Shown here: positions 1-64,000 of the stretch, piece by piece
How positions within the stretch are numbered: position 1 is the stretch's first letter
Layout of the letters: the number at the start of each line of letters is the position of its first letter
Source: Ignavibacteria bacterium
GTDB lineage: Bacteria; Bacteroidota; Ignavibacteria; Tepidaquicellales; Tepidaquicellaceae
DNA length: 64,000 nt
Reading direction: 5' to 3'
Assembly (NCBI GenBank): GCA_036262055.1
Contig: DATAJP010000002.1
Location: 888,177-952,176 of the forward strand
Notes under the pieces: model-generated
What the model was told of the DNA's origin: nothing
Seen by the model: the letters and a program-made list of their open reading frames with translations, nothing else
The model's database searches: none
Position numbers and translations under genes: made by a program

Positions 1-602
1 ATAAATCCGAAGGCGGCGTCAAGTTCACCGACCATCACATACAAAGTCCGCTTAATAACATTTCAAATTCATGCCAGGTTTGCCACCGTGAGTCCGAAGC
101 AAAGCTTCTGCAGAACGTAACCGAGCGTCAGGATAAAATCGACGAGCTTCTGAAAATGGCAATGGCATCGCTTGTCAAAGCGCATTTTGAAGCAATGACA
201 GCGTGGGAAAAAGGCGCAAGCGAAGAACAGATGAAACCGGTTCTGAATTTAATCCGTCAGGCGCAATGGAGATGGGATTTTGTTGCCGCAAGCCACGGAG
301 CAGGTTTCCACGCCCCGCTTGAAGCCGCAAGGATTCTCGGAAACTCGATTCAGAAAAGCGAAGAAGCAAGAATTTCACTTTCAGCATTGCTCACAAAGCT
401 AGGAGTAACCGTTCCGATTCAGTATCCTGACGTTTCCACAAAGGAAAAAGCTCAGGCATATATCGGACTTGAAATGGAAAAATTAAGAGAGAATAAAAAA
501 GTATTTCTTGAAACGGTTGTTCCTCAGTGGGAAAAATCCGCCGAAGAACGCCACGACAAAATGAAACAGGACTACAACCAGGGGTCAGGGTATAAGAAGT
601 GA
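1..602 (+). CDS. nrfA: Cytochrome c552 nitrite reductase (NrfA), C-terminal part
   Basis: The reading frame is open from the left edge (frame starting at base 3) to the stop at 600-602, so only the last ~199 residues are present. A heme-binding CQVCH (CxxCH) is encoded at 72-86, preceded by FTDHHIQSPLNN and followed by RESE. This context is typical of the last heme region of periplasmic ammonia-forming nitrite reductase, which reduces nitrite to ammonium with six electrons from pentaheme c-type cytochromes. The remainder is the long helical C-terminal part of the family, with WRWDFVAASHGAGFH characteristic of NrfA. An internal Met at 156 is not the start, because coding similarity continues upstream. 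An nrfH partner would be expected further left, outside the window. The family assignment is strong; the missing N-terminal part cannot be assessed. Confidence 0.93.
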   Translation, partial: KSEGGVKFTDHHIQSPLNNISNSCQVCHRESEAKLLQNVTERQDKIDELLKMAMASLVKAHFEAMTAWEKGASEEQMKPVLNLIRQAQWRWDFVAASHGAGFHAPLEAARILGNSIQKSEEARISLSALLTKLGVTVPIQYPDVSTKEKAQAYIGLEMEKLRENKKVFLETVVPQWEKSAEERHDKMKQDYNQGSGYKK

Positions 603-927
603 AAAGATAATTAAATAAATTCCCCTCTACGAGAGGGGTTCCACGAAGTGGCGCGGTATATAGCTTCTTTATGAATTTATAATTTTTAACAACTTGTCTT
701 TCCTGCGAAAGCAGGAATCCATATGCGTTACGTTGACCCTGAAACAAGTTCAGGGTGACAGTTTTTATTGAATTCCATTTTTATTGCATATTCTATAATA
801 CTAATTATTTTCTCTCGCAGGATTCTCTTGAAAACATCAACTAATATAATTTTTTCTGTTTTATTTAAAATTAAATTTGTTAAATTAAATTTGTCGAATA
901 TTCCAAATTTAAATTTTTATAATTTCT
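603..927. other. Intergenic region: palindromic repeats then AT-rich leader
   Basis: This 325-base stretch has no convincing gene. The first half (621-756) carries three short palindromic repeats listed separately. The second half (about 757-927) is very AT-rich and directly precedes the DUF262 gene, so it probably contains that gene's promoter, although no clear -35/-10 pair stands out. Confidence 0.6.
621..756. repeat. Cluster of three palindromic intergenic repeats
   Basis: Three separate stem-loops lie close together downstream of nrfA: CCCCTCT-acg-AGAGGGG at 622-638 followed by CCAC-gaa-GTGG at 641-651; TTCCTGC-gaaa-GCAGGAA at 700-717; and ACCCTGAA-acaag-TTCAGGGT at 736-756. Sequences of these types (TTCCTGCGAAAGCAGGAA and CCCTGAA..TTCAGGG) are known as dispersed intergenic repeats in many bacterial genomes. 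The first could also act as a transcription terminator for nrfA, but it lacks a downstream T-run. Confidence 0.6.
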
Positions 928-2532
928 ATGAAGTTAAACAGGACTAATAAAACCATTGATGAATTAGTTAGGATGTTTGCTGATAAGGAAATTGCAATTC
1001 CTGAAATACAAAGAGATTTTGTATGGAGGAGTGATAAAATAAAAAAATTGTTAGATTCTATTCAGAGAGATTATCCGTCTGGTGCAATAGTCCTTTGGGA
1101 TACAATTGGGATGAAAAAGAGCATTAGAGAATTATATATTAGACCAGAGAGACTCCATTTATATCAAAAAACACCTCCACGCTATCTATTGATAGATGGT
1201 CAGCAAAGACTTACTTCACTACTTTCAGTTATATTGCCAAGTGATGTGGTTAATAATAAGCTAGGTGAAGAAATAAAGTTACCTACTATTATCATTAATA
1301 AGAAAACCTTGCTTGTTGAGGCAAGAAAAGATTTAAAAAATTTAAGTCATAATGAAATTCTTATTAATGAAATCCTTAATGATGATACTCAAATCAAAAT
1401 ATCAACACAGCTAAATAAATATAAAAGAAATATACTAAATTATAGTTATCCAGTTCAAATAATAGAAACAGATAATTACACTGATGTAGCAAATGTTTTT
1501 AAAAGAATTAACAAGCAAGGGAAAACATTAATTACTGCTGAAATTGAATTAGCAAATATTATACCTTATTGGAATGGTATTTCTGAAGAATTTCGCAATT
1601 TTATTAGGCGTATGCGAAAAGAGGGATTTATTATAGATTTACCATTAATTATGCGTTGTTTAGCTTCTGTAGCAAATAATTCGGCTAAAATTGATGATTT
1701 TACTAAGCGTGTTATGAATAACGCGTTCTTGAAAAATCAACTTATAACTTTTTGGAAGAAAACTAAAACCTCGTTTATAAGCTTAAATGGAATATTTGAA
1801 AAATATTTAATTGATAGAACAGAATTAATCACTACTAGAAATGCATTAGTTCCTATTATATACACATTATCGAAAATTAAAAAAAATCAGTTGGATGAAT
1901 TTATTTTTGTTAAATATTTATTATTTTCAATGATTAGTGGTCATTATAGTGAACAATCAGAGACAGTATTAAGAAAAGATTTTTATAGCTTAACAAATGA
2001 ACGTTTAACGATTAACAAAAGATTTATTAAATTATTTAATAATATTAAAAATAATGAATTTAAAAGATCATTTATAACAGAAAAAGATTTAGAAGGGGTT
2101 TATTCCAAAAACCCGTATTTATTATTAATGTATTTAGCATTTAGATTAAAAGGAGCTAGTGATTTTGATGTATTTAATACAGAGCTATCTAAGGTAGGAA
2201 AAATTCATTTACATCATATTTTTCCATATGATTTTTTAATAAAGGATAAGGAATATCAAAAAAATGCAAAAAAAAGAAGATTAAATGAAAGTGAAATAAG
2301 AATGGAAATAAATGATATTGCAAATATTACATTTGTTTCCATAGAGTCAAATGAAAGGATAAAGTCTAATTCCCCTAAAAATTATTTAACTACTGAATCT
2401 AAAAATAATTTAATTGCTCATTGTATTCCACAAAATACAAAATTATGGGATAGTGAGAACTATAGAAAATTTTTGAAAGAAAGAAAAAAATTAATTATTA
2501 AATCTGTTAATAAATATTTAAATAATTTTTAA
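928..2532 (+). CDS. DUF262 (GmrS/ParB-like) protein with C-terminal HNH-type domain
   Basis: A 534-residue protein. Residues 24-33 (IPEIQRDFVW) and DGQQRLTSL at 90-98 are the diagnostic motifs of the DUF262 ParB/Srx-like fold found in GmrSD-type restriction systems and related defence proteins. Near residues 429-433 the motif HHIFP, followed by an NDIANITFVS segment and a later N....P..YL segment, matches the HNH/DUF1524-like nuclease domain that often follows DUF262. The likely role is NTP-linked DNA cleavage in phage or plasmid defence, inferred from the family. It is a lone gene with no methyltransferase or toxin-antitoxin partner beside it. Its coding sequence is strikingly AT-rich (AAT, AAA, ATT and TTA codons) compared with nrfA and the metallophosphatase, which suggests horizontal gain. 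Homology to the family is clear; antiviral activity is an inference. Confidence 0.85.
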   Translation: MKLNRTNKTIDELVRMFADKEIAIPEIQRDFVWRSDKIKKLLDSIQRDYPSGAIVLWDTIGMKKSIRELYIRPERLHLYQKTPPRYLLIDGQQRLTSLLSVILPSDVVNNKLGEEIKLPTIIINKKTLLVEARKDLKNLSHNEILINEILNDDTQIKISTQLNKYKRNILNYSYPVQIIETDNYTDVANVFKRINKQGKTLITAEIELANIIPYWNGISEEFRNFIRRMRKEGFIIDLPLIMRCLASVANNSAKIDDFTKRVMNNAFLKNQLITFWKKTKTSFISLNGIFEKYLIDRTELITTRNALVPIIYTLSKIKKNQLDEFIFVKYLLFSMISGHYSEQSETVLRKDFYSLTNERLTINKRFIKLFNNIKNNEFKRSFITEKDLEGVYSKNPYLLLMYLAFRLKGASDFDVFNTELSKVGKIHLHHIFPYDFLIKDKEYQKNAKKRRLNESEIRMEINDIANITFVSIESNERIKSNSPKNYLTTESKNNLIAHCIPQNTKLWDSENYRKFLKERKKLIIKSVNKYLNNF

Positions 2533-2538
2533 ATTCTC

Positions 2539-2663
2539 TTCATCATCTCTATTGTCACAAGGCTATGCCGTTAGTGGTTGAAAAGACAACCACTTCATTT
2601 TACCGTATCAACCCAACCGACCTATGTTGTTAAGACTGTTATTCCGTCTTTCAAGATGATGTC
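2539..2663 (-). pseudogene. Decayed C-terminal remnant of a serine hydrolase (beta-lactamase family)
   Basis: Read on the minus strand, this stretch gives LKDG.T..TT-stop-VGWVDTVK and then, after a frame change, EVVVFSTTNG. These line up with the C-terminus of the intact serine hydrolase at 3741-4862 (WKDGSTDGFTTWVGWVDATKTGVVILSNTNG). The DNA similarity is visible directly, for example acccaaccgacctatgttgt here against acccagccgacccaagttgt at about 3829-3848. A stop codon in place of Trp and at least one frameshift show that it is dead. Only about 42 codons survive, between the DUF262 stop and the metallophosphatase stop. It is probably the leftover of a tandem duplication, but the order of events cannot be read from the window alone. 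Confidence 0.75.
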
Positions 2664-2678
2664 ATGATTTATTCTTTG

Positions 2679-3692
2679 TTACTGCTTCGCCAACACAATT
2701 GTTCTTACAAGTGTGTTATTAATATCTATCACATCAATAGAAAGCACACCATCGGGAAATTGTGGAATTTTTAATATTATAAAATGATAAAATCCACCGG
2801 GCTGTAACGGTGCTCCGGCGCCTCCTGTTATTATCTGCCACAAGCCATTCTGCACTGCTGCATCAAAAGTGTGTTCATGTGCGCAAACATATGCATTCAC
2901 TCCATTGGATTTTAAAATATCCCAGAAAATATTTCTTTCCTTCGGAAACTTATCCAGACCCTTTGCTTTTCCGCCGCTTAAAGCGCTTAATGAATAAGCG
3001 GGTTCATGACCCATCACAAAAAAATAATTATATTTATCTTTTGTTGTCTGCAATTCGTTTTTTAGCCAATCAATTTGCCCGCCGTTAAGATTATGCTCGA
3101 CAAGAGCTTCAATCTTTCTGTTATAATAATCCGTCGCCATTATAACAAAGTTAGCGTTTTCAATCCCTATGTTGTAAACAAGATGCATTGAATCAACTCC
3201 CGGTGCCTGAGGTATGTTAAAATATTCTTTAAACAACGAAACAGATACCGTGCCTATTGCTTCGTGATTGCCAATCATGGGATAAAAAGGTATTTCCGTT
3301 CCGAGATGTTCATTTTTAATTTCTATAAAAGTTGTAATCATTTTTCTAAAAGCAGTCTGATCATAAATGAAACCGGCTTTTTCCCAATGGTTTTCAAAAA
3401 CATCTGAGGTCGGCGCAGGATTAACCGTGTCACCTGGCTTCACGTTTTTTTTCTTTTCCAATCCGAGAGTCAAATCACCGGTGAAAAAAACTGCCGCAGG
3501 ATTTTGCTGTTTTACAAGACTGAACAGCTTGGAAAGCACTCCTCCGTTTATTCCGTTTGTTCCTTCTTCACCATCGCTTCTGCTGTCTCCAAGTATTGCA
3601 ATTTTAAGAGTGTCAGTTTGTGAAAATACTTGAGTAGCATTTGTGAACACAAATGACAGAGTAACAAATAAAATGATTTTGGTATAATACAT
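2679..3692 (-). CDS. Secreted calcineurin-like metallophosphoesterase
   Basis: 337 residues with a Sec signal peptide (about 1-24, ending VFSQ). The metallophosphoesterase motifs appear in order: GDSRSDG at 35-41, GDLTLG at 72-77, GNHE at 141-144, GHE at 228-230 and AHEH at 271-274. These build a binuclear metal centre that hydrolyses phosphomonoesters or diesters. The first motif reads D-x-R instead of the usual D-x-H, which alters one metal-site position. It is expected to act in the periplasm. It lies 48 bases downstream of the serine hydrolase gene on the same strand and may be co-transcribed with it and the DUF6886-like gene. The substrate cannot be deduced. Confidence 0.85.
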   Translation of the reverse strand: MYYTKIILFVTLSFVFTNATQVFSQTDTLKIAILGDSRSDGEEGTNGINGGVLSKLFSLVKQQNPAAVFFTGDLTLGLEKKKNVKPGDTVNPAPTSDVFENHWEKAGFIYDQTAFRKMITTFIEIKNEHLGTEIPFYPMIGNHEAIGTVSVSLFKEYFNIPQAPGVDSMHLVYNIGIENANFVIMATDYYNRKIEALVEHNLNGGQIDWLKNELQTTKDKYNYFFVMGHEPAYSLSALSGGKAKGLDKFPKERNIFWDILKSNGVNAYVCAHEHTFDAAVQNGLWQIITGGAGAPLQPGGFYHFIILKIPQFPDGVLSIDVIDINNTLVRTIVLAKQ

Positions 3693-3740
3693 TTATTTGT
3701 AATTTATTATTTAAAAATTTTATAACATATATGAAAATAA

Positions 3741-4862
3741 TTATTGCAGTACATTCATAACTTTCATTGCCACACCGCTTGCGCCGTTTGTGTTTGAAAG
3801 GATAACAACTCCGGTTTTTGTTGCATCAACCCAGCCGACCCAAGTTGTGAATCCGTCTGTTGAGCCGTCTTTCCAGATAAGTTCGTTATTGTTAAGTGTT
3901 CCGATTTGCCATGCAAGCCCCATCCATTTAAGATTTTTCAAGCCCGTTGTCATTCTAACCTTGTGCAAGGTATCAAGATAAGAATTAAGCGGAGTATTCA
4001 GGTAGCCCATATTATAAGCGAGATATTTCAGCATATCGGTCATCGTGGAAAAATTTCCACCCGCACCGTAAAACGCAGGCGAAGTAACACCGTAAAATTC
4101 CTGTTCTTTTCCTTTTGAATATGAATAGGCAAGACGCGTTAGCTGTTCTTGATTCAAGGAAATTTTTGTATCAACCATTCCGAGAGCATCGGTGAAGATT
4201 TGGTTTTCAAGAGTCTGATAATCATTCTTTCCTATTATTGTCATTATATCGCCAAGTATTCCGAACCCGAGATTCGAATATAAGAATTTTGTACCGGGCT
4301 GTGATTTCAATTTATATTTCTGCAGATATGCATAAAGCATTTCGACGGTATATCCCGGCGGCTTAACTCTGTTGGAAGGGACACGAGGCAATGAAGAAAA
4401 ATGCGTTGCAAGGTCAAGCAAAGTTATGTAAGTAATGTTGCCGTTTGCGTCACGCCATTCGGGAAGCGTCATTCCTGCAGGGAGATATTTATTAATAGGG
4501 TCGGTTAATAAAACTCCCGACGACGGGTTGCATACATAATGTGCCAACTGCATTGCAGTAAAAGTTTTACCGACAGAGCCCATCTTAAAAATTGTTTTTT
4601 CATTGGGGCGGACACCTGTGCCTTTTTGCACCTCGCCGTAAGCAAAAACTTGTGGAGCAGGCGGAGTAGCATTCATTGACCTCGGATCGGGTTTTGGATA
4701 AATACCGATAATCAATCCGACATTGTCAGGATTGCTTAAATAATCAGATGCGATTTTGTCAATCTGCGCCTGAATGCTGCTGTCAGTTTGTGAAACCGCC
4801 GTTGTGGGTGTTTTCACTAACAACATTATGCCAAATAAAACGATATAAAATTTTATTTTCAT
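3741..4862 (-). CDS. Secreted serine hydrolase, class C beta-lactamase/penicillin-binding fold
   Basis: 373 residues with a signal peptide (about 1-24, ending AVSQ). The active-site SxxK is SVGK at 96-99 (context FKMGSVGKTFTAM), the second motif YSN is at 195-197, and a third-motif equivalent, WKDGSTDGF, lies near residue 330. This is the Beta-lactamase family (D-aminopeptidase, esterase and class C lactamase relatives). Likely roles are cell-wall peptide or ester hydrolysis in the periplasm; antibiotic resistance is possible but unsupported. The start ATG overlaps the stop of the upstream gene (ATGA at 4859-4862), so the two are translationally coupled. A degraded partial copy of this gene's 3' end lies at 2539-2663. 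Confidence 0.87.
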   Translation of the reverse strand: MKIKFYIVLFGIMLLVKTPTTAVSQTDSSIQAQIDKIASDYLSNPDNVGLIIGIYPKPDPRSMNATPPAPQVFAYGEVQKGTGVRPNEKTIFKMGSVGKTFTAMQLAHYVCNPSSGVLLTDPINKYLPAGMTLPEWRDANGNITYITLLDLATHFSSLPRVPSNRVKPPGYTVEMLYAYLQKYKLKSQPGTKFLYSNLGFGILGDIMTIIGKNDYQTLENQIFTDALGMVDTKISLNQEQLTRLAYSYSKGKEQEFYGVTSPAFYGAGGNFSTMTDMLKYLAYNMGYLNTPLNSYLDTLHKVRMTTGLKNLKWMGLAWQIGTLNNNELIWKDGSTDGFTTWVGWVDATKTGVVILSNTNGASGVAMKVMNVLQ

Positions 4863-5365
4863 TTTTCCATTTTAATAATTGAGTAATTATCGATGGAAGA
4901 ATTTAAAATTTCAATTCTTAAAGAATTCAAATCATCCATAAATCTAAGTTCTGCGCCTGTGTTTTTAATTTTATTAATTAAATTTTCCATACGTTCGCAT
5001 TTTAAAGGAATAATTTCGTTATATGATATATAATATCCGGCAATTTTATCCTGAAGCTTAAATCCCGCTTTATCAAAAGTGTATTTGTAAATTACTGCTT
5101 CACTTAACCGTTCTTGGTTTTTATTTTCAACCGTGATTATTTTATTAGCATTAGTTCCACCAAAAAACTTTTCCTCATCTTTGGCAGTGATATTTTCTGA
5201 CTTTGCATAAATAATCCTCGGACAGTCGCGAGGGAAAAAATAATTCACTGAATGCTCTTCATCAATTGCCCAGACGCATGCAGGCAGATTGTTATATGAA
5301 ATAATTTGTGGAAAAAACTTCTTTATATCAGGTTTTTCACTGAAATGAAACAGCATTTTCCTCAT
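4859..5365 (-). CDS. DUF6886-like protein
   Basis: 168 residues, no signal peptide, no membrane segment. The N-terminal third contains LFHFSEKPDI, VWAIDEEHSVNYFFPRDCPR and related segments, which I recognise as the conserved core of the DUF6886 family of short cytoplasmic proteins best known from Firmicutes. The function is unknown. The FxPRDCPR block with nearby Asp and His residues suggests a binding or catalytic site, but nothing more specific can be said. It is the first gene of a probable three-gene minus-strand unit with the serine hydrolase (4-bp overlap) and the metallophosphatase. The family match is from memory of the motif pattern. Confidence 0.65.
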   Translation of the reverse strand: MRKMLFHFSEKPDIKKFFPQIISYNNLPACVWAIDEEHSVNYFFPRDCPRIIYAKSENITAKDEEKFFGGTNANKIITVENKNQERLSEAVIYKYTFDKAGFKLQDKIAGYYISYNEIIPLKCERMENLINKIKNTGAELRFMDDLNSLRIEILNSSIDNYSIIKMEK

Positions 5366-5457
5366 AAATTTATAGTGTGGTATGTATAACTACGACAAAT
5401 TTTCTTCTTGCTTAATATGTGTTTAAAATATAATTTAGACAACTATAAATGCACTGG

Positions 5458-5534
5458 AAAGTGATTTTTAAACACAGATAATTTTAGTCCGGGGGATAGG
5501 AGTAAAATTTTATTTTTTAAATAAAAATCACTTT
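5458..5534 (+). promoter_or_regulatory. 13-bp inverted repeat in the leader, ending at the start codon
   Basis: AAAGTGATTTTTA at 5458-5470 and TAAAAATCACTTT at 5522-5534 are perfect reverse complements. The right arm ends on the base before the ATG at 5535. The 51-nt loop holds a purine-rich stretch (GGGGGATAGGAG, 5491-5502) that looks like a ribosome-binding site but lies some 33 bases from the ATG. A shorter A/T hairpin (5508-5515 with 5519-5526) would compete with the long stem. In RNA this could mask the start region and control translation; at DNA level it could be a binding site. The repeat is certain, the function is inferred. Confidence 0.6.
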
Positions 5535-6440
5535 ATGAAGAAGAAATACATCTTATTTTTCGCAATTTTATTTTTTGGGGTTTCCCCGCTTAAAGCAGAA
5601 TTGTATAATGTCGGAGTTTTCAGCAATTTTTTTCTTCCCTCAACTTTGTTCAATGTTAATGTGGGCGATACTGTCAGATGGACATTGATGGAAGGATTTC
5701 ATACCACGACTTCGGTAACTGTTCCATCCGGTGCTGCAACATGGGACCATATGTTTCTGGGGAGCGTGGGTGAAACATTCGATTATATTGTTACAGAGGA
5801 GGGTACCTATGACTATACCTGTATTTTTCACGGAGGTATGGATGCTTCATTCGAGGTAATCCTGCCTGTGGAAATTTCAACTTTCAGCGCGTCCGTATTT
5901 GAAAATAAAATCAAGCTCTTATGGACAACAGTAATGGAGTTTAATAATCTGGGCTTTGACATCGAAAGAAAAATTGCATCAACAAACCAATGGTTAAAAG
6001 TTGGGTTTGTTAAAGGTAACGGCACAAGCAATAAATCATATCAATACAGTTTCATTGATGAGAGTGTTTCTCCCGGAAGGTATAATTACCGGCTGAAGCA
6101 GTTAGATTACAACGGCAACTATGAGTATTTTAATTTAACGGGGGAAATTTCAATCGGTGTTCCCGATAAATATTTTTTATCTCAGAACTATCCAAACCCG
6201 TTTAATCCCGTAACAAGAATCGATTATCAGCTTCCATATGACGGGTATGTTAGTTTGAAAATATACGACATAGCGGGACGTGAAGCGGCAACCCTCATAA
6301 ATGGAAATCAGACAGCAGGCATTTATACGCTAACTTTTAATGCTGAAGTAATATCAAGCGGAATTTATTTTTACCGTCTTGTTGCCGAGAATAACGGGGA
6401 AAGATTTATCGAAACAAAAAGAATGACAGTCTTAAAATAA
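5535..6440 (+). CDS. Secreted plastocyanin-like (cupredoxin) protein with T9SS sorting domain
   Basis: 301 residues. Residues 1-21 form a signal peptide. A cupredoxin domain (about 22-112) carries the type 1 copper ligands: His56 (context EGFHTT), Cys96, His99 and Met102 (TCIFHGGM). A fibronectin-like linker follows at about 115-205. The C-terminus (about 215-301) is a type IX secretion sorting domain, with NYPNPFNP, SGIYFYR and a KRMTVLK end. The protein should be exported through the outer membrane and act as a small electron-transfer or copper-binding surface protein. It converges on the NirK-like operon and shares a terminator with it. The location next to nitrogen-oxide genes is suggestive, but a direct link is not shown. 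Confidence 0.88.
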   Translation: MKKKYILFFAILFFGVSPLKAELYNVGVFSNFFLPSTLFNVNVGDTVRWTLMEGFHTTTSVTVPSGAATWDHMFLGSVGETFDYIVTEEGTYDYTCIFHGGMDASFEVILPVEISTFSASVFENKIKLLWTTVMEFNNLGFDIERKIASTNQWLKVGFVKGNGTSNKSYQYSFIDESVSPGRYNYRLKQLDYNGNYEYFNLTGEISIGVPDKYFLSQNYPNPFNPVTRIDYQLPYDGYVSLKIYDIAGREAATLINGNQTAGIYTLTFNAEVISSGIYFYRLVAENNGERFIETKRMTVLK

Positions 6441-6456
6441 AAATTTAATTATTCAT

Positions 6457-6498
6457 AAAAAAAAGGAGCATAAAGTTATATTTATTGCTCCTTTTTTG
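6457..6498. terminator. Bidirectional rho-independent terminator
   Basis: A stem built from GGAGCAtaaa and tttatTGCTCC (one bulged T) has an A-run on its left and a T-run on its right, so it can end transcription from both sides. It lies between the convergent cupredoxin gene (stop 6440) and the NirK-like gene (stop 6520). Confidence 0.85.
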
Positions 6499-6519
6499 TT
6501 AAGTCTATTATTGATTTAA

Positions 6520-8088
6520 TTATGTTGAGCTTGGCGAAACAACTATATTCTTTTTTATTGAATTTATTTTATAAAGCGCATATATAATTAACAAAATTGT
6601 CAGTATAACAAGCACAAAAATCCACATATTTCCCTTTGTTCCTGCCGTTTCATTGCCATTAACAACCGTAACTACACCCTTCATATATGGATGAGGTGCG
6701 CATAAATATTTATAGGTACCGGCTTTGTCAAGCTTTACTTTAAAAGTTTCAGCATGTCCGAGCAAAGGAGAGCTGAACGGTTCCGGCGCATCATATGTTG
6801 ATGCGGTATGAATGCCTGAAAATTCTCCTTCCATATAAGTGAAAACTTCTTCATTCTGCCATGTGACAGTTGTACCCTGATGGACTTTGATTGATTTGGG
6901 ATAGAAACTGTTTCCTATTATTTTTATCATAACTTCTTTCACTTCCGGTCCGTATTCAACGACGGGGTCAACATCAGGCGTTCCCGGTTCAAACGGCGCA
7001 ATGGTTCTTATGATTTTTGATTTTATATCTTTTAATTCTTTTTCTTCATATTGCGGTCCGTCTGCAGTTATGGTTACAGGAGTGACCGCGTTTCTGTCGC
7101 ATATCAATAATCCGATAGCACCTCTGTCTGCAGCGCTCACCGCATGGTCAAGCATTGTATAAGTTCCTTCATCAGGAGGCATTCTGAATTCTATAACCCA
7201 TGAATCAGATGGTCCTGAAGTTACAGTCTGACCGCCGGGCTGAGGTAGGTCAGGATTTCCCTGCCAATAAACAAAGTCCCACATAATACCGACAATATGA
7301 AAAGTAGAAACTTTGTTTGGTCCTACATTCAGATAATTTATTCTTACATAATCTCCGGGTTTTGCTTTTATCGGTTGTTCGATATATTTGAACAGTTTTC
7401 CATTCCACATAGTGTATATAGGGTTTCCGTCAATTGCATCTTTACCGCTTGAATACATTTCATGCTGAAGTATGTATAATTCTACATCAGGTTTTTTATT
7501 CAGCATTTGCTCAAGCTTATACTGTTTCTTTGGTTTAACCGTCATCATTCCATATTGCCCGAATAATATGTGAAGCGGAATTCCATGTCCTCCGGGAGCG
7601 CAGTGATACATATATACACCCGGGCGTGATGCTTTAAACAACATGGATTTTGTTTCACCTGCGTTTATCTTTCCGAGATATTTTGAAGTCTGGGTAGATG
7701 CTGAGTGAATCGATGCACCGTGAGGAATTTGTCCTTTATTAACAACCGTGAACTCAACAATATCACCTTCATTTACTATTATGTTTGGTCCGGGAATACT
7801 TCCGTTTATTACAAAACCTTTGAAAAGCACTCCTGCGCCTATATAAGTGTCGCCTTCGGATAATTCAATTGTAACCGATGCATCCGGTTTTATACCGGCA
7901 TTCTGCGGCACATAGCTCGACGGCGGAATGGACAGACTATTATCCCTGTTCATTATTTCTATGAACTGAGTTGTGTCCTTGCTTTCTGCGAATAAAGAAA
8001 GATTAACCTGAACCGGTAACAACACCATCGCAATAAATAACATTCGCAACATTTGATAGGATTTCATTTTATTTATATTAAATTCCAT
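6520..8088 (-). CDS. NirK-like two-domain multicopper protein fused to a cupredoxin and C-terminal anchor
   Basis: 522 residues: signal peptide (to about residue 36), two NirK-type cupredoxin domains (about 70-335), a third cupredoxin (about 385-475) and a membrane helix (488-506). Against copper nitrite reductase the type 2 copper ligands are all present (His128, His162, His315), as is the catalytic histidine (His264, FHIVG). Type 1 ligands His123, Cys163 and His173 are present. Two key positions differ: the catalytic Asp is Ser126 (HGASIH where HNVDFH is usual) and the axial Met is Gln178 (HILFGQ). The C-terminal cupredoxin has its own ligand set (His427, Cys463, His466, Met469). The likely role is nitrite reduction to NO at the periplasmic face, or a related oxidase, with a built-in electron relay. 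It is the last gene of the operon starting with the RIC gene. The exact start is uncertain (Met1 or Met8). Confidence 0.8.
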   Translation of the reverse strand: MEFNINKMKSYQMLRMLFIAMVLLPVQVNLSLFAESKDTTQFIEIMNRDNSLSIPPSSYVPQNAGIKPDASVTIELSEGDTYIGAGVLFKGFVINGSIPGPNIIVNEGDIVEFTVVNKGQIPHGASIHSASTQTSKYLGKINAGETKSMLFKASRPGVYMYHCAPGGHGIPLHILFGQYGMMTVKPKKQYKLEQMLNKKPDVELYILQHEMYSSGKDAIDGNPIYTMWNGKLFKYIEQPIKAKPGDYVRINYLNVGPNKVSTFHIVGIMWDFVYWQGNPDLPQPGGQTVTSGPSDSWVIEFRMPPDEGTYTMLDHAVSAADRGAIGLLICDRNAVTPVTITADGPQYEEKELKDIKSKIIRTIAPFEPGTPDVDPVVEYGPEVKEVMIKIIGNSFYPKSIKVHQGTTVTWQNEEVFTYMEGEFSGIHTASTYDAPEPFSSPLLGHAETFKVKLDKAGTYKYLCAPHPYMKGVVTVVNGNETAGTKGNMWIFVLVILTILLIIYALYKINSIKKNIVVSPSST

Positions 8089-8100
8089 TGAAAAATTATT

Positions 8101-8445
8101 TTAACTTATTAAACTAACTACAAAAAAACCAAGCGGAGAAGAAAATTTTATTATAGTAAATATACTTATTGAGTTATCGTCCGAATCATTTTCAACAATT
8201 TCTTCTTTGCTGTTTTCTTTTTCAGGTGTATCAATACTATACTTCACAGGAGATGAAACAAGCTGATTTGAACCGGATTGATTTTCTATGGCTTTCAATA
8301 GTTCCTGAGCTCCTAATGTATTAGCTCTTTCTTTAAGCAATTCACTTCTGAAATCTTCATTACACTTAGGGCAGGCAAATATTTCGGTATTTGCTATTGT
8401 CAGCAGAGTTATAATCGAAATACAAAATGCAAATATTCTTTTCAT
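8101..8445 (-). CDS. Small envelope protein with CxxC, unknown function
   Basis: 114 residues. A signal peptide (about 1-24) is followed directly by CPKC (residues 25-28), a charged helical stretch (about 30-60), a low-complexity acidic linker and a hydrophobic C-terminus (about 95-114). The CxxC at the mature N-terminus could bind a metal or be redox-active; it is not a heme motif because no His follows. I do not recognise a family. It lies 12 bases upstream of the NirK-like gene and 12 bases downstream of another small membrane protein, so a shared job in that operon is likely. Confidence 0.6.
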   Translation of the reverse strand: MKRIFAFCISIITLLTIANTEIFACPKCNEDFRSELLKERANTLGAQELLKAIENQSGSNQLVSSPVKYSIDTPEKENSKEEIVENDSDDNSISIFTIIKFSSPLGFFVVSLIS

Positions 8446-8457
8446 GATAATTTTAAT

Positions 8458-8811
8458 TTAAAATATTAATAAAAGTAGTATAACAGAAAATATTATCAGC
8501 GCCGATATCAGAATAAATCTGATTCTGAGCAATTCTGTGCTTAATGCAGGCATATAAACTGTGTTACCTGCGAAAATATTGACAGGGCTTATTTCGGCTT
8601 GCAATGTTGTTCCTCCCGAAAGAGATGGTTCTTTCGATGAGCCGAATATTAAAACAGCGAATATTATTAAGAACAAAACAAAAACACCTGCCATCATCCA
8701 CTTAGTATAAACTTTCATATCCATACCTTGGGAAATAGTCTCGGTCTGCGCAGATAAATTCTCTGCTATAAAAATTGAAGCGATTAAAATAAATTTAATA
8801 AAAGTTTTCAT
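8458..8811 (-). CDS. Small membrane protein of the nitrite reductase operon, unknown function
   Basis: 117 residues. A signal-like N-terminus (1-21, ending LSAQ) is followed by a membrane helix (about 37-55), a periplasmic or cytoplasmic loop of about 40 residues and a last membrane helix (about 95-117). No family is recognised. It is the second gene of the operon, 13 bases after the RIC gene. Its size and topology would suit an assembly factor or an electron-transfer scaffold, but there is no motif to prove it. Confidence 0.6.
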   Translation of the reverse strand: MKTFIKFILIASIFIAENLSAQTETISQGMDMKVYTKWMMAGVFVLFLIIFAVLIFGSSKEPSLSGGTTLQAEISPVNIFAGNTVYMPALSTELLRIRFILISALIIFSVILLLLIF

Positions 8812-8824
8812 AATAAATTCATCT

Positions 8825-9580
8825 TTATAAATTACACATGCAGGCGGAACCTTCTGAACTGCACGCAGAATTAAAAATTTTTTCTTCTAATTCTTTAGCT
8901 TTCGGAAATAGAATGTTATTTTCAAGATGTATATGTTTATGCAGGTCATTGTTTAATTCTTCAAGCTCATTATAGGTTATTCTGTGTGTGTTGCAAAAAG
9001 AATCTTCTATCAAAAAATCATTTGTTAGGTTTCTGATTGTTTCCAAAAAATTTCCCGCTTCTGCATGCTCTCTTTCCATAACTGAAATAGGATTATCAAT
9101 AGACCCGAATGGCGGCGTATTGAGCGTAGAATTGTCCCTGCCGGCATTAACTAAAGTTTTTATGTAAGGGAAAAGGATATTCTCCTCTTTAAGCATATGT
9201 TCTTCAAGCTCATTTTGAAGCTTTTCATATTCCGAATTGATTTCAATAAGTTCCGGATATTTAACTGAATGTTTTTCAGAAAGAGTTTTAAGATGCCCTT
9301 TAATTCTTGGCAAGACTTTTCTCAGGTATGTATGATGGGCATTAACAATGTAATCAGCAAGGAAGTCCAATTCCCAGTCATTAAAGACATCGTTATTGAA
9401 TGAATAATTTTTTAAGTCATTCAGTAATGAATCTAAATTAATGTTTTTATTAGCGCATGCCTCAGAAAGACTTTTTTTCCCGCCGCAGCAGAAATCAATG
9501 CCTAATTTTTCGAATAATTCGGTTGTTTTGTAATTAAATTTAATTACATCTGAAACTTTGGTTTGTGTGTTTATTTCCAT
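8825..9580 (-). CDS. ric: Di-iron iron-sulfur cluster repair protein (RIC/ScdA/YtfE family)
   Basis: 251 residues. Residues 1-60 are the ScdA_N (DUF542) domain with the FCCGG motif at 30-34. Residues about 75-235 form two hemerythrin-like helical hairpins with several conserved His and Glu (AHHTYL, EEHMLKEENILFPYI, REHAEAG, HLENNILFPKA) that hold a di-iron site. The family restores iron-sulfur clusters damaged by nitric oxide or oxidants and releases iron or NO. The last dozen residues add a Cys-rich tail (CSSEGSACMC). It is the first gene of a four-gene operon ending in the NirK-like gene, consistent with defence against NO made by that enzyme. Confidence 0.92.
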   Translation of the reverse strand: MEINTQTKVSDVIKFNYKTTELFEKLGIDFCCGGKKSLSEACANKNINLDSLLNDLKNYSFNNDVFNDWELDFLADYIVNAHHTYLRKVLPRIKGHLKTLSEKHSVKYPELIEINSEYEKLQNELEEHMLKEENILFPYIKTLVNAGRDNSTLNTPPFGSIDNPISVMEREHAEAGNFLETIRNLTNDFLIEDSFCNTHRITYNELEELNNDLHKHIHLENNILFPKAKELEEKIFNSACSSEGSACMCNL

Positions 9581-9626
9581 TTTCTTTTTTTATTATAAAA
9601 ATAGAATAAACGATCCCCCAAAATCA

Positions 9627-9640
9627 ATGACTTAAATCAA
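9627..9640 (-). promoter_or_regulatory. Candidate Fnr/Dnr-type binding site upstream of ric
   Basis: On the minus strand this reads TTGAT-TTAA-GTCAT, one base off the TTGAT-N4-GTCAA form used by NO-sensing Crp/Fnr proteins. It lies 47-60 bases before the ric ATG and about 25 bases before a possible -10 (TATTCT), roughly where a class II activator would bind. The Crp/Fnr gene immediately upstream is the natural candidate. Only pattern evidence is available. Confidence 0.4.
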
Positions 9641-9668
9641 ATAATTAAAAACTTTAAAGATTTTTGGC

Positions 9669-10361
9669 TTATTCGGAAAGGTTTTTCAGCTTTGAAATAT
9701 CTTTGATGAAGATATCTTTACCGGAAACTTCAATAATACCATCGTTTTGAAGTCTTTTTAAGGTGCGAGAAATGGTTTCCTGAACTGTTCCGAGATATGC
9801 AGCAAGGTCATAACGTGTTATATCGAGCTTGATTGTAGCAGTATTTTGATTTGATTTTTCAATTTCTGAAAGCAAAAATTCTGCAAGACGCTTGGAAACA
9901 TCTTTTAAAGTAATATTTCCTAACATCATATTAAGATGAACATTCTTAAGCGACAGAACCGAAATCATTTTAAGACAAAGATTGATGTCGGATTTAATGA
10001 AATTAATATATTCTTTTGCGGGAATAAATAAAAGCTCCGTGTCATCTTCCAAAGAAGCAGAATTTGCAGGATAACTCAGATTGGAATCCGGTGAGTTAAT
10101 GTTTTTAAACATAGGTACTTCGGCAAAAGTCCCGAAAGGTTCAAAAATATTTATTATCTGTTCTTTTCCTTCGGGAGATACTTTAAATACCTTTACGAGC
10201 CCGGATAAAACGGCATAAAAACCTTTGTAAGGTTCAGATTCAAAAAAAATTATATCGTTTTTATTAAATTTCTTTATTGAGCAAAACTTGTAAATAGATT
10301 TAAGTTCCTCATCATTAAGTTCCGAGAAGTGCGTTATTTTTCTTAATATATTTAAGTTCAT
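9669..10361 (-). CDS. Crp/Fnr family transcriptional regulator
   Basis: 230 residues. The N-terminal cyclic-nucleotide-binding-like beta-roll (about 10-120) carries FFESEPYKGFYAVLSGLVKVFK and PFGTFAEVP segments. A dimerisation helix follows, then a winged helix-turn-helix (about 165-220, DLAAYLGTVQETISRTLKRL) with the E..SR recognition pattern that reads TTGAT-type half sites. It lacks the N-terminal cysteines of oxygen-sensing Fnr, which fits the Dnr/NnrR type that responds to NO via heme. It is 88 bases upstream of ric on the same strand. From context it probably controls the RIC/NirK-like operon. Confidence 0.85.
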   Translation of the reverse strand: MNLNILRKITHFSELNDEELKSIYKFCSIKKFNKNDIIFFESEPYKGFYAVLSGLVKVFKVSPEGKEQIINIFEPFGTFAEVPMFKNINSPDSNLSYPANSASLEDDTELLFIPAKEYINFIKSDINLCLKMISVLSLKNVHLNMMLGNITLKDVSKRLAEFLLSEIEKSNQNTATIKLDITRYDLAAYLGTVQETISRTLKRLQNDGIIEVSGKDIFIKDISKLKNLSE

Positions 10362-10399
10362 CTTAAAGGTTATTATTTATAACAATATTTTATTAAAAT

Positions 10400-10419
10400 A
10401 ATTTAATAATTATTAAATT
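10400..10419. promoter_or_regulatory. 20-bp perfect A/T palindrome upstream of the Crp/Fnr gene
   Basis: Arms AATTTAATAA and TTATTAAATT form a perfect palindrome 39 bases before the regulator's ATG. It could be an operator or part of the promoter. Because it is entirely A/T in an AT-rich genome, chance is a real alternative. Confidence 0.3.
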
Positions 10420-10507
10420 TCGGCATCAAATAATAGTTAGTATGAATACGTGAAGAAAAGCAGAACCAAGCTAATTTATGAAATCTAATATATAATTTAA
10501 AATAAAA

Positions 10508-11626
10508 TTATTTCACTATTTTGACAAACTCATCAAAAAAAGCATAGTTTGTTTGATAATGGTTTGTAATAGAATCCCGTATTACAGTTACATTCACAAA
10601 TAGCGGGTTAATAATCCAAGGATCGGTTTTGGGAGTGAAGTCTTCAGGGGCATTTTGATATAACCCGTAAGTTGCCATATAAAATTTTGGATTTGCATTA
10701 AATTTCCCCCACGCTTCTGTGAGATAGTTTTTTCTTGTTTCAAACCATGGACTCTTACTTAAAAAAGTTACCCATTCATCACGTGAAACAGGATTATGAA
10801 TTGTGTAATTCAAATACTGGTAAACCTCCAAATCTGCAGGTTTTCCAAAATCAATGCTTAAGACATTTGGAATAGTATCGCGAAGGTGAAGCTTCCACTC
10901 GTTCTTTAAAGAAAATTCAGTTACAATTATTTTTTGGTCGTTACGAATTTTCGGCGAGACAAACGCAAACGCACTATCTATATCTTCCATCAAAGTATGG
11001 TGAATATGCAAATCAATTCCGTTAATCCATTGGGATTCTCTGGCAAAATTAATCAGCGCAATTGCGGATTCAGTCTGCCAGGAAGGCTTCCATAAATTGT
11101 CGAACGCACCAATATATAACGGAACTTTACGCGATTGGTTATCAACATACGATTTTACTTTTTTTGCGACCGCAATATAAAAATTTAAAAGAAGCGAATC
11201 CCTCTGGTCAATTTTTGATTCAATAAAAGGTTCATTTCCGCAGACAAGGACGTCGCAGTCACTATAAATAACATTCAGCACTGTATCCAGATAACTTAAC
11301 TCAGAATTAATTTCTGAATCAAAAACAGGAAGATTTCTTTTTTCGAAATTAAATTTTATGTTAAGAATGACCTTAAATCCCGCATTATGAAGATTCCGAA
11401 GCATTTGTAAACCATCATCATTGCTTATAGTTTTCTTTCCCTCCTTGAATTTAAAATAATCTACAAACCCACGGATGAGCCGGGCATTGCAGCGAGATAA
11501 ATCATCCCGGTTAATTTGACTAAATACACCATTATAATTGACCCCAAGTTCTTGTTGAGCATAACCTGTTGAACAAACACAAATCAATAGAAAAAGAAAA
11601 ATTACTAATAATGTTATACTCCGCAT
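10508..11626 (-). CDS. Secreted glycoside-hydrolase-like TIM-barrel protein (clan GH-A type)
   Basis: 372 residues with a signal peptide (about 1-23, ending GYAQ). The barrel strands are visible as LGVNYNG, ARLIRGFVDYF, FKVILNIKF, DVLVCGNEP, VPLYIGAF, IDLHIHH and KIIVTEFSL. The GNEP at 130-133 (Glu132 as acid/base) and Glu236 in VTEFS (nucleophile) are spaced as expected for retaining clan A glycosidases such as GH5, GH39 or GH53. The substrate is unknown. It is a single gene on the minus strand. No T9SS tail is present, so it may stay in the periplasm. The family level is uncertain, the fold is fairly clear. Confidence 0.65.
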   Translation of the reverse strand: MRSITLLVIFLFLLICVCSTGYAQQELGVNYNGVFSQINRDDLSRCNARLIRGFVDYFKFKEGKKTISNDDGLQMLRNLHNAGFKVILNIKFNFEKRNLPVFDSEINSELSYLDTVLNVIYSDCDVLVCGNEPFIESKIDQRDSLLLNFYIAVAKKVKSYVDNQSRKVPLYIGAFDNLWKPSWQTESAIALINFARESQWINGIDLHIHHTLMEDIDSAFAFVSPKIRNDQKIIVTEFSLKNEWKLHLRDTIPNVLSIDFGKPADLEVYQYLNYTIHNPVSRDEWVTFLSKSPWFETRKNYLTEAWGKFNANPKFYMATYGLYQNAPEDFTPKTDPWIINPLFVNVTVIRDSITNHYQTNYAFFDEFVKIVK

Positions 11627-11662
11627 AAAATTTTTGTTATTTAATTCATAATAATAATAAAT

Positions 11663-11698
11663 AAAAAGGGGTTAGATTTTTGTAATCTAACCCTTTTT
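11663..11698 (-). terminator. Rho-independent terminator after the padR/membrane-protein pair
   Basis: The stem GGGTTAGATT / AATCTAACCC is extended by A5 and T5 on either side. It lies 36 bases beyond the membrane-protein stop at 11734. The same GGGTTAGA core recurs in the tRNA-Asp terminator at 13092-13124. Confidence 0.85.
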
Positions 11699-11733
11699 CA
11701 TTTTAGAAAATATTGGAAACAAGGTAATAAAAC

Positions 11734-12507
11734 TCAACCGGCAGGTTTTATCTCAAGCTTTTGAGTGCTTGCCCGCATAAATAATAAACCTGACGCTGTC
11801 CACAGACCGGCAAAAAAAGCAGTCAATATAAACACTTGCAAAACTCCGGGTGCAAAATCATTATTCCAGAAAATCAGTGCAATTACAGGAATTACAATTT
11901 GAATTATTGCTACTGTGAACAATAGACGCGACATTTTTCGCGGGTCTAACCCGGATATTATAGTTCCCAAACCTAAAAAAATGACAAGCACAAAAAATAA
12001 AAGGTTGGCAGGATTTGCATCTCCGATGAATCCCACAGCTAGATTTGACCAGGTAAGAAGGAAAGCTGTTCCTACCGCAATAGCAATGGCAAACTTATTA
12101 AGGAGACTGCCTTTTCTAGTTGAAAACTCAAATGCAAGTCCTAAGCCTAATATAAGTACACCCATTATTAAAAAATCACCGGGACTCCAATCCACCTCAT
12201 TTGTAAACTGCATTGCCACAAATGGTATCATTAAAATTAATACTGTTATGACTATAACGATTAAAATTCTTTTATTGTTCATAAACATAAATTTTAAATT
12301 ATTCTTAATAATTCCGCCCGATGTTTCAATAAACATCCAGAGGGCACAACTAAATAAATCTTTTCCATCTTTTGCCTGCGCGCGTAGAATGTCGCTAAAA
12401 GTTTGCTTCATTCCTTCTCCGAATCTTTCATAATATGACTTCGAATAAAGCTGAAGAAGTTTTGAATACCAATAGCGGTATTTCTGTATTATGTGTTCAT
12501 GCATCAT
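11734..12507 (-). CDS. PadR-linked integral membrane protein
   Basis: 257 residues. The cytoplasmic N-terminus (about 1-72) has YSKSYYERFGEGMKQTFSD, a pattern seen in membrane proteins encoded beside PadR regulators. Six to seven membrane helices follow (about 78-98, 108-126, 134-152, 161-178, 190-210, 218-240). No transporter motif is recognised. The gene start overlaps the padR stop by 11 bases, so both are made together. The likely role is a membrane response component controlled by PadR; the substrate is unknown. Confidence 0.7.
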   Translation of the reverse strand: MMHEHIIQKYRYWYSKLLQLYSKSYYERFGEGMKQTFSDILRAQAKDGKDLFSCALWMFIETSGGIIKNNLKFMFMNNKRILIVIVITVLILMIPFVAMQFTNEVDWSPGDFLIMGVLILGLGLAFEFSTRKGSLLNKFAIAIAVGTAFLLTWSNLAVGFIGDANPANLLFFVLVIFLGLGTIISGLDPRKMSRLLFTVAIIQIVIPVIALIFWNNDFAPGVLQVFILTAFFAGLWTASGLLFMRASTQKLEIKPAG

Positions 12508-12859
12508 AAGCTAATGTATTCGGCAAGAGCCGTTTTTGTTCAGCAACTGTTACTACTTCACGGTAACGCTCTAATTCCGCACTAAGTGCTTCCTGACCGG
12601 CTCCGGTGATTTTATAATAAACACGCCGTTCATCATCCATTTCGGGGTCAATCTTTCTGTCGCTTTCTCTGATTAATCCCGCTTCTATCATACGGCCGAT
12701 TGAACCGTAGAGCGTTCCCGGTCCCATCTTCACTTTTCCTTGCGAATCCATTTCTACTTGCTTCATTATTCCATATCCGTGACGCTCTTCCATGGAGAGT
12801 GCGAGCAGAATGTGAAGCACTGCAGGAGTTAAAGGATTTTTAGAAGTATTATTTGCCAT
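12497..12859 (-). CDS. PadR family transcriptional regulator
   Basis: 120 residues. The winged-helix domain contains LLALSMEERHGYGIMKQVE, MGPGTLYGSIGRMIEAGLI and DDERRVYYKITGAGQEAL, the standard PadR signature, with a C-terminal dimerisation helix. It is a repressor by family precedent. It overlaps the downstream membrane-protein gene by 11 bases. A 23-bp palindrome lies inside its own promoter, so autorepression is likely. Confidence 0.92.
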   Translation of the reverse strand: MANNTSKNPLTPAVLHILLALSMEERHGYGIMKQVEMDSQGKVKMGPGTLYGSIGRMIEAGLIRESDRKIDPEMDDERRVYYKITGAGQEALSAELERYREVVTVAEQKRLLPNTLAYDA

Positions 12860-12867
12860 GCTTATAC

Positions 12868-12896
12868 AATATATCCGTAACGGATATATTTGTCAA
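12868..12896 (-). promoter_or_regulatory. padR promoter with embedded palindromic operator
   Basis: On the minus strand a perfect -35 TTGACA (12896-12891) is followed by a 17-base spacer and TATATT (12873-12868). The spacer and -10 are covered by a palindrome with 11-base arms AATATATCCGT and ACGGATATATT around one central base (12868-12890). A repressor bound here would block RNA polymerase. The -10 ends only 8 bases before the padR ATG (12859), so the mRNA would have almost no leader. Confidence 0.75.
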
Positions 12897-12947
12897 GACA
12901 GTTTTAAACACTAAAGATTCTATTGCAATTTTTGATTAGTAAGTGAA

Positions 12948-12976
12948 TTGTTAATGTTCTGATAAAACGTTATTTT
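12948..12976 (+). promoter_or_regulatory. Likely promoter of tRNA-Asp
   Basis: TTGTTA (12948-12953), a 17-base spacer and TATTTT (12971-12976) lie 17 bases before the tRNA 5' end. Spacing is ideal; both boxes have mismatches to consensus. Confidence 0.5.
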
Positions 12977-12993
12977 GAACCTTATTTAAATCC

Positions 12994-13068
12994 GGAGCCG
13001 TAGTTCAGTTTGGTTAGAACGCTTGACTGTCACTCAAGAGGTCGCGGGTTCGAGTCCCGTCGGTTCCG
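12994..13068 (+). tRNA. tRNA-Asp (anticodon GTC)
   Basis: A 75-nt cloverleaf: acceptor stem GGAGCCG with CGGTTCC (one G-U pair), D-arm with AGTTCAG..GGTTAGA, anticodon arm TTGA-CTGTCAC-TCAA giving anticodon GTC, T-arm GCGGG-TTCGAGT-CCCGT, discriminator G as expected for Asp. CCA is not encoded. Its 3' part from the anticodon arm onward is duplicated at 22972, so this gene borders a probable genomic island. Confidence 0.97.
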
Positions 13069-13127
13069 CTCGAATAAGTTACTGAAAAATTAAAGGGTTA
13101 GAATGCAATTTCTAACCCTTTTTTGTT
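13024..13127 (+). repeat. Left copy of 104-bp perfect direct repeat (attL-like)
   Basis: The sequence begins in the anticodon stem of tRNA-Asp (TGACTGTCACTC), continues through the tRNA 3' end at 13068 and the terminator, and ends at 13127. It is identical base for base to 22972-23075, a shift of 9,948 bases. The flanks differ on both sides. A start in the anticodon arm is a classic integrase crossover zone in tRNA genes. Confidence 0.95.
13092..13124. terminator. Terminator behind tRNA-Asp
   Basis: The stem AAGGGTTAGAA / TTCTAACCCTT has a short loop and is followed by T-rich sequence on the plus strand and an A-rich stretch on the other side, so it can also stop the convergent minus-strand unit that ends at 13293. 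An identical copy lies at 23040-23072, just beyond the stop of the outer-membrane protein gene at 23119. Confidence 0.85.
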
Positions 13128-13292
13128 TAAACTTATTAATATGCAGCGGATTTTAATAAACTTTAATTCTAAATTTATTATGTTCATCTCTCAAACTATC
13201 ACTTTTTATATTAGTATATACTTAATTGTTGAAATGCATGATATTGAAAATTAATAATAGTATTAGAGTATGACGATTGTCAGGGAACTACA

Positions 13293-14888
13293 TTACTTAA
13301 TTAAAACCATTCGTTTTGTCTCAACAAAATTTTCAACTTTAATTTTATAAAAATAAATACCGCTTCCTAACATTGAAGCATCAAATTCTTTTTCATAACT
13401 GTCAGCTTGCAAATCCCCATTTACTAATTCAGTAATTCTTTTTCCTGTTATATCAAAAACTTCAAGCTTCACAAAAGAATTTTTAGTTAAATCAAACCTT
13501 ATGATAGTGGATGGATTAAAGGGATTAGGATAATTTTGGTATAATGAAAATTTATCGTGGATGTTATCAGAGATTGTTTTCACATCGATTGTAGTCAAAT
13601 CAACCTTTGCCGTCCAAACCTGATATATGCCCGTTGAATTATCCATCCAAACGGGAAATAAAAATCCGTTTGAATAAATCATTCCGATATTATCACCCTG
13701 ATTTCCAGCGCCAGTGCCGCCTACTGCTTTCGGTTTGAATTTATGGTCACTGATTTTTGTGTCAGTCCAAGTGTCGCCGCCATTATTTGAATGAGAAATA
13801 AAAACTTCTACGGAATCAGGAGAATTTCTATTATCATAATATACAACGTTGAGTCCTCCATTTTCATCGACTGTTATAAAAGGAAAAAATTGCGAACGAC
13901 CGTTATTAAGTGGGTCCTGGTTTACTCTTATGCCGGGTGACCACGTGTTTCCGCCGTCAGATGAACGGTGAAAAATAATATCAGGGTCTGCTCCTGCTGG
14001 AGGTGAATTTCTCTCCGCAGTAACAATGTAAATCCATCCGTTTCTGTTTCCGCCTGTTTTGTCCACATCCATAATCGGATACCCATTAACACGAATATCC
14101 CATGGTGCCAATGTTGAAGTTTTAATTCCATTGCAATCATAAGCCGATTCGTTCACATTCCAGTTATTACCTCCGTTAGTTGATTTTCCAAAACCAATAA
14201 AATCTTCATTAAAGGGAGAATTGGTTATTACCGCTGCCCAGGTTGTATAAAGAATTCCGCCTGGTCCTGAAACGACATAAGGAGCAAGCGACTGATGTCC
14301 TGCAGGCGTATTATTAACCTGAATATAAGGAACCCAGCTCATTCCCGAATTTGTGGTATATGAAATTACAACCGGTAAAGGTGAAGTAAATTTTGTCCAT
14401 GCAAGATATGTTCTTCCATAAAAAGGACTGTTTGGAACGTCATCCGTTCCCGGATTCCCTTTATCCTGGTCATTAGTTGCAATAATGCTGTTGGACGACC
14501 AATTAATTCCGAGATTAATAGAATAATTTCCATACATACCTGCAATGATTCCGCCTTGATGCGTTAAAATAAAAACTCCGTTCTTATCAATAATAGGACC
14601 CGGGTCTCCGCCATGCCCGCTTGTTATTGGAGCTCCCTGACAAGTGTCTGTTCCGAACCATGTTGTTCCGCCATCAGTTGAAGTATATGTTCCTTCACTT
14701 CGCAGTGCGCCGCTTAAGGTGTATGCACTTGTAAAAAATATCGAAGAGTTCAATGGATGTTTTACAATTGATGGCTCTATCTGAACGTTACCTGATGGAT
14801 GAATCCTGTAATTCACATACTGTGAAAGCGAGACTTCTGAATAAAAAAATAAAATTAAAATTATAATATGTTTTGCAAATGTTTTCAT
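13293..14888 (-). CDS. Secreted BNR/Asp-box beta-propeller protein with T9SS sorting domain
   Basis: 531 residues: signal peptide (about 1-22), a six-bladed sialidase-like propeller, and a C-terminal type IX sorting domain (NYPNPFNPSTIIRF, SGIYFYK, KRMVLIK end). At least five Asp-box motifs are present (STDGGTTW, TTNSGMSW, STNGGNNW, SSDGGNTW, SNNGGDTW). The family includes sialidases and many non-enzymatic surface propellers. No FRIP arginine motif is seen (only YRIHP near the mature N-terminus), so sialidase activity is not supported. It is the last gene of the island unit, 12 bases after the second TonB receptor, which hints at a surface role in the same uptake process. Confidence 0.82.
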   Translation of the reverse strand: MKTFAKHIIILILFFYSEVSLSQYVNYRIHPSGNVQIEPSIVKHPLNSSIFFTSAYTLSGALRSEGTYTSTDGGTTWFGTDTCQGAPITSGHGGDPGPIIDKNGVFILTHQGGIIAGMYGNYSINLGINWSSNSIIATNDQDKGNPGTDDVPNSPFYGRTYLAWTKFTSPLPVVISYTTNSGMSWVPYIQVNNTPAGHQSLAPYVVSGPGGILYTTWAAVITNSPFNEDFIGFGKSTNGGNNWNVNESAYDCNGIKTSTLAPWDIRVNGYPIMDVDKTGGNRNGWIYIVTAERNSPPAGADPDIIFHRSSDGGNTWSPGIRVNQDPLNNGRSQFFPFITVDENGGLNVVYYDNRNSPDSVEVFISHSNNGGDTWTDTKISDHKFKPKAVGGTGAGNQGDNIGMIYSNGFLFPVWMDNSTGIYQVWTAKVDLTTIDVKTISDNIHDKFSLYQNYPNPFNPSTIIRFDLTKNSFVKLEVFDITGKRITELVNGDLQADSYEKEFDASMLGSGIYFYKIKVENFVETKRMVLIK

Positions 14889-14900
14889 AGTCTGATATAT

Positions 14901-17072
14901 TTATAAACGGAAACTTGCATTTAAATTCAGATAAAAATTTCTCGGGTCTCCGGGTTCATAATAACGTCTTTGATTCAGAGGGAACTCAGGGTTTGCATTT
15001 ATATTTATAAATCCAACGTATTTCTTGTTAAAAATATTATTTACTCCTCCTGAAAGAATGAGTCCTAAATTTCCGATATTATAATTTATTCCTGCAAGAA
15101 AATTGGCATAAAAATAACTGTTTGTGCTTTCACTGTTCTGGTCATCGACAAACATTTTACTTACATAATCACAATCAAAAATGAATAAACCTTCCACGTG
15201 CTCTGTAATTTCAAACTCATGTTCTGCAATGAAATTTATTAAATGCTGAGGAACCGAAGGAACACGGTTACCGGAATAATTTACGTCAACAGGAGTCCCT
15301 ATTGAGTCGTAAGTTCTGGCAATATATTCATCATAAACAAAATTTGTGAAAGTATAGTTTAAAATTACATCAAACTTTCTTAAAGGTTCGAATTTTAATC
15401 CTAACTCAATACCTGTTCTGTTTGTTTTTGCGGCATTGCGAAAATATGTCTTATCGCTTAAGACAAAGGGAATAATTTCATCATCAATTTGTGTATTAAA
15501 AAAAGTAACTTCATAAAAAGCTTTTCTCAAAACTTTTCTGCTTTTATCAACAAATTCTCCCTTAATGCCAAGTTCAAAATTTCTTGACGACTGAGGATTA
15601 AGGTCGGGATTTAAAGTTGTGAAGCCGTTATTCGAGCTGCCGGGATAATTTTCAAGCTCTGATGATGAAGGTGTATCAAACCCAAAACCGTATGATGTAT
15701 AAACAGCGTTGTTAGGATTCAGCTTATAGTTAAATGCAAATTTCGGAGTAAATTTTTGAAAGCTTCTCTGAGAATTTCTTTGTCTGAACAAATCATCATC
15801 ATTTTGAAAATCTACTTTATCAAATCTTCCGGAAGTTAAAAAATATAATTTCCCTTGTATAAGATTAATTTGGTCCTGAAAATAAAATCCGAGATTATAC
15901 TGTGACTCCTGATTTTCAGAGCGAAGTTCATCTCCCGGCTGTCCGTTTACATTATTAAACGCAGTTAAAGGACCTGACACAAAAAAATAATCTACTCCCG
16001 CAGAAAATTCATTATCGCGCCCGAAGACAGGCATTTTATTTACATATCTGCCGGTTGAGCCAAAAATATTTTTCTTTCTTACACTATATAATGTATTAGT
16101 CGTGAAATCAAGATTTCTCATCGCTCCATAGACTGTTAACTCCATATCGTTAAATCTTTCAAAAGATTTATTATATCTGACTGCAATTCTTCCCTTTTGA
16201 GTTATGCGTTTGAAATCGCTTGAGACCGCCTGAAAATAAGCCTGTTGAGGATCTTCATCATATTCTTCTTTTGTAAGTGAGCCGGGAAGTTTTTGGAGTC
16301 CATCGGTGTAATTTCCAAAAACAGTAAGTGATGAAGTTGCATTCGGGAATGTCTGAAGAATTGTATTTAATAAATGTCTATACTCACTACTGTGCTGTCT
16401 ATACCCTTGATAATTTCTATAGGTATATGATAAATAATAATTATAATTTTTATCTTTTAAGCCGAGCTTAAGTCCGTTTTGAAATAGACCAAATTGTCCT
16501 ATTTCACTTGTAGAGCGGACAAAACTATTTGTAAAATTTATATCGGAAAGAAAATTTATGACACCACCTGGAGCATTGGTATATAAAGAGGAAAGGTTGC
16601 CTTTAACTACTTCGATTCCGCCGAGAGAAGTATAATCAATTCCGTCTATAGAAGTTTCACCATCAGGATCAGATTCGGGAATGCCGTCAAGCAAAACCCT
16701 TATGCCTCTGATTCCGGAATTTGACCGTGTTCCGAAACCCCTAATAGAAATACGAACATCATTTCCGTATCGCGTCTGAAGAAATAATCCCGGAACATCA
16801 GCAAGCAAATCCTTTGCCGTAACATTTCTCCCGTATCTAATTTCTTCTTTGCCAACACGAAATACTGAATACGGTATGTCGATAATTCTTTTAAATGTTC
16901 GTGTTCCTGTAATTACTATTTCTTGTAATTCACCTTTTAAGGTGTCTTCGGATTGCTGTTCATTTTTTTCTCTTTCTTCTTCATTCTCATCTTCATAATT
17001 CTGAGAATATGCAATAGAAGAATACAAACATAGTACAAAAAATAAGAACAGAGTAAAAATAAGTTTATACAT
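14901..17072 (-). CDS. TonB-dependent outer membrane receptor (siderophore/heme type)
   Basis: 723 residues. A signal peptide (about 1-23) and an acidic linker (EDENEEEREKNEQQSED) precede a TonB-box-like LQEIVITGTR (about 50-59). The plug domain (about 60-170) has the usual VRISIRGFGTRS, VLLDGIPE, IEVVKGN and GGVINF motifs. A 22-strand beta-barrel follows, ending in an aromatic-rich terminal strand (FYLNLNASFRL). It should import an iron complex or heme using TonB energy. It lies 42 bases downstream of hmuV in the same direction. The ligand cannot be fixed from sequence; context favours heme or a siderophore. Confidence 0.9.
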   Translation of the reverse strand: MYKLIFTLFLFFVLCLYSSIAYSQNYEDENEEEREKNEQQSEDTLKGELQEIVITGTRTFKRIIDIPYSVFRVGKEEIRYGRNVTAKDLLADVPGLFLQTRYGNDVRISIRGFGTRSNSGIRGIRVLLDGIPESDPDGETSIDGIDYTSLGGIEVVKGNLSSLYTNAPGGVINFLSDINFTNSFVRSTSEIGQFGLFQNGLKLGLKDKNYNYYLSYTYRNYQGYRQHSSEYRHLLNTILQTFPNATSSLTVFGNYTDGLQKLPGSLTKEEYDEDPQQAYFQAVSSDFKRITQKGRIAVRYNKSFERFNDMELTVYGAMRNLDFTTNTLYSVRKKNIFGSTGRYVNKMPVFGRDNEFSAGVDYFFVSGPLTAFNNVNGQPGDELRSENQESQYNLGFYFQDQINLIQGKLYFLTSGRFDKVDFQNDDDLFRQRNSQRSFQKFTPKFAFNYKLNPNNAVYTSYGFGFDTPSSSELENYPGSSNNGFTTLNPDLNPQSSRNFELGIKGEFVDKSRKVLRKAFYEVTFFNTQIDDEIIPFVLSDKTYFRNAAKTNRTGIELGLKFEPLRKFDVILNYTFTNFVYDEYIARTYDSIGTPVDVNYSGNRVPSVPQHLINFIAEHEFEITEHVEGLFIFDCDYVSKMFVDDQNSESTNSYFYANFLAGINYNIGNLGLILSGGVNNIFNKKYVGFININANPEFPLNQRRYYEPGDPRNFYLNLNASFRL

Positions 17073-17114
17073 TCAGGTTAGGTATATATTTTTAAAACTA
17101 TTTGATAATATTAT

Positions 17115-17897
17115 TTATTCATTAATAATCACTAACGGTTTATTATTCACCGGGTTTTCAATAATTTTAACTTTCACATTAAATACATCTTCAATCATTT
17201 CTTTGTTTAGCTCATCTTTAATGTCATAATTGTATCTCAATTCACCGGCTTTCATAAATAAAATCCTGTCAGCGTAATTGAGAGCAAGATTAATGTCATG
17301 CAGAACTGCAATCACAATCATATTGTGATGTATGTACGATTTTGCTATACGCAAAATTTCATGTTGAAAATGTAAATCCAAATTTGAGACAGGTTCATCA
17401 AGTAATAAAATTCTGCTTGGAAAATTTGAGTCTTCCCATATCTGAGACAAAACTCTTGCAAATTGAACTTTCTGAGACTCGCCTCCCGAAAGAGTATTGT
17501 AATTTCTTTCCTTAAAATTCTGAATCTGCAATAACTTTATTGCCGCGGAAATTATTTCCCAATCTTTTACTGCCGGTGATGTTTTAAAATAAGGGTATCT
17601 TCCCATCATAATTATTTCCTCAACAGTCAACGGAAACGAAACATCATAATGTTGGGAAAGAACCGCTCTTATTTTGGCAAGTTCCAATTCGCTGAAATCT
17701 TTTATGTCTTTATCGTTAAGAAAAACATTTCCTTCTGAGGGACTCAAACTTCTAGCAAGCAAACGCAGCAAGGTTGATTTACCGGCTCCGTTCTGTCCCA
17801 TTATAACAACAAACTCTCTCGGATTAAAATCTGATGTTACATCTTTTACGAGATAAAAATCATTTATACGATATGATAATTTATCAGTTTTAAGCAT
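17115..17897 (-). CDS. hmuV: Heme/iron ABC transporter ATP-binding protein (HmuV-like)
   Basis: 260 residues. Walker A GQNGAGKST (34-42), signature LSGGESQKVQFAR (about 137) and Walker B ILLLDEPVSNLD with the H-loop AVLHDINLAL are intact. It belongs to the FecE/BtuD/HmuV branch of importers for iron-siderophore, heme or cobalamin. It energises HmuU at the inner membrane. The start overlaps the hmuU stop by 8 bases. The heme specificity comes mainly from the neighbouring binding protein. Confidence 0.88.
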   Translation of the reverse strand: MLKTDKLSYRINDFYLVKDVTSDFNPREFVVIMGQNGAGKSTLLRLLARSLSPSEGNVFLNDKDIKDFSELELAKIRAVLSQHYDVSFPLTVEEIIMMGRYPYFKTSPAVKDWEIISAAIKLLQIQNFKERNYNTLSGGESQKVQFARVLSQIWEDSNFPSRILLLDEPVSNLDLHFQHEILRIAKSYIHHNMIVIAVLHDINLALNYADRILFMKAGELRYNYDIKDELNKEMIEDVFNVKVKIIENPVNNKPLVIINE

Positions 17898-18960
17898 AGA
17901 CGCCGCCTTTTCTGTTTTGCTTTTTCATTCTGCTTAACAAAAACAAAAATAACGGAGCACCTACGAAAGCTGTAATTATGCCTATTGGAATTTCAGCAGG
18001 GGCAGCAAGTGTGCGTGATAAGATATCAGCTCCAAGCATTATATCCCCACCGAGAAAAATCGTTCCAATCATTAAATAACGATTATCCGAACCTTTTATT
18101 AGTCTAAGTATATGCGGAACAATCAATCCCACAAAAGCTATAACACCAACCATCGAAGTTGCAACTGAAACCATTAGTGTATTAACAATGATCAACTTTA
18201 GTTTTAATCTTTCAACATTAATTCCGAGATATGATGCTTCTTCATCGCCTAATTGCAGCGCATTTAAATCTTTTGCGTAACGCAGATTATAGATAAAACA
18301 TAGTATGGCAACAATTCCGACAATCATTACGGATTTCCAATCCGATGCTGCAAACGTTCCGAGATTCCAAAACGTAATCGACCTCGCCTGAGGGTCGCGA
18401 GCCATATAAGAAAGAAATCCCGTTCCTCCTGCAGCCATTGCGTTAACAGCCATTCCTGCAAGAATCATTGAAGTAACATTAACCTTTCCCATAACGTTCG
18501 AGAATTTATAAACAATGAAAGTTGCAGTTAATCCGAAAACGAATGCAGTGAAAGGCAGAAGAAAACTTCCGAGAAAATCTACTCTTGCAAAGAAAACCAT
18601 TTGCCCGAATACAAAAATAAATGCCGCTCCGAGAGAAGCGCCAGCAGAAGTTCCGACAATTCCCGGCTCAACAATTGGATTTCTGAAAATTGACTGCATT
18701 ATTGAACCTGACATGGAAAGAACTGCACCGACAATCAGACACATAAAAATTCTGGGAAGGCGAATATATAAAAATAAATTTTCGTAAACTGTATTATCGC
18801 TTTTACCGTAATTGCCCGTGATAACTGACGAAGCATATTGAAATATCTGGTCAAAAGTGAGTTTTACTGCACCTACTTTCGCAGATAAAATCATCAGGAA
18901 AATCATCAGGACAATAAAGAATGTATATATTGTTATGTTGCTGAACTTACTTAGTTTCAT
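17890..18960 (-). CDS. hmuU: Heme/iron ABC transporter permease (HmuU, FecCD/BtuC family)
   Basis: 356 residues with about ten membrane helices. Family motifs visible are RLPRIFMCLIVGA, GSIMQSIFRNPIVEPGIVGTSAGA, the central LGTFAASDW segment, the coupling region LGDEEASYLGINVERLK, and VGFIGLIVPHILR-like AFVGLIVPHILRL. It forms the dimeric inner-membrane channel with HmuV. It overlaps hmuT by 14 bases and hmuV by 8, which means tight co-expression. Confidence 0.9.
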   Translation of the reverse strand: MKLSKFSNITIYTFFIVLMIFLMILSAKVGAVKLTFDQIFQYASSVITGNYGKSDNTVYENLFLYIRLPRIFMCLIVGAVLSMSGSIMQSIFRNPIVEPGIVGTSAGASLGAAFIFVFGQMVFFARVDFLGSFLLPFTAFVFGLTATFIVYKFSNVMGKVNVTSMILAGMAVNAMAAGGTGFLSYMARDPQARSITFWNLGTFAASDWKSVMIVGIVAILCFIYNLRYAKDLNALQLGDEEASYLGINVERLKLKLIIVNTLMVSVATSMVGVIAFVGLIVPHILRLIKGSDNRYLMIGTIFLGGDIMLGADILSRTLAAPAEIPIGIITAFVGAPLFLFLLSRMKKQNRKGGVYA

Positions 18961-19834
18961 TATTTACAGGTTGGTGAATAAGCTCCATCATTTTCAAAAC
19001 ATTCTCGCCGGTTCGCGGACCAAAATAGACCAAATCGTGTTCTTCTATTCTATATATGCGTCCGTTCTTTGCAGCAGGCGTTAATTCAATGCCGGGAAGT
19101 TTTTTAAAATTTTCCAAACCGCCTGCTCTGTCAAAACCAAAATCCGTTGCAAGTATTACATCCGGCTGGCTTCTTACTACAGATTCAGGACTTAATAATC
19201 TGAATGAAACAGTATCGGCTGCATTTATTCCTCCTGCAAGGTTAATCATTTCGTTTGCGTTTCCTCTGTTTCCCATAACGAAATAATTATTATTTGCCTG
19301 TCCGAAGTGGATTATCATTACCCTTGGTTTTTCCTTAAGCTGATTTCTTTTTTCTTCAGCTTTTTTCAAATCTGCATCGAGCTTTGCATTTAATTCCTTT
19401 GCTTTATCTTCTTTTCCGTATTCTCTTCCCAATTCCAACAACAAATTTTTTGCATCATCTATTTTTGGAGTAGGTGAATATTCTTTTAAAGGAATCCCGA
19501 TTTGCTTAAGCTGTTCTTTTATTGCATCAGGACCAATGCCGCCATTGTCAAAAACTACGGTCGGATTCAATGAAACAATGCCGTCTATCCCAAGCGCTCT
19601 GTGATAGCCAACGGTCGGCAATTTTTTAGCATCTTCGGGATAGGTAGATGAAATATCCACCCCGACAACTTTATCTGCAGCATCAAGCGCAAAAAGCATT
19701 TCGGTAAGCTGTTTTGAGACACAAACAATTCTCACTGAATCTTTTTTATCATCTGCAGTTTCTTTGTTGGAAAATCTTCCACATGAATAAATCGAAATAA
19801 CTAAAACAAATATTACAATAAAATACTTTTTCAT
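18947..19834 (-). CDS. hmuT: Heme/iron ABC transporter substrate-binding lipoprotein (HmuT-like)
   Basis: 295 residues. A lipoprotein-type signal (ISIYSC, lipidated Cys at 18) precedes a BtuF/HmuT-type binding fold. ALDAADKVVGVDISSTYPE, LPTVGYHRALG and LNPTVV are characteristic of the HmuT/HutB heme-binding group. The TYP and GYHR segments are near the known axial ligand positions. It should be tethered in the periplasm and hand substrate to HmuU. A hairpin with a T-run lies just before its start, probably lowering its expression relative to the upstream receptor. Confidence 0.85.
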   Translation of the reverse strand: MKKYFIVIFVLVISIYSCGRFSNKETADDKKDSVRIVCVSKQLTEMLFALDAADKVVGVDISSTYPEDAKKLPTVGYHRALGIDGIVSLNPTVVFDNGGIGPDAIKEQLKQIGIPLKEYSPTPKIDDAKNLLLELGREYGKEDKAKELNAKLDADLKKAEEKRNQLKEKPRVMIIHFGQANNNYFVMGNRGNANEMINLAGGINAADTVSFRLLSPESVVRSQPDVILATDFGFDRAGGLENFKKLPGIELTPAAKNGRIYRIEEHDLVYFGPRTGENVLKMMELIHQPVNNETK

Positions 19835-19845
19835 TTTCTTTAATT

Positions 19846-19883
19846 AAAAACTTTGTGCCGGAAGAAACCTCCCGACACAAAGT
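19846..19883 (-). terminator. Intercistronic terminator/attenuator between TonB receptor and hmuT
   Basis: On the minus strand ACTTTGTG...CACAAAGT (inner CGG/CCG pairs) forms a hairpin followed by T5 and then, about 11 bases on, the hmuT start. CCTCC upstream of the hairpin can pair instead with GGAGG inside it (plus-strand 19885-19889 and 19868-19872), a competing fold. It therefore looks like an attenuator between the receptor and the transporter genes; ligand or protein control is not demonstrated. Confidence 0.65.
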
Positions 19884-19895
19884 AGGAGGCAAGAA

Positions 19896-22214
19896 TTAAT
19901 TTATTGTATATTGGAACGATAAGCCGCCATAAAATGTGGCTTTATTCGGTCCGCTTATATAGAATCTCTTATCGTTTACATTCAGAAATAATTGCTGGTA
20001 ATATGTTTCACCAAAAATGTTATCCGCTCCTGCATAAACGTCTATATAAATGTTTTGTGCAATAGATCTTCTCAAACCGAGCTTTGCATTAAACAAGCTG
20101 AATGCTTTCGCGTTATTAACATTATCAAATGTAAGAGGAGTTTTATCTCTGAACATAAAAGTAAGATTTGTATATATACCCGGTTGTGTTTCAACGTCAA
20201 GCCCGGCATTGAATACATTTGGTGCAACGCCCGGAACTTTTAATCCATTGTAATTCTTTGTTGCTGAATCGTTATTATTATTGCTTTTGAAATCCACGTT
20301 TGTGAAATCACTATATGTATATGTAGCGAACGGTCTGACAAGAGTGATGAACTGAAGCGTCGTTGGCACATAGGCATATGAAAGAGCTACTTCAAATCCT
20401 CTGTAACGGACTTCACCTGCATTTGTTGTAATTGAATATGCAGGAACACCGTTTGCAGCAGCAAAGTTTTGTGTCACAAGTTTATTTGTGACATTCATCT
20501 GGAATGCAGCAAGCTGATAATTCAAATTTCTATTAAGCAAACTTCCTTTTGAACCGAACTCGATACTTAATGCTTTCTCAGGTTCTAAGTTATAATTAAC
20601 TTTCCCAAGTTGTGTAATTAAAACCTGGCTTGTAGAAGGGGGTGAGTAACCAGTACTTAAGCTTCCATAAAATGAAACCATATCATTAATTGTCTGATTT
20701 ATTGCAACTCTCGGAGTAATTATCGGGTCAAATCTTTTGTATCCCGACATATTTACGTGAGTTGATGATTGTGCAATCATATCATTCACTGTGTATTCAA
20801 TAAAGTTAATGCTTGAGCCAACGGTAAATAAAGTTGTTGGTGTAATATTTACATCTGCTTGTCCGAATACATTATATGTCATCGGCTTAATTTCCTGGTC
20901 ACCCCTTAAAGCACCAAGCACATTATTAGTTAAAGCATACGACTGGGCAAAATTTACGTTCTTAAAAAACTCACCGCCGAATACGAAATTGGAACGCATT
21001 TTTCCAAGCATTGGGGTAAAACTGAACGTAGTTCTTGCACCGTATTTTGAGCGGTTTGCTCTTGTTAAACCGGCTGCTGAAGGCTGGTCATTGAAAAAGA
21101 AACCCGTAAAGAAGCTGGTTTTATTAACGAAAAGTGGTGAGAAAATGTGTTCATAAGAAACGGTTAGGCGTGAACTTTCATTTCTTATGTGAGCGTCATT
21201 CTTTATATAGTTAGAATCTGCAAGGGATGCATTATTATAAAAACTTGCACTGTCCAACTCACCGGCTAATTCATTAAATGTATATGAATAATTTCCAAAA
21301 AACGAAAGAGTATTTCTATTATCGATATAAACATTACCGTTCATTAATGCAAAATCTTCATTTGAAGCACTGTGAGTTCTGAAACCTGAATAATTCTGAT
21401 GTCCATAGTTTCCGAAAATATTATATTTATCTGTTCCGGTTCCTATTCCCGTGTTTGTTCTCCACAATCCGTATGAACCTGCAAGACCTCTTTGGATTAT
21501 ATTTGTTCCGAGCGGAGCTTTATCCGAACGCATATTAAGAACGCCTGCTATACCCGTTCCATAAATACTTGATGAAGGTCCTTTGTAAACTTCAACGTTT
21601 GTTAAATTTGTAAAATCAACGTCATCGAGAACTGTTGAACCATCAGCATCGGTTAAAGGAACATCATTATAATAAGCTTTATAACCTATGCCGTTGAAAT
21701 TTGTTTGGTTACCATAGCCGCGGATTATCATTCTCGAACCTGCTCCGATAGTTCTGAATTGCATATCAACACCGGGAATAAGATTAACTGCATTTTGTAT
21801 ATTAATACCGTTTGTTCTGTTAAGGTCCTGTTTTGAAAGCAATCCTATGCTTCCCGGAGTTTCAATATTTTTTCTATTATTTAAATATCCCTCAACCTGA
21901 ATTTCCGAAGTAGAAAGATTTGTTGATTCAAGCAATACTAATAATTCTTTCGTTTTATCAGCAACTGATATTTCTCTTCCCTGATAACCTATTGCGCTTA
22001 CCAGAATTTTTGAGAAATTTGATGAGTAGTTTATCCTAAACATACCATCATCGTTTGTTGTCCCGGTTTCAGTTCCCCCGACAATTTTAATTATGGCTGA
22101 AGGTATCGGCTGATTGTTCTGCAAATCTCTGACAACGCCCGTAAGAACGCTCTGAGCATTTAAATTTACTGTTATAAAAAATGACAGCATCAAAAATGAA
22201 ATTAATTTTTTCAT
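19896..22214 (-). CDS. TonB-dependent receptor with carboxypeptidase-regulatory-like domain
   Basis: 772 residues. The signal peptide (about 1-20) is followed by a carboxypeptidase-regulatory-like beta-sandwich (about 22-105, LTGVVRDLQNNQPIPSA), a plug (about 115-225, LIPGVDMQFRT, MIIRGYG, VEVYKGPSSSIYGTGIAGVLN) and a beta-barrel ending in FYGGLSFQYTIN. The plug and barrel resemble FecA/heme-type receptors. It is the first large gene of the island unit and probably captures the substrate passed to HmuTUV. The exact ligand is not readable. Confidence 0.88.
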   Translation of the reverse strand: MKKLISFLMLSFFITVNLNAQSVLTGVVRDLQNNQPIPSAIIKIVGGTETGTTNDDGMFRINYSSNFSKILVSAIGYQGREISVADKTKELLVLLESTNLSTSEIQVEGYLNNRKNIETPGSIGLLSKQDLNRTNGINIQNAVNLIPGVDMQFRTIGAGSRMIIRGYGNQTNFNGIGYKAYYNDVPLTDADGSTVLDDVDFTNLTNVEVYKGPSSSIYGTGIAGVLNMRSDKAPLGTNIIQRGLAGSYGLWRTNTGIGTGTDKYNIFGNYGHQNYSGFRTHSASNEDFALMNGNVYIDNRNTLSFFGNYSYTFNELAGELDSASFYNNASLADSNYIKNDAHIRNESSRLTVSYEHIFSPLFVNKTSFFTGFFFNDQPSAAGLTRANRSKYGARTTFSFTPMLGKMRSNFVFGGEFFKNVNFAQSYALTNNVLGALRGDQEIKPMTYNVFGQADVNITPTTLFTVGSSINFIEYTVNDMIAQSSTHVNMSGYKRFDPIITPRVAINQTINDMVSFYGSLSTGYSPPSTSQVLITQLGKVNYNLEPEKALSIEFGSKGSLLNRNLNYQLAAFQMNVTNKLVTQNFAAANGVPAYSITTNAGEVRYRGFEVALSYAYVPTTLQFITLVRPFATYTYSDFTNVDFKSNNNNDSATKNYNGLKVPGVAPNVFNAGLDVETQPGIYTNLTFMFRDKTPLTFDNVNNAKAFSLFNAKLGLRRSIAQNIYIDVYAGADNIFGETYYQQLFLNVNDKRFYISGPNKATFYGGLSFQYTIN

Positions 22215-22345
22215 ATTCTGTTAAATTTTCTAAATTTTTTAATTCATAAAAACAAATGCCTGTGCATAATACTTTTCTGTTGTAAACAATAAACAGATAC
22301 AGGTATGATATTACGAATAATTTTTAATTACTTATAAAGTAAGAT

Positions 22346-22750
22346 TTAACAGACTTCAGGTGGAGAGCGGTTGGAAAAAATGTGGAATAATTCTACCGGT
22401 TCAATTATTACATCTTGAATACTTAAGAATGTTACAAAATTTTTTTGATTAATTATTACTATTATGTCTTCAAAAAATAAATCTTCTTCAGAGCTATCAA
22501 GAATTTGAATTACATTTGTAATTTCATTTTTATCGAGAGAAATTTCTGTAGAAAAATCTTCAAGAACAGCAAAAAATAAAACTATTCCTAATAATAAAAT
22601 AAGGTTAGCAATAGAAGAATTATCCTTAATAAAAGGAGAATGTTTAATATTACAATATATGTATTTAAAAAATCTCATTTGATAATGAAATATTATACGC
22701 AAATTTAATCTATAATTCACCGCATATTTAAAGCAGAATTTTTTTTTCAA
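22346..22750 (-). CDS. Hypothetical single-pass membrane protein
   Basis: 134 residues as an open frame from 22750; a start at Met25 (22678, MRFFKYIYCN) is more natural because the first part is a lysine/aromatic stretch. One membrane helix (about 48-64, ANLILLLGIVLFFAV) is followed by an acidic domain and the end SNRSPPEVC. No family is recognised. It lies 131 bases upstream of the TonB receptor on the same strand, a position often used by small accessory genes of uptake loci. Whether it is really expressed is uncertain. Confidence 0.45.
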   Translation of the reverse strand: MKKKFCFKYAVNYRLNLRIIFHYQMRFFKYIYCNIKHSPFIKDNSSIANLILLLGIVLFFAVLEDFSTEISLDKNEITNVIQILDSSEEDLFFEDIIVIINQKNFVTFLSIQDVIIEPVELFHIFSNRSPPEVC

Positions 22751-22971
22751 GTATCTATAACGCTGGATAAGTTTTATTTTAATCGCTAAATAAAAAAGTA
22801 TAGTTATAAAAAAAATCGGAGTTTAATCCATCAACATATTTTTTGAAGATTTTTAAAAATCTTTTAAAAAACTTGTCAGCGATTTTTGAAAAAAGTGGTT
22901 GATTTTAGGTAAAAAATGGAAAGCAAAAACTTTGATTCTGCTTTATTTTCAATATTTTGATGTTATAAATG

Positions 22972-23016
22972 TGACTGTCACTCAAGAGGTCGCGGGTTCG
23001 AGTCCCGTCGGTTCCG
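22972..23016 (+). pseudogene. 3' fragment of tRNA-Asp
   Basis: Bases 31-75 of the tRNA-Asp gene (from the anticodon stem through the T-arm to the discriminator base) are present without the 5' half. It cannot fold into a tRNA. It is the right-hand boundary mark of the putative island. Confidence 0.93.
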
Positions 23017-23075
23017 CTCGAATAAGTTACTGAAAAATTAAAGGGTTAGAATGCAATTTCTAACCCTTTTTTGTT
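22972..23075 (+). repeat. Right copy of 104-bp perfect direct repeat (attR-like)
   Basis: Identical to 13024-13127 over all 104 bases, including the terminator hairpin (23040-23072). The complete identity in non-coding sequence points to a recent event or continuing recombination between the copies. Here the terminator also serves the minus-strand gene that stops at 23119. Confidence 0.95.
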
Positions 23076-23118
23076 ACACCATTTATAATCTTCATAACAG
23101 TTTTCAGTCAGGTAAAGT

Positions 23119-25548
23119 TTAATTAGTTGGTGGAGGCGCTTGCTGGTTGCTTCCCTCGTTTTTTCTTTGGGGTTTTTGCTCCTGTTCCATTTTTCCGAAT
23201 CTATATGAAATGGAAAAATTAATTGTTCTTTGATTGTTTTTAGTTTCATTCACGGACGTATATCCCGACGCATAGGTTTCTGCATAAAAACTGCTTTGTT
23301 TTAAAATATCTCTTACCATCAAGTTAAAAGTCAAAGTATTATCGAGAAAACTTTTGCTAACACCTGCACTTAAATTATGAAAGCCCTTTGTCTTTCCCTG
23401 AACCGTAACGTTATCACCCTGATAGTTATAAAAAATCTGCAAAGAAAAATTTTCAGGCAATGTAACAAATGAATTTAAATTTGCCTGCCACAAGCTTCCT
23501 TCTCTTTCTGCTCCTGAAGGCAAGGAATTTTCATCAAACTTGGATATGTAATAGCTAAGAGTCCCGTTTAAATTTAACCAGTTCAATGGTCTGCCGCCGA
23601 TAATCAAATCCATCCCGTAATTATCCGAAGTTCCTATGTTTCTATATGTTGAAAAGGTTGTGTTGCTGTCGATAAGCTCACTGTAAAAAGAAATCACATC
23701 GGTTTTTCTCCTGAAGAATGCGGTCGGAGTAACGGAGAACGTTCCGAAAAATTTCATGAAAGCAAGTTCGAAGCTGTTTGTGTATTCAGGGTCAAGGTCC
23801 GGGTTTCCTGAATACAACGCCTGTGGTGTATTCTGACTCAGGAACGGATTAAGAAACCAGCTGAATGGTCTGTTTATTCTTCTGCTGTAGCTCGCTTTAA
23901 TTTCTTCGGTCATTCCGAATTTATAACTTATGGTTGCGCTCGGAAATAAGTCTGTATATTTATTATTAAATTTTTGTCCGGTATTAATTACATCACCATT
24001 TATATCTGCATGTTCCATTCTTAACCCCGCTTTAATTCCTATCCCCGCCAGAGATGTATTGAACACAGTATATAATGCCTGAATGTTTTTATCATATTTA
24101 AATCTATTGGAAATCAAAGTATTTCTATCATACTGTCCGGTAGCATGATTTAATGAATCATTTGTGAAGTCATTGTCTTCATTCTCAATCGAACCTTTAT
24201 ATCCTGCTTCAAATTTATTTGTTTTGTCAATTGGCAAAATGTAATCGGCAGATGCATAAAAGTTATTATAGTTAAAGTTTCTGTTTTCCTTGTAAACATA
24301 AGGATTTGGTGATGTAGGATTTCCATTCCCATCCATAGAGCTTCTTGTTATGAAATTATTTTGGTCATTGCCCGGCTTATTGTATGATGTTTGAATGCTT
24401 AGTTCATGGTCGCCGTCTTCATTAAATTTTTTATTAAAAAATATCCCTGCGTTGTAACTTTTCCATTTGCCGTCCATATTGTTCCTCTGGTCAATTTGCG
24501 AAACGGAAACATTTTGCGAAGTAGTATTATTTATATTCGAATTATATTTATAAGTCCAGTTTGAGATGACAAAATCACCAAAAAATTCAACGAAGGTCTT
24601 TTTATCGAATGTATAGTTCATTGAGGGAGCGCCATAATACCATCTCGAACGGTTAGAGCTGTTATAATCATTAGTCACATATTTTAATGATTGGTTGTTC
24701 AGATTATCACGTCTGCTGAAACCTGTTCCATCGCTATACCACTGTCCTGTATATAAATTCAGTTCAGCTGAAAATTTATTTTTCTTTAATCCAAGGGTTG
24801 TACCTGCATTATATATATCTTTATAACCTCCGCTAAGATTCAAGTAACCGTTTGTTCCGAATACATCCATATCTTTTAAGACTATATTGATAATTCCCGC
24901 AACTCCTTCTGCCTGATATTTTGCAGAAGGATTTGTTATTACCTCAATTTTTTCAACAAGTTCAGCAGGCATCTGATTCAGATTGCTGAACGAACGTGAT
25001 TCTTTTCCATCAATTAAAATTTTCACACCCGTGTTTCCTCTTATACTCACGTTATCCTGTTCATCTACACTCACCATGGGAGTTTTTTTAAGAACATCAA
25101 GAACGGTTTCACCTTTTGCAACCGTATTGCTTCCGACATTATAAACAAGCTTATCATCTTCAAACTGAACGTTCGGTTTGTCTGTCTCAACAAGGATTTC
25201 ATCGGTTTTTATGCTGTCGCTTAACAGTTTTATCTGACCTAAATTTAAAACATCACTGTTTGCGACTTCAACATCATTTCTTGTGATTGTTTTATATCCT
25301 ATAAAAGAAATTTCAAGATTATATTTTCCGAAATCAATGTCTGTAATTGAAAAGCTGCCGTCGGTTTTTGTAACATCACCGTTTATAGTTGTTCCTGCTG
25401 CATCCATAAGCTTAACCGAGACTCCTTCAAGCGGTTTTGCAGAAATTTCTTCGATGACTGTTCCCGTTATAGAACCCTTGCTCTGTGAAAAAGCATAGTT
25501 ACAAATAAATAAAGTAAGGGAAATACAAATTATAAAAAATCTTTTCAT
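23119..25548 (-). CDS. TonB-linked outer membrane beta-barrel protein
   Basis: 809 residues: signal peptide (about 1-21), carboxypeptidase-regulatory-like domain (about 24-110), a plug-like section (VLKKTPMVSVDEQDNVSIRGNTGVKILIDGK, VEKIEVITNPSAKYQAEGVAGIINI) and a long beta-barrel with many Asn/Tyr-rich strands. This belongs to the outer membrane beta-barrel group common in Bacteroidota (OMP_b-brl_3 type), related to TonB receptors. The tail (EQKPQRKNEGSNQQAPPPTN) is Pro/Gln-rich and probably periplasmic. The cargo is unknown. It is outside the island repeat and stands alone on the minus strand. Confidence 0.85.
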   Translation of the reverse strand: MKRFFIICISLTLFICNYAFSQSKGSITGTVIEEISAKPLEGVSVKLMDAAGTTINGDVTKTDGSFSITDIDFGKYNLEISFIGYKTITRNDVEVANSDVLNLGQIKLLSDSIKTDEILVETDKPNVQFEDDKLVYNVGSNTVAKGETVLDVLKKTPMVSVDEQDNVSIRGNTGVKILIDGKESRSFSNLNQMPAELVEKIEVITNPSAKYQAEGVAGIINIVLKDMDVFGTNGYLNLSGGYKDIYNAGTTLGLKKNKFSAELNLYTGQWYSDGTGFSRRDNLNNQSLKYVTNDYNSSNRSRWYYGAPSMNYTFDKKTFVEFFGDFVISNWTYKYNSNINNTTSQNVSVSQIDQRNNMDGKWKSYNAGIFFNKKFNEDGDHELSIQTSYNKPGNDQNNFITRSSMDGNGNPTSPNPYVYKENRNFNYNNFYASADYILPIDKTNKFEAGYKGSIENEDNDFTNDSLNHATGQYDRNTLISNRFKYDKNIQALYTVFNTSLAGIGIKAGLRMEHADINGDVINTGQKFNNKYTDLFPSATISYKFGMTEEIKASYSRRINRPFSWFLNPFLSQNTPQALYSGNPDLDPEYTNSFELAFMKFFGTFSVTPTAFFRRKTDVISFYSELIDSNTTFSTYRNIGTSDNYGMDLIIGGRPLNWLNLNGTLSYYISKFDENSLPSGAEREGSLWQANLNSFVTLPENFSLQIFYNYQGDNVTVQGKTKGFHNLSAGVSKSFLDNTLTFNLMVRDILKQSSFYAETYASGYTSVNETKNNQRTINFSISYRFGKMEQEQKPQRKNEGSNQQAPPPTN

Positions 25549-25700
25549 TTTGCTTAGATTTGGTTTCAGATAGGGGAAATATTTTATTTTTTACGCAGGT
25601 CAGAGAAAAATGTTTAATAATTTTATTTGCCGGATCAAATAAGAATATTTCATTTATATACTTCTATTTAATGCCTAATTTTAGTTAAACATTAAAAATA
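25549..25700. promoter_or_regulatory. Divergent intergenic region
   Basis: 152 bases between the outer-membrane protein gene (minus) and the phosphotransferase gene (plus). Both promoters must lie here, but no clear consensus box could be picked. Confidence 0.35.
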
Positions 25701-26672
25701 TTGGATAAAAAAGTAAAAAGTTTATTTTCAGATGCTATTTTAGATGATTTTTTAAAAAGATACGGTCTTAAATCCGCCGAACCTGTTAAATTTGCATTTG
25801 AAAATCTTGTTTATTTTTGTTCTAAAAACGGTAAAGATTATGTACTGAGAATAACTCATTCGGATAGACGTCCGCGTAATCTGGTTCAGGCAGAAGTAAA
25901 CTGGATAAATTACTTATATGAAAACGATGTGCCTGCTGCAGTTCCAAATAAATCAGCAAACAATGAATGGGTTGAAACTTTTAATGTTGAGGGAGGATAT
26001 TTTTCTGCGGTTCTTTTCAATCGCGCAAAAGGTAATGCCCCGACAGAAGAAAATCATCCTTATAAACAAGTAGGCGAAGCTACAGCCAAAATGCATAAGC
26101 TTGCATTGAACTATAAAGAGCCGCCGGGATATCAACGACCGGATTGGGAACCGGAACACAGATACGTTGATAAATATATTCGTAAGGAAGACATTGTTAT
26201 TGCAAAGAAGTGGAATGAAATAATGGATTATGTTGCAAAGCTTCCGAAAGATTCAAAGAGCTTTGGGCTTATTCATTCCGATGTTCACGGTGGAAATTTT
26301 GCTGTTGATGAAAACAATAACATTACGTTATTTGATTTCGATGATATAAATTACTGCTGGTTTATTTTTGACATAGCAATGTCAATGTATTATTCGGTTT
26401 ATCATATTCTTTCTCCTGAAGAACGAAATAAAAAAATCCCGAAGTATTTCAATGATTACATGGAAGGTTACTCAAAACATTTTTCGCTTGACAAAAAATG
26501 GTTTAGTGAGATTCCGCATTTTTTAAGATTGCGTGACATACTGCTTCACATTTTGATTTACCGAACAATGGGGGATGATTACATTCTGGGCAGAGGGGCT
26601 GAGCGCATAAAAAACCGCAAAGAAAGAATAGAAAATGATGAACCCTTTGTAGATTTCAATTTTAGAGTGTGA
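25701..26672 (+). CDS. APH/choline-kinase-like phosphotransferase
   Basis: 323 residues. The kinase-like fold shows the nucleotide-loop region LVYFCSKNGKDYVLRI (about 36-51), catalytic IHSDVHGGNF (191-200, Asp194 and Asn199) and the metal-binding LFDFDDINY (Asp212/Asp214). This is the aminoglycoside phosphotransferase/homoserine-kinase-like superfamily, which phosphorylates small hydroxylated molecules; the acceptor is unknown. The start is TTG: an in-frame TAA lies five codons upstream and no ATG occurs between. No strong ribosome-binding site precedes it. Confidence 0.82.
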   Translation: MDKKVKSLFSDAILDDFLKRYGLKSAEPVKFAFENLVYFCSKNGKDYVLRITHSDRRPRNLVQAEVNWINYLYENDVPAAVPNKSANNEWVETFNVEGGYFSAVLFNRAKGNAPTEENHPYKQVGEATAKMHKLALNYKEPPGYQRPDWEPEHRYVDKYIRKEDIVIAKKWNEIMDYVAKLPKDSKSFGLIHSDVHGGNFAVDENNNITLFDFDDINYCWFIFDIAMSMYYSVYHILSPEERNKKIPKYFNDYMEGYSKHFSLDKKWFSEIPHFLRLRDILLHILIYRTMGDDYILGRGAERIKNRKERIENDEPFVDFNFRV

Positions 26673-26738
26673 TTTAAAGGAATTATTTTAGTTTTACAAT
26701 CGTTTATATTTGTAACTTACCAAACAGAAACGAACGCT

Positions 26739-27638
26739 ATGAAATCAATGAAATCAATATTCCGGATTTTTTTTGTGTTTTCAGTTTTATTCTTGACTGC
26801 AGATTTATTTGCTCAAACAACCACGAAAGCTCCTTGTTGTGAAACAGCTGAAAACGAGGATTGCAAGTTTGAAGCTGTTGATAAATTTGCTTCATTCGGG
26901 AATGATGCAGGATTCAGAAACATACATCCTAATCCGCTGCCATCAGACTATAAAGATTTTAAAGGTGAAACTATTACTTACTCTCTAGATGACGGCACAA
27001 CTGCAAGCGGATATTTAGTTAAGTCGGCAGTTCCTTCAAATAAGTGGATTTTTGTTTTTCAGGAATGGTGGGGACTTAATGATTACATAAAAAAAGAATC
27101 CGATGAAATAAATAATGATTTAGGCGCTGTTAATGTTCTCGCTCTTGATTTATATGACGGTAAAGTTGCAACAACAAGGGAAGAAGCATCTAAGTATGTT
27201 CAGTCTGTTGATAAGAACAGGATTTATAAAATGATTTCAGGAGCATCTACTTACGCCGGTTCAGATGCTCAGATTGCAACTTTAGGATGGTGTTTTGGAG
27301 GAACGTGGTCTCTTCAGGCAGCAATTGAGCTCGGAAGCAAATGTGATGCGTGTGTGTTTTATTACGGACAGCCCGAAGGAAGTATCGAGCGTTTAAGTAA
27401 ACTTGAGTGCCCCGTTCTTATGGTTTGGGCATCGCAGGATAAATCAATAACGGATTCAACTGTTACGGCATTTCAAAAAAATATGGAAACTGCCGGAAAG
27501 TCTTTAGTTGTGCTGACTTATGATGCTTCTCATGGTTTTGCAAATCCAAGTAATCCTAATCATAATCAAGAAGCAACCATAAATTCCAAACTTAAAGTTT
27601 TATCATTTCTAAAAACCAATTTGATGGATAATAACTAA
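26739..27638 (+). CDS. Secreted dienelactone hydrolase family protein
   Basis: 299 residues with a signal peptide (about 1-25, ending LFAQ). The alpha/beta hydrolase core carries the DLH triad: Cys185 in GWCFGG, Asp234 in ASQDKS and His265 in ASHGF. A Cys nucleophile is normal for dienelactone hydrolases. A Cys-rich segment after the signal (PCCETAENEDC) is unusual and may be structural. A TATATTTG at 26705-26712 matches the -7 box pattern of Bacteroidota promoters. The substrate is unknown; it probably hydrolyses esters or lactones in the periplasm. Confidence 0.85.
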   Translation: MKSMKSIFRIFFVFSVLFLTADLFAQTTTKAPCCETAENEDCKFEAVDKFASFGNDAGFRNIHPNPLPSDYKDFKGETITYSLDDGTTASGYLVKSAVPSNKWIFVFQEWWGLNDYIKKESDEINNDLGAVNVLALDLYDGKVATTREEASKYVQSVDKNRIYKMISGASTYAGSDAQIATLGWCFGGTWSLQAAIELGSKCDACVFYYGQPEGSIERLSKLECPVLMVWASQDKSITDSTVTAFQKNMETAGKSLVVLTYDASHGFANPSNPNHNQEATINSKLKVLSFLKTNLMDNN

Positions 27639-27643
27639 CGGTT

Positions 27644-27763
27644 TTAAGTTTTATTACCGTTATTATTATCTTTTTTAACATTTCCTTTTCGGAATACCAT
27701 CATCATAATCAGAAAAAGAATTATTCCACCGGTTATTAAAATAATTGGCAGAAATGATTTCAT
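27644..27763 (-). CDS. 39-residue single-pass membrane protein
   Basis: A short frame from ATG at 27763 to TAA at 27644 encodes an N-terminal hydrophobic helix (FLPIILITGGIILFLIMMMV) followed by an Arg/Lys- and Asn-rich tail (RKGNVKKDNNNGNKT). The hydrophobic-then-basic pattern fits a real small inner-membrane protein with its tail in the cytoplasm. It lies in the 235-base space between the hydrolase and aminopeptidase genes, on the opposite strand, with its stop 6 bases from the hydrolase stop. No family recognised; comparison with relatives is needed to prove it. Confidence 0.45.
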   Translation of the reverse strand: MKSFLPIILITGGIILFLIMMMVFRKGNVKKDNNNGNKT

Positions 27764-27873
27764 AGAATTATATTTTTATTATCAAAAGTATAGAAATATC
27801 TCAAATTACTTACTATCATAATTAATAAAAATAAGCGAAATTTAGCTTTCCTTATATACTAAAAGCCAATTAA

Positions 27874-29109
27874 ATGTCACCCGATTTATTAAAAAAGTAT
27901 TCGGAAGTAATTGTAAAAAGCGCTCTCGATATTTATGAAGGGCAGTGCCTGCTCATAATTGCAGGAGTTCTTAACCATGATTTTGCAGTGATGGTTGCCG
28001 ATACTGCTTATGAAAATGGAGCAAAATATGTTGATGTATGGTTCAGCTCTGATAAAATAAAAAAATCGCGCATTGCCAGAAACAAGAAAGAATCATTTTT
28101 GGAATTCATTCCAAATTACAGCGTCACCAGAAGCAATGAGCTTCTTGCAAATGATTGGGCGTTTCTGAAAATTGACAATGTTGATGAAATAGATGTGATG
28201 AAAGGGATTGACACACATAAAATGGAAATCATAACGAAGAATGAACAAAAAGCTTATATGAGACAGGCGCAGGCAATAACTTCTTTTCATATGCAATGGT
28301 CTATAGCTGCTCCTCCGGGAGTAAACTGGGCAAAACGTGTAACAGGAATTGATGATGAAAATAAAGCAAAAGAAAAATTATCTGAAAATCTTATTAAGAT
28401 ACTTCGTCTCGATGCGCATGACCCTGTGAAGGAATGGAAAGAACACGCAGAGCAGCTGAATATAAGAGCAATCAAGCTTGCGAGCATGAATTTGGATAAA
28501 TTGGTTTTCAGTGCAGATGGAACAAATCTTGAAATCGGGCTTAATTCGGGATGCATCTGGAAGGGCGGTTTGGTAAATGCCCTTAATGGCAGAACGTTCA
28601 TTCCGAACTTGCCGACTGAAGAAGTTTTTACTACTCCTGATTTCAGAAGAACAAACGGTAGAGCAAAAGTTACCCGTCCCGTGAAGGTTCTTGAGACGCA
28701 AATCAATGGAATTTGGTTTGAGTTTAAAGAGGGGAAGCTTGTTGATTACGGATGTGACAACAACAAGGAAATTCTTGATACTTATTTTAATATTGATGAA
28801 GGCGCAAGGTATCTTGGCGAAGTTGCACTTGTTGACAGCCGTTCGAAAATTTTTGAAAGCGGATTAATATTTAACAGCATTCTTTATGATGAAAACGCTG
28901 CGTGTCATATTGCGCTCGGCAGGGGATTTAGCGCCTGTATTGAAAATGGAAATGATTTAACATCGCCTGAAGAAATGAAAAAACATGGTTGTAATTTTTC
29001 GCTAGTGCATACAGATTTTATGATTGGAACAAAAGATATAAACGTTGCGGGTTATGATAAAGCAGGGAACAAACACCGCATACTTGAAGATGGAAGATTT
29101 GTAATCTGA
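27874..29109 (+). CDS. M29 family (thermophilic) aminopeptidase
   Basis: 411 residues. The C-terminal half shows the M29 metal-binding pattern: GARYLGEVALVD (Glu), the ILYDENAACHIALG block (Glu and His) and VHTDFMIG (His, Asp), with Tyr in between. The N-terminal half (about 1-200) is the recognition domain of the family. The enzyme removes N-terminal amino acids in the cytoplasm with a two-metal centre. Full family length. It converges on the glycan cluster, with only 5 bases between the two stop codons. Confidence 0.9.
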   Translation: MSPDLLKKYSEVIVKSALDIYEGQCLLIIAGVLNHDFAVMVADTAYENGAKYVDVWFSSDKIKKSRIARNKKESFLEFIPNYSVTRSNELLANDWAFLKIDNVDEIDVMKGIDTHKMEIITKNEQKAYMRQAQAITSFHMQWSIAAPPGVNWAKRVTGIDDENKAKEKLSENLIKILRLDAHDPVKEWKEHAEQLNIRAIKLASMNLDKLVFSADGTNLEIGLNSGCIWKGGLVNALNGRTFIPNLPTEEVFTTPDFRRTNGRAKVTRPVKVLETQINGIWFEFKEGKLVDYGCDNNKEILDTYFNIDEGARYLGEVALVDSRSKIFESGLIFNSILYDENAACHIALGRGFSACIENGNDLTSPEEMKKHGCNFSLVHTDFMIGTKDINVAGYDKAGNKHRILEDGRFVI

Positions 29110-29114
29110 TGAAT

Positions 29115-30056
29115 TTAAAATAATTTTCCTAAGCCGAATAAGAATCCTAATCCGTAACTGAAGTGTATAATCGGAAAAGCCAGGAATGAAAAGAGTTTTA
29201 TTTTAAATGAATTTGAGTTTATAAACGAAAAGTAAAAATTTCCAACCAGATAAATCGTAAGCGGTATAAGATAAAACGGAAAGATAATTGCCAGAGGTAA
29301 AAACAAAATATATAGGGAAAACAACGGCGGAATTAAATGCCTCATTCTTATCCCGGTTTTAAGCTTTGCAAATACAAGAGGTTTATATAAACCGTAATTA
29401 TAATATTGTTTGAATAAACCAGCAAAGCTGTTTCTCACAAAATACTCACATTGCATTTCGGGAACCATAAGAATTCTGAATCCGAATTTATTCAGACGAT
29501 AATGGAATTCATCATCATGATTTTTAATTAAATCTTCATCAAGCAGACCGGCCTTCTCAAACACTTCACGTTTATAAACAGCAAAAGCAACACTGTCAAC
29601 ATATCTTTTATCTTTGTAAACGCGGAATTCCGTGTTGCCAACACCAAACTTAGATGATAAGCAATATGCAATTGCTTTTCCTTTGGAAGTGGTTCCTGAC
29701 TGCACCAAAGGTCCTCCTACCGCATCACATTCATCAGCATCGAGATATTTTATTGCATTAACAAAAAAATCGGGAGGATATTTTGCATGAGCACCCATTA
29801 AAGTTACATATTTGCCAACTGACTGTTTAAAAGCTTTATTGAAACCAAAGTTCACATATTGTTTTTCGTTTTCAACTAATTTAATAAACGGATACTTAGC
29901 GGAATATTTTTTTATGACTTCCTGTGTGCCGTCAGTTGAACCTCCGTCCGCAAAAAGTATTTCACAATCCTTAATATTATTTTTAAGAAGGGAATTTATT
30001 AACTCGTCTATGTAATTGATTTCGTTATAGGTAGGTATGATTATGCTTATAATCAA
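29115..30056 (-). CDS. Family 2 glycosyltransferase, membrane-associated
   Basis: 313 residues. The GT-A domain begins SIIIPTYNEINYIDEL, with FADGGSTDGT (nucleotide-binding) and further motifs of the succinoglycan/ExoA-like group (VGGPLVQSG, VDSVAFAVYKREVFEKAGLLDE, NHDDEFHYRL). Two to three C-terminal membrane helices (about 230-305) anchor it. It likely adds a sugar to a lipid-linked glycan at the inner membrane. It is the last gene of the long minus-strand cluster. Confidence 0.85.
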   Translation of the reverse strand: MIISIIIPTYNEINYIDELINSLLKNNIKDCEILFADGGSTDGTQEVIKKYSAKYPFIKLVENEKQYVNFGFNKAFKQSVGKYVTLMGAHAKYPPDFFVNAIKYLDADECDAVGGPLVQSGTTSKGKAIAYCLSSKFGVGNTEFRVYKDKRYVDSVAFAVYKREVFEKAGLLDEDLIKNHDDEFHYRLNKFGFRILMVPEMQCEYFVRNSFAGLFKQYYNYGLYKPLVFAKLKTGIRMRHLIPPLFSLYILFLPLAIIFPFYLIPLTIYLVGNFYFSFINSNSFKIKLFSFLAFPIIHFSYGLGFLFGLGKLF

Positions 30057-30079
30057 GCGAGTAGCTTAAAAATTAAATA

Positions 30080-30868
30080 TCAATTATTTTTATAATTTTT
30101 ACGATATAATTTCAGGAAATTACTTAACCCAATCCAAGTATAATAATTGCGTTTCCTGGCAGGGTCATTTTTCTTTACTTCATTAGTTTGTTCATATTTT
30201 TTAAGGTCTTCTCTCATAATATGAAGATTTTCAATTATGCTTTTATGCGAAATATATCCCCACATCCTGTAACTTTCATCATTTTTTAGTTTATATACTG
30301 CCTGAGAAACCAATTCTCCTCCGTCTATTTCGTCATTAACTTTCAACAAAGTATATCCGACTTTATCAAAATCCTTATTCATTAACGCCCATAAGTTGCT
30401 GTGGAGTCCTTTATATTCCGGTGTTACGCCCTCATGCAAAACAAGAGTGCCGTATTTTGGTATGTTATACAGATTGGGTTTAAAAATCGTGTTTGAGCAT
30501 ACATTGAAAATCAAATCGGGCTTAAGCTCACGGATTTTATCAAGCCATTCTTTATTGTGAATCTTTTCTATTCTGTATTCAGGACAATCAAGTTTATGTT
30601 TTTGGAAAAAATATTCAGGATATTCCTTAAGTTTGTTGCCTTCTTTCTTTCTAAGAAATAACCTGTCGAATGCATGAAACAAAACTTCATCCGAAGCCTT
30701 TAGCAAGCCGTATTTTTTTCGGCGTTTGTTAAATTTTTTAACCTTATGCTTAAAAGTGTATCTGTCATTTTCAACCCAGAATACTGCTATGACTTTGTGA
30801 TCTAAATTCAGAAACTTGATAATTGCCCTGTTAAACGAATTATCTCTTCCAAAAAAAATAATATTCAA
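30080..30868 (-). CDS. Formyltransferase-family protein (sugar N-formyltransferase-like)
   Basis: 262 residues. An N-terminal basic region precedes a methionyl-tRNA-formyltransferase-like catalytic core: LKPDLIFNVCSNTIF, YGTLVLHEGVTPEYKGLHS and VNDEIDGGELV. The catalytic His and Asp are visible, but the Asn normally two residues before His is Val. Such enzymes transfer formyl from N10-formyl-tetrahydrofolate to an amino sugar. It is one of three in the cluster. 88 bases of AT-rich sequence separate it from the methyltransferase gene upstream. Confidence 0.7.
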   Translation of the reverse strand: MNIIFFGRDNSFNRAIIKFLNLDHKVIAVFWVENDRYTFKHKVKKFNKRRKKYGLLKASDEVLFHAFDRLFLRKKEGNKLKEYPEYFFQKHKLDCPEYRIEKIHNKEWLDKIRELKPDLIFNVCSNTIFKPNLYNIPKYGTLVLHEGVTPEYKGLHSNLWALMNKDFDKVGYTLLKVNDEIDGGELVSQAVYKLKNDESYRMWGYISHKSIIENLHIMREDLKKYEQTNEVKKNDPARKRNYYTWIGLSNFLKLYRKNYKNN

Positions 30869-30956
30869 TAATTTACGGTAAGTTTTAAAAAGTTAGAGAT
30901 TAGATAAGATATTAATAAAGGAAACGTATATCAATGAAATGTGTAATAATTAAAAA

Positions 30957-31646
30957 TTATTTAACAGCAGAACCATATAAAATATATTTCATATCTGACG
31001 GAATAATTTTACAAACTAAATTATCTACAGGTGAAAAAACATTTTTCATCGATTCTGACCTTAAAAAAACGTTTAAAAATCCGCTTGACTTTAAATCATA
31101 ACTGTTAAAAATTTTTAACAGTTCCTGCATTTCCTCAAAAGAAATATAACGCCAGTATTCTGACCACGAAATAAACATTTTTCGCAAAACTTTATGCACA
31201 GAAGATGCTGTTGCATTTTCAGCAAATAACAATATTCCGTCTTTTTTGAGCACTCTTTTGATTTCTTTCATAGCTTCTTTTTGGTCGCTAAAATTGTCAT
31301 CTCTACCAACTGCACCAAGTACAGACTTAAATGCTACAATATCAAAATAATTGTCTTCAAAAGGAAGCCGCTTTGCATCTGCACTTAAATAATGAATATT
31401 CTTGAGATTATATTTTGAATGAAGCTCGCTTGCTGTGGGTTTTGGATTAACTAAGTCAGAACAGTAAACTTCTATGTCGAGCTTGGTTGATAAATAAAGA
31501 GTTAAACCGCCGCTTCTTGCCCCTATTTCGAGCCCTCGTAAGTCGGATTTAGTTTTATACTTATCCAACACACAGTCCCAATACTTAAGACAAACCTTCC
31601 AGGCAGCAATATCCCATTCGATGATATCACGGACTTTGTTATCCAC
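30957..31646 (-). CDS. SAM-dependent class I methyltransferase
   Basis: 229 residues. LRGLEIGARSGGLTLYLS is motif I, VYCSDLVNP the acidic loop, and AKRLPFEDNYFDIVAFKSVLGAVG the typical methyltransferase type 11 pattern. It probably methylates a glycan residue. It lies 4 bases after the divergent amidotransferase gene. Confidence 0.8.
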   Translation of the reverse strand: MDNKVRDIIEWDIAAWKVCLKYWDCVLDKYKTKSDLRGLEIGARSGGLTLYLSTKLDIEVYCSDLVNPKPTASELHSKYNLKNIHYLSADAKRLPFEDNYFDIVAFKSVLGAVGRDDNFSDQKEAMKEIKRVLKKDGILLFAENATASSVHKVLRKMFISWSEYWRYISFEEMQELLKIFNSYDLKSSGFLNVFLRSESMKNVFSPVDNLVCKIIPSDMKYILYGSAVK

Positions 31647-31650
31647 GATT

Positions 31651-32787
31651 TTAGTTATATAAGATTTTCTTTTTTCTTAGAAAGTTTAGTACATTCTTAT
31701 ATTTTTGATGGATGCCGTTTGAATTAGGATAATCCCTGAAGCTTTTAACGGGAGCTGACATAATTTCATCAAACTCCTTTTCTGAAATTCCGAATTTGTT
31801 TATCACATATTCTTTTTCGAACTTCAGTTTTTCTTCAGGATACGCAGGTTTGCTCATTTCTTCCAGAGCTTCCTCTTTTGATAATAAGCCGGCAAAAATC
31901 AATGTTGATAAATGAATTTTTCGTTTATCAATATTGAATTTATTAGGCAATATATATGACTGATAAAACCTTGTATAAATTGATTCGTAATGCTTACCTC
32001 CGTAATATTGCCATCCAAGTTCATCTTCCAGAATTTTCTGTGCTTTTACTTTGTCATAATTTATATAGTTCAAAATTGAAACCATCTTTATTCCTTTAAC
32101 GAAAGTATAATATAAATATTTTGGCAGTGTAATATACGGAAAGGATTTGAATTTAACCTTGCCAAATTTTTTATGCACACCTTTTATATATTTCCAATCA
32201 ATATGACCGTAAGCCCAGCTTGGCGGCATTATGCCCTCGGTACGGAAGTTATTACCGCTGACAATATATTTTATTTTATTCTCATTTGCAATCTTGTAAA
32301 GCACCGCTAAAATGGCATGGTCGGTGGGTATTTCGCCATCCGGTGTCGATGCCTTTAAGAAAGAAAGCTGTATGTCCTTAAACTCTTCCCAGTCTATTAC
32401 ATACGTATATAAATCGATTCCGAGCTTATTCAGAATTTTTTTAATGTTGCTGACTGCAAGCTCCGAGTCCCAGCCGTTATCAAAATGGACAGCCATAGGT
32501 CTGAGACCTAATTTCTTGACAAGATAAGCAGTATAGGAGCTGTCAACTCCTCCGCTTATACCAATAATGCAATCATACTGGTTATTTTTTCCTGCGTCTT
32601 TTATATTTTTTATTATTTCGGCTAAACGTTCGTCTTTTTCATCGTCGGGTATCGTTCTTAATTTTGATTTTTCAAAATATTCGTAATAATAATTGCATAT
32701 TCCGTTTTCATCAAATGAAATATCAGGGTCGCCTGAGTTATCCATCACGCTCAAAGAACACATTTTATAATTTTGGTTATTCTTCAT
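31651..32787 (-). CDS. Divergent N-acetyl sugar amidotransferase paralogue (WbpG-like)
   Basis: 378 residues, clearly homologous over the full length to the gene at 40871-42001 (shared LRPMAVHFDNGWDSE-type, FLKASTPD and PVKSF(R/K)DY blocks). The ATP-pyrophosphatase loop GISGGVDSS is intact. The N-terminal zinc knuckle is broken: the paralogue's CSRC...CQYC reads CSLS (10-13) and CNYY (31-34) here, so two of four cysteines are lost. The family turns a sugar carboxyl or acetamido group into an amide or amidine using ammonia from a HisH/HisF pair. Only one such pair exists in the window, so the two paralogues may share it or use different sugars. Confidence 0.82.
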   Translation of the reverse strand: MKNNQNYKMCSLSVMDNSGDPDISFDENGICNYYYEYFEKSKLRTIPDDEKDERLAEIIKNIKDAGKNNQYDCIIGISGGVDSSYTAYLVKKLGLRPMAVHFDNGWDSELAVSNIKKILNKLGIDLYTYVIDWEEFKDIQLSFLKASTPDGEIPTDHAILAVLYKIANENKIKYIVSGNNFRTEGIMPPSWAYGHIDWKYIKGVHKKFGKVKFKSFPYITLPKYLYYTFVKGIKMVSILNYINYDKVKAQKILEDELGWQYYGGKHYESIYTRFYQSYILPNKFNIDKRKIHLSTLIFAGLLSKEEALEEMSKPAYPEEKLKFEKEYVINKFGISEKEFDEIMSAPVKSFRDYPNSNGIHQKYKNVLNFLRKKKILYN

Positions 32788-33849
32788 TTACCTTAGGACA
32801 GTCTTGTATAAGTTTGTAATTTTTTCAGCGATAGTCTGCATTGAGACTTCATTAATTTTTTTTCTTGAATCACTTCGTTCGTTTTTTAATAAGATATTTA
32901 TTGATTCCTTAGCAAGCAACTCCGGTTTATAATCAGTAACGATTGCTGAGTTCACAACTCCTTCGAGTCTTTCTTTTGTGTCACCGCAATTTACCGAAAC
33001 AATCGGAAGATTGCACGCCATTGCTTCTTTCACAGAGTTATTTGAACCTTCATGAAAAGATGTAAGAAGCATTAAATCAGCGGCGTTGTAATAATATACG
33101 AGTTTGTTATGCGGAATGTCTTTTAAAATCATTAGCTCGGATTCGGGAATTTTATTTTTAATTAACTTAAAGGTTTCTTCAGCAAGCGGCTGATTTTTCA
33201 CGTAAGCTCCCGAGCCGTTAAAAAATATTATTATTTTCTTATTCTTATCCAGTCCCAAAAACTCACGGGCCTCGTTTTTATCAATTACGTAAAATTGTGA
33301 AAGCTCGACTCCGTTCGGGATTACAGTCACCTTTTTCTGCGTATTTTTCCATAATTTTGTCTTCATATGCTCGCTTTTAGTAATGATTTCTTTAGCAAAC
33401 ACAGCGGATATTAAAGACATAATTCTTGAAATATTTCCGCTTAGATTATATTTGCCCGAAGAATTTACCGAACCGAGTAAATCACTCCCGCTAAAAGAAA
33501 TTACCACAGGTTTGTTTGAATACATTACCGCAATGAGGGAGCTCGATGCTCCCCAGAACACGTGAACCAAATCAGGATTTTCGTCTTTAATTAATTTTTT
33601 AATTTTGCGACCGGCATTTAAAAGATCTTTAATGGATTTTCTATTCGTCCAAAAACCGTATTTAATATCAACACCATTTTTTGCAAGCGATTCCATTTGC
33701 TGGAATGCATTTATAATATCTTTCTTAAGATAAGTATGCTCCTGCAAATCATTTAAACAAATTGCCTTTATATAGTTTTCATCAGAACTTAAAGAGTTTT
33801 CAGCAACAGGATCTCCGACATGAAGCATAAGAACTTTAATCTCTTTCAT
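32788..33849 (-). CDS. Family 4 glycosyltransferase
   Basis: 353 residues, GT-B fold. The C-terminal domain has VTVIPNGVELSQF, the ADLMLLTSFHEGSNNSVKEAMACNLPIV (E-x7-E) donor-binding motif and a final KITNLYKTV helix. It probably transfers a sugar to a lipid-linked precursor at the cytoplasmic face. It directly abuts the amidotransferase gene (stop of this gene next to the start of that one). Confidence 0.88.
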   Translation of the reverse strand: MKEIKVLMLHVGDPVAENSLSSDENYIKAICLNDLQEHTYLKKDIINAFQQMESLAKNGVDIKYGFWTNRKSIKDLLNAGRKIKKLIKDENPDLVHVFWGASSSLIAVMYSNKPVVISFSGSDLLGSVNSSGKYNLSGNISRIMSLISAVFAKEIITKSEHMKTKLWKNTQKKVTVIPNGVELSQFYVIDKNEAREFLGLDKNKKIIIFFNGSGAYVKNQPLAEETFKLIKNKIPESELMILKDIPHNKLVYYYNAADLMLLTSFHEGSNNSVKEAMACNLPIVSVNCGDTKERLEGVVNSAIVTDYKPELLAKESINILLKNERSDSRKKINEVSMQTIAEKITNLYKTVLR

Positions 33850-33854
33850 TCAAC

Positions 33855-34955
33855 CTAATCTTTAATTACAGAGTCAAAAACTGTGATGGATTTATTTACA
33901 AAATTTTCCATAGAATAATTTTCTTCAACAACTTTTCTTGAATTCTCCGACATGCTTTTTCTCAAATCATAATTGTTCATAAGAACAATAATTTTTTTAT
34001 ATAAGCAATCCAGATCTCCCGTTTTGCAAACAAATCCGGTTTCATTTTCTTTTACTATTAACCCCGCATCTCCTGCATCTGTTGTAACAACGGACTTTCC
34101 CGATGCCATTGCCTCAAGTATGACATTAGGGAACCCTTCATAATCGGAAGTCAATAAAAAAATATCCGCATTTGATAAATATTCATTTACATTTTCAACT
34201 TCACCTGCAAAAATGAAATTGTTTTGCAAACCATAAGAATTAATTTTTTGACGGTATTCTTCTAATAATTTCCCGTGTCCTAAGTGAACGTGCTTAATCT
34301 TAAAACCGTTTTCAGTCAGTTTTTTTATAACCTCAATAGCTAAATCAACTCGTTTGACTGGATTCAAAGTTCCAATGGAAATACTATTAATATATTCACC
34401 TTGTTCATGGTAGCCATATTTAATAGATGTAAAATCAATACCATTAGGGACAATAAAAACCTTCTTGAACTTAAAAATGAAATTAAACGCAAATCCTTTA
34501 TTGAAGTTTTTATTGTTTGAAATAAAATATTTCGGAAACAATACACACAAATAAACAAAAATCTTGTTTATGTCTTTTTCCGATTTTACTATCTGACTTC
34601 TGAAAGAACCTATTGCTTTGGCTTTACTGAATTTTGAGGCGAGCCATGAATAAAAGCTTAAATAAAAAGAATATGATATAATTAAATCAGCGCTGACCCT
34701 TTTATTTATTTTTCTAAGTAATAATGTTTTTTTTAAAGAACTTAAACTTGAATCAAGCTTAATCAATTCTACATTCATATCTGAAATTTCATCAGAATAC
34801 TTACTGCTTTTTTGATATTTAATATTGGCATCAGAATTCCACACAACAAGGGTGCAATTATATTTGTTTTGGATATTCTTCAGAAGATAATATAATTGCT
34901 TCTCCTGACCTCCTAAGCCCAAACTATCCGTTACAAAAAGAAGATTATGTCTCAA
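33855..34955 (-). CDS. Family 4 glycosyltransferase
   Basis: 366 residues. The GT-B pattern starts LLFVTDSLGLGGQEKQLYYLL, with IVPNGIDF, ISIGTLNPVKRVDLAIEV and the donor motif ADIFLLTSDYEGFPNVILEAMASGKSVV. It overlaps the polymerase gene by 11 bases. Acceptor and donor unknown. Confidence 0.9.
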   Translation of the reverse strand: MRHNLLFVTDSLGLGGQEKQLYYLLKNIQNKYNCTLVVWNSDANIKYQKSSKYSDEISDMNVELIKLDSSLSSLKKTLLLRKINKRVSADLIISYSFYLSFYSWLASKFSKAKAIGSFRSQIVKSEKDINKIFVYLCVLFPKYFISNNKNFNKGFAFNFIFKFKKVFIVPNGIDFTSIKYGYHEQGEYINSISIGTLNPVKRVDLAIEVIKKLTENGFKIKHVHLGHGKLLEEYRQKINSYGLQNNFIFAGEVENVNEYLSNADIFLLTSDYEGFPNVILEAMASGKSVVTTDAGDAGLIVKENETGFVCKTGDLDCLYKKIIVLMNNYDLRKSMSENSRKVVEENYSMENFVNKSITVFDSVIKD

Positions 34956-36396
34956 GTGCTTTCACCCTATTTGCTTCATTTACTTCTTTCGATTGATGCT
35001 TTGCAAGGTTAAAAGACGCAGCAACAATACCATATATAAACCATTCGATTTTATCATATATTCCCCATGCTCCAAAAAATCCGATTATAAGAACCGCGAT
35101 ATAATAATCCCGTATAGCATAGCTCATATACACCATAAATTTATTATTAATCCTCTTAAATATCCTTATAGTTTTTGAAAGATAATAAAAAACCATAAAA
35201 ATAATAAAAAAATATGACAATATTCCCGCAATCCCCATGTCAACAAGAATCTGAAGATAAAGATTATGCATTCTTGCTGCACGCATATATCCTAAGTCAA
35301 CAATCAATTCCTGAGAATTCATCATACCAACACCAAAAATAGGATTTGCCAAAAATAACTGAAATCCGTAAGCCCAAATAACGTTTCTTTCGGTAAAAAG
35401 TGTTCCTTCAAGTCCGGACTGCTCAAGACCTTCTTCTCCGCCTTTTAACAATATCTCAAGTGTGAACTCCGTTCCCTGAATTCGCTCCATAAGGGGCTGA
35501 GGTAATGTATTTACTACAATGTAAACTCCTATAACCACAAAAATCAAATATCTGAAAGTTTGAACATTAAGTCTGGTAAATTTTAAGAGCCAGATTATGG
35601 ATACGCCAATAACGGAACGCCGGCTCTCACTAAAAAATGTAGCAAATGTGCCCAGCAATGCCCATGCAAGAACGACAAGAGTTTGGAGTGCTTTTCTGTT
35701 AACGGCGGCAAGATAGCTGTATAAAGCAATAACAAATGGCAAAAAGTTAATTATTCTGTATGATGCAGGATAATATGCATCATCAGTAAATAAGAATTTA
35801 TAAAATGAAATGAAAACATAAAAAACAAATATTATGCATAGGAACACAATCAGACGTTTAAATATTCTTTCATTATTTATAACAGCAAACGTAAGAAAAT
35901 AAAATAACACATAAACAATATATCTGTAAAGTTGTCTGACACTCGGGTCTGCATATGACGAGGAAACTGTGGAAATAATTGAAAGGAACAAAAAAATTAA
36001 TAATGAAAGTTCAAGAATTCCAATATTAAAATTCGCTTTAAAATACCGGGCTAATTTTTTATTTATTAAAAAAGAAAAAAACGTTACAAATCCGAAAAGA
36101 TTGGTCAGTAGAAAAAAATAATTTGCCATCTTCTCGTAATCATAATTAAACCCCAGAATATTGCCGGTGACTGAGTCACCGATTAACATAAATCCGACGA
36201 ATAAAAAATAAAGAAGTTCGGTTTTTTGATACAAAAAAATTAGCGCGAAAACCGCCATGAATGAACCGAGTATAATCTGCAGATTAAGCTCTGAAAACAC
36301 TCCACCGACAAAGGTTACTATGTATATTAACATAGTAAATAAAAATAGCTTAACCGGGTGAACAAAAATATTTATGCTCTGACCGCTACTTGTCAA
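34945..36396 (-). CDS. Wzy/O-antigen ligase-like polymerase
   Basis: 483 residues with about ten to twelve membrane helices and a large periplasmic loop (about 300-370) that holds the conserved NPIFGVGMMNSQ and ARMHNLYLQILVDMGIAGILSYF segments, the signature of Wzy_C/O-antigen ligases. It would polymerise or ligate the glycan on the periplasmic side. It overlaps both neighbours by 11 bases. Polymerase and ligase cannot be told apart from sequence. Confidence 0.82.
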   Translation of the reverse strand: MTSSGQSINIFVHPVKLFLFTMLIYIVTFVGGVFSELNLQIILGSFMAVFALIFLYQKTELLYFLFVGFMLIGDSVTGNILGFNYDYEKMANYFFLLTNLFGFVTFFSFLINKKLARYFKANFNIGILELSLLIFLFLSIISTVSSSYADPSVRQLYRYIVYVLFYFLTFAVINNERIFKRLIVFLCIIFVFYVFISFYKFLFTDDAYYPASYRIINFLPFVIALYSYLAAVNRKALQTLVVLAWALLGTFATFFSESRRSVIGVSIIWLLKFTRLNVQTFRYLIFVVIGVYIVVNTLPQPLMERIQGTEFTLEILLKGGEEGLEQSGLEGTLFTERNVIWAYGFQLFLANPIFGVGMMNSQELIVDLGYMRAARMHNLYLQILVDMGIAGILSYFFIIFMVFYYLSKTIRIFKRINNKFMVYMSYAIRDYYIAVLIIGFFGAWGIYDKIEWFIYGIVAASFNLAKHQSKEVNEANRVKALET

Positions 36397-37726
36397 TTTC
36401 TACCTTAATGAATTTAATATTAAATGTTTTTAAAGTTTCAAATATTGCATAAAATGAACATATAATAACTACGGAATCAACAGGCACTCGGTAACGGAAT
36501 CTTGCATGGGCTAAAAAAACGTGTATTATAGTCTGCATTACCAACAAAATCAAAAGAAACATTCCTTTAGAATTTTTATGTTTGAAAATTAAAACAATGC
36601 TAATTAATAAAAATGGTAATAATACTCCATACGAAAGAATGAATAATATATTATTTCGTGTTGACCATGCTTTTTGATACCGGAATCCGTTTGCAACATA
36701 ATAATCGTTAAACCTTGCCGGCGACCAAAGGTCAATAAATTCCGAAAAATAATTTTCGATTGTTCCATAAGCTCGAGGGATATTGCCTTTGCTGATTCCT
36801 TCGTTCATATTTCTTAAGAATCTTACATTACTTTTTATTTCATACCCTGCTAATATAGAATCTCTAATGCCTTCATATAAAGGTATCATCTTTCTGCTGT
36901 AAGGACTTATCTCATAAAAATCATGTTCATCTTGCGGATATCCTAAGAGTTTATCGGTAAACTTTGCAGTCCGTTCGGTCAGCACTATGGGTCTTCCATA
37001 AACATTGTAATTTCTTATTGTCCAGGGAATCATTAACATCGCAACTATTAAAAGGAAAAAAGCCGGCTTTATAAAACGTGAACTGTCTTTTGACTTATTT
37101 AGAAAGACATATCCTAAAAGAAACACAGGAAAAAACGAAAAATATCTTTCATCCATATGGATAAAAAATGCAAAAACTACTGAAGCTAAAATTAAATATT
37201 TTAATCCATCTTTTCTGTTTAAGCTTTTTAAAAAAAGAAGCACAGTCAGGATAAAAAGAAACTGCATCCAGCTTTCTTTGAGAATAAAAGGAAGCTCAAC
37301 GTAATAAGGAATATAAATGATTGCCCAGAGCGATGAAAGAAAAGCTACATTAACATCAAATACTATTTTAGCCACATAATAAATAATAACCGGAATGAGA
37401 GCGCTGACGATAGAATTTAAAATAATTACAGCCAGATAATTTTTCCCGAAAATCAAAAATACAGCTGCGATTATCCATGGAAACACGGGTCCGACTTCCG
37501 CAGGTCCTACAGGAAGCTTTCCAACAAAAGGTCCTTGCTGAAGGACATAATCTGCATAAGTCAAATAATCAAAATCATCAGCCCACTTCTCGGTGCCGAA
37601 GATATAAAAATTAACAATACTATATACTACACGAAATATGCAGGAAATTAAAAAAACATACAGTAAAAGTTTTTTTTCGGAAATGTTGAAGCGTTTGTTA
37701 AAAAAGGTTAATCTCAATATATTCAT
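36386..37726 (-). CDS. Membrane glycosyltransferase of the GT39/ArnT type
   Basis: 446 residues with about ten membrane helices. The first periplasmic loop has KWADDFDYLTYADYVLQQG with the acidic pair expected of GT-C enzymes, and AYRYRVPVD-like ARFRYRVPVD occurs near the end. These enzymes use polyprenyl-phosphate sugars as donors on the periplasmic side. A polyprenol-type GT2 (42014-42964) in the same cluster could make the donor. Confidence 0.78.
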   Translation of the reverse strand: MNILRLTFFNKRFNISEKKLLLYVFLISCIFRVVYSIVNFYIFGTEKWADDFDYLTYADYVLQQGPFVGKLPVGPAEVGPVFPWIIAAVFLIFGKNYLAVIILNSIVSALIPVIIYYVAKIVFDVNVAFLSSLWAIIYIPYYVELPFILKESWMQFLFILTVLLFLKSLNRKDGLKYLILASVVFAFFIHMDERYFSFFPVFLLGYVFLNKSKDSSRFIKPAFFLLIVAMLMIPWTIRNYNVYGRPIVLTERTAKFTDKLLGYPQDEHDFYEISPYSRKMIPLYEGIRDSILAGYEIKSNVRFLRNMNEGISKGNIPRAYGTIENYFSEFIDLWSPARFNDYYVANGFRYQKAWSTRNNILFILSYGVLLPFLLISIVLIFKHKNSKGMFLLILLVMQTIIHVFLAHARFRYRVPVDSVVIICSFYAIFETLKTFNIKFIKVEIDK

Positions 37727-38493
37727 TTTTTTCTAACAACTGTGATACCCCAACAAGAAATCAGCTTGAATTGAAATTTTTGTATGAAGCGGTCTATAGG
37801 AAGCAAAACCGGGGCGTAATATTTTATTAAATTAATCGGAATTCTAAAAGCAATACTCTCATGAACAAGCAGGTAACCAATATTACCTCCGTATTTTATT
37901 TTTAAGAAATCAAATTTATTACTAAAATCCTGTTTAATTTTGTTTATATCAATCGACTGTTCGTTTTCCTCGAAATATTTATTGTCGGTTTTATACCAGA
38001 GTTTCCTAAAATAATCCATAATAGAACCCGCTGCAGGTTCCCAAATCATGTATTTCCCGCCGGGCTTGAGTATGCGGTGAATTTCATTTATTGCTTCATT
38101 GACACGCGGATGAAGGTGATGAAGTGAATCAGAAATTATAAAATCAAATGTATTATTGGCAAAACCCGTATCAAGAATCGATGCGCAGACAATTTTCGTT
38201 TTAGGATAACGCTTGGCAAAAAGAGAACATTGACCTTCGGAAATGTCAAGCCCTGTTACATTTGCACCTTTATTTAAAAAATATTGTGTATTTTGTCCAT
38301 TACCACACATTGCATCAAGAACATTAGCTCCTTTTAGGTCAATGCCTTTAAGAATATAATCAAAAAGGTCGTACCTGTACTTTAAAGAATATTTTTCCGA
38401 ATAATGTTTATCATAATCTTCAGCAATGGAATTATAATATTCTTTCTGCTTAGCTTCTTCTTCCGATAATTTTTTATGAGTAATTTCCGACAT
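37723..38493 (-). CDS. SAM-dependent methyltransferase
   Basis: 256 residues. NVLDAMCGNGQNTQYFL is motif I, VTGLDISEGQ follows, then FDFIISDSLHHLHPRVNEAINEIHRILKPGGKYMIWEPA. It overlaps the GT39-like gene by 4 bases (ATGA) and the flippase-like gene by 20. The target is probably a glycan residue or lipid carrier intermediate. Confidence 0.85.
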   Translation of the reverse strand: MSEITHKKLSEEEAKQKEYYNSIAEDYDKHYSEKYSLKYRYDLFDYILKGIDLKGANVLDAMCGNGQNTQYFLNKGANVTGLDISEGQCSLFAKRYPKTKIVCASILDTGFANNTFDFIISDSLHHLHPRVNEAINEIHRILKPGGKYMIWEPAAGSIMDYFRKLWYKTDNKYFEENEQSIDINKIKQDFSNKFDFLKIKYGGNIGYLLVHESIAFRIPINLIKYYAPVLLPIDRFIQKFQFKLISCWGITVVRKK

Positions 38494-39469
38494 TCCTAGA
38501 GCTGAAATTTAAAAGTGTATTTTTTATTTCTTTAAAAGAAAAATGTTCACTATTGATGTGGACATAATATAATCCGACGGTGAACGTCAAAAATAGAATT
38601 ATGACACGTGTATATAGGCTTATAAAAACACCATCAACAAAATTATTGCTTATCAAATAAAACAATCCGCCGTTTGCAAGTTCCTGTAAGCCGAAATTTC
38701 CCGGAATAATTCTTATTATTTCAAGGAATTCAGTAAGCAGTGAAATAAGAACAACATCCAGGTAATCATAATTAAAATTAAAATTTACAATCAGAAAATA
38801 ATACCATCCGCTAAGGCAAATCAATCTCAATACATAAATCAGCACGGAGCCGATTATCAGAGAAGGATTTTTCCATAAATTGTTTATGAAGGCATTTGAT
38901 TCTAAAAGAATATTTTTTATTTTACCTAAGAAACTGCTGTCTGTTGTTTTGACTTTGCCTGAAATTTTTGCAAAAGCTACGAACATCAAAGGACTCAGCA
39001 AAAACAGCAAGGAAATAATTACAAATTCAGGTCTATAGTTGAACTTATAGGAATAAACTAAACCGGTTATTCCGCAAAAAATGAACGATACAAAATAACT
39101 AAACAAAGAAATCGACAAAGTATTTTTTAAACCGACATTATATTTTGATTTAATAATAAAAGATAAATATAATATTCCACCTTTAGGAATTATGTATCCC
39201 CATAAACTTTGTCCGAACGGGAATGCAAGAATATCAATGAACTTAAATTTAACATTGTCAAGTTTTTTCAGAACATAAACAATCTGCAAACCGCCGATTA
39301 TGTAAAATACCCAGCAAAAAAGAATTGATACCACAAAATCAAATACGGTAATATTCTTTAATAAGCTTAAGTAATCATTCTTTATAACGATATAAACGGC
39401 AAATCCCAGAAATATAATGGAAATAAAATATCTGGAAAATTTTTTAAGATTATTTCCGAAATTTGACAA
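38474..39469 (-). CDS. Lysylphosphatidylglycerol-synthase-type (UPF0104) membrane protein
   Basis: 331 residues with about eight membrane helices. LWGYIIPKGGILYL and IPGNFGLQELANGGLFYLI are conserved elements of the LPG_synthase_TM domain. Members move or modify lipids and often sit in glycan clusters. It is not a Wzx flippase. The stop lies 2 bases from the HisF-like gene start. Confidence 0.78.
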   Translation of the reverse strand: MSNFGNNLKKFSRYFISIIFLGFAVYIVIKNDYLSLLKNITVFDFVVSILFCWVFYIIGGLQIVYVLKKLDNVKFKFIDILAFPFGQSLWGYIIPKGGILYLSFIIKSKYNVGLKNTLSISLFSYFVSFIFCGITGLVYSYKFNYRPEFVIISLLFLLSPLMFVAFAKISGKVKTTDSSFLGKIKNILLESNAFINNLWKNPSLIIGSVLIYVLRLICLSGWYYFLIVNFNFNYDYLDVVLISLLTEFLEIIRIIPGNFGLQELANGGLFYLISNNFVDGVFISLYTRVIILFLTFTVGLYYVHINSEHFSFKEIKNTLLNFSSRNVGNYS

Positions 39470-39471
39470 TA

Positions 39472-40233
39472 TTAATTAAATATTTTTTCTAACTCTTTTT
39501 CGGTCGGGTAATTAATTAATACAGCTCTTCTGGGGCCGTGAAATACAAACATGCTTCCTGCCGCGACCGCAGAGGCATGTCCTTCGTCAACAGCTTCCCT
39601 GAAATGCTCAAACGTTCCCGCTCCGCCGATTGCAATAACCGGAATGGTTACGTTATCGGCAATTTGTCTTATAAGATTCACGTCATAGCCCGTCATTGTT
39701 CCGTCTTTATCAATCGAGTTTATTAAAATTTCACCTGCTCCCGCCTGTTCCATTTTCTTAGCATGTTCAACAGGGTCTATTGAAGTTTTTTGCGTTCCGG
39801 ATTTTGTGAACATCTGATATTTTCCGAATAAATTTTTCTTCACGTCTATGGAAACTACCACGCTCTGGTTGCCTGAATATTCAGCAGCTTTATTCACAAG
39901 CTCCGGGTCATTCACGGAGTTTGTATTAATGATTATTTTTTCAGCTCCCGAGCCGAGAATTCTTTTTACTTCTTCAATTGACTTAATTCCACCGCCGACA
40001 GCAAAAGGCATAAATGCTTCTTTGCCAATTCTTTTTACAAGCTCAATATCTATCAGGCGGTTTTCCTTAGATGCAGTGATATCAAGAAACGCAAGTTCAT
40101 CAGCCTCAAGTTCATTAAAAATTTTTACTGCATTAATAGGGTCACCTATGTATGTAGGGTCTTTGAACTTAACCGTCTTAACTAATCCAAGATGCTTCAA
40201 CAATAAACACGGAATAACTCTGGGTCTGAACAT
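39472..40233 (-). CDS. HisF-like subunit of the sugar amidotransferase system (WbuZ type)
   Basis: 253 residues, (beta/alpha)8 barrel with VGGGIKSIEEV, SIDVKKN and GGAGTFEHFREAV. In histidine-pathway HisF the N-terminal PCLDV supplies a catalytic Asp at 11; here it is PCLLL, so that Asp is Leu11. The second Asp (VSIDV) remains. This matches the glycan-associated HisF paralogues that channel ammonia to WbpG-type enzymes instead of making imidazole glycerol phosphate. It is encoded between the HisH-like gene and the rest of the cluster and overlaps the HisH-like gene by 1 base. Confidence 0.88.
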   Translation of the reverse strand: MFRPRVIPCLLLKHLGLVKTVKFKDPTYIGDPINAVKIFNELEADELAFLDITASKENRLIDIELVKRIGKEAFMPFAVGGGIKSIEEVKRILGSGAEKIIINTNSVNDPELVNKAAEYSGNQSVVVSIDVKKNLFGKYQMFTKSGTQKTSIDPVEHAKKMEQAGAGEILINSIDKDGTMTGYDVNLIRQIADNVTIPVIAIGGAGTFEHFREAVDEGHASAVAAGSMFVFHGPRRAVLINYPTEKELEKIFN

Positions 40234-40865
40234 TAATTTACTTTCTCAATAAAATTTTTAATAATGTTCAGCCCGATGCTGTGGCTTTTTTCGGGATGAA
40301 ACTGCGTTCCGTAAATGTTGCCTTTGTTCACTCCCGAGACAAACTCGTTTCCATATTCGGTTTTCAATAAAACATCACTTTCATTTTTACATTGTACAAA
40401 ATATGAGTGCACAAAATAAAAAGCAGGGTTCTCGTCTTTTTCAAGAATGTCCGTCATCAATACATTATCTTTTTTAGTTACATCAACAGTGTTCCAGCCG
40501 ATGTGAGGAACACGGTATTTGTGATGCGCATCGCCGGGGAATTCAAATCGTTTTGTTTCTGCATCAATCCATCCGAATCCTTCGGTATCACCCTCTTCGC
40601 TATGTTTTGTAAATAACTGCATGCCGAGACAAATGCCGAGTATCGGCGTTTTGTCCTCGAGAACTTTTTTATTAAGAATGTCATAGTACCCAAGCTCTTT
40701 TAATCTTTTCATCCCGCTTCCGAAATGTCCGACTCCAGGTAAAAGCAACTTATCGGCATTCAAAATGTCTTCTTTGCTTTCGGAAATTTTTGCAGAATAA
40801 TTTAAACGCTCTATTGCCTTAAGAACCGAGTGCAAATTCCCCATGCCGTAGTTTATTATTACCAT
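40233..40865 (-). CDS. HisH-like glutaminase subunit of the sugar amidotransferase system
   Basis: 210 residues, class I glutamine amidotransferase. The nucleophile is Cys79 in GICLGMQ, and the His/Glu pair lies in FHPEKSH near residue 192. It releases ammonia from glutamine for the HisF-like subunit and then the WbpG-like enzyme encoded 5 bases upstream. The three-gene order (WbpG, HisH, HisF) is the known arrangement for sugar acetamido/amidino modification in O-antigen loci. Confidence 0.9.
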   Translation of the reverse strand: MVIINYGMGNLHSVLKAIERLNYSAKISESKEDILNADKLLLPGVGHFGSGMKRLKELGYYDILNKKVLEDKTPILGICLGMQLFTKHSEEGDTEGFGWIDAETKRFEFPGDAHHKYRVPHIGWNTVDVTKKDNVLMTDILEKDENPAFYFVHSYFVQCKNESDVLLKTEYGNEFVSGVNKGNIYGTQFHPEKSHSIGLNIIKNFIEKVN

Positions 40866-40870
40866 ATTAT

Positions 40871-42001
40871 TTAATCCTTTCCTATATATTTCATGTAAAG
40901 CAGCTCTGGAAAAAGCCCCATATTGACAAGCATCCTGATTGGTTTTTTAAATGTCTGAAGCGTGCTGAAATATGTTTTGTAATCCTTAAAAGATTTAACG
41001 GGATAATTATAAATTTTTTCAAATTCATCTTTAGTTAAACCAAGCTTATCAATAGTATAATCAACAACGCGTTTATCATATTCTGTCGGGTTGTTTTTAA
41101 AATCCGCCATAGCTTCATCGCGCGTTAATAATCCTTCTCTTATCATTGCGGAATATTCGGTTTTTCTTTTGTCAATACCGAACTTTTGCGGGAGCAAAAA
41201 TGCATGATAAAAAATTGTGTAATATGTTTCATGATGATGAGCGCCGTAATCAATCCATCCGAGTTCTTCCGTAAGGAACGGTTTGACTTTCGGCTTCACG
41301 TAATCATAATAATTCAGAAAAGGAACGACTTTTACCCCTTTTACAAATGTATAATAAAGCAAATCCTTTGCGAGAAAATTAGGAAACGTTTTCATCTTAA
41401 CTTTACCGAACTGCTTCTGAACATTTTCTATGTATTTTCCGTCAATGCATGACCAGCTGAGAGGAGAAATACCTTCGGTCCTGAATGAATGACCGTTTAA
41501 TACATATTTAACTCCTTCATCGCCTGCTACTCTTATAAGCACGGACATTATAGCAACATCAGTCGGAACTTCAGCATCGGGTGTCGATGCTTTCAGAAAC
41601 GAAATCTGAATATTTTTAAACTCTTCCCAGTCAAGAACATGAGTATATAAATCAACATTAAGTTTTTTACAAGCATTTTTAATATTCTGAACCGCGATTT
41701 CAGAGTCCCAACCGTTATCAAGATGAACGGCAAGAGGTCTTAAACCTAATTTAACGGCATTATATAATGCAAAAGTACTGTCGGTACCTCCGCTTACGCC
41801 CATTATGCAATCATATTTTTTGCCTTTACCGGATTCTTTAACATCAGCAATTAATTTCTCGAAAGCCTTTTTACCTTCTTCATTCAAAGGGTAAAGCTCA
41901 TTTAACCTGTCATGCATTTTACAATATTGGCAAACACCATTTTCATCGAATATAATCTCTGAAACCGTTTCATCCATCATGCATCTTGAACAAATTCTCA
42001 T
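40871..42001 (-). CDS. wbpG: N-acetyl sugar amidotransferase (WbpG/PseA family)
   Basis: 376 residues. The zinc knuckle is complete (Cys4, Cys7, Cys24, Cys27: CSRC and CQYC), and the ATP-pyrophosphatase loop GVSGGTDST follows near residue 67. The enzyme uses ATP and ammonia from the HisH/HisF-like pair encoded directly downstream to amidate or amidinate a sugar such as a uronic acid N-acetyl derivative, or in the PseA branch a pseudaminic acid. A second, divergent copy is at 31651-32787. Confidence 0.9.
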   Translation of the reverse strand: MRICSRCMMDETVSEIIFDENGVCQYCKMHDRLNELYPLNEEGKKAFEKLIADVKESGKGKKYDCIMGVSGGTDSTFALYNAVKLGLRPLAVHLDNGWDSEIAVQNIKNACKKLNVDLYTHVLDWEEFKNIQISFLKASTPDAEVPTDVAIMSVLIRVAGDEGVKYVLNGHSFRTEGISPLSWSCIDGKYIENVQKQFGKVKMKTFPNFLAKDLLYYTFVKGVKVVPFLNYYDYVKPKVKPFLTEELGWIDYGAHHHETYYTIFYHAFLLPQKFGIDKRKTEYSAMIREGLLTRDEAMADFKNNPTEYDKRVVDYTIDKLGLTKDEFEKIYNYPVKSFKDYKTYFSTLQTFKKPIRMLVNMGLFPELLYMKYIGKD

Positions 42002-42013
42002 AAATATATTAAA

Positions 42014-42964
42014 TTAAAGATTAAACTTTTTATTGTAATCCATATCCATCCATATTGCAAATAGTATGGACTGAAATGTCATTAATATTGAAAAAATTAA
42101 AATAATTAAAGTGGTTTGCGGAGCCTTTCCTTCGGTAAAATAATAATAAATAAACCTTATGGTGAAAGGAATTATTATTGCAACAATATTTAGCAAAGCA
42201 AACAAGTAAAATAAAATAAGCGGATGAAAATCAAGCACGATATATCTTTTCCATAATCTTCTGAAAAATAATTTAGTCAGAAGCCAGCTTGTCTTGGGAA
42301 CGTATTTATATAATTTAATTTTACTTTTTTCTCGGTCATAAACTGGACGAACTTGTTGGTCGGAAACTTTAAATCTTTCTATATTCAACATGCATAAAAT
42401 ATCCGCGTTGTATCCGTAACCCTTTGTCATTTTTTCAATCGGAATATTTCTCAAAGCTGAGTTTTTTATTATCGTATATCCGCATTGAGGATCCATCAGA
42501 GAATAATACCCTGTCGCAAATTTCGTCATAATAGTAAGAAATGCATTTCCGAAAAACCTATGTTTTGGCATAGAGTCGATATTCTGATGAAGTAAGCGAT
42601 TTCCTTTAACGTAGTCCAATTCTTTCTCAATCATTTTATCAAGCAATAATGCAAGGTCGTCCGGATGCATCTGATTATCACCAGCCATAACAGCAGTTAT
42701 ATCAATATCAGGATTGTTTTTACTATAAACATATCCGTCAATTAAGGACTGACCCAATCCGAGATTTTTTTCATGATTAATTATTTCAATTCTCGGATCC
42801 TTACTCTTACAAGCATTAATTTTCTCAAGTGTTTTATCTTTACTTGCATCATTTACAACATAAATTTTGTCAACATAGTCAGGTATTCCCTCCAATGTTT
42901 CAGGAATCAGAAGCTCTTCGTTATATGCAGGAATTGAAACGGCTATGTTATAACCTTTATACAA
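42014..42964 (-). CDS. Family 2 glycosyltransferase (polyprenol-phosphate type)
   Basis: 316 residues. YNIAVSIPAYNEELLIPETL, IYVVNDASKDKT and ITAVMAGDNQMHPDDL show the GT-A/DPM1 pattern. Two C-terminal membrane helices (about 240-310) are present. It could load a sugar onto polyprenyl phosphate for the GT39-like enzyme. It overlaps the epimerase gene by 8 bases. Confidence 0.85.
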   Translation of the reverse strand: MYKGYNIAVSIPAYNEELLIPETLEGIPDYVDKIYVVNDASKDKTLEKINACKSKDPRIEIINHEKNLGLGQSLIDGYVYSKNNPDIDITAVMAGDNQMHPDDLALLLDKMIEKELDYVKGNRLLHQNIDSMPKHRFFGNAFLTIMTKFATGYYSLMDPQCGYTIIKNSALRNIPIEKMTKGYGYNADILCMLNIERFKVSDQQVRPVYDREKSKIKLYKYVPKTSWLLTKLFFRRLWKRYIVLDFHPLILFYLFALLNIVAIIIPFTIRFIYYYFTEGKAPQTTLIILIFSILMTFQSILFAIWMDMDYNKKFNL

Positions 42965-43949
42965 GCTTCAGCTCCTTTTTGAAATACTCTTTTCCCCAAT
43001 TAACAGTCTGTTCAAGCCCTTCCCTGAAATTTGTTACAAACTCAATTCCGAAATCTTCCTTAATTTTTTTATTGTCGATGTCAAAAACTTTTATATCACC
43101 CGGCATCCAGTCATCATAAATTATTTGCTGATTTTTAATTCCGAGGATGTCAGCAACCATATTTGCAAGTTCTTTAACAGTAACTTTTATTCCTGACGCA
43201 CAGTTATAAACCTGTGCTTCAGATTTTTTTGAAGCAGCAGACATCAAGTTTGCCTTCACAACATCTTTGACGTAAGTAAACGAACGCTGCTGTGTGCCGT
43301 CTCCGTATATTTTTATAGGTTCGCCTTTTAACATTTTCCTTGTAAAAATGGAAACTACTCCGCCAACGTCGCTCGACTCCTGTCTTGGTCCATAGACATG
43401 AAAATACCTTAATACTGTAGTATTTAAACCATATAAATGATTAAAAGTTTTTGCGTATTTCTCGCCGGCAAGCTTGCTCACGCCATAATATGAAGAGGGA
43501 ACAAGCGGATGCTGTTCATCCTGCGGAAAATATTGCGCTTCACCATATACAGAGCCCGTGGATGCGTGAACAAATTTTTTAACTTTATGTTTCACAGCAA
43601 GCTCGAGCAGATTGAACGCTCCCTTCGCGTTAATATCAAGGTCAAGCCGTGGATTATTCATGCAAATAGTTTTTTTCGATGCTGCCTGATGAAATACAAC
43701 TTCAACGCCTTTATATAATTCATCCAGCTGTTCAAAATCCAGCACATCACATTTGACCTCTTGAAAATTCGGATATTGTTTTAAGTGTGCAAGATTTTCT
43801 TCTTTACCTGCGAAATAATTATCTACGCTTATTGTATCAACATCCATTTTTACAAGTTCTTCAACCAAGTGACTTCCTATAAATCCCGCTCCACCGGTTA
43901 CTAAAGCTTTTTTATATGGAAAAGTTTTTTTATCAATCATTGTGATCAA
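42957..43949 (-). CDS. NAD-dependent sugar epimerase/dehydratase (extended SDR)
   Basis: 330 residues. The Rossmann start is ALVTGGAGFIGSHLVEEL, the catalytic pattern is STGSVYG...YYGVSKLAGEKY (Tyr-x3-Lys), and RQESSDVGGVVSIF and GDGTQQRSFTYVKDVV complete the UDP-glucose 4-epimerase-like family. It would interconvert a nucleotide sugar such as UDP-GlcNAc/GalNAc or a uronic acid. Overlap with the next gene is 4 bases. Confidence 0.87.
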   Translation of the reverse strand: MITMIDKKTFPYKKALVTGGAGFIGSHLVEELVKMDVDTISVDNYFAGKEENLAHLKQYPNFQEVKCDVLDFEQLDELYKGVEVVFHQAASKKTICMNNPRLDLDINAKGAFNLLELAVKHKVKKFVHASTGSVYGEAQYFPQDEQHPLVPSSYYGVSKLAGEKYAKTFNHLYGLNTTVLRYFHVYGPRQESSDVGGVVSIFTRKMLKGEPIKIYGDGTQQRSFTYVKDVVKANLMSAASKKSEAQVYNCASGIKVTVKELANMVADILGIKNQQIIYDDWMPGDIKVFDIDNKKIKEDFGIEFVTNFREGLEQTVNWGKEYFKKELKLV

Positions 43950-45115
43950 TTGTTAATAGTTTTATATAATTTTTCTGCAATTAAAGAGCTCCTACGTCTT
44001 TTTGCTTCTTCAAATGAATTAAAAACCAAATTTTTCTTCAGTTCGTTATTCCCTAATAATTTTTTTATACTTTCTGCAAGTAACTCAGCATCATCTTTTT
44101 CAACTACATATCCCCATCCTGATTCTTTTGCACTCACAGTATGAAAAGATTCAGGAGGTGAAAACACAAGTATCGGGGTTCCGGAGACAAGATAGTCAAG
44201 AGCCTTAGTTGCATAAACGGTTTTCACTTCAAGCGGTGAACAGTTCTTGAATGATAAAGGTAAAAATAAAATATCGGATTTCATCTGCATTTCAAATGCT
44301 TCTTTCATGTCAACCCAGTTATAAGTAATTCTTTCATCAAAAATTCCGTAACGTTTTAATGTTTCATTATCAAAACTGCACAAAATAGTAACTTTTATAT
44401 CCCCCCCTAAATAATCAAGAGACTTTATTAAAACTTTAATTGCATCAAGATTCATCCCGTTGCTAATGTTACCAGTATATAAAATTTTTGCAGAACCCGA
44501 AACAGTATAAGAATTTTTTAATTCAAATCCTTCAAGCTTATCATCGGAAATGCTATGAGGAAACAAATCCGTTTTTAAGCATCTGTTATATTTTTCATCA
44601 TAAAAATTTTTCTGTATGCCAGTCATGCAGAACACTTTATAAGAATTTGTTAAAATTTCTTTTTCGTATTCCGCGGCTAATTTTCCGTTAATAGATTCAG
44701 CCGTATAATTTTCCTGCCAGAGGTCGTGCATATATGCTATAAACGGAATATTTTCTTCCTTAGCAGCAAGAAAAGCGGCAACAAAAAAAACAGAGTTTGG
44801 GTAAACTCCCATTATATAATCCGCTTTTTTTTCCTTAGCTTTTTGCTTTATTTTATTTTTTATATAACCAATAAACTTATATGAATATTTTTCAAAAATT
44901 CTTTGAAAAATTTTTAAGTTGAATTTCACATAGGTGGTTTCGCAATTTAGTTTAAAGCTCTTATCTGATTTTGCTTCATATTGCCATCCGCCAATAGCAT
45001 AAACTTTACCTTTGTAATTATTTATCAGATTGCTCATAAGTATCGAAGAACCGACAATCAATGGAGGAAGAGTTCTGCAAACAACGAGAAGCTTTTTTGA
45101 ATCAGGTTTTTTCAA
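43946..45115 (-). CDS. GT-B glycosyltransferase (family 4-like)
   Basis: 389 residues. The N-terminus KKLLVVCRTLPPLIVGSSI and the middle AYMHDLWQENYTAES, KILYTGNIS, ITYNWVDMKEAFEMQMKSDILFLPLSF, and SGTPILVFSPPES follow the GT4 group acting on exopolysaccharides. It overlaps the oxidoreductase gene by 14 bases. Specificity unknown. Confidence 0.82.
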   Translation of the reverse strand: MKKPDSKKLLVVCRTLPPLIVGSSILMSNLINNYKGKVYAIGGWQYEAKSDKSFKLNCETTYVKFNLKIFQRIFEKYSYKFIGYIKNKIKQKAKEKKADYIMGVYPNSVFFVAAFLAAKEENIPFIAYMHDLWQENYTAESINGKLAAEYEKEILTNSYKVFCMTGIQKNFYDEKYNRCLKTDLFPHSISDDKLEGFELKNSYTVSGSAKILYTGNISNGMNLDAIKVLIKSLDYLGGDIKVTILCSFDNETLKRYGIFDERITYNWVDMKEAFEMQMKSDILFLPLSFKNCSPLEVKTVYATKALDYLVSGTPILVFSPPESFHTVSAKESGWGYVVEKDDAELLAESIKKLLGNNELKKNLVFNSFEEAKRRRSSLIAEKLYKTINN

Positions 45116-46181
45116 TTTCCTCCAACACGTTATAAGCCGAATCTACACAAGTTGTCAATTTTCCGCTGAATATAGTAAATATGTTAGGAGTATGCTTAAT
45201 CAACAAAGTCGGTCTTGCATCATCGAGCTCTTGTTCAGGAAGAACCACACGGGTAGTAATCCACGATTCCTTCCACTTCATATCTTTTATTATCGGAAAA
45301 AATCTTTGCGCCTGCTCCATTAGTTCAAATTCCACCAATCCGTCAAACGGGTCCCATCCTGTTCTGTTAGAGCCCTTATGATTTTGCAAAACAGAATAAG
45401 TCACGTGATATAAAATAAATTCCCCGTGAGATAATCCTTTTGGCATTAAAGAACAGAACGGTCCGTCCATTATTGTTACTCCGAAAGCATCCGGCGGCTT
45501 GCTCATTTGTAAAATCGGCATCACGCATAGTTCTGCCTGCGCAGGAATTTCTTTTCCGTCAATCATGCGGGACATTTCAGAAATTCCTGAATATGTTGCA
45601 TTAATAACAAAGTCACCCGTTAGTTTATAATTATTGTTAAGCTCAACAGTGACAGGACTTCCGAGAGTAATTCTTCGTGGATAAGCATTCCTGATTATAC
45701 GAATATTTTTATTTTCACGGATTCTATAAATAATATTTTGCCTCAATTTGAAATAATCGAAAATAGTTTCCGGAGTTATCCAGCACTCATCGACCAAATT
45801 CCGGTTCAGAATTTTTTTGTCCGGAAATCCTTTTTTCAAAGGAAGTTTTAGCGCTTTACAAAAATCAATAAATCCCTGCGTATCGGTATGCGAACCGTTC
45901 TTTGCTATAGCATAATATTTTTTAAAATCACCGACTATGCAATCGCCATACATATCCTTAAAAGATTCAAGACCTTTAATTGATTCTTTGCCAGTCTGCA
46001 AGCTTCTTGGATAATGATACCCCAGATGTATTCTGTTTTGATTAACCATTGAAGCTTCAAGAAGCACATCATAATTTTTTTCAACAACTGTAACCTTATG
46101 TCCCTTTTCTGCAAGAATAATTGCATTTGTTAAACCGAAAATCCCGCCGCCTATTATTATTATACTGTACTTATCCGCCAA
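45102..46181 (-). CDS. FAD-dependent oxidoreductase (DAO family)
   Basis: 359 residues. The dinucleotide fold starts YSIIIIGGGIFGLTNAIILAEKGHKVTVVEK (GGGIFG) and contains NQNRIHLGYHYPRS, as seen in D-amino-acid-oxidase-like enzymes linked to surface polysaccharide loci. It may oxidise an amino sugar or a linked amino acid. It overlaps the SDR gene by 11 bases and the glycosyltransferase gene by 14. Confidence 0.8.
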   Translation of the reverse strand: MADKYSIIIIGGGIFGLTNAIILAEKGHKVTVVEKNYDVLLEASMVNQNRIHLGYHYPRSLQTGKESIKGLESFKDMYGDCIVGDFKKYYAIAKNGSHTDTQGFIDFCKALKLPLKKGFPDKKILNRNLVDECWITPETIFDYFKLRQNIIYRIRENKNIRIIRNAYPRRITLGSPVTVELNNNYKLTGDFVINATYSGISEMSRMIDGKEIPAQAELCVMPILQMSKPPDAFGVTIMDGPFCSLMPKGLSHGEFILYHVTYSVLQNHKGSNRTGWDPFDGLVEFELMEQAQRFFPIIKDMKWKESWITTRVVLPEQELDDARPTLLIKHTPNIFTIFSGKLTTCVDSAYNVLEEIEKT

Positions 46182-46848
46182 AAAATTGTCCCCCGTTTAT
46201 ATGTAATATTTGCCCTGTAATATTTTTTTCCGAAACTAAAAATAAAATTGCATCTGCGCATTCTGTCGGGGTAATAAGTTTTTTTGTCAGACTCGCATCC
46301 ATATGTTTTTTTCTGAAATCGTCAGTCATTCGTTTATGAACGGGGCTTCCATCTATAAGACCCGGAGCAATTGCATTAACTCGTATATCCGGTGCAAGCT
46401 CGCGTGCAAGGCTTCGCGTTAATGAAATTAATCCTCCTTTAACAGTAGCATACGAAGGGTCATAGCTGCCTTTATAAGCGGCAATTGAAGAAACAAGTAT
46501 GATGCATGAATTATTTTTTAATTTTTTTCTTAAATATTTTATTAAAAGAAATGGTCCTTTTAGATGTATGTTAATCATTTTATCAAAATGCTCTTCGGTA
46601 GATTCGGTTAAATTCATTTGCGGTTCATATCCCGAAGTTATTACTAATGCATCAAGTTCCGGAATTTTCATGTTTCCAATTTCTTTTACATCAATATTTT
46701 CAAAATCTATCTTAAAAATATTTTTTCCGGATTCTTTTGATGATGAACCGTAACAATTGTATCCATTCTTTTCAAAAAGATTTTTCACCGCTGTGCCAAG
46801 CGTCCCCGTAATTCCCGCAATGAAGATATTTTTATTTTTAGCTGGCAT
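46171..46848 (-). CDS. Short-chain dehydrogenase/reductase
   Basis: 225 residues. The cofactor site is GITGTLGTAV (TGxxxGxG-like), the active site Ser in LVSSIAAYKGS and Tyr-x3-Lys in YATVKGG, followed by RVNAIAPGLIDGSP. Probably an NAD(P)-dependent reductase of a sugar keto group or a side chain. 11-base overlaps on both sides imply obligatory co-expression. Confidence 0.87.
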   Translation of the reverse strand: MPAKNKNIFIAGITGTLGTAVKNLFEKNGYNCYGSSSKESGKNIFKIDFENIDVKEIGNMKIPELDALVITSGYEPQMNLTESTEEHFDKMINIHLKGPFLLIKYLRKKLKNNSCIILVSSIAAYKGSYDPSYATVKGGLISLTRSLARELAPDIRVNAIAPGLIDGSPVHKRMTDDFRKKHMDASLTKKLITPTECADAILFLVSEKNITGQILHINGGQFFGG

Positions 46849-48262
46849 TATTTATATATCTGAGTACATTCTTTGCAGCTTCGGACCCGAATGCTTTAAA
46901 ATTCTTTGATATGAAATTATCAATCGAGCTTATATAACTATTACTTGTTTTACCTTCAAAAAAATATGTGGTTAGTTCTTTTAAATCATTTGCTGTATAA
47001 CAGACAGGAAAGTTGTAATCTCTATATAGAGATTCATTCTGTCCGATAAAATTTTCATTTACATTAATAACAGCTACCGGAATTCTCTTAATTAAAGCAT
47101 CGTTCGAAATAGCCGAATTGTATACACACATTAAATCTGCAATTTTAAACGTATCTTCGTAACACATATTTTTATTATCAAAAACTTTTATTTCCGGATA
47201 ACTCTCTTTAATAAAATCATAATCTGAAATTTTTTCAGATGGATGAATTTTAATTATTCCTTTAATCTGTCCGTTTGAACTTTGAATTGCTTCGCCAAAT
47301 AGATTTACAAGTTTTATCCTTAAATCTTGCAGTGTCGGATTCGTAGCAAGTAATATGATTTTATCGTCGTTCTGAAACCCATATCTTTTTTTAATTTCCG
47401 AATCCTTGTGTTCATCAGTACTAAATTGAGTTGCCCCTGTAACGTAAATTTCTTCAGAAGTTACTCCTATAATCTCGTAAAGTTTTTTCTGTTTTTCACC
47501 CCATGAAAAAACCTTATCCGCTATCAGAGGACTATATGCAAATTTATTTGCAATAATACCATGTGACATAGTGTAAACAGGAATAAACATCTTTTTAGCA
47601 ACTGACGCAAGAACCGATAAAATATTCAACCTATCGTATTCAACTATAATATATGATGACTTCAAAATTGAAAGAATACTTTTAAATATAAGAACATAAA
47701 TTGTTTGGATTATGATTTCATTAATAATTCTTATCGCAAAATAATTCGGCAATTTATTGTTCTTTACAAAATCATTCACCTTAGTTTTTAACTCCGGCTT
47801 TATTTTAGAATATATTGAATTCCATTTTTTTAGGTTTGGATTATTTAAATTCTCCAAAGAAAAAACATATTTTGGTTTTACTTCCGTAAATTTACCATAG
47901 AACTTACCAAACTTTAAAAATGCTATGCAATTATCGACTTCCAATTCTTTAAGCAAAGGATAATTAATATTAAAAAAATGATTTCTATCCGAAGTAAAGG
48001 TCAACAATGGCAAATTTGTTGGTAAAGAACTGAAATCAAATACCTTGTTTTTATTTAAATGTGGTAATCCCCTTTTTTTAAGATAAAAATTCAGCAATCT
48101 GTCTTTTAATATTGCCGTATTCCTTTCATCGCCCCTGCCGAGGTAAAACTGAACATATAAGAAATTTGCAATCAAACTACCGACAGGAATCGAATCGAAT
48201 TTTATTTCATTTAAATCCCGCTCAAACTTTATGAGCTTATCTTCATTAACAATGTGAGCCAT
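46838..48262 (-). CDS. GT-B-like surface-carbohydrate transferase
   Basis: 474 residues. The C-terminal half has YTMSHGIIANKFAYSPLIADKVFSWG-type elements, ILLATNPTLQD, IKIHPSE and the end region with IPVAVINVN. This pattern is seen in capsule, polysialyltransferase-like and CDP-glycerol-type enzymes (UDP-GlcNAc-epimerase-like fold). It resembles the gene at 60290-61471 in general plan. The donor could be a CMP-nonulosonate, but this is inference. Confidence 0.6.
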   Translation of the reverse strand: MAHIVNEDKLIKFERDLNEIKFDSIPVGSLIANFLYVQFYLGRGDERNTAILKDRLLNFYLKKRGLPHLNKNKVFDFSSLPTNLPLLTFTSDRNHFFNINYPLLKELEVDNCIAFLKFGKFYGKFTEVKPKYVFSLENLNNPNLKKWNSIYSKIKPELKTKVNDFVKNNKLPNYFAIRIINEIIIQTIYVLIFKSILSILKSSYIIVEYDRLNILSVLASVAKKMFIPVYTMSHGIIANKFAYSPLIADKVFSWGEKQKKLYEIIGVTSEEIYVTGATQFSTDEHKDSEIKKRYGFQNDDKIILLATNPTLQDLRIKLVNLFGEAIQSSNGQIKGIIKIHPSEKISDYDFIKESYPEIKVFDNKNMCYEDTFKIADLMCVYNSAISNDALIKRIPVAVINVNENFIGQNESLYRDYNFPVCYTANDLKELTTYFFEGKTSNSYISSIDNFISKNFKAFGSEAAKNVLRYINNAS

Positions 48263-48266
48263 AACA

Positions 48267-48977
48267 TCAGTTAACAGATCTTATTATGCAGAACGCTTCT
48301 GCATATTTTTTCCCGCATGAAACTCCCCATCTTTTTGCAAGAACTTCAAGCGCCTCGGGCGAACGCGGATGCGGATATTTTCTTTTCTCAAACTCGTATG
48401 ATTCCATTGCTTTTATCTTTGCCTTCAGGTCATCCTTTGAAATTTCAATAAATAAGTTTGGAACAAAATTGAAAGGCTCTGATGAAGCACGCCATTCTGT
48501 TCCTGAAGGAGTTTCAAAGCAAATTATCGTCTTTACATTTTCGGATTCCATCGGTCGCGTTGCCGTAATCACAGCTTCAAAAGTTCTTCTGTGGTCGATG
48601 TTCAAATCTCCGCCATGATGAGTGAAGATAACATCGGGATTAAACTTCTGTTTTTCGTTTTCTATGATTTTTATAATGTCGAGCAAATCCACTGAGTCAA
48701 ATCTGTTATCCGGTAAATCATATACGGATAAATTCTGATATCCGATTGCCTTCTGTGCAGACTTAATATTTTTCTTATGAATGGCTAACTCATCTTTCCA
48801 GTCTTCAGCACTTCGCTTATCCGAACGTGAAGTGATGCCTTCGCCAAGAATTAAAACTTTCGTTTTAACCTTATATTGTTTTATTAATCTGTGCATTGTT
48901 CCGCCCAATCCCAGAATTTCATCATCGGGATGAGCAACAACAATCATTATTTTTTTATTTTTTAGATATTCTAACAT
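48267..48977 (-). CDS. PIG-L family N-deacetylase
   Basis: 236 residues. VVAHPDDEILGLGG carries the zinc-binding AHPDDE motif and FTHHGGDLNIDHR the second metal site. The family removes acetyl groups from N-acetyl amino sugars. It overlaps the formyltransferase-like gene by 23 bases, which suggests a deacetylate-then-reformylate pair. Confidence 0.9.
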   Translation of the reverse strand: MLEYLKNKKIMIVVAHPDDEILGLGGTMHRLIKQYKVKTKVLILGEGITSRSDKRSAEDWKDELAIHKKNIKSAQKAIGYQNLSVYDLPDNRFDSVDLLDIIKIIENEKQKFNPDVIFTHHGGDLNIDHRRTFEAVITATRPMESENVKTIICFETPSGTEWRASSEPFNFVPNLFIEISKDDLKAKIKAMESYEFEKRKYPHPRSPEALEVLAKRWGVSCGKKYAEAFCIIRSVN

Positions 48978-49629
48978 CTGCTGTTATTGTTCCGTCGGCT
49001 TTTAAGCTCGCACGTGAAAACTCAAATTTTAAATGTTCAGTTTCAATATAAGCACTCGGATAATGCTCCGCATCAAGCATCCTTATGTAATCATAAACTT
49101 TATTTATAGCATCAAGATTTTTTATATCACTCTCTTCGGGTTTTCTTCTTTTAAATGTTACTGCTTCACCTTCCTGAGGAACAGGTGTTAATTTTTTGTC
49201 AATTATTTCCAGAATCATTTCTTTTATAAGCTCGTTTGCGCGGATAAAAATTTCCTCGGCAGTCCCGAGAAGCTCCAAATCTTTCTTTAAATAAATTCCG
49301 CCTTCATCGATTCCTTTCACAATCTGAAATGCGCTTAGCTTTGTTTTATAAATACCGCGTGTGATAAGATTCTGAAGCGGGCTTCCTCCTCTTCCGAACG
49401 GCAAATCCGTTATGTGAAACGCAATGCATTCGAAGTTGTCATAAATGTCTGCTTTTAAAATATGCGACCAGTGCGGAATAAAAATTTTTTCCGGCTTAAT
49501 TTCATTAAGCTTTTGTAAATTCAGGTCTTCTTTTTTATTAATCAAAAACCATTTAGCTTTGGTTTTGGAATTAAAAAAATCCGTTAAACCTTCATTCCAT
49601 TTTTTTTCCGATGCAATTACGTAGTTCAT
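48955..49629 (-). CDS. Formyltransferase-like protein (sugar N-formyltransferase family)
   Basis: 224 residues. The core shows IKPEKIFIPHWSHIL, CIAFHITDLPFGRGGSPLQN and IVKGIDEGGIYLKK, matching the formyl-transferase fold. His and Asp of the catalytic triad are visible, whereas the usual Asn before His is Ala. The HITDLPFGRGGSP variant is typical of enzymes from nonulosonic acid loci. It lies between pseI (4-base gap) and the PIG-L deacetylase (23-base overlap). Confidence 0.75.
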   Translation of the reverse strand: MNYVIASEKKWNEGLTDFFNSKTKAKWFLINKKEDLNLQKLNEIKPEKIFIPHWSHILKADIYDNFECIAFHITDLPFGRGGSPLQNLITRGIYKTKLSAFQIVKGIDEGGIYLKKDLELLGTAEEIFIRANELIKEMILEIIDKKLTPVPQEGEAVTFKRRKPEESDIKNLDAINKVYDYIRMLDAEHYPSAYIETEHLKFEFSRASLKADGTITADVRISKK

Positions 49630-49633
49630 ATTG

Positions 49634-50680
49634 TTATGTTAAAATATCAAACGTTAAAGGTGTTCCGGATTTAATATCTTTATTAGCTTTCTTGCCGAGA
49701 ATTATTTCGAAATACGCCGGCTGCAAGCCAAGTCCGGGTCTTATTACTCTGATATTATCTTTTGTAAATTCTTCACCTGCTTTAATATCTTTTACTGCAT
49801 AAATCGAGCGCTTATATAATAAGCTTTTTTCTTCAGCTTTTTGTATATCAAACTGCACTTTCCCCAAAGCAAGAAATGCTCTTTCGGATTCAATGACCAG
49901 TGATTTCATTTCATCCGGCTCCATTGAAAATGCGCTGTCAACTCCGCCGTCAGCACGTTTTAAAGTAAAATGCTTTTCAATTACTCTCGCACCAAGTGAA
50001 ACGGAAGCAATCGCCGCACCAATGCCCATCGTATGGTCTGATAAACCGATTATGCAGTCAAAAATTTCCCGCATGGCTGTTATGGTATTCAAATTCGTAT
50101 TTTCAGGTGTTGAAGGATAGGTACTTGTGCATTTTAGTAAAACAAGCTTATCGCATCCGTTTGTTTTCAGTGTCTGGACTGCAGTATAAATTTCTGCAAG
50201 TGAAGCAGCGCCTGTTGACATTATGACCGGCTTGCCGGTCGAAGCAACTTTTTTGAGTAAAGGCAAATCAGTGTTTTCAAATGAAGCAATCTTATAAAGA
50301 GGGACATTCAAGCTTTCAAGAAAATCGACTGATGATTCATCAAAAGGAGTGCTGAATGCAATCAATCCTTTTTCTTTTGCACGCTTGAAAATCGGCTCGT
50401 GCCATTCCCAGGGAGTATATGCCTCCTTATAAAGTTCATGAAGTTCCTTGCCATACCATAAAGAATTTTTATCAGTAATTGTATATGCACCGGGAATTGT
50501 CATCGTATCGGCAGTATATGTCTGAAGCTTTATTGCATCAACTCCTGTTTCCGCAGCAGCATCAACAATCGCAAAAGCCCTGTCAATAGACTGATTATGA
50601 TTACCTGACATCTCAGCAATAATAAACGGTTTGCTGTCAGAACTTATTTTTTTATTTTCTATTACTATTTCTTTATTCAA
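49634..50680 (-). CDS. pseI: Pseudaminic acid synthase (NeuB family)
   Basis: 348 residues. PFIIAEMSGNHNQSIDRA, GVDAIKLQTYTADT, STPFDESSVDFLE, KIASFE, CIIGLSDHTMG, RVIEKHFTL and ADGGVDSAFSMEPDE are conserved through the NeuB TIM barrel, with the SMEPDE variant typical of PseI. A C-terminal SAF (antifreeze-like) domain starts YKRSIYAVKDIKAGE (about 282). It condenses a 6-deoxy-diacetamido-altrose with phosphoenolpyruvate to give pseudaminic acid. Full family length. Confidence 0.92.
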   Translation of the reverse strand: MNKEIVIENKKISSDSKPFIIAEMSGNHNQSIDRAFAIVDAAAETGVDAIKLQTYTADTMTIPGAYTITDKNSLWYGKELHELYKEAYTPWEWHEPIFKRAKEKGLIAFSTPFDESSVDFLESLNVPLYKIASFENTDLPLLKKVASTGKPVIMSTGAASLAEIYTAVQTLKTNGCDKLVLLKCTSTYPSTPENTNLNTITAMREIFDCIIGLSDHTMGIGAAIASVSLGARVIEKHFTLKRADGGVDSAFSMEPDEMKSLVIESERAFLALGKVQFDIQKAEEKSLLYKRSIYAVKDIKAGEEFTKDNIRVIRPGLGLQPAYFEIILGKKANKDIKSGTPLTFDILT

Positions 50681-50701
50681 TATATGTGTAAAATCAAATT
50701 A

Positions 50702-51163
50702 TTATATTTCAAAAATAAGTTTTATATATTTTCTGTGATTTATATCAACAGAACCAACTTCTTTAAAACCATAACCCCTAAAAGTTTTAAGCGAGGGCAA
50801 ATTATATTCAAGTATTAATGCTATCAATATTGCTTTTCCGGGTATGTCATTTTTAAGTTCGTTCATTGCAAGTTCGAGAATTTTTTTCCCATACCCCATA
50901 CCTCGCATTTTAACGTCAACAGAATAATCTATATGGTAATAACCGTCATCTTTTAACTCAAATCTAATCTGTCCTATGTGATTATCATTTTCTGAAACAA
51001 TATATAAAAAAGAATCATTATCATTTATTTTATTCTTGAACCATTTAACATGGTTTTCGTATTTAATTTTTTCCGGATTAATTGAATTTGCTCTTGTAAC
51101 GTCATCATTAGCCCATTCAAAATATAAATCCAAATCATTTATGTTTGCCTTGCGTATTTTCAA
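50702..51163 (-). CDS. GNAT N-acetyltransferase, probably in the PseH role
   Basis: 153 residues. The acetyl-CoA site is the YSVDVKMRGMGYGKKILELAM block (R/Q-x-x-G-x-G/A) and later YNLPSLKTFRGYGFKEVG. It has the size and start (IRKANINDLDLYFEWANDD) of acetyltransferases fused to or beside PseG, which acetylate the 4-amino group before hydrolysis. It overlaps pseG by 4 bases. The pathway position, not a diagnostic residue, supports the PseH role. Confidence 0.75.
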   Translation of the reverse strand: MKIRKANINDLDLYFEWANDDVTRANSINPEKIKYENHVKWFKNKINDNDSFLYIVSENDNHIGQIRFELKDDGYYHIDYSVDVKMRGMGYGKKILELAMNELKNDIPGKAILIALILEYNLPSLKTFRGYGFKEVGSVDINHRKYIKLIFEI

Positions 51164-52113
51164 TTTAAACTTTTAAATAAAGTTAAAAAATTTTCAGAAG
51201 GATTCAGACTTTTTATTTTTGTTTTCTTTTTTGATTTTAAATCTCTAAATGTTTCAGTAAACAAACTTTTGTCAACAACATCAAAATTATTTAATCCTAC
51301 TGCATTTTGTTTATTAACAAGATATTTATAAAATTCCCTCTGGTTATCGGCATAATATCCTGTTATAAGCTTCGTTCCTACGAGCAGCGATTCATAAGCA
51401 ACCGCGCTTGAAGGACAGATTGCAAACTCTGAGTTTTTAATTAAAGAAATAATTTCATTTGCGGATATATTCTCATAAATAGAAATATTCTTATTTGCTT
51501 GCGCAGTTTCACTTAATTCGTTTTTGTAATTATATGCTGAACCCACTACTACGTTTATACTATTTACTGAATTAACCTTTACAAGTTCTTTTAAAACTTT
51601 GTTTGTAAGATTTTTAAAATCAGAGCCGCCGAAACAAAGATAAACATTGCCATTTGAAACATTTGCCGATTCTTCGTAAGATGCTTCAATAAATTCTTTT
51701 CTAAGTAAACAATAGTCCGTTCCGATGCAAAGCTTTGTATAAGGTTCTATTGAATATGAATCCGGATTTATCCCCGGATTATGATTTATAACCACATCTG
51801 CATAAAAATGAATCTTCGGAATATCATCTATGCATACAAGCTTTTTGTTTTTCTGTTTAATTTTTTTCTGATAATCCGAATCAAATTTATATCCGTCAAG
51901 AACAATGGTATCGTAGCTATCAATAACTTCATTCAAAAAATGTTCTTCATCTTTGACCTTAATGAAACTGAAATCAGTCTTTACTTCATCAAGAGATGAA
52001 AATGTTATTTCAAAATTGTGTTGTAAGCTATCTGCCAATGACAAAGAACGAAAGATATGACCAAGACCTATTTTAGTATTACCGTCTGCCCTGAATAAAA
52101 TTCTTTTTTTCAG
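51160..52113 (-). CDS. pseG: UDP-sugar hydrolase PseG, probable CTG start
   Basis: Conserved coding extends upstream of the first Met (52044): reading on gives RILFRADGNTKIGLGHIFRSLSLADSLQ in pieces, which contains the family's N-terminal RAD...IG.GH motif with the catalytic His. The only start that includes it is CTG at 52113-52111, which overlaps the upstream gene's TGA as CTGA, the same geometry as a usual ATGA junction. An in-frame TAA lies three codons before. The protein would be 317 residues. PseG cleaves UDP from the 2,4-diacetamido-altrose intermediate. GT-B-like motifs VYLCFGGSDF and SAVAYESLLVGT are present. Confidence 0.85.
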   Translation of the reverse strand: MKKRILFRADGNTKIGLGHIFRSLSLADSLQHNFEITFSSLDEVKTDFSFIKVKDEEHFLNEVIDSYDTIVLDGYKFDSDYQKKIKQKNKKLVCIDDIPKIHFYADVVINHNPGINPDSYSIEPYTKLCIGTDYCLLRKEFIEASYEESANVSNGNVYLCFGGSDFKNLTNKVLKELVKVNSVNSINVVVGSAYNYKNELSETAQANKNISIYENISANEIISLIKNSEFAICPSSAVAYESLLVGTKLITGYYADNQREFYKYLVNKQNAVGLNNFDVVDKSLFTETFRDLKSKKKTKIKSLNPSENFLTLFKSLN

Positions 52114-53885
52114 TTTTCTTTATGAATTTTTGTTAACTTATTTAATGTATCAATAAGGTTTTTATCAGTTTGGTATTTTACAACACCGTTTTTATTAATA
52201 TTTGCAATTTCAGGATTGCTGTCAAGAAATTTATATAATTCAGGCAAACTGAATTCCAGCTTTTCATCTTTAAAATATTTTTCAATTATATTAAACATAT
52301 CAAGATCTTCGGGATAGTCAAGGGTCAGCCGGTAGTCTCTCACAAGCTCATCAGGCAAATCAATAAAATGAAGCTTGAAATACTCGGGATTGTTTCTGAA
52401 ATACCAGGTCATATACTCGGAATAGTTTGCGCTCTTAAAATATTTTTTTACTTCGCGCAAAGCAGCTACATTTATAATTTCCAGATTCGTTCCTATTGCT
52501 GCTTTATTTGCACTTGTATAATCTGCACCATATGCAAAATGTTCTTTTAATAAAATCTGGCAAATGTCATCCGAAACGTACTGCATGTCACCCGTTATGC
52601 GGACAACTACATCTGTCCCAAGCTTATCACATATATCTATGTATCTCTGAATTACATCATCAGGGTCACCTTTATGAAAAATTACATCTTCGCGGTATTT
52701 GTAATCACCGAGAATCGAATCCTCTTCCAATGTTGAAGTAGCAAGAACAACGTTATCGACATTTTTAAACTTCAGAGTATTTTTTATGCAAAGCTCTATT
52801 GATGATACATCTCCGATTTTTAAAATTGCTTTTTTAGGCAGACGGCTTGATTTCATTCTGCATGCAATAATCGCAGCAATTTTTGCTTTTTTATAGTCAC
52901 CGGATTTAACCGTCGTGTTTTTTCTAATATCTTTTGCAAGTATATGAAACGAGCTTTGAAGTTTTTTAATTTCATCTATGTTCAGTCCTTGCTGGTTAGA
53001 ACGTTTAAAATCAAATTCAAAATCACTAAGCAATCTTCCTTTTTCTTTATCGGTATTCACAACAGGCATTTGAATGCTTTTTCTCAGGTATTCTCTCTCG
53101 CTGTCATTAACAAAATCTGTTTCAAGCAAAGGATAATACTTATCAATCAAGTTAATGTAATCTTTATATTGTTCAATTGTTAAGCTTGAGTAAAAATCAT
53201 ATTCTGTTTTGAGAGAAGAATGCATAATGTGCTTTTCGACATAATCCGCCCCCGCAGCTACGGCAAATACCGGAAGCATTTTTGCATCTTCCCCCTTGCC
53301 GTCTATATGGTCCGCAAAACAAATTTTATTTTCAAAATTATTTTTCAAAGTTTTAATTTTTGAAAGCCCGCTGTCTTCAAGCTTCGTTGGATATGCCTGA
53401 AAACCAATTTGCAAAATTATTTCAGCCGGATTTAATTTATCCGAATATGTCTTAATGATTTTTTTAATCTCATCTAAGTCGTAAGCAGCAATATTTAAAA
53501 TCAACTTAACTTTTGATAAATCAATTTCAGATAGTTGATTCAGTAAATTAACATTGTAAAGAACTGATGCCTGAAGCTTTATGCCGTTTATATTTTTAAG
53601 ATTTTCTTTTAGTATTTCAACGCTATAATCATCAAAAATATCGAGCCATATGTCTTTTGTCTTTTTCGCTTCAGCAATTATTTTCTTCCACTGGCTGTTA
53701 TCAAAAAATAATTTTTCATAAACCGGATACCATTCATAATCAGACAAGGCAATCTTATCATATTTCAACGGCTGAAATTTCATTCCGAAACCATTCTGAA
53801 ATTCAGAAAATTCTTTTATAAGTGAAATCACATAATCAAAATTTCCACCATGCGTATTTGCTACTTCTAAAATATTATATACCAT
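52110..53885 (-). CDS. NeuB-like synthase fused to SpsF-type cytidylyltransferase
   Basis: 591 residues. Residues about 1-262 are a NeuB-type barrel (VANTHGG, MKFQPLKYDK, ADHIDG with His193, VEKHIMHS with His219). About 265-330 resembles the SAF domain (RKSIQMPVV, LAKDIRKNTTVKSGD). About 333-560 is an SpsF/CMP-sugar synthetase domain (AAIIACRMKSSRLPKKAI, VLATSTLEEDSIL, GDPDDVIQRY, VVRITGD, RLTLDYPEDLDM). The second domain can supply the CMP-transfer step (PseF/LegF role), for which no separate gene is seen. The first domain's sugar differs from or duplicates PseI. Bacillus SpsE and SpsF are separate proteins of the same two kinds next to SpsG, the PseG homologue. Confidence 0.85.
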   Translation of the reverse strand: MVYNILEVANTHGGNFDYVISLIKEFSEFQNGFGMKFQPLKYDKIALSDYEWYPVYEKLFFDNSQWKKIIAEAKKTKDIWLDIFDDYSVEILKENLKNINGIKLQASVLYNVNLLNQLSEIDLSKVKLILNIAAYDLDEIKKIIKTYSDKLNPAEIILQIGFQAYPTKLEDSGLSKIKTLKNNFENKICFADHIDGKGEDAKMLPVFAVAAGADYVEKHIMHSSLKTEYDFYSSLTIEQYKDYINLIDKYYPLLETDFVNDSEREYLRKSIQMPVVNTDKEKGRLLSDFEFDFKRSNQQGLNIDEIKKLQSSFHILAKDIRKNTTVKSGDYKKAKIAAIIACRMKSSRLPKKAILKIGDVSSIELCIKNTLKFKNVDNVVLATSTLEEDSILGDYKYREDVIFHKGDPDDVIQRYIDICDKLGTDVVVRITGDMQYVSDDICQILLKEHFAYGADYTSANKAAIGTNLEIINVAALREVKKYFKSANYSEYMTWYFRNNPEYFKLHFIDLPDELVRDYRLTLDYPEDLDMFNIIEKYFKDEKLEFSLPELYKFLDSNPEIANINKNGVVKYQTDKNLIDTLNKLTKIHKEN

Positions 53886-55063
53886 TACTTATTTATGAAC
53901 TTAATAATTTTTTCAATGACATAATTCTGTTGCTCATTCGTTAAAGTCGGATACATCGGGATACTCAGACATTTACTATAATAAGATTCTGCAATAGGGA
54001 AGTCTCCTTTCTTCCATCCAAAGTTTCTGTAATAGGGAAGTAAGTGAACAGGGGCATAATGCACCTGCGGATAAATATTATTTGATACAAGATAATCATA
54101 AAGCTCTTTTCTTTTTTCAACCTGTATGACATATAAATGAAATGCATGCCCGTCATCATGATACGGAGTTTTTATTTTATCTGCATATGGCTTGAATGCT
54201 TCATCATATCTTTTCACAAGTTCTTTTCTTTTCTTTAAGCTTTCAAGCGAGTGACTCAATTGGCTCATTCCGAGCACTGCCTGAATATCAGTTAAACGAT
54301 AATTATAACCAAGTTCCTGCATTTCATAGTACCATCCGCCATACTCTCCATTTTCTTTCATATCATCGCAGACAAAATCATTTTTTATTTTTGTAATCCC
54401 ATGAGTTCTTAACTGCTTTGCTTTTTTATCAATGTCCGGATTGTTAGTCGTAATCATTCCGCCTTCACCGCTTGTTATATGCTTAACAGGATGAAACGAG
54501 AACACAGATACATCTGCAAACTTTCCATTTCCTGCAAATTGTTTCTGACCCTTTGAATCAATAAAATATGCAGCAGGCGAATGACAGGCATCTTCAAGAA
54601 TCCATAAGTTATACTTATCGGTAATTTTCTTAAGTTCTTCAAGATTAACTGCAAGTCCCGCAAAATCAACAGGAACAACACCTTGATAATATCCTGCAGG
54701 TTTTGATTTTAATAAATCTTCAAGCTTGTTTAAATCAATCGTATAAGTTTTAAAATCAATATCAACAAAATCAACTTCACCTCCGCAGTATAAAATACAA
54801 TTTGCCGAAGCGCAGAAAGTAATTGGAGTTGTAATTACTTTTGTTCCCGGCTTAACTCCCAGCGCCATTGCGGCAACGTGAAGCCCTGCAGTGCCGTTTG
54901 CAACTGCTGTCGAATATTTGCATCCGACATATTCTGAAAATTTATTTTCAAATTCATCAATCTTAGGTCCCTGGGTTAAGAACTTTGATTTCAGAACTTC
55001 AACAACGTTCTGAATGTCGGCATCAATTATATTTTGTTTTCCGTAAGGAATTGCTTCCATCAT
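53885..55063 (-). CDS. pseC: UDP-4-amino-4,6-dideoxy-N-acetyl-altrosamine transaminase
   Basis: 392 residues, DegT/DnrJ/EryC1 aminotransferase family. The PLP-binding Lys194 is in FSFHPVKHITSGEGG; other conserved parts are VANGTAGLHVAA, TTPITFCASANC, and LEDACHSPAA. PseC adds an amino group from glutamate at C4 of the 4-keto sugar made by PseB. The gene overlaps pseB by 4 bases and the fusion gene by 1. Length is standard. Confidence 0.92.
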   Translation of the reverse strand: MMEAIPYGKQNIIDADIQNVVEVLKSKFLTQGPKIDEFENKFSEYVGCKYSTAVANGTAGLHVAAMALGVKPGTKVITTPITFCASANCILYCGGEVDFVDIDFKTYTIDLNKLEDLLKSKPAGYYQGVVPVDFAGLAVNLEELKKITDKYNLWILEDACHSPAAYFIDSKGQKQFAGNGKFADVSVFSFHPVKHITSGEGGMITTNNPDIDKKAKQLRTHGITKIKNDFVCDDMKENGEYGGWYYEMQELGYNYRLTDIQAVLGMSQLSHSLESLKKRKELVKRYDEAFKPYADKIKTPYHDDGHAFHLYVIQVEKRKELYDYLVSNNIYPQVHYAPVHLLPYYRNFGWKKGDFPIAESYYSKCLSIPMYPTLTNEQQNYVIEKIIKFINK

Positions 55064-56070
55064 TCAGGTATAAAATCAGGGTTAATGTTTTTCTTTATTT
55101 CATCGCGTATGTTATCAACGGTCATCCATTCATCATTTGTGTTTGAAGCATATCTGAAACCTTCACTAACTTTTTTTGCGTTAAATTTTTTCTTAAACTC
55201 ATCTACATTCCACACCGGAACCTGGGGAAGAATTACATAATATTTCCCGACATCATAAGTATTATATGAATCTGATTCGGTTATCATTTCTTCATGAATT
55301 TTCTCGCCGGGTCTGATGCCTGTATATTCGATTTTACATGATGGCGAAACTGCATTTGCTACATCAAGGATTTTATATGAAGGAATTTTCGGAACAAATA
55401 TTTCACCGCCCCATGCATTTTCAATTGCATACAAAACAAGCTTAATACCGTCATCAAGAGAAATATTAAATCTTGTCATCGAAGCATCTGTAATCGGAAG
55501 CGTTTTTGATTTTGATTTTTCCATAAAAAATGGAATTACCGACCCACGTGAGCCCATTACGTTGCCATAGCGCACGACAGAAAATTTTATGTCATGCCAT
55601 CCCCGTATGTTGTTTCCGGCAACAAAAAGTTTGTCTGAGCAAAGTTTTGTCGCCCCGTATAAATTAATTGGCGCAGCAGCTTTATCTGTTGAAAGCGCAA
55701 CTACATTTTTAACGCCTGTTTGAAGCGCCGCCTGAATTACATTCTCCGCTCCAAGAACATTCGTTTTAATAAATTCCATCGGGTTATACTCGGCTGCAGG
55801 AACCTGCTTGAGTGCTGCTGCATGAACAACGATATCGACATTTTCAAAAGCCATCTTTAACCTCTCAAGATCACGAACGTCTCCAAGAAAATATCTTATA
55901 TTTGCGTCATCAAATCCGGAAGACTTCATCTCAAACTGCTTTAACTCATCACGGCTAAACACTATAAGTTTTTTGGGCTTATGATTTTTGTAAACGTATT
56001 CCAAAAATTTTTTTCCGAAAGAGCCCGTGCCTCCCGTGATTAAAATAGTCTTATTGTCCAAGAATCCCAT
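55060..56070 (-). CDS. pseB: UDP-N-acetylglucosamine 4,6-dehydratase (inverting)
   Basis: 336 residues. NKTILITGGTGSFGKKF is the NAD-binding site, AALKQVPAAEYNPMEFIKTNVLGAENVI the family signature, and STDKAAAPINLYGATK the catalytic Lys region (FlaA1/PseB). It makes the 4-keto-6-deoxy-arabino sugar, the first step of pseudaminic acid synthesis. It is the first gene after a 93-base gap, the largest within the upstream half of the cluster, so a promoter may lie there. Confidence 0.93.
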   Translation of the reverse strand: MGFLDNKTILITGGTGSFGKKFLEYVYKNHKPKKLIVFSRDELKQFEMKSSGFDDANIRYFLGDVRDLERLKMAFENVDIVVHAAALKQVPAAEYNPMEFIKTNVLGAENVIQAALQTGVKNVVALSTDKAAAPINLYGATKLCSDKLFVAGNNIRGWHDIKFSVVRYGNVMGSRGSVIPFFMEKSKSKTLPITDASMTRFNISLDDGIKLVLYAIENAWGGEIFVPKIPSYKILDVANAVSPSCKIEYTGIRPGEKIHEEMITESDSYNTYDVGKYYVILPQVPVWNVDEFKKKFNAKKVSEGFRYASNTNDEWMTVDNIRDEIKKNINPDFIPE

Positions 56071-56163
56071 TAATTATACAATTATTTTGAATTTATGCGA
56101 ACTTTAAGTATAACTTTATTAATTGTCATTTTTAAGTCAAAATTCAACCAAAAAAGTGCAAAT
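56071..56163 (-). promoter_or_regulatory. 93-base gap before pseB, possible internal promoter
   Basis: One of only two gaps above 80 bases inside the glycan cluster. The strand carries TTGACT and a TATACT at too wide a spacing (22 bases) to call a normal promoter. The location alone makes transcription start here plausible. Confidence 0.3.
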
Positions 56164-58716
56164 TTACTTAATAATAGCCATTTTTTTGAAAAATACAGTG
56201 GTATTATCGGGAGTTTTCACATATAATGAGTAAAAATAAATTCCTGAACTTAACACTTCCAAATTAATATTTCTTTCATAATAACCGCCTGCCAGAATGC
56301 CCGATTCTATTGTTTTAATTTCTCTGCCGGTTATATCGAATATTTTTAATTTGACCTCAGATGAAAAAGGAATTTCAAACTTAATTTTTGTTGAATTGTT
56401 GAAAGGATTAGGATAGTTTTGATGCAGAATAAATTTTTCAGGTGTTGAAAGGTTGATATAACTCTGAAGATAATGAAATGTATAATCACCGTTTATATCA
56501 ATTTGTTTTAATCTGTAATAATACAAGCCGGGTTCGAACAATTTATCCTTGAAGGTGTATTCATTTCTTCCTGAAGAACTTTTCGATTTAACTTCGCCTG
56601 TATTAATATAATCTACATTTTCTTTTTTTCTTTCAACAATAAATTTACTTGAATTAACTTCTTTTTCTGTTATCCAATTTAATGTAACTTCATTGCCATT
56701 AAGCAGAGAATTAAAAGAAGAAATTTCTACAGGAAGAATTTCGTTAAGCTCTATGTTGTAAATTCTGCCGTCCCATCCCGATATTAGCAAATGATTGTTT
56801 AAAACGATTGCGTTAGAAAAATTATGTATCTGATTTAATATTTTTTCATTCCATATAATCATATCAGGAAGCATTGACCAGTAGATATTATTCTGGTCGG
56901 AAATTAAATATACATTTCCTGAACTATCGAATGAAATATCTCTTAAGTTTTTGTCTGTTCCAATATTAAGCTGGCTCCAATTATTGCCGGCATTTGTTGA
57001 TTTTAAAAATACTCCGCTGTCACCGCAAATGTAAACATCACTGTCATGAGATTTAACAGAATACAAATCTTTATAAATCTGGTTATTAAGTTTTGTCCAA
57101 TTCACACCGACGTTAGTTGATCTTAAAACATAGCCGCTATCACAGCAAATAAAAACATTGGTTGAATCATAAAAATAAATATTGCGCAGGTTTATGCTAA
57201 CTCCTGTTGTAGTATTCGTCCAATTGTTTCCGCTATTAGTAGAATAAAAAACCGTGCCCGCTGAACCGCATAAAATCCCGTTTGTTTCATTAAACTTTAT
57301 GTCCAAAACGTTTGATATTCCACCTAAAACAAGATGACTCCAGTTTAAGCCATCATTCGTGCTTTTAAAATAATGTCCGCTTGATCCCCAGGCAAATATG
57401 TTCAAGGAGTCGCTATAAGTAACACAGTTAACATCAATTATGGAATTATCCATAACTACTAATTGCCAATTAATCCCAGAATCGGTTGTCTTATATAAAA
57501 CTGATTTATTCACGTCAAAAATATTTGCAGCAACAAATCCGGTGGATGAATTTTTAAAACTAAAATTTCTTAAGCTCTGATTTTCGGAAAGCTTTGTATA
57601 AGTATTAGGTAAGCTGTAACTCAATGCGGGAATATTATTTAAATTTATTTTAGCAAATCTGATATCAGATGCTATTTTTCTGAAACCATTTTCAGTTCCT
57701 TCATCCAGCACATATGAATACGATATTAATATAGTATCACCGGCTATACATATGTGCGGATAGCTTACCCCGCTGTTTGCTCTGCGATCTATTGTGATAA
57801 CATTTTCAAGATTATTGAATGAAGAATCCGAAAAAATGCCCAGCATCAAATTATCTCTTATATAAGCGCTGTTATTCCAAGCACATAGAAATTTATTATT
57901 GTCTAACTTTCTAATATCAACTAAACCATCGGGATTTGGAACATTCAGTGATACCGGAACCGACCAGGTATTGCCATTATCCGGTGAAAATGAATAAAAG
58001 ACATGGTCCATATTACTTCTGAAAAACATAATGAGATTCCCTGAAGATGTTTTTGATAAAACGGGTTCGACTAAATTTTTTCCTGAAATCATTATATCCC
58101 CTGAAACAGAAACAGTATCAAAATTTTTTGAGATGCGGAGAAATCCGCAATGTGTTTGTGTCTGGCTGAAGTTGCGCCAGTAATATGCAAATGCTAAAGA
58201 ACTATCGCTTAAGATGACAGGCTTATGCTTAGGCATAACGGGTTTATCTTTTCCGACATCAATCAATGTCGGAGATGACCAGTTAGTTCCATTGTTTGTT
58301 GAAAATATATAATATCCTTTTGAATCTGTAGCAGCGATTACGCTTCCTGAATCTTTCTGAAGATTATAAAATAAATACAGATTATTTCTGAATGAGAAAA
58401 GTAAGGGGTCGCGAACTAAATATACACCGCCCGTATCGATTGCTGTCTGTGCAGGCGACCAGTTTGAACCGTCATTGGTCGAATAAGATATCAATATTTT
58501 ATTATCAAGCGAGCCCTCTCTCCATCCCGAAACCCATACACATGCCAACCTTCCGTCGTTTAGCTTCTCAATGCTTGAGACGTGGTTGTTAAGTGGTTGC
58601 CCGAAACTAAAATCCGTGCTATGAGTGAATATTGTCGATTTAAAAAGAGGTTGAGAAAATAAATTATTATACATTAAAAAGAATAATACAATGATATATT
58701 TGCAATAAGTTTTCAC
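56164..58716 (-). CDS. Secreted double propeller (BNR and YCF48-like) with T9SS sorting domain
   Basis: 850 residues. A signal peptide (about 1-22) precedes a sialidase-like propeller with Asp boxes (STNDGSNW, STNNGTNW, SPDNGNTW), then a second WD/YCF48-like propeller with repeated KTTDSGINW, KSTNDGLNW, STNSGNNW, RSTNVGVNW and KSTNAGNNW motifs. A fibronectin-like linker leads to the type IX sorting domain (NYPNPFNNSTKIKF, SGIYFYS, ending KKMAIIK). No sialidase arginine motif (FRIP) is seen. It lies inside the nonulosonic acid cluster, 93 bases from pseB and directly next to another such gene. Confidence 0.83.
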   Translation of the reverse strand: MKTYCKYIIVLFFLMYNNLFSQPLFKSTIFTHSTDFSFGQPLNNHVSSIEKLNDGRLACVWVSGWREGSLDNKILISYSTNDGSNWSPAQTAIDTGGVYLVRDPLLFSFRNNLYLFYNLQKDSGSVIAATDSKGYYIFSTNNGTNWSSPTLIDVGKDKPVMPKHKPVILSDSSLAFAYYWRNFSQTQTHCGFLRISKNFDTVSVSGDIMISGKNLVEPVLSKTSSGNLIMFFRSNMDHVFYSFSPDNGNTWSVPVSLNVPNPDGLVDIRKLDNNKFLCAWNNSAYIRDNLMLGIFSDSSFNNLENVITIDRRANSGVSYPHICIAGDTILISYSYVLDEGTENGFRKIASDIRFAKINLNNIPALSYSLPNTYTKLSENQSLRNFSFKNSSTGFVAANIFDVNKSVLYKTTDSGINWQLVVMDNSIIDVNCVTYSDSLNIFAWGSSGHYFKSTNDGLNWSHLVLGGISNVLDIKFNETNGILCGSAGTVFYSTNSGNNWTNTTTGVSINLRNIYFYDSTNVFICCDSGYVLRSTNVGVNWTKLNNQIYKDLYSVKSHDSDVYICGDSGVFLKSTNAGNNWSQLNIGTDKNLRDISFDSSGNVYLISDQNNIYWSMLPDMIIWNEKILNQIHNFSNAIVLNNHLLISGWDGRIYNIELNEILPVEISSFNSLLNGNEVTLNWITEKEVNSSKFIVERKKENVDYINTGEVKSKSSSGRNEYTFKDKLFEPGLYYYRLKQIDINGDYTFHYLQSYINLSTPEKFILHQNYPNPFNNSTKIKFEIPFSSEVKLKIFDITGREIKTIESGILAGGYYERNINLEVLSSGIYFYSLYVKTPDNTTVFFKKMAIIK

Positions 58717-60300
58717 TTATTTTAGTAAAATTATTTTTTGTGTACTCCTTTTTTCAGTTTTGCCGTCATTAAACTTCAACATCATAAAATATATTCCCGA
58801 AGCAAAATTGTCCAAAGTATAATTAAAGCTGTGATATCCCGGCTGAACATTGTTTTCCTGAATTTTCTTTACCAACTTACCATCAAGCTGATAAAGCAGC
58901 AACTGATAATCATATATTTTATCAGTGTCAAAGTTAATTTTAAAAGTGCTATTGAAGGGATTCGGATAAGCATTATATACATAAAAATTTTCAGGCGGGT
59001 GTACTAATACTTCATTATTTAAATTATATATTTCAAAGTTACCGTTAAAATCTTTCTGAATTAATCTGTACTTATAAATTCCGGGATTCACATTTTTATC
59101 AATATAAGAATAATAATTTATGCCTGATGTGTTTTTTCCTGAAACAAATGAGAGCTTAGTCCAAATATTATTTTCCATTCTCTGTATTTCAAAACCATTA
59201 TTATTTATTTCTTCGGAAGTTTGCCATGATAATTCAACATTATTACGATTTACAGCAGATGTAAAAGAAATTAATTTTACAGGTAAAACTAAGTTTGAAT
59301 CAGTTAAACTGACTTTTGATAAATAAATTCGAGCATTACTACTATGTGATGAGTAATATGTTATAAAAAGCGAATCATTATGTTCCAACAAGCCGGGATA
59401 GCCCGTATCTCCTGAAGACTCGAGTGATATAATTTCGTTAACAGTAAAAGTGGTAGTATCCAATGATAATAGAGAAGTTCTTGTCGGGTTTTGCAATCTG
59501 CCTGCTACAATAATTTTACCGTTAGATAGTTTTATTATATTCGGTCCGCCGATTCTGTAACCGCAATCTGTAAAAGTCCAATTAGTAAATGGAGAAAACG
59601 CTCTGCCAATGAGAGCATTGGGTGAATCGCGCCGAATTACACATAAAGCATAATTATTATTAATAAATAAAATTTTTGCTTCGCTATCTTTATCAGCTGT
59701 AGAACTCAAAGTATCTTTAAGAACATTATAATTGTCATAATCAAAATCTGTAGTGCTGTATAATCTTGTGTATCTTAAAGATGAGTTAGTAAATAAAGGA
59801 TAACCTATTGAATATATTTTATTATTGTTATATGCAGGGAAATACATCCAGAAAAAATTTTCACCAACCTGTTTTCTCCTGCTCCAGTTAGTTCCCTCAG
59901 TTGTAAAATAAGTAATATTAGCTCCATTAATGGAATCAGCACCGACTGAATAAACTGCGTACGTTATAATTTGAAGGGTGTCTTCATTTATTTTAATGAA
60001 TTTTGTTCCTCTAATATCACCTGACAACGAATCCGAAATTAATATTTCAGAAATCCAATTGGTTCCGTTATTTGTTGAAGAAATGATTCTTACTTTGCCG
60101 TCAGGTATTCCTCCTCCCGGATGAATTGAACCCTCACGGAATGTAATAAAAATTTTATTTTTGAAATAAATTATGTCGGGGAAGGCATTGTGAATAGCAA
60201 GATTCCAAATCTGTGTTGATGGATATACAGGCACGCTGTAACTTTGAGATGAAATTCCAAAAAATATGAGAAAAAATAAATATGTTAATTTATTTTTCAT
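58717..60300 (-). CDS. Secreted sialidase-like propeller with T9SS sorting domain
   Basis: 527 residues: signal peptide (about 1-22), sialidase-like blades (IFITFREGSIH, ISSTNNGTNW, FTTEGTNW), a fibronectin-like linker and the C-terminal sorting domain (AYPNPFNSTFKINF, SGIYFMM, end of KIILLK). The FREGS..HPGG motif appears in sialidase-like proteins, but the full catalytic set is not recognised. Its stop is immediately next to the start of the 850-residue relative, and it overlaps the upstream transferase gene by 11 bases, so all are one unit with the glycan genes. Confidence 0.78.
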   Translation of the reverse strand: MKNKLTYLFFLIFFGISSQSYSVPVYPSTQIWNLAIHNAFPDIIYFKNKIFITFREGSIHPGGGIPDGKVRIISSTNNGTNWISEILISDSLSGDIRGTKFIKINEDTLQIITYAVYSVGADSINGANITYFTTEGTNWSRRKQVGENFFWMYFPAYNNNKIYSIGYPLFTNSSLRYTRLYSTTDFDYDNYNVLKDTLSSTADKDSEAKILFINNNYALCVIRRDSPNALIGRAFSPFTNWTFTDCGYRIGGPNIIKLSNGKIIVAGRLQNPTRTSLLSLDTTTFTVNEIISLESSGDTGYPGLLEHNDSLFITYYSSHSSNARIYLSKVSLTDSNLVLPVKLISFTSAVNRNNVELSWQTSEEINNNGFEIQRMENNIWTKLSFVSGKNTSGINYYSYIDKNVNPGIYKYRLIQKDFNGNFEIYNLNNEVLVHPPENFYVYNAYPNPFNSTFKINFDTDKIYDYQLLLYQLDGKLVKKIQENNVQPGYHSFNYTLDNFASGIYFMMLKFNDGKTEKRSTQKIILLK

Positions 60301-61471
60301 TTGTTTTTGCCCTTATGATATCCGAGGCAAGTTTCCCTGAAGAGCCGTCTATAATGGTAAGAACTTTTTTCAGGAAATTATTTTTTCGTTCTGTGAATTT
60401 ACTATAATTTAAATTAAATAGGGATTGATGAATCAGAGCATTTAATGACTTATCGTCTGCTGCTATGTCTATGTTTTCCGCATCGGGAGTGAAAGTTTTA
60501 ATATCAAACTCATTCTGTGGATTAAGAACGATGGCAGGAATATTGTTAATTAATGCTTCATAAACTGTAACCGACCAGCTGCTTATTAATAAATCGCTGA
60601 TTTTAAAGAGATTTTCAAGCTTTTCCTCAAAGATTATTTTTAAATTCTTAGCCTCATTTACGTTAAACTTTTTATTCAGATATTCAGGGTTTTCAAGCGG
60701 ATGAGGTTTGATTATGAAAAAAATATTTTCATTTTTTTTGATGACCTCTGAATATATATCAAGAAACTTATTGAATTTCTCTTCACCTATGGTTCGTTTT
60801 TTTGTTAAGGTGATAAGAATAACCTTTTTATCTTCATCAATGCCAAATTGTTTTTTTAAGTTTTCATGTTTTTGAAGGGGATTTAGAAAAAGGGCGTCAT
60901 AACCGGGATTTCCGGTTTCAAAGAATTTATTTTCGTCATAAACAGATTTATCACGTACCCAGAATTTTGACCAGATAAGTTTGTAAGAAATAGTGTCCTC
61001 AGCAAAAGGAATATTATTTTTTAATCGAAAAGAATTGTTTTTTATCAGGGAAGCTAATTTTTGTTTGAAAGAAATTCCGGGGAATGAATTTTTTATAGCG
61101 CAAGTTTGGATTACAAAAATTGGTATGTCAGGAAAATAAGCAGTGCAGATTTTATAAACAAAAGTTTTATCTGAAATGGTTACGAAGGCATCGGGCTTTA
61201 ATCCTTCTATTTTATTTTTAATAAAATTAATTTCTTCGTTTTCACTTTTAAAATTAATTTTGTCATTTTTATCTATTCTGTAATATTCATCAAATAACTG
61301 CATTGCTTGCTGATCATTTGCTAATCTGTTTGCGGAATTTTCATATTCTTTATAATAGTCGGCATCAAAATATATATTTTGAAAATCAGGGAGGTGTTTT
61401 ATTACAGAGAAAAAAACAGGGTTGGCAAGATATGAAAGGTTCGGTATATATAGGATTCTTTTCTTTCCCAT
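60290..61471 (-). CDS. GT-B-like transferase (CDP-glycerol/polysaccharide type)
   Basis: 393 residues. RILYIPNLSYLANPVFFSVIKHLP, ILITLTKKRTIGEEKFNKFL, FIIKPHPLENPE and the terminal ISDLLISSWSVTVYEALINNIPAIV show the CDP-glycerol glycerophosphotransferase/UDP-GlcNAc-epimerase-like fold. It could move a sugar or polyol phosphate in surface-glycan assembly. It overlaps the BNR gene by 11 bases and has a 3-base gap to the next gene. Confidence 0.7.
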   Translation of the reverse strand: MGKKRILYIPNLSYLANPVFFSVIKHLPDFQNIYFDADYYKEYENSANRLANDQQAMQLFDEYYRIDKNDKINFKSENEEINFIKNKIEGLKPDAFVTISDKTFVYKICTAYFPDIPIFVIQTCAIKNSFPGISFKQKLASLIKNNSFRLKNNIPFAEDTISYKLIWSKFWVRDKSVYDENKFFETGNPGYDALFLNPLQKHENLKKQFGIDEDKKVILITLTKKRTIGEEKFNKFLDIYSEVIKKNENIFFIIKPHPLENPEYLNKKFNVNEAKNLKIIFEEKLENLFKISDLLISSWSVTVYEALINNIPAIVLNPQNEFDIKTFTPDAENIDIAADDKSLNALIHQSLFNLNYSKFTERKNNFLKKVLTIIDGSSGKLASDIIRAKTNEK

Positions 61472-61474
61472 ATT

Positions 61475-62437
61475 TCAATCGTCATATCCGGCAATCTTGG
61501 TATAATGTTTAAACATATCGGCGTGATAATCAAGTGTGCATAAGCGGCTGTTCTGTGTATTTAAAAAATCATCAACCATTCTGTAAATTCCATGAGAATA
61601 TTCTTTCTCGAGGTAATCTTCAATAGGAACTTCCTGAATTTCGAGTGAATCCATTTTCTGAACAGAAAGCTTTTCAACAGGCTTAAAATACAATCGGTGT
61701 TTTTTAGTCAGAACTTCAACAGCCCATCTTCCCGGTGCAAGAAAATTTGTATGATATGTAAACGGAATGTTTTTATCAGAAATACCGCTGCCGGTAAAAA
61801 TAGCTCCCGACTTATGATAGGGAATTACATTCTTGCCTTTTATGTCAGAATTAAGTTCAGCGGGCTTACCTATCAGATAAAATACCAGATCAAGTATGTG
61901 AGATGAATATGACAAAACAAGTTTTTCATACACAAGCGGAACGAACTTTGCTGTATCAATTTTATTTATCCACTCGGTGAACTCAAAGTTGACTGATAAA
62001 ATTCCGCCGTCTTCTTCGATGATTTCCTGTGCCTTCAGCACTGATGCATAATGTCTTCTATTGTAAGAGAGAAAAACTTCAGCATTATTTTCCTTTGCAA
62101 GTTCATTTAATTTTTTAATGTCTTTAGCAAATAATGCAGAAGGTTTTTCTACAAGAATATTTTTAACTCCGTTTTCTAAAAGAAGAGAAGTCATTGCAAA
62201 CAACTGGTCAGCGGAAGTTGCAATAACTGCTGTATCAGGTGAAAATTTTTTTATTATTTCAGAAGTTAAACCGCCTGCAAGAACCTCAGCGTCGGCAAAT
62301 AATGCTTTAAATTCATTTGTCTTTTTTTCACCTCTGCCAACTACAAGCAAATCATGGTTATCCCTTAAAACTTTAGCGTAAATTCTGGACATCTTTCCGG
62401 TTCCGACCAGTAATATTTTTTTTAAGTTATCGGACAA
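61475..62437 (-). CDS. Gfo/Idh/MocA-type sugar oxidoreductase
   Basis: 320 residues. ILLVGTGKMSRIYAKVL is the NAD(P) site; NILVEKPSALFA has the EKP motif; SYNRRHYASVLKAQ and the middle region LVLSYSSHILDLVFYLIG follow the family. It would oxidise or reduce a nucleotide sugar or an intermediate. Overlaps the second such gene by 16 bases. Confidence 0.85.
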   Translation of the reverse strand: MSDNLKKILLVGTGKMSRIYAKVLRDNHDLLVVGRGEKKTNEFKALFADAEVLAGGLTSEIIKKFSPDTAVIATSADQLFAMTSLLLENGVKNILVEKPSALFAKDIKKLNELAKENNAEVFLSYNRRHYASVLKAQEIIEEDGGILSVNFEFTEWINKIDTAKFVPLVYEKLVLSYSSHILDLVFYLIGKPAELNSDIKGKNVIPYHKSGAIFTGSGISDKNIPFTYHTNFLAPGRWAVEVLTKKHRLYFKPVEKLSVQKMDSLEIQEVPIEDYLEKEYSHGIYRMVDDFLNTQNSRLCTLDYHADMFKHYTKIAGYDD

Positions 62438-63390
62438 AAGCTTATGTCTTCTCCTCTCTTCGTTTTATAAAATTCAAAAATCGATTTTAAAAATTGTTTA
62501 TGAATGTAAAATGATTCTTTGTAATCAGTTAATTTGCAGCTTCCTTCTTTGATTATTTCCTCAACAATCAGATTTGTTAATGCGCTTTGCATCGGATATT
62601 CAAACGCACCGGTCTGATACTCCCAGTTGTTTTCTTCAAATGATTTTATTACCTGTCTTTTTCCTTCTTCTATAAAATACCTGTAACGCGGCGTCTTGAT
62701 TTCTATCACCGCAGGAGCATTCCCGGTATTGTAAGAAGTTAACATAAAAATATTTTTATCTGCCTTTGCGATAATTGTTCCTTTAAATTCGACATATGAA
62801 TCTCTTTTTGCTTTTAATAAATTTGCATCTAATCCTGTTGAATCTATGTCAAGTTTAAAACTGCCGCATAAGTATGAGAAAAGGTCAAGATGATGAATTG
62901 AATTAGATGCCGGTCGTAAATTATATCCATTATAATTATAAGAAATATATTCTTCTCCTGAAATTTGGTTTTTTATGGAGTTATAAAAATCATATGCCCG
63001 CCTTACACAGTTAACCCATGCGCCTTTGCATTTTTCTGATATTAGTGTTTCTATTGCACTGTAATCTTCAAGCGAAGGAAACAAAAATTTTTCAATAATT
63101 AAATAATCAACTTTTACTGAATTTAAAAGTTTTTCAATGACTTCACGTCTTTGAAGAGAATTTGTGGCGATAATTGCAATATCAAGCTTGTCTTTTATGT
63201 CTATTTCTTCTGAAAAAAATATTTTTTTTGTATTGGAGTGTTGAATTTCATCAAAACGCTGCATGGCAGTTTCCAATGATTCCTTTGAGGGATCTATTAC
63301 GTATATGTTATTTTCAATATTAAGTCTTGCAAGCCCCTGCAAGTGTCTGCTTCCTAACTGCCCCGCACCTATTACTGCAATGTTAATCAT
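62422..63390 (-). CDS. Gfo/Idh/MocA-type sugar oxidoreductase
   Basis: 322 residues. INIAVIGAGQLGSRHLQGLARL is the Rossmann motif; YLIIEKFLFPS keeps the E-K pair but with Phe where Pro is common. Middle segment SNSIHHLDLFSYLCG matches the family. It is a relative, not a close copy, of its neighbour. The start overlaps the formyltransferase stop by 4 bases (ATGA). Confidence 0.82.
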   Translation of the reverse strand: MINIAVIGAGQLGSRHLQGLARLNIENNIYVIDPSKESLETAMQRFDEIQHSNTKKIFFSEEIDIKDKLDIAIIATNSLQRREVIEKLLNSVKVDYLIIEKFLFPSLEDYSAIETLISEKCKGAWVNCVRRAYDFYNSIKNQISGEEYISYNYNGYNLRPASNSIHHLDLFSYLCGSFKLDIDSTGLDANLLKAKRDSYVEFKGTIIAKADKNIFMLTSYNTGNAPAVIEIKTPRYRYFIEEGKRQVIKSFEENNWEYQTGAFEYPMQSALTNLIVEEIIKEGSCKLTDYKESFYIHKQFLKSIFEFYKTKRGEDISFCPIT

Positions 63391-64000
63391 TCTACTATCG
63401 GATATAATTTTATTTTTTCTTCTTTGCTGTTTAAGTATTCCGCAATCATCCCGGAATCAAAATTTTCATAAAGCTGTTTTATTCCTTCCGTTGTTAAATC
63501 TTTACGCTTATATACCAGCCCTTTTTCAAGGTTTTGTCTGATTGGTTTTCTGATTCCTTTCTCATATTCTTTCACCACATCAGGAATATTTTCAATTGCT
63601 TTGATAATTGTTTTATTTCCTAAATCATGCGGTCCATCGGCTGCATTAACATCCGGTCTTACTTGCTTCAATATATCGCCTGCATCCACTTTTAAAACCG
63701 CAAGATGTATTGTGCCTCCGACAAGTTCCGGCTGTTTATTCACAAGAGGCCAGAAATTTGTGCCGCCTCCTCTGTAGTAGGGAGATAACCCAAGATGAAG
63801 GTTGATAATCTTGTTTTCATAATAACTAATCAAAGGTTCTTTTATCAGACTGCAGCCGAACAGAAGAATATAATCGGGGTTTTTATTTTTTACCCATTCA
63901 AAAACTTCATGGGAATTAACTGTTCCGTTTTTGATGTCAAGCAACTCAAAATCGAATTCAGATTTTATTTTATCTTTAAAAAATTTTTCTTCCGACTTCT
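63387..64000 (-). CDS. Formyltransferase-family protein, N-terminus beyond the window
   Basis: The frame remains open to the right edge, giving at least 204 residues. A TTG at 63944 is not a convincing start because coding continues upstream (KIKSEFDFELLDIKNG). PDYILLFGCSLI, IINLHLGLSPYYRGGGTNFW and VLKVDAGDILKQ carry the full N-x-H and Asp catalytic set of formyltransferases. This is the only one of the three in the window with the complete triad. It probably formylates an amino sugar with N10-formyl-tetrahydrofolate. Confidence 0.82.
   Translation of the reverse strand, partial: KSEEKFFKDKIKSEFDFELLDIKNGTVNSHEVFEWVKNKNPDYILLFGCSLIKEPLISYYENKIINLHLGLSPYYRGGGTNFWPLVNKQPELVGGTIHLAVLKVDAGDILKQVRPDVNAADGPHDLGNKTIIKAIENIPDVVKEYEKGIRKPIRQNLEKGLVYKRKDLTTEGIKQLYENFDSGMIAEYLNSKEEKIKLYPIVE

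Follow-up and report, generated by a model that had tools for sequence, protein, structure and literature searches.

The nirK gene of the Ignavibacteria bacterium is located on the minus strand at positions 6520-8088 of the window, that is, the whole stretch of 64,000 nucleotides that was analysed, and encodes a protein of 522 amino acids (aa) in which a signal peptide is followed by a two-domain NirK core, a third cupredoxin and a C-terminal transmembrane (TM) helix; the coordinates of all these parts refer to the minus strand. The N-terminal signal peptide, covering residues 1 to about 36 (7981-8088), is predicted from the sequence and shows low pLDDT values at residues 1-10 and 24-36. Domains I and II of the core span residues 66-333 (7090-7893) and harbour the sensing loop H123-G-A-S126-I-H128 (7705-7722), in which Ser126 (codon 7711-7713) occupies the Asp_CAT position, the bridge formed by the type 2 ligand His162 and the type 1 ligand Cys163 (7600-7605), and the motif H173-ILFG-Q178 (7555-7572), which provides the type 1 ligand His173 and, five residues further on, the axial Gln178. 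According to the alignment, the type 2 copper is ligated by His128, His162 and, as third ligand, His315 (7144-7146); His264 (7297-7299) corresponds to His_CAT and Val266 to Val_CAT, and Gln287 and Thr288 are present as well. The third cupredoxin extends over residues 385-476 (6661-6936) with the ligands H427, C463, H466 and M469, and is matched by Pfam Copper-bind at residues 394-475 (E 7.6e-16), in addition to a match of Cu-oxidase_3 at residues 90-188. A TM helix with a basic tail is predicted at residues 487-514 (6547-6630), where hydropathy reaches 2.75 over 19 residues, and the predicted structure of the whole protein attains a pLDDT of 87 and a pTM of 0.79. Both hallmarks of canonical NirK, Asp_CAT and the axial Met, are missing and replaced by Ser126 and Gln178, and the score of 141.1 bits against the canonical NirK equivalog TIGR02376 lies below the curated cut-off of 296.3. 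No further NirK copy was found in the genome, the sole match being a weak cupredoxin at C2:626018.

The gene belongs to an operon-like arrangement in the order RIC, two-TM protein, CxxC protein and NirK, all encoded on the minus strand and separated by gaps of 12-13 bases. Directly upstream of nirK, positions 8101-8445 encode a separate CxxC(N)-module protein of 114 aa (A/CPKCNEDF..., the slash marking the likely cleavage site; CxxC at 8362-8373). It is preceded by the gene of a small two-TM protein of 117 aa (8458-8811), for which no family match was obtained and the position of which, ahead of the CxxC gene, is conserved in loci L003, L004 and L118; a similar small two-TM gene is found downstream of nirK in L005 and L006. 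The first gene of the group (8825-9580) encodes a RIC, i.e. a di-iron iron-sulfur cluster repair protein of the ScdA-YtfE type (TIGR03652, E 8e-65, above the cut-off), and 88 bases upstream of it, on the same strand, lies the gene of a CRP/FNR-family regulator (9669-10361). Among the Ser-type nirK loci, that of the window counted, RIC is a neighbour in 7 and a CRP/FNR regulator is near in 17. A scan of the window for FNR boxes returned fewer matches than expected by chance and none near the nirK operon, and no promoter was recognised by eye in front of either RIC or the regulator gene. On the plus strand, the window opens with the 3' part of nrfA (1-602), encoding the ammonifying nitrite reductase, while nrfH and the rest of nrfA are situated just left of the window; nrfHA is thus about 6 kb away from the nirK operon.

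Among proteins of known structure, the best match of the window NirK is PDB entry 6hbe, the NirK of Thermus scotoductus SA-01 (TsNirK; PMC6400189), with an E-value of 2.6e-118 over 412 residues and 43% identity, and the alignment runs without a gap across both sites, from the Ser to the Gln. Likewise, the profile comparison gives 6hbe an E-value of 3.5e-190, the next match following at 1.1e-67, and the predicted model superimposes on 6hbe with Z 45.4 over 407 residues at an rmsd of 2.0, the next entry reaching Z 30.7; in this model, the spatial arrangement of the three domains is the same as in TsNirK. The crystallised enzyme features the sensing loop His75-Gly-Leu-Ser78-Ile-His80, the axial ligand Gln130 and a C-terminal cupredoxin, the copper of which and the first type 1 copper are 14.1 A apart (PMC6400189). 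Hence, both proteins share Ser_CAT within an HGxSxH loop, the axial Gln, Val_CAT, the C-terminal cupredoxin and all ligands. The first-pass annotation had proposed Ser126 as the replacement of the catalytic Asp and Gln178 as the type 1 axial ligand, and both assignments are confirmed by the alignment, their counterparts in 6hbe, Ser78 and Gln130, being visible in the crystal structure. An insertion shift around residues 164-180, named there as what would overturn the reading, does not occur in the gap-free stretch; the type 2 histidines and the catalytic His264 align as claimed, the third cupredoxin is complete and recognised by Pfam, and the C-terminal membrane helix holds as a prediction. 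The comparison of the Gln ligand with stellacyanin was apt too, as the same comparison is made for TsNirK (PMC6400189). The combination of Ser, Gln and a third cupredoxin is therefore a trait set that was already described for TsNirK in 2019.

To place this protein in a wider context, a family scan with one genome per species yielded 80 loci, and 296 genomes of the phylum revealed four further full-length Ser-type members and 18 classical NirKs. Throughout the 81 family members aligned, the Ser, Val_CAT, His_CAT, Gln287, the third domain and all copper ligands except the axial one are invariant, while the axial position is taken by Gln in 71 and by Met in 10 members, the latter group consisting chiefly of archaea and Armatimonadota, plus Crenothrix and one Myxococcota. 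On the contrary, the classical NirKs, comprising the 18 of the same phylum and that of Geobacillus, invariably possess Asp (19/19) and, with one exception, Met (18/19). Because Ser is thus found in 81 of 81 family members and Asp in 19 of 19 classical enzymes, the window NirK does not represent a chance variant or a degraded copy. In a maximum-likelihood tree of 102 rows, the Ser-type NirKs form one clade of 83 rows with a support of 100/100, which includes TsNirK and the window protein and spans many phyla, archaea included, with the Asp-type enzymes standing apart. Of the Ser/Gln pair, the conservation of which had been raised in the first-pass annotation, Ser is accordingly conserved and Gln is not a fixed trait; since Ser is invariant while Gln and Met alternate, Ser_CAT and the Gln axial ligand are not locked together within the Ser clade. 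Hence, the Ser/Gln site, so far known from one crystallised protein, comprises a Ser that is now a fixed trait of a clade of more than 80 sequences, and the alternation of Gln and Met under an invariant Ser offers natural pairs for separating the roles of Ser_CAT and the axial ligand. As an aside, an axial Gln has also emerged outside the Ser clade, namely in L095, an Asp-type NirK of the same phylum. Of the 79 members tested, 54, archaea among them, have a predicted C-terminal TM helix, so that the window NirK is not alone in carrying the anchor; the helix is missing in Thermus (crystallised chain), in Spirochaetes and in one group of Verrucomicrobia.

With respect to other known systems, the classical two-domain NirKs of Geobacillus (3wkq) and Achromobacter (2bw4) have the two-domain core with type 1 and type 2 sites in common with the window NirK, but they differ from it by Asp_CAT, an axial Met and the lack of a third domain. 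An extra electron-transfer domain is likewise present in the enzymes of Hyphomicrobium (2dv6, N-terminal cupredoxin) and Ralstonia (3ziy, C-terminal haem c), though it is located at the other end or binds haem and, unlike that of TsNirK, is not packed on its own core. Pold et al. 2024 (PMC10999283) place Thermus in their NirK clade 5, whose genomes often contain nrf, as does that of the window; clade 5 is defined by phylogeny, and the likeness noted here concerns Thermus and nrf only. There are also differences from TsNirK itself: the crystallised chain of 451 residues ends soon past the third cupredoxin and lacks the C-terminal TM helix of the window NirK, and TsNirK has no CxxC module, whereas the window NirK has a separate CxxC gene next door, so the in vivo partners of the window NirK may differ. 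Moreover, the Thermus cluster also holds nirS, which was not found in the window genome.

Nitrite reduction, the copper sites and the acceptance of electrons from a cupredoxin have been demonstrated in this homologue: TsNirK reduces nitrite with a kcat of 65 s-1 and a Km of 27 uM nitrite, receives electrons from pseudoazurin, and displays EPR features typical of type 1 and type 2 copper, its copper sites having been probed by Raman spectroscopy as well (PMC6400189). Since an enzyme with the same traits reduces nitrite and the window protein belongs to the same clade, it is best interpreted as a nitrite reductase and not as a new enzyme class. By analogy to TsNirK, it is very probably a TsNirK-type copper nitrite reductase with Ser_CAT and three domains, which is encoded near NrfHA and would be exported, held at the membrane and furnished with a CxxC partner. 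Of the two functions envisaged in the first-pass annotation, a nitrite reductase with different kinetics thus gains support from the activity of TsNirK, while a hydroxylamine- or NO-linked oxidase found no positive support.

The latter possibility, in its broader form an enzyme of another kind built on the NirK fold, be it such an oxidase or another multicopper oxidase, deserves consideration, as the NirK of Nitrososphaera viennensis both reduces nitrite and oxidises hydroxylamine to NO (PMC6308003), no NOR was found in the genome, and the Nitrosopumilus multicopper oxidase 9cck, which resembles the window NirK in joining two cupredoxin domains to a C-terminal cupredoxin, is its third Foldseek match. 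However, 9cck is 22% identical and matches well over only two domains (Z 28.4 as compared with 45.4 for 6hbe), its third domain being placed differently (rmsd 10.5 over the whole), while nitrite reduction is proven for the closest relative, which shares the Ser and the Gln, and the three type 2 histidines and His_CAT are intact in the window protein, which renders this alternative improbable. A loss of catalysis through the exchange of Asp for Ser, leaving a copper protein for electron transfer or NO sensing, might be suggested by the slow Asp98 mutants of classical NirKs discussed in PMC6400189, though TsNirK achieves its turnover with Ser and is faster than the AxNir variants D98A/E/N (PMC6400189), and none of Ser, His_CAT, Val_CAT and Gln287 varies among 81 sequences from many phyla; this reading is highly improbable. 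Finally, Cys163 and His173 are separated by a longer loop than in GtNirK, which could have led to a classical Asp/Met enzyme being misread through misalignment, but the equivalents of both residues in 6hbe are crystallographically Ser and Gln, and the gap-free alignment to that entry rules such a misreading out.

The nitrite reductase may be assumed to work as follows. After export, the C-terminal helix would anchor the enzyme in the inner membrane, and a periplasmic carrier would deliver electrons to the outer type 1 copper of the third cupredoxin, from where they would proceed to the Gln-ligated type 1 copper of domain I and, via the Cys163-His162 bridge, to the type 2 copper. There, nitrite would be reduced to NO, with Ser126 and His264 presumably taking over from Asp98 in positioning the water that donates the proton. 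The RIC encoded in the nirK operon could help to cope with the NO, and the upstream CxxC protein may act as a dedicated partner of NirK.

The CxxC module is of wider occurrence within the family, since most Ser-type members, 56 by count (after removal of the false match L066 and addition of L052, which the filter had missed), carry an N-terminal extension that begins at a likely signal peptidase site with A/CxxC(N) and continues for about 35 residues; the protein upstream of the window nirK contains the same module as the N-terminus of these fused relatives. In the window as well as in L003, L004 and L118, the module constitutes a gene of its own of about 110 codons just upstream of nirK, and both the CxxC protein and the NirK of these loci possess their own signal peptides. 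These four form a clade (100/100) nested within the fused members of the tree and, because of this position, fission of a fused gene would be the simpler reading for the separate gene. Among the 296 genomes of the phylum, the module occurs in exactly five, the same five that encode a Ser-type NirK (Fisher p 5e-11, kinship ignored). In the predicted structure of the fused relative L006, it folds with moderate confidence into two helices, of which the first (residues 35-47) opens with the CxxC and the second covers residues 53-66. Searches of Pfam, PHROGs, the PDB and plasmids returned nothing convincing, i.e. no family or structure match, and no description of the module together with NirK was found in the open-access literature.

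The module therefore has no known fold or family, which, together with its loss in L040 and L043 and its absence from Thermus, Spirochaetes and archaea, could be taken to indicate a hitch-hiking leader or spacer that is no functional partner of NirK. This is unlikely, given that both Cys are invariant and Asn, Phe and Gln nearly so in 30 aligned copies, that four related genomes have retained the module as a gene of its own after fission, and that it co-occurs exactly with Ser-type NirK. There is about an even chance that the two-helix A/CxxC(N) module serves Ser-type NirK as a dedicated, hitherto undescribed partner in maturation or redox reactions, e.g. as a thiol switch or by donating Cu(I), and that it is fused in most members from Bacteroidota, Balneolota, Verrucomicrobiota and Myxococcota and was split into its own gene in the Ignavibacteria lineage of the window. 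Its most likely role would be in periplasmic copper loading or thiol redox, and the module thus points to a candidate partner for this type of enzyme.

Regarding the remaining nitrogen genes, the following absences refer to a genome that is about 95% complete. Neither NirS nor Hcp was found; NosZ searches gave only cupredoxin-like fragments far under the cut-off, and those for Nar/Nap only two weak pieces within one 569-aa frame. NOR was likewise not found, the two haem-copper oxidases being, judged by sequence, an aa3 type with SCO/COX3 and a CcoNO-type (cbb3) fusion with a haem c motif. As no NOR or nitrate reductase was found, the organism is no classical denitrifier. NirK beside NrfHA would rather act as a nitrite sink and NO source in its host, and with nrfHA accompanying this NirK and no NOR found, the organism stands out as an ammonifier from which NO may be released.

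Some observations on neighbouring genes may be added. In Spirochaetes (L064, L068 and L072), a small cupredoxin of about 195 aa that resembles a lipoprotein is encoded ahead of the Ser-type nirK, and in Bacteroidales (L016-L021 and L032) the Ser-type nirK is found among genes for cytochrome c oxidase, SCO and a CxxC-containing protein with a heavy-metal-associated domain. In the window, the product of the gene convergent to nirK (5535-6440, plus strand) is a secreted protein that combines a type IX secretion tail with a cupredoxin resembling amicyanin (H and C-I-F-H-G-G-M motif, TIGR02657 matched weakly), and positions 29115-63944 are occupied by a long surface-polysaccharide and sugar-nucleotide gene cluster, all on the minus strand.

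Follow-up and report, generated by a model that had tools for sequence, protein, structure and literature searches.

The window, a 64,000-nucleotide stretch of an Ignavibacteria genome, carries a pseudaminic acid (Pse) operon that ends in two overlapping genes, one for a formyltransferase-type protein (FT1) and one for a predicted N-deacetylase of the PIG-L/LmbE type (PIG-L), and we consider with fair confidence that the two form an acyl-exchange cassette of the Pse pathway, which would replace acetyl by formyl at N5. In our best reading this exchange is a variant of the known pathway, and one more general than the single locus for which the sequence-only reading had suggested an acyl exchange. 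That suggestion now has the support of co-occurrence across genomes, of metal-site residues and of folds, and we infer from these the chemistry, the intermediate and the nitrogen concerned. Pseudaminic and legionaminic acids differ by species in their N-acyl groups, which shape surface recognition. The enzymes known to acylate N7 are PseH and also PseJ; a cassette of deacetylase and formyltransferase would supply a route to exchange the inherited acetyl group at N5, and would be a genomic marker for N5-formyl sugars. Passages of one published account list formyl among the N-acyl substituents at both C5 and C7 (PMC6388019). We found no deacetylase–formyltransferase pair described for a Pse or legionaminic acid (Leg) pathway in excerpts of the open-access PMC literature, subscription papers being outside the scope of the search.

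All genes of the operon lie on the (-) strand, in the order pseB, pseC, a NeuB-like/cytidylyltransferase fusion, pseG, a pseH-like gene, pseI, FT1 and PIG-L, the last two closing the uninterrupted run. The dehydratase pseB (55060..56070; TIGR03589, 516.8 bits against 407.75), the aminotransferase pseC (53885..55063; TIGR03588, 442.9 bits against 423.5) and the pseudaminic acid synthase pseI (49634..50680; TIGR03586, 489.8 bits against 340.25) are assigned by profile. The UDP-sugar hydrolase pseG (51160..52101) scores 183.5 bits over the full frame, against a cut-off of 153.55, and 147.6 bits as the listed ORF with its TTG start. A broken pseG was considered and rejected, as the listed TTG trims the N terminus but the upstream frame stays open and holds the N-terminal motif; no ATG, GTG or TTG start was found upstream of this motif, and the gene likely starts near 52101 at a rare non-ATG codon. 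The pseH-like gene (50702..51163) encodes a GNAT N-acetyltransferase that reaches 37.2 bits with TIGR03585, below the cut-off of 93.1; only its position and its GNAT family support the assignment, and it is predicted to acetylate N4, later N7. The fusion protein (52110..53885), whose cytidylyltransferase domain matches PF02348 with 65 bits, is a candidate CMP-Pse synthetase. It has a full-length homologue (52%) in a Brocadia locus (L033) and partial matches only in the other FT1 loci.

FT1 (48955..49629, 224 aa) and PIG-L (48267..48977, 236 aa), likewise on the (-) strand and both starting with ATG, share 23 bases (48955..48977) that are read in different frames. The sequence-only reading had described this overlap of a deacetylase and a formyltransferase gene beside pseI, and the ORF coordinates and profile matches confirm it. 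PIG-L scores 78.9 bits with Pfam PF02585, above the cut-off of 28.2, and carries HPDD at residues 16-19 together with His129. Profile, phmmer and fold all place FT1 with formyltransferases of the 1ZGH/PF21553 type: it scores 89.2 bits with PF21553 (Formyl_trans_C_2; cut-off 27) and 22 bits with PF00551, under the cut-off of 26.1, and its closest relative is 1ZGH from Clostridium thermocellum (phmmer 9.3e-69, 52% identity). That FT1 might be the tRNA formyltransferase (Fmt) of this genome was rejected, with TIGR00460 at 40.5 bits against 201.5 and FT1 found in sugar loci. Across 28 FT1/PIG-L pairs, window included, the overlap measures 23 bases in 20, 26 in L039 and L053, 56 in L034 and 4 in L066, the start codon having been picked in several relatives to match the conserved N terminus before the count; it is absent from L046, L047 and L062, and the gene order is reversed in L063. 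Because the exact length recurs in 20 of 28 pairs from different genomes, the overlap is not due to chance. The two genes are probably translationally coupled.

FT1 is seldom without PIG-L, but PIG-L is often found without FT1. A search of named genomes, limited to one per species and run with three aligned FT1 proteins as query, returned 23 FT1 loci, every one with Pse genes; 22 of them have PIG-L in view, and in 20 it directly adjoins FT1. In L046 and L047 pseI separates the two, and in L048 no PIG-L was found in the 459 bases between pseI and the contig end, where its sister L047 has one. The hosts include Flavobacteria, Chitinophagaceae, Cytophagaceae, Ignavibacteria and a Candidatus Brocadia, with Sediminibacterium sp. 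C3, Ulvibacter antarcticus and strains of Maribacter and Salinimicrobium among the carriers, and Pse-associated FT1 overall spans Bacteroidota, Ignavibacteria, a Planctomycete and a cyanobacterium. A plasmid of [Synechococcus] NIES-970 bears pseB-pseC-pseF-pseG-pseH-FT-LmbE-pseI with two other genes between, the pse names being our interpretation of the product names in the record. Among 395 genomes of the phylum, five score above the PF21553 cut-off, each with an adjacent PIG-L, and the PIG-L profile detects 36 at E<=1e-15, all five FT1 genomes included (hypergeometric 4.8e-6; 5.3e-5 without the genome of the window). A sixth candidate (G118/L064) was rejected: it lies below the PF21553 cut-off, PIG-L was not found there and the protein is a different kind of formyltransferase. 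The sequence-only reading had asked whether the pair recurs across genomes, and 22 of the 23 named loci, the NIES-970 plasmid and five out of five phylum genomes answer that it does.

Together, the window, the 23 named-genome loci, L060-L063 and L066 make up 29 FT1 loci. Pse genes are in view in 28 (the exception, L061, sits at a contig end) and PIG-L is out of view in one, counts that are not independent, since FT1 itself was used to find the loci and many of these are related. The FT1 sequence of the window shares 63% identity with a Chitinophagaceae FT1 and 55-56% with those of two genomes from its own family; this closer relation to the former points, on sequence identity, to movement of the cassette between lineages. 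The FT1 and PIG-L distances are correlated (r 0.68; 1 of 5000 permutations as high), which speaks for a shared history only. A phage collection yielded one match, of 31% identity, in an unannotated record of 4.4 kb.

We propose the following scheme, which starts from demonstrated features (the identity of the genes, their overlap and conservation, the invariant residues of the deacetylase and the folds) and from deacetylase and formyltransferase activities that are predicted. PseB and PseC would convert UDP-GlcNAc to a UDP-4-amino sugar, and PseH would acetylate the new 4-amino group (later N7). PIG-L would hydrolyse the 2-N-acetyl group inherited from GlcNAc, and FT1 would transfer formyl from 10-formyl-tetrahydrofolate to the freed 2-amine; PseG, PseI and CMP activation would then give 5-N-formyl-7-N-acetyl-Pse. 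We infer that the exchange most likely takes place at the UDP-sugar step, free altrose, Pse or CMP-Pse being possible substrates as well.

The N5 of Pse is the inherited acetamido group of UDP-GlcNAc, and N7 starts, in the established pathway, as a free amine that PseC introduces and PseH acylates. Only N5 therefore arrives acetylated and needs a deacetylase, which makes it the better target. A further argument comes from a second formyltransferase, FT2, which is found at the pseH position. Profiles built for PseH and FT2 were run on the 29 FT1 loci, training members included, and calls were made at a score of at least 100 bits for PseH and at least 200 bits for FT2. PseH is present in 15 loci (window included), FT2 in nine, both in one (L063) and neither in six, so that FT2 stands in place of PseH in eight of 29 loci with FT1 and PIG-L retained. 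The mutual exclusion of PseH and FT2 has a one-sided Fisher value of 0.0047, uncorrected for kinship. Where neither is called, L038, L045 and L046 carry another GNAT, and L031, L047 and L048 have no N7 acyltransferase in view, with only a weak 42-bit GNAT-like match further on in L047. Since FT1 and PIG-L persist whichever enzyme serves N7, N5 is again the better target; L063, which combines PseH, FT2 and FT1 and thus has three acyltransferases for two nitrogens, is an exception to this reading. Given that an exchange occurs, we think it quite likely that the pair acts on the nitrogen that becomes N5.

FT1 could instead formylate the PseC-made amine at N7, as PseJ does, with PIG-L acting elsewhere, for example to give a free amine at N5 or to correct acetylation by PseH, but we regard this as unlikely. 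PseJ of Anoxybacillus kamchatkensis (6CI2-6CI5), a member of a Pse cluster in which it replaces PseH and makes a 7-formamido product from the free amine, has a formyltransferase fold like that of FT1 (Z 16.4, rmsd 3.5, 174 aligned). A wrongly acetylated N7 could, with PseH present, need removal of the acetyl group, and the only structurally specified formylated Pse that we met in the literature is the 7-formamido form known from Pseudoalteromonas distincta, as given in passages of PMC3210612. However, N7 is already served in the eight of 29 loci where FT2 replaces PseH and FT1 and PIG-L are kept, and acetylating N7 only to strip it again would be wasteful. FT1, unlike PseJ, accompanies a PseH or an FT2 and is coupled with a deacetylase: it adjoins PIG-L and does not occupy the pseH slot, which holds a PseH-like GNAT in the window and is filled elsewhere by FT2, not FT1.

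It is also rather improbable that the true substrate of the pair is a different amino sugar, and that the two genes share the Pse operon only because this sugar and Pse are parts of one glycan. Genes for a formyltransferase and a PIG-L protein do occur adjacent or near to each other outside recognisable nonulosonic acid (NulO) clusters, in L084, L085, L086 and a Ruegeria plasmid (there beside a sugar transferase), and more sugar genes follow downstream in the window. Against this, Pse genes accompany FT1 in all but one of the 29 loci, across lineages, while the flanking sugar genes change, and in several loci, for example L032, the pair sits between pseG/pseH and pseI.

The assignment of an acetyl-to-formyl exchange at N5 also depends on what the two proteins are. 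In its AlphaFold model (pLDDT 94.5) FT1 has a formyltransferase fold, which overlays best with 1zgh (Z 31.7, rmsd 1.2, 223 aligned) and second with HypX (Z 20.5, rmsd 2.6, 218 aligned); Fmt gives Z 19.3 and ArnA Z 18.7 (rmsd 3.5, 222 aligned), the sugar formyltransferases overall lying at Z 16-19. The PIG-L model (89.0), confident like that of FT1, resembles GlcNAc-type deacetylases in fold, with matches to BC1534, diacetylchitobiose deacetylases, TT1542, BshB and MshB at about 12-22% identity. The metal site of PIG-L, HPDD (16-19) plus His129, is invariant in 28 of 28 sequences, and His129 is read here as the second metal His under the HXDD + His definition of the PIG-L/LmbE motif given in passages of PMC4101496. 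In FT1, His72, Asn87 and Asp108 are invariant in 29 of 29. From phmmer alignments we take His72 and Asp108 to be the catalytic His and Asp of formyltransferases. The Asn two residues before this His, which has a role in formyltransferases and is present in the Bacillus Fmt row of the alignment, is missing from FT1, with Ala70 in the window and A, V, I, L or C in all 29 loci; FT2 likewise lacks it in the alignment. The mechanism of FT1 may for this reason differ, and Asn87 may stand in for the lost residue. That FT1 is not a formyltransferase, and through some other transfer or a hydrolysis leaves a different acyl group or a free amine at N5, is very improbable, for although the Asn is replaced throughout, the PF00551 match is below its cut-off and the match to HypX, whose chemistry goes beyond N-formyl transfer, shows that the fold is not limited to this reaction, His72 and Asp108 are invariant, the fold match to folate-dependent formyltransferases is full-length and FT2 is also without this Asn.

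Individual features of the pair are found in several known systems. 1ZGH is of the same subfamily as FT1 and is annotated 'methionyl-tRNA formyltransferase'; we know of no test of its function. The sugar N-formyltransferases ArnA, VioF, WbkC and WlaRD have their fold in common with FT1 (Z 17-19) and act, without a deacetylation step, on amines installed by aminotransferases. BshB, MshB and diacetylchitobiose deacetylase, which belong to the LmbE/PIG-L superfamily and act on 2-N-acetyl groups of the GlcNAc type, share the fold and the HXDD+H metal site with PIG-L of the window, which differs in its sequence (about 12-22% identical) and in sitting in Pse clusters. MshB/MshD offers an analogue of deacetylation followed by reacylation. 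Passages of a study of Halorubrum sp. PV6 describe an N5-formyl nonulosonic acid like the product proposed here, namely 5-N-formyl-legionaminic acid, inferred by mass spectrometry on the S-layer glycoprotein, and a formyltransferase gene within the leg cluster (PMC6137143). This system differs in that the sugar is legionaminic and not pseudaminic acid and the formyltransferase is longer (953 bp amplified), and the same passages name no deacetylase in the pathway (PMC6137143).

We tentatively raise a wider idea, plausible but short of an even chance, in which PIG-L serves as the fixed hub of a module that re-acylates N5 of nonulosonic acids in general: it removes the inherited acetyl group, and a swappable partner adds another one. 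The partner would be FT1 here and a GNAT, hexapeptide acyltransferase, carbamoyltransferase or ATP-grasp ligase elsewhere, and the module would serve both pseudaminic and legionaminic acid synthesis, in bacteria as well as in haloarchaea. If true, this would explain the origin of N5-modified sialic-acid-like sugars and make N5 decoration predictable from genomes. From the 36 PIG-L genomes we took the genome of the window, the four others with FT1 and 20 more for inspection, leaving out 11 weaker ones; L073 was dropped, with no PIG-L in the ORF comparison. Of the 11 genomes of the phylum that score highest for PIG-L (at least 270 bits), five have FT1. The remaining six have other genes near PIG-L: L067 one for a GNAT-domain protein, L068 and L070 carbamoyltransferase genes, L071 a hexapeptide acyltransferase gene, L072 a phosphoesterase gene with an ATP-grasp gene further along, and L069 an amidohydrolase gene, beside which no acyltransferase was recognised. 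These neighbourhoods fit a module of hub and partner. Carbamoyltransferases usually act on oxygen, so the PIG-L neighbours need not all share the same nitrogen.

Other pairings of the two families were also seen. A second cluster in L033 comprises LegB, NeuB/LegI-like, NeuC-like, hexapeptide and cytidylyltransferase genes, and an ArnA-like formyltransferase overlaps PIG-L (34% identical) within it; Pse and Leg-type clusters thus lie side by side in this Candidatus Brocadia (L033:1662-20145), each with its own, non-orthologous formyltransferase/PIG-L pair. PIG-L matches on plasmids came to 149 and 144 records, of which NIES-970 and seven others were inspected. Two formyltransferase genes share a Halorussus plasmid with neuB, PIG-L and neuC, and a Mariluticola plasmid has PIG-L in a Pse cluster together with a gene bearing a weak formyltransferase domain (24.8 bits, cut-off 26.1). 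On an Ensifer plasmid the neighbours of PIG-L are legI-like and ATP-grasp genes, and a formyltransferase was not recognised; the stretches inspected on plasmids of Priestia, Sinorhizobium meliloti and Palleronia hold PIG-L and no annotated formyltransferase, so PIG-L does not imply a formyltransferase. The L033 formyltransferase matched 160 plasmid records, and in the one inspected through that match, from Sinorhizobium terangae, the stretch around the gene gave no PIG-L match.

The surroundings of the operon hold further genes that may concern the same glycan. Directly after PIG-L, 46838-48262 encodes a 474-residue protein that has no Pfam or NCBIfam match and is a candidate glycosyltransferase for the sugar. 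Next to it, an FAD-dependent oxidoreductase and an SDR overlap (45102-46848), are not conserved with FT1 and PIG-L, and could possibly carry out a redox modification of a sugar. They were compared with the 8-epimerase pair EpaA/EpaB, EpaA being a cytidylyltransferase/aldo-keto reductase fusion according to passages of PMC12053666; this assignment was rejected, as only the SDR bears a resemblance and the genes are not conserved with FT1/PIG-L. Further downstream on the (-) strand, an amidation module of HisF2/WbuZ, HisH and the N-acetyl-sugar amidotransferase WbuX (39472..42001) is a possible further modifier. L040 and L052 have the same trio within their Pse loci and L063 has it close to its own, and together with FT1 the module could give rise to acetamidino or even formamidino groups. 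The other end of the operon adjoins genes for two proteins that carry C-terminal sorting domains of the Por secretion type (56164-60300); one of these proteins contains a BNR_2 repeat domain and is possibly sialidase-like. Finally, some 5 kb past the right end of the window lies a further NeuB/PseI-like synthase (G000:C2:957096-958067, 233.5 bits), so that synthesis of a second nonulosonic acid may be encoded in this genome.
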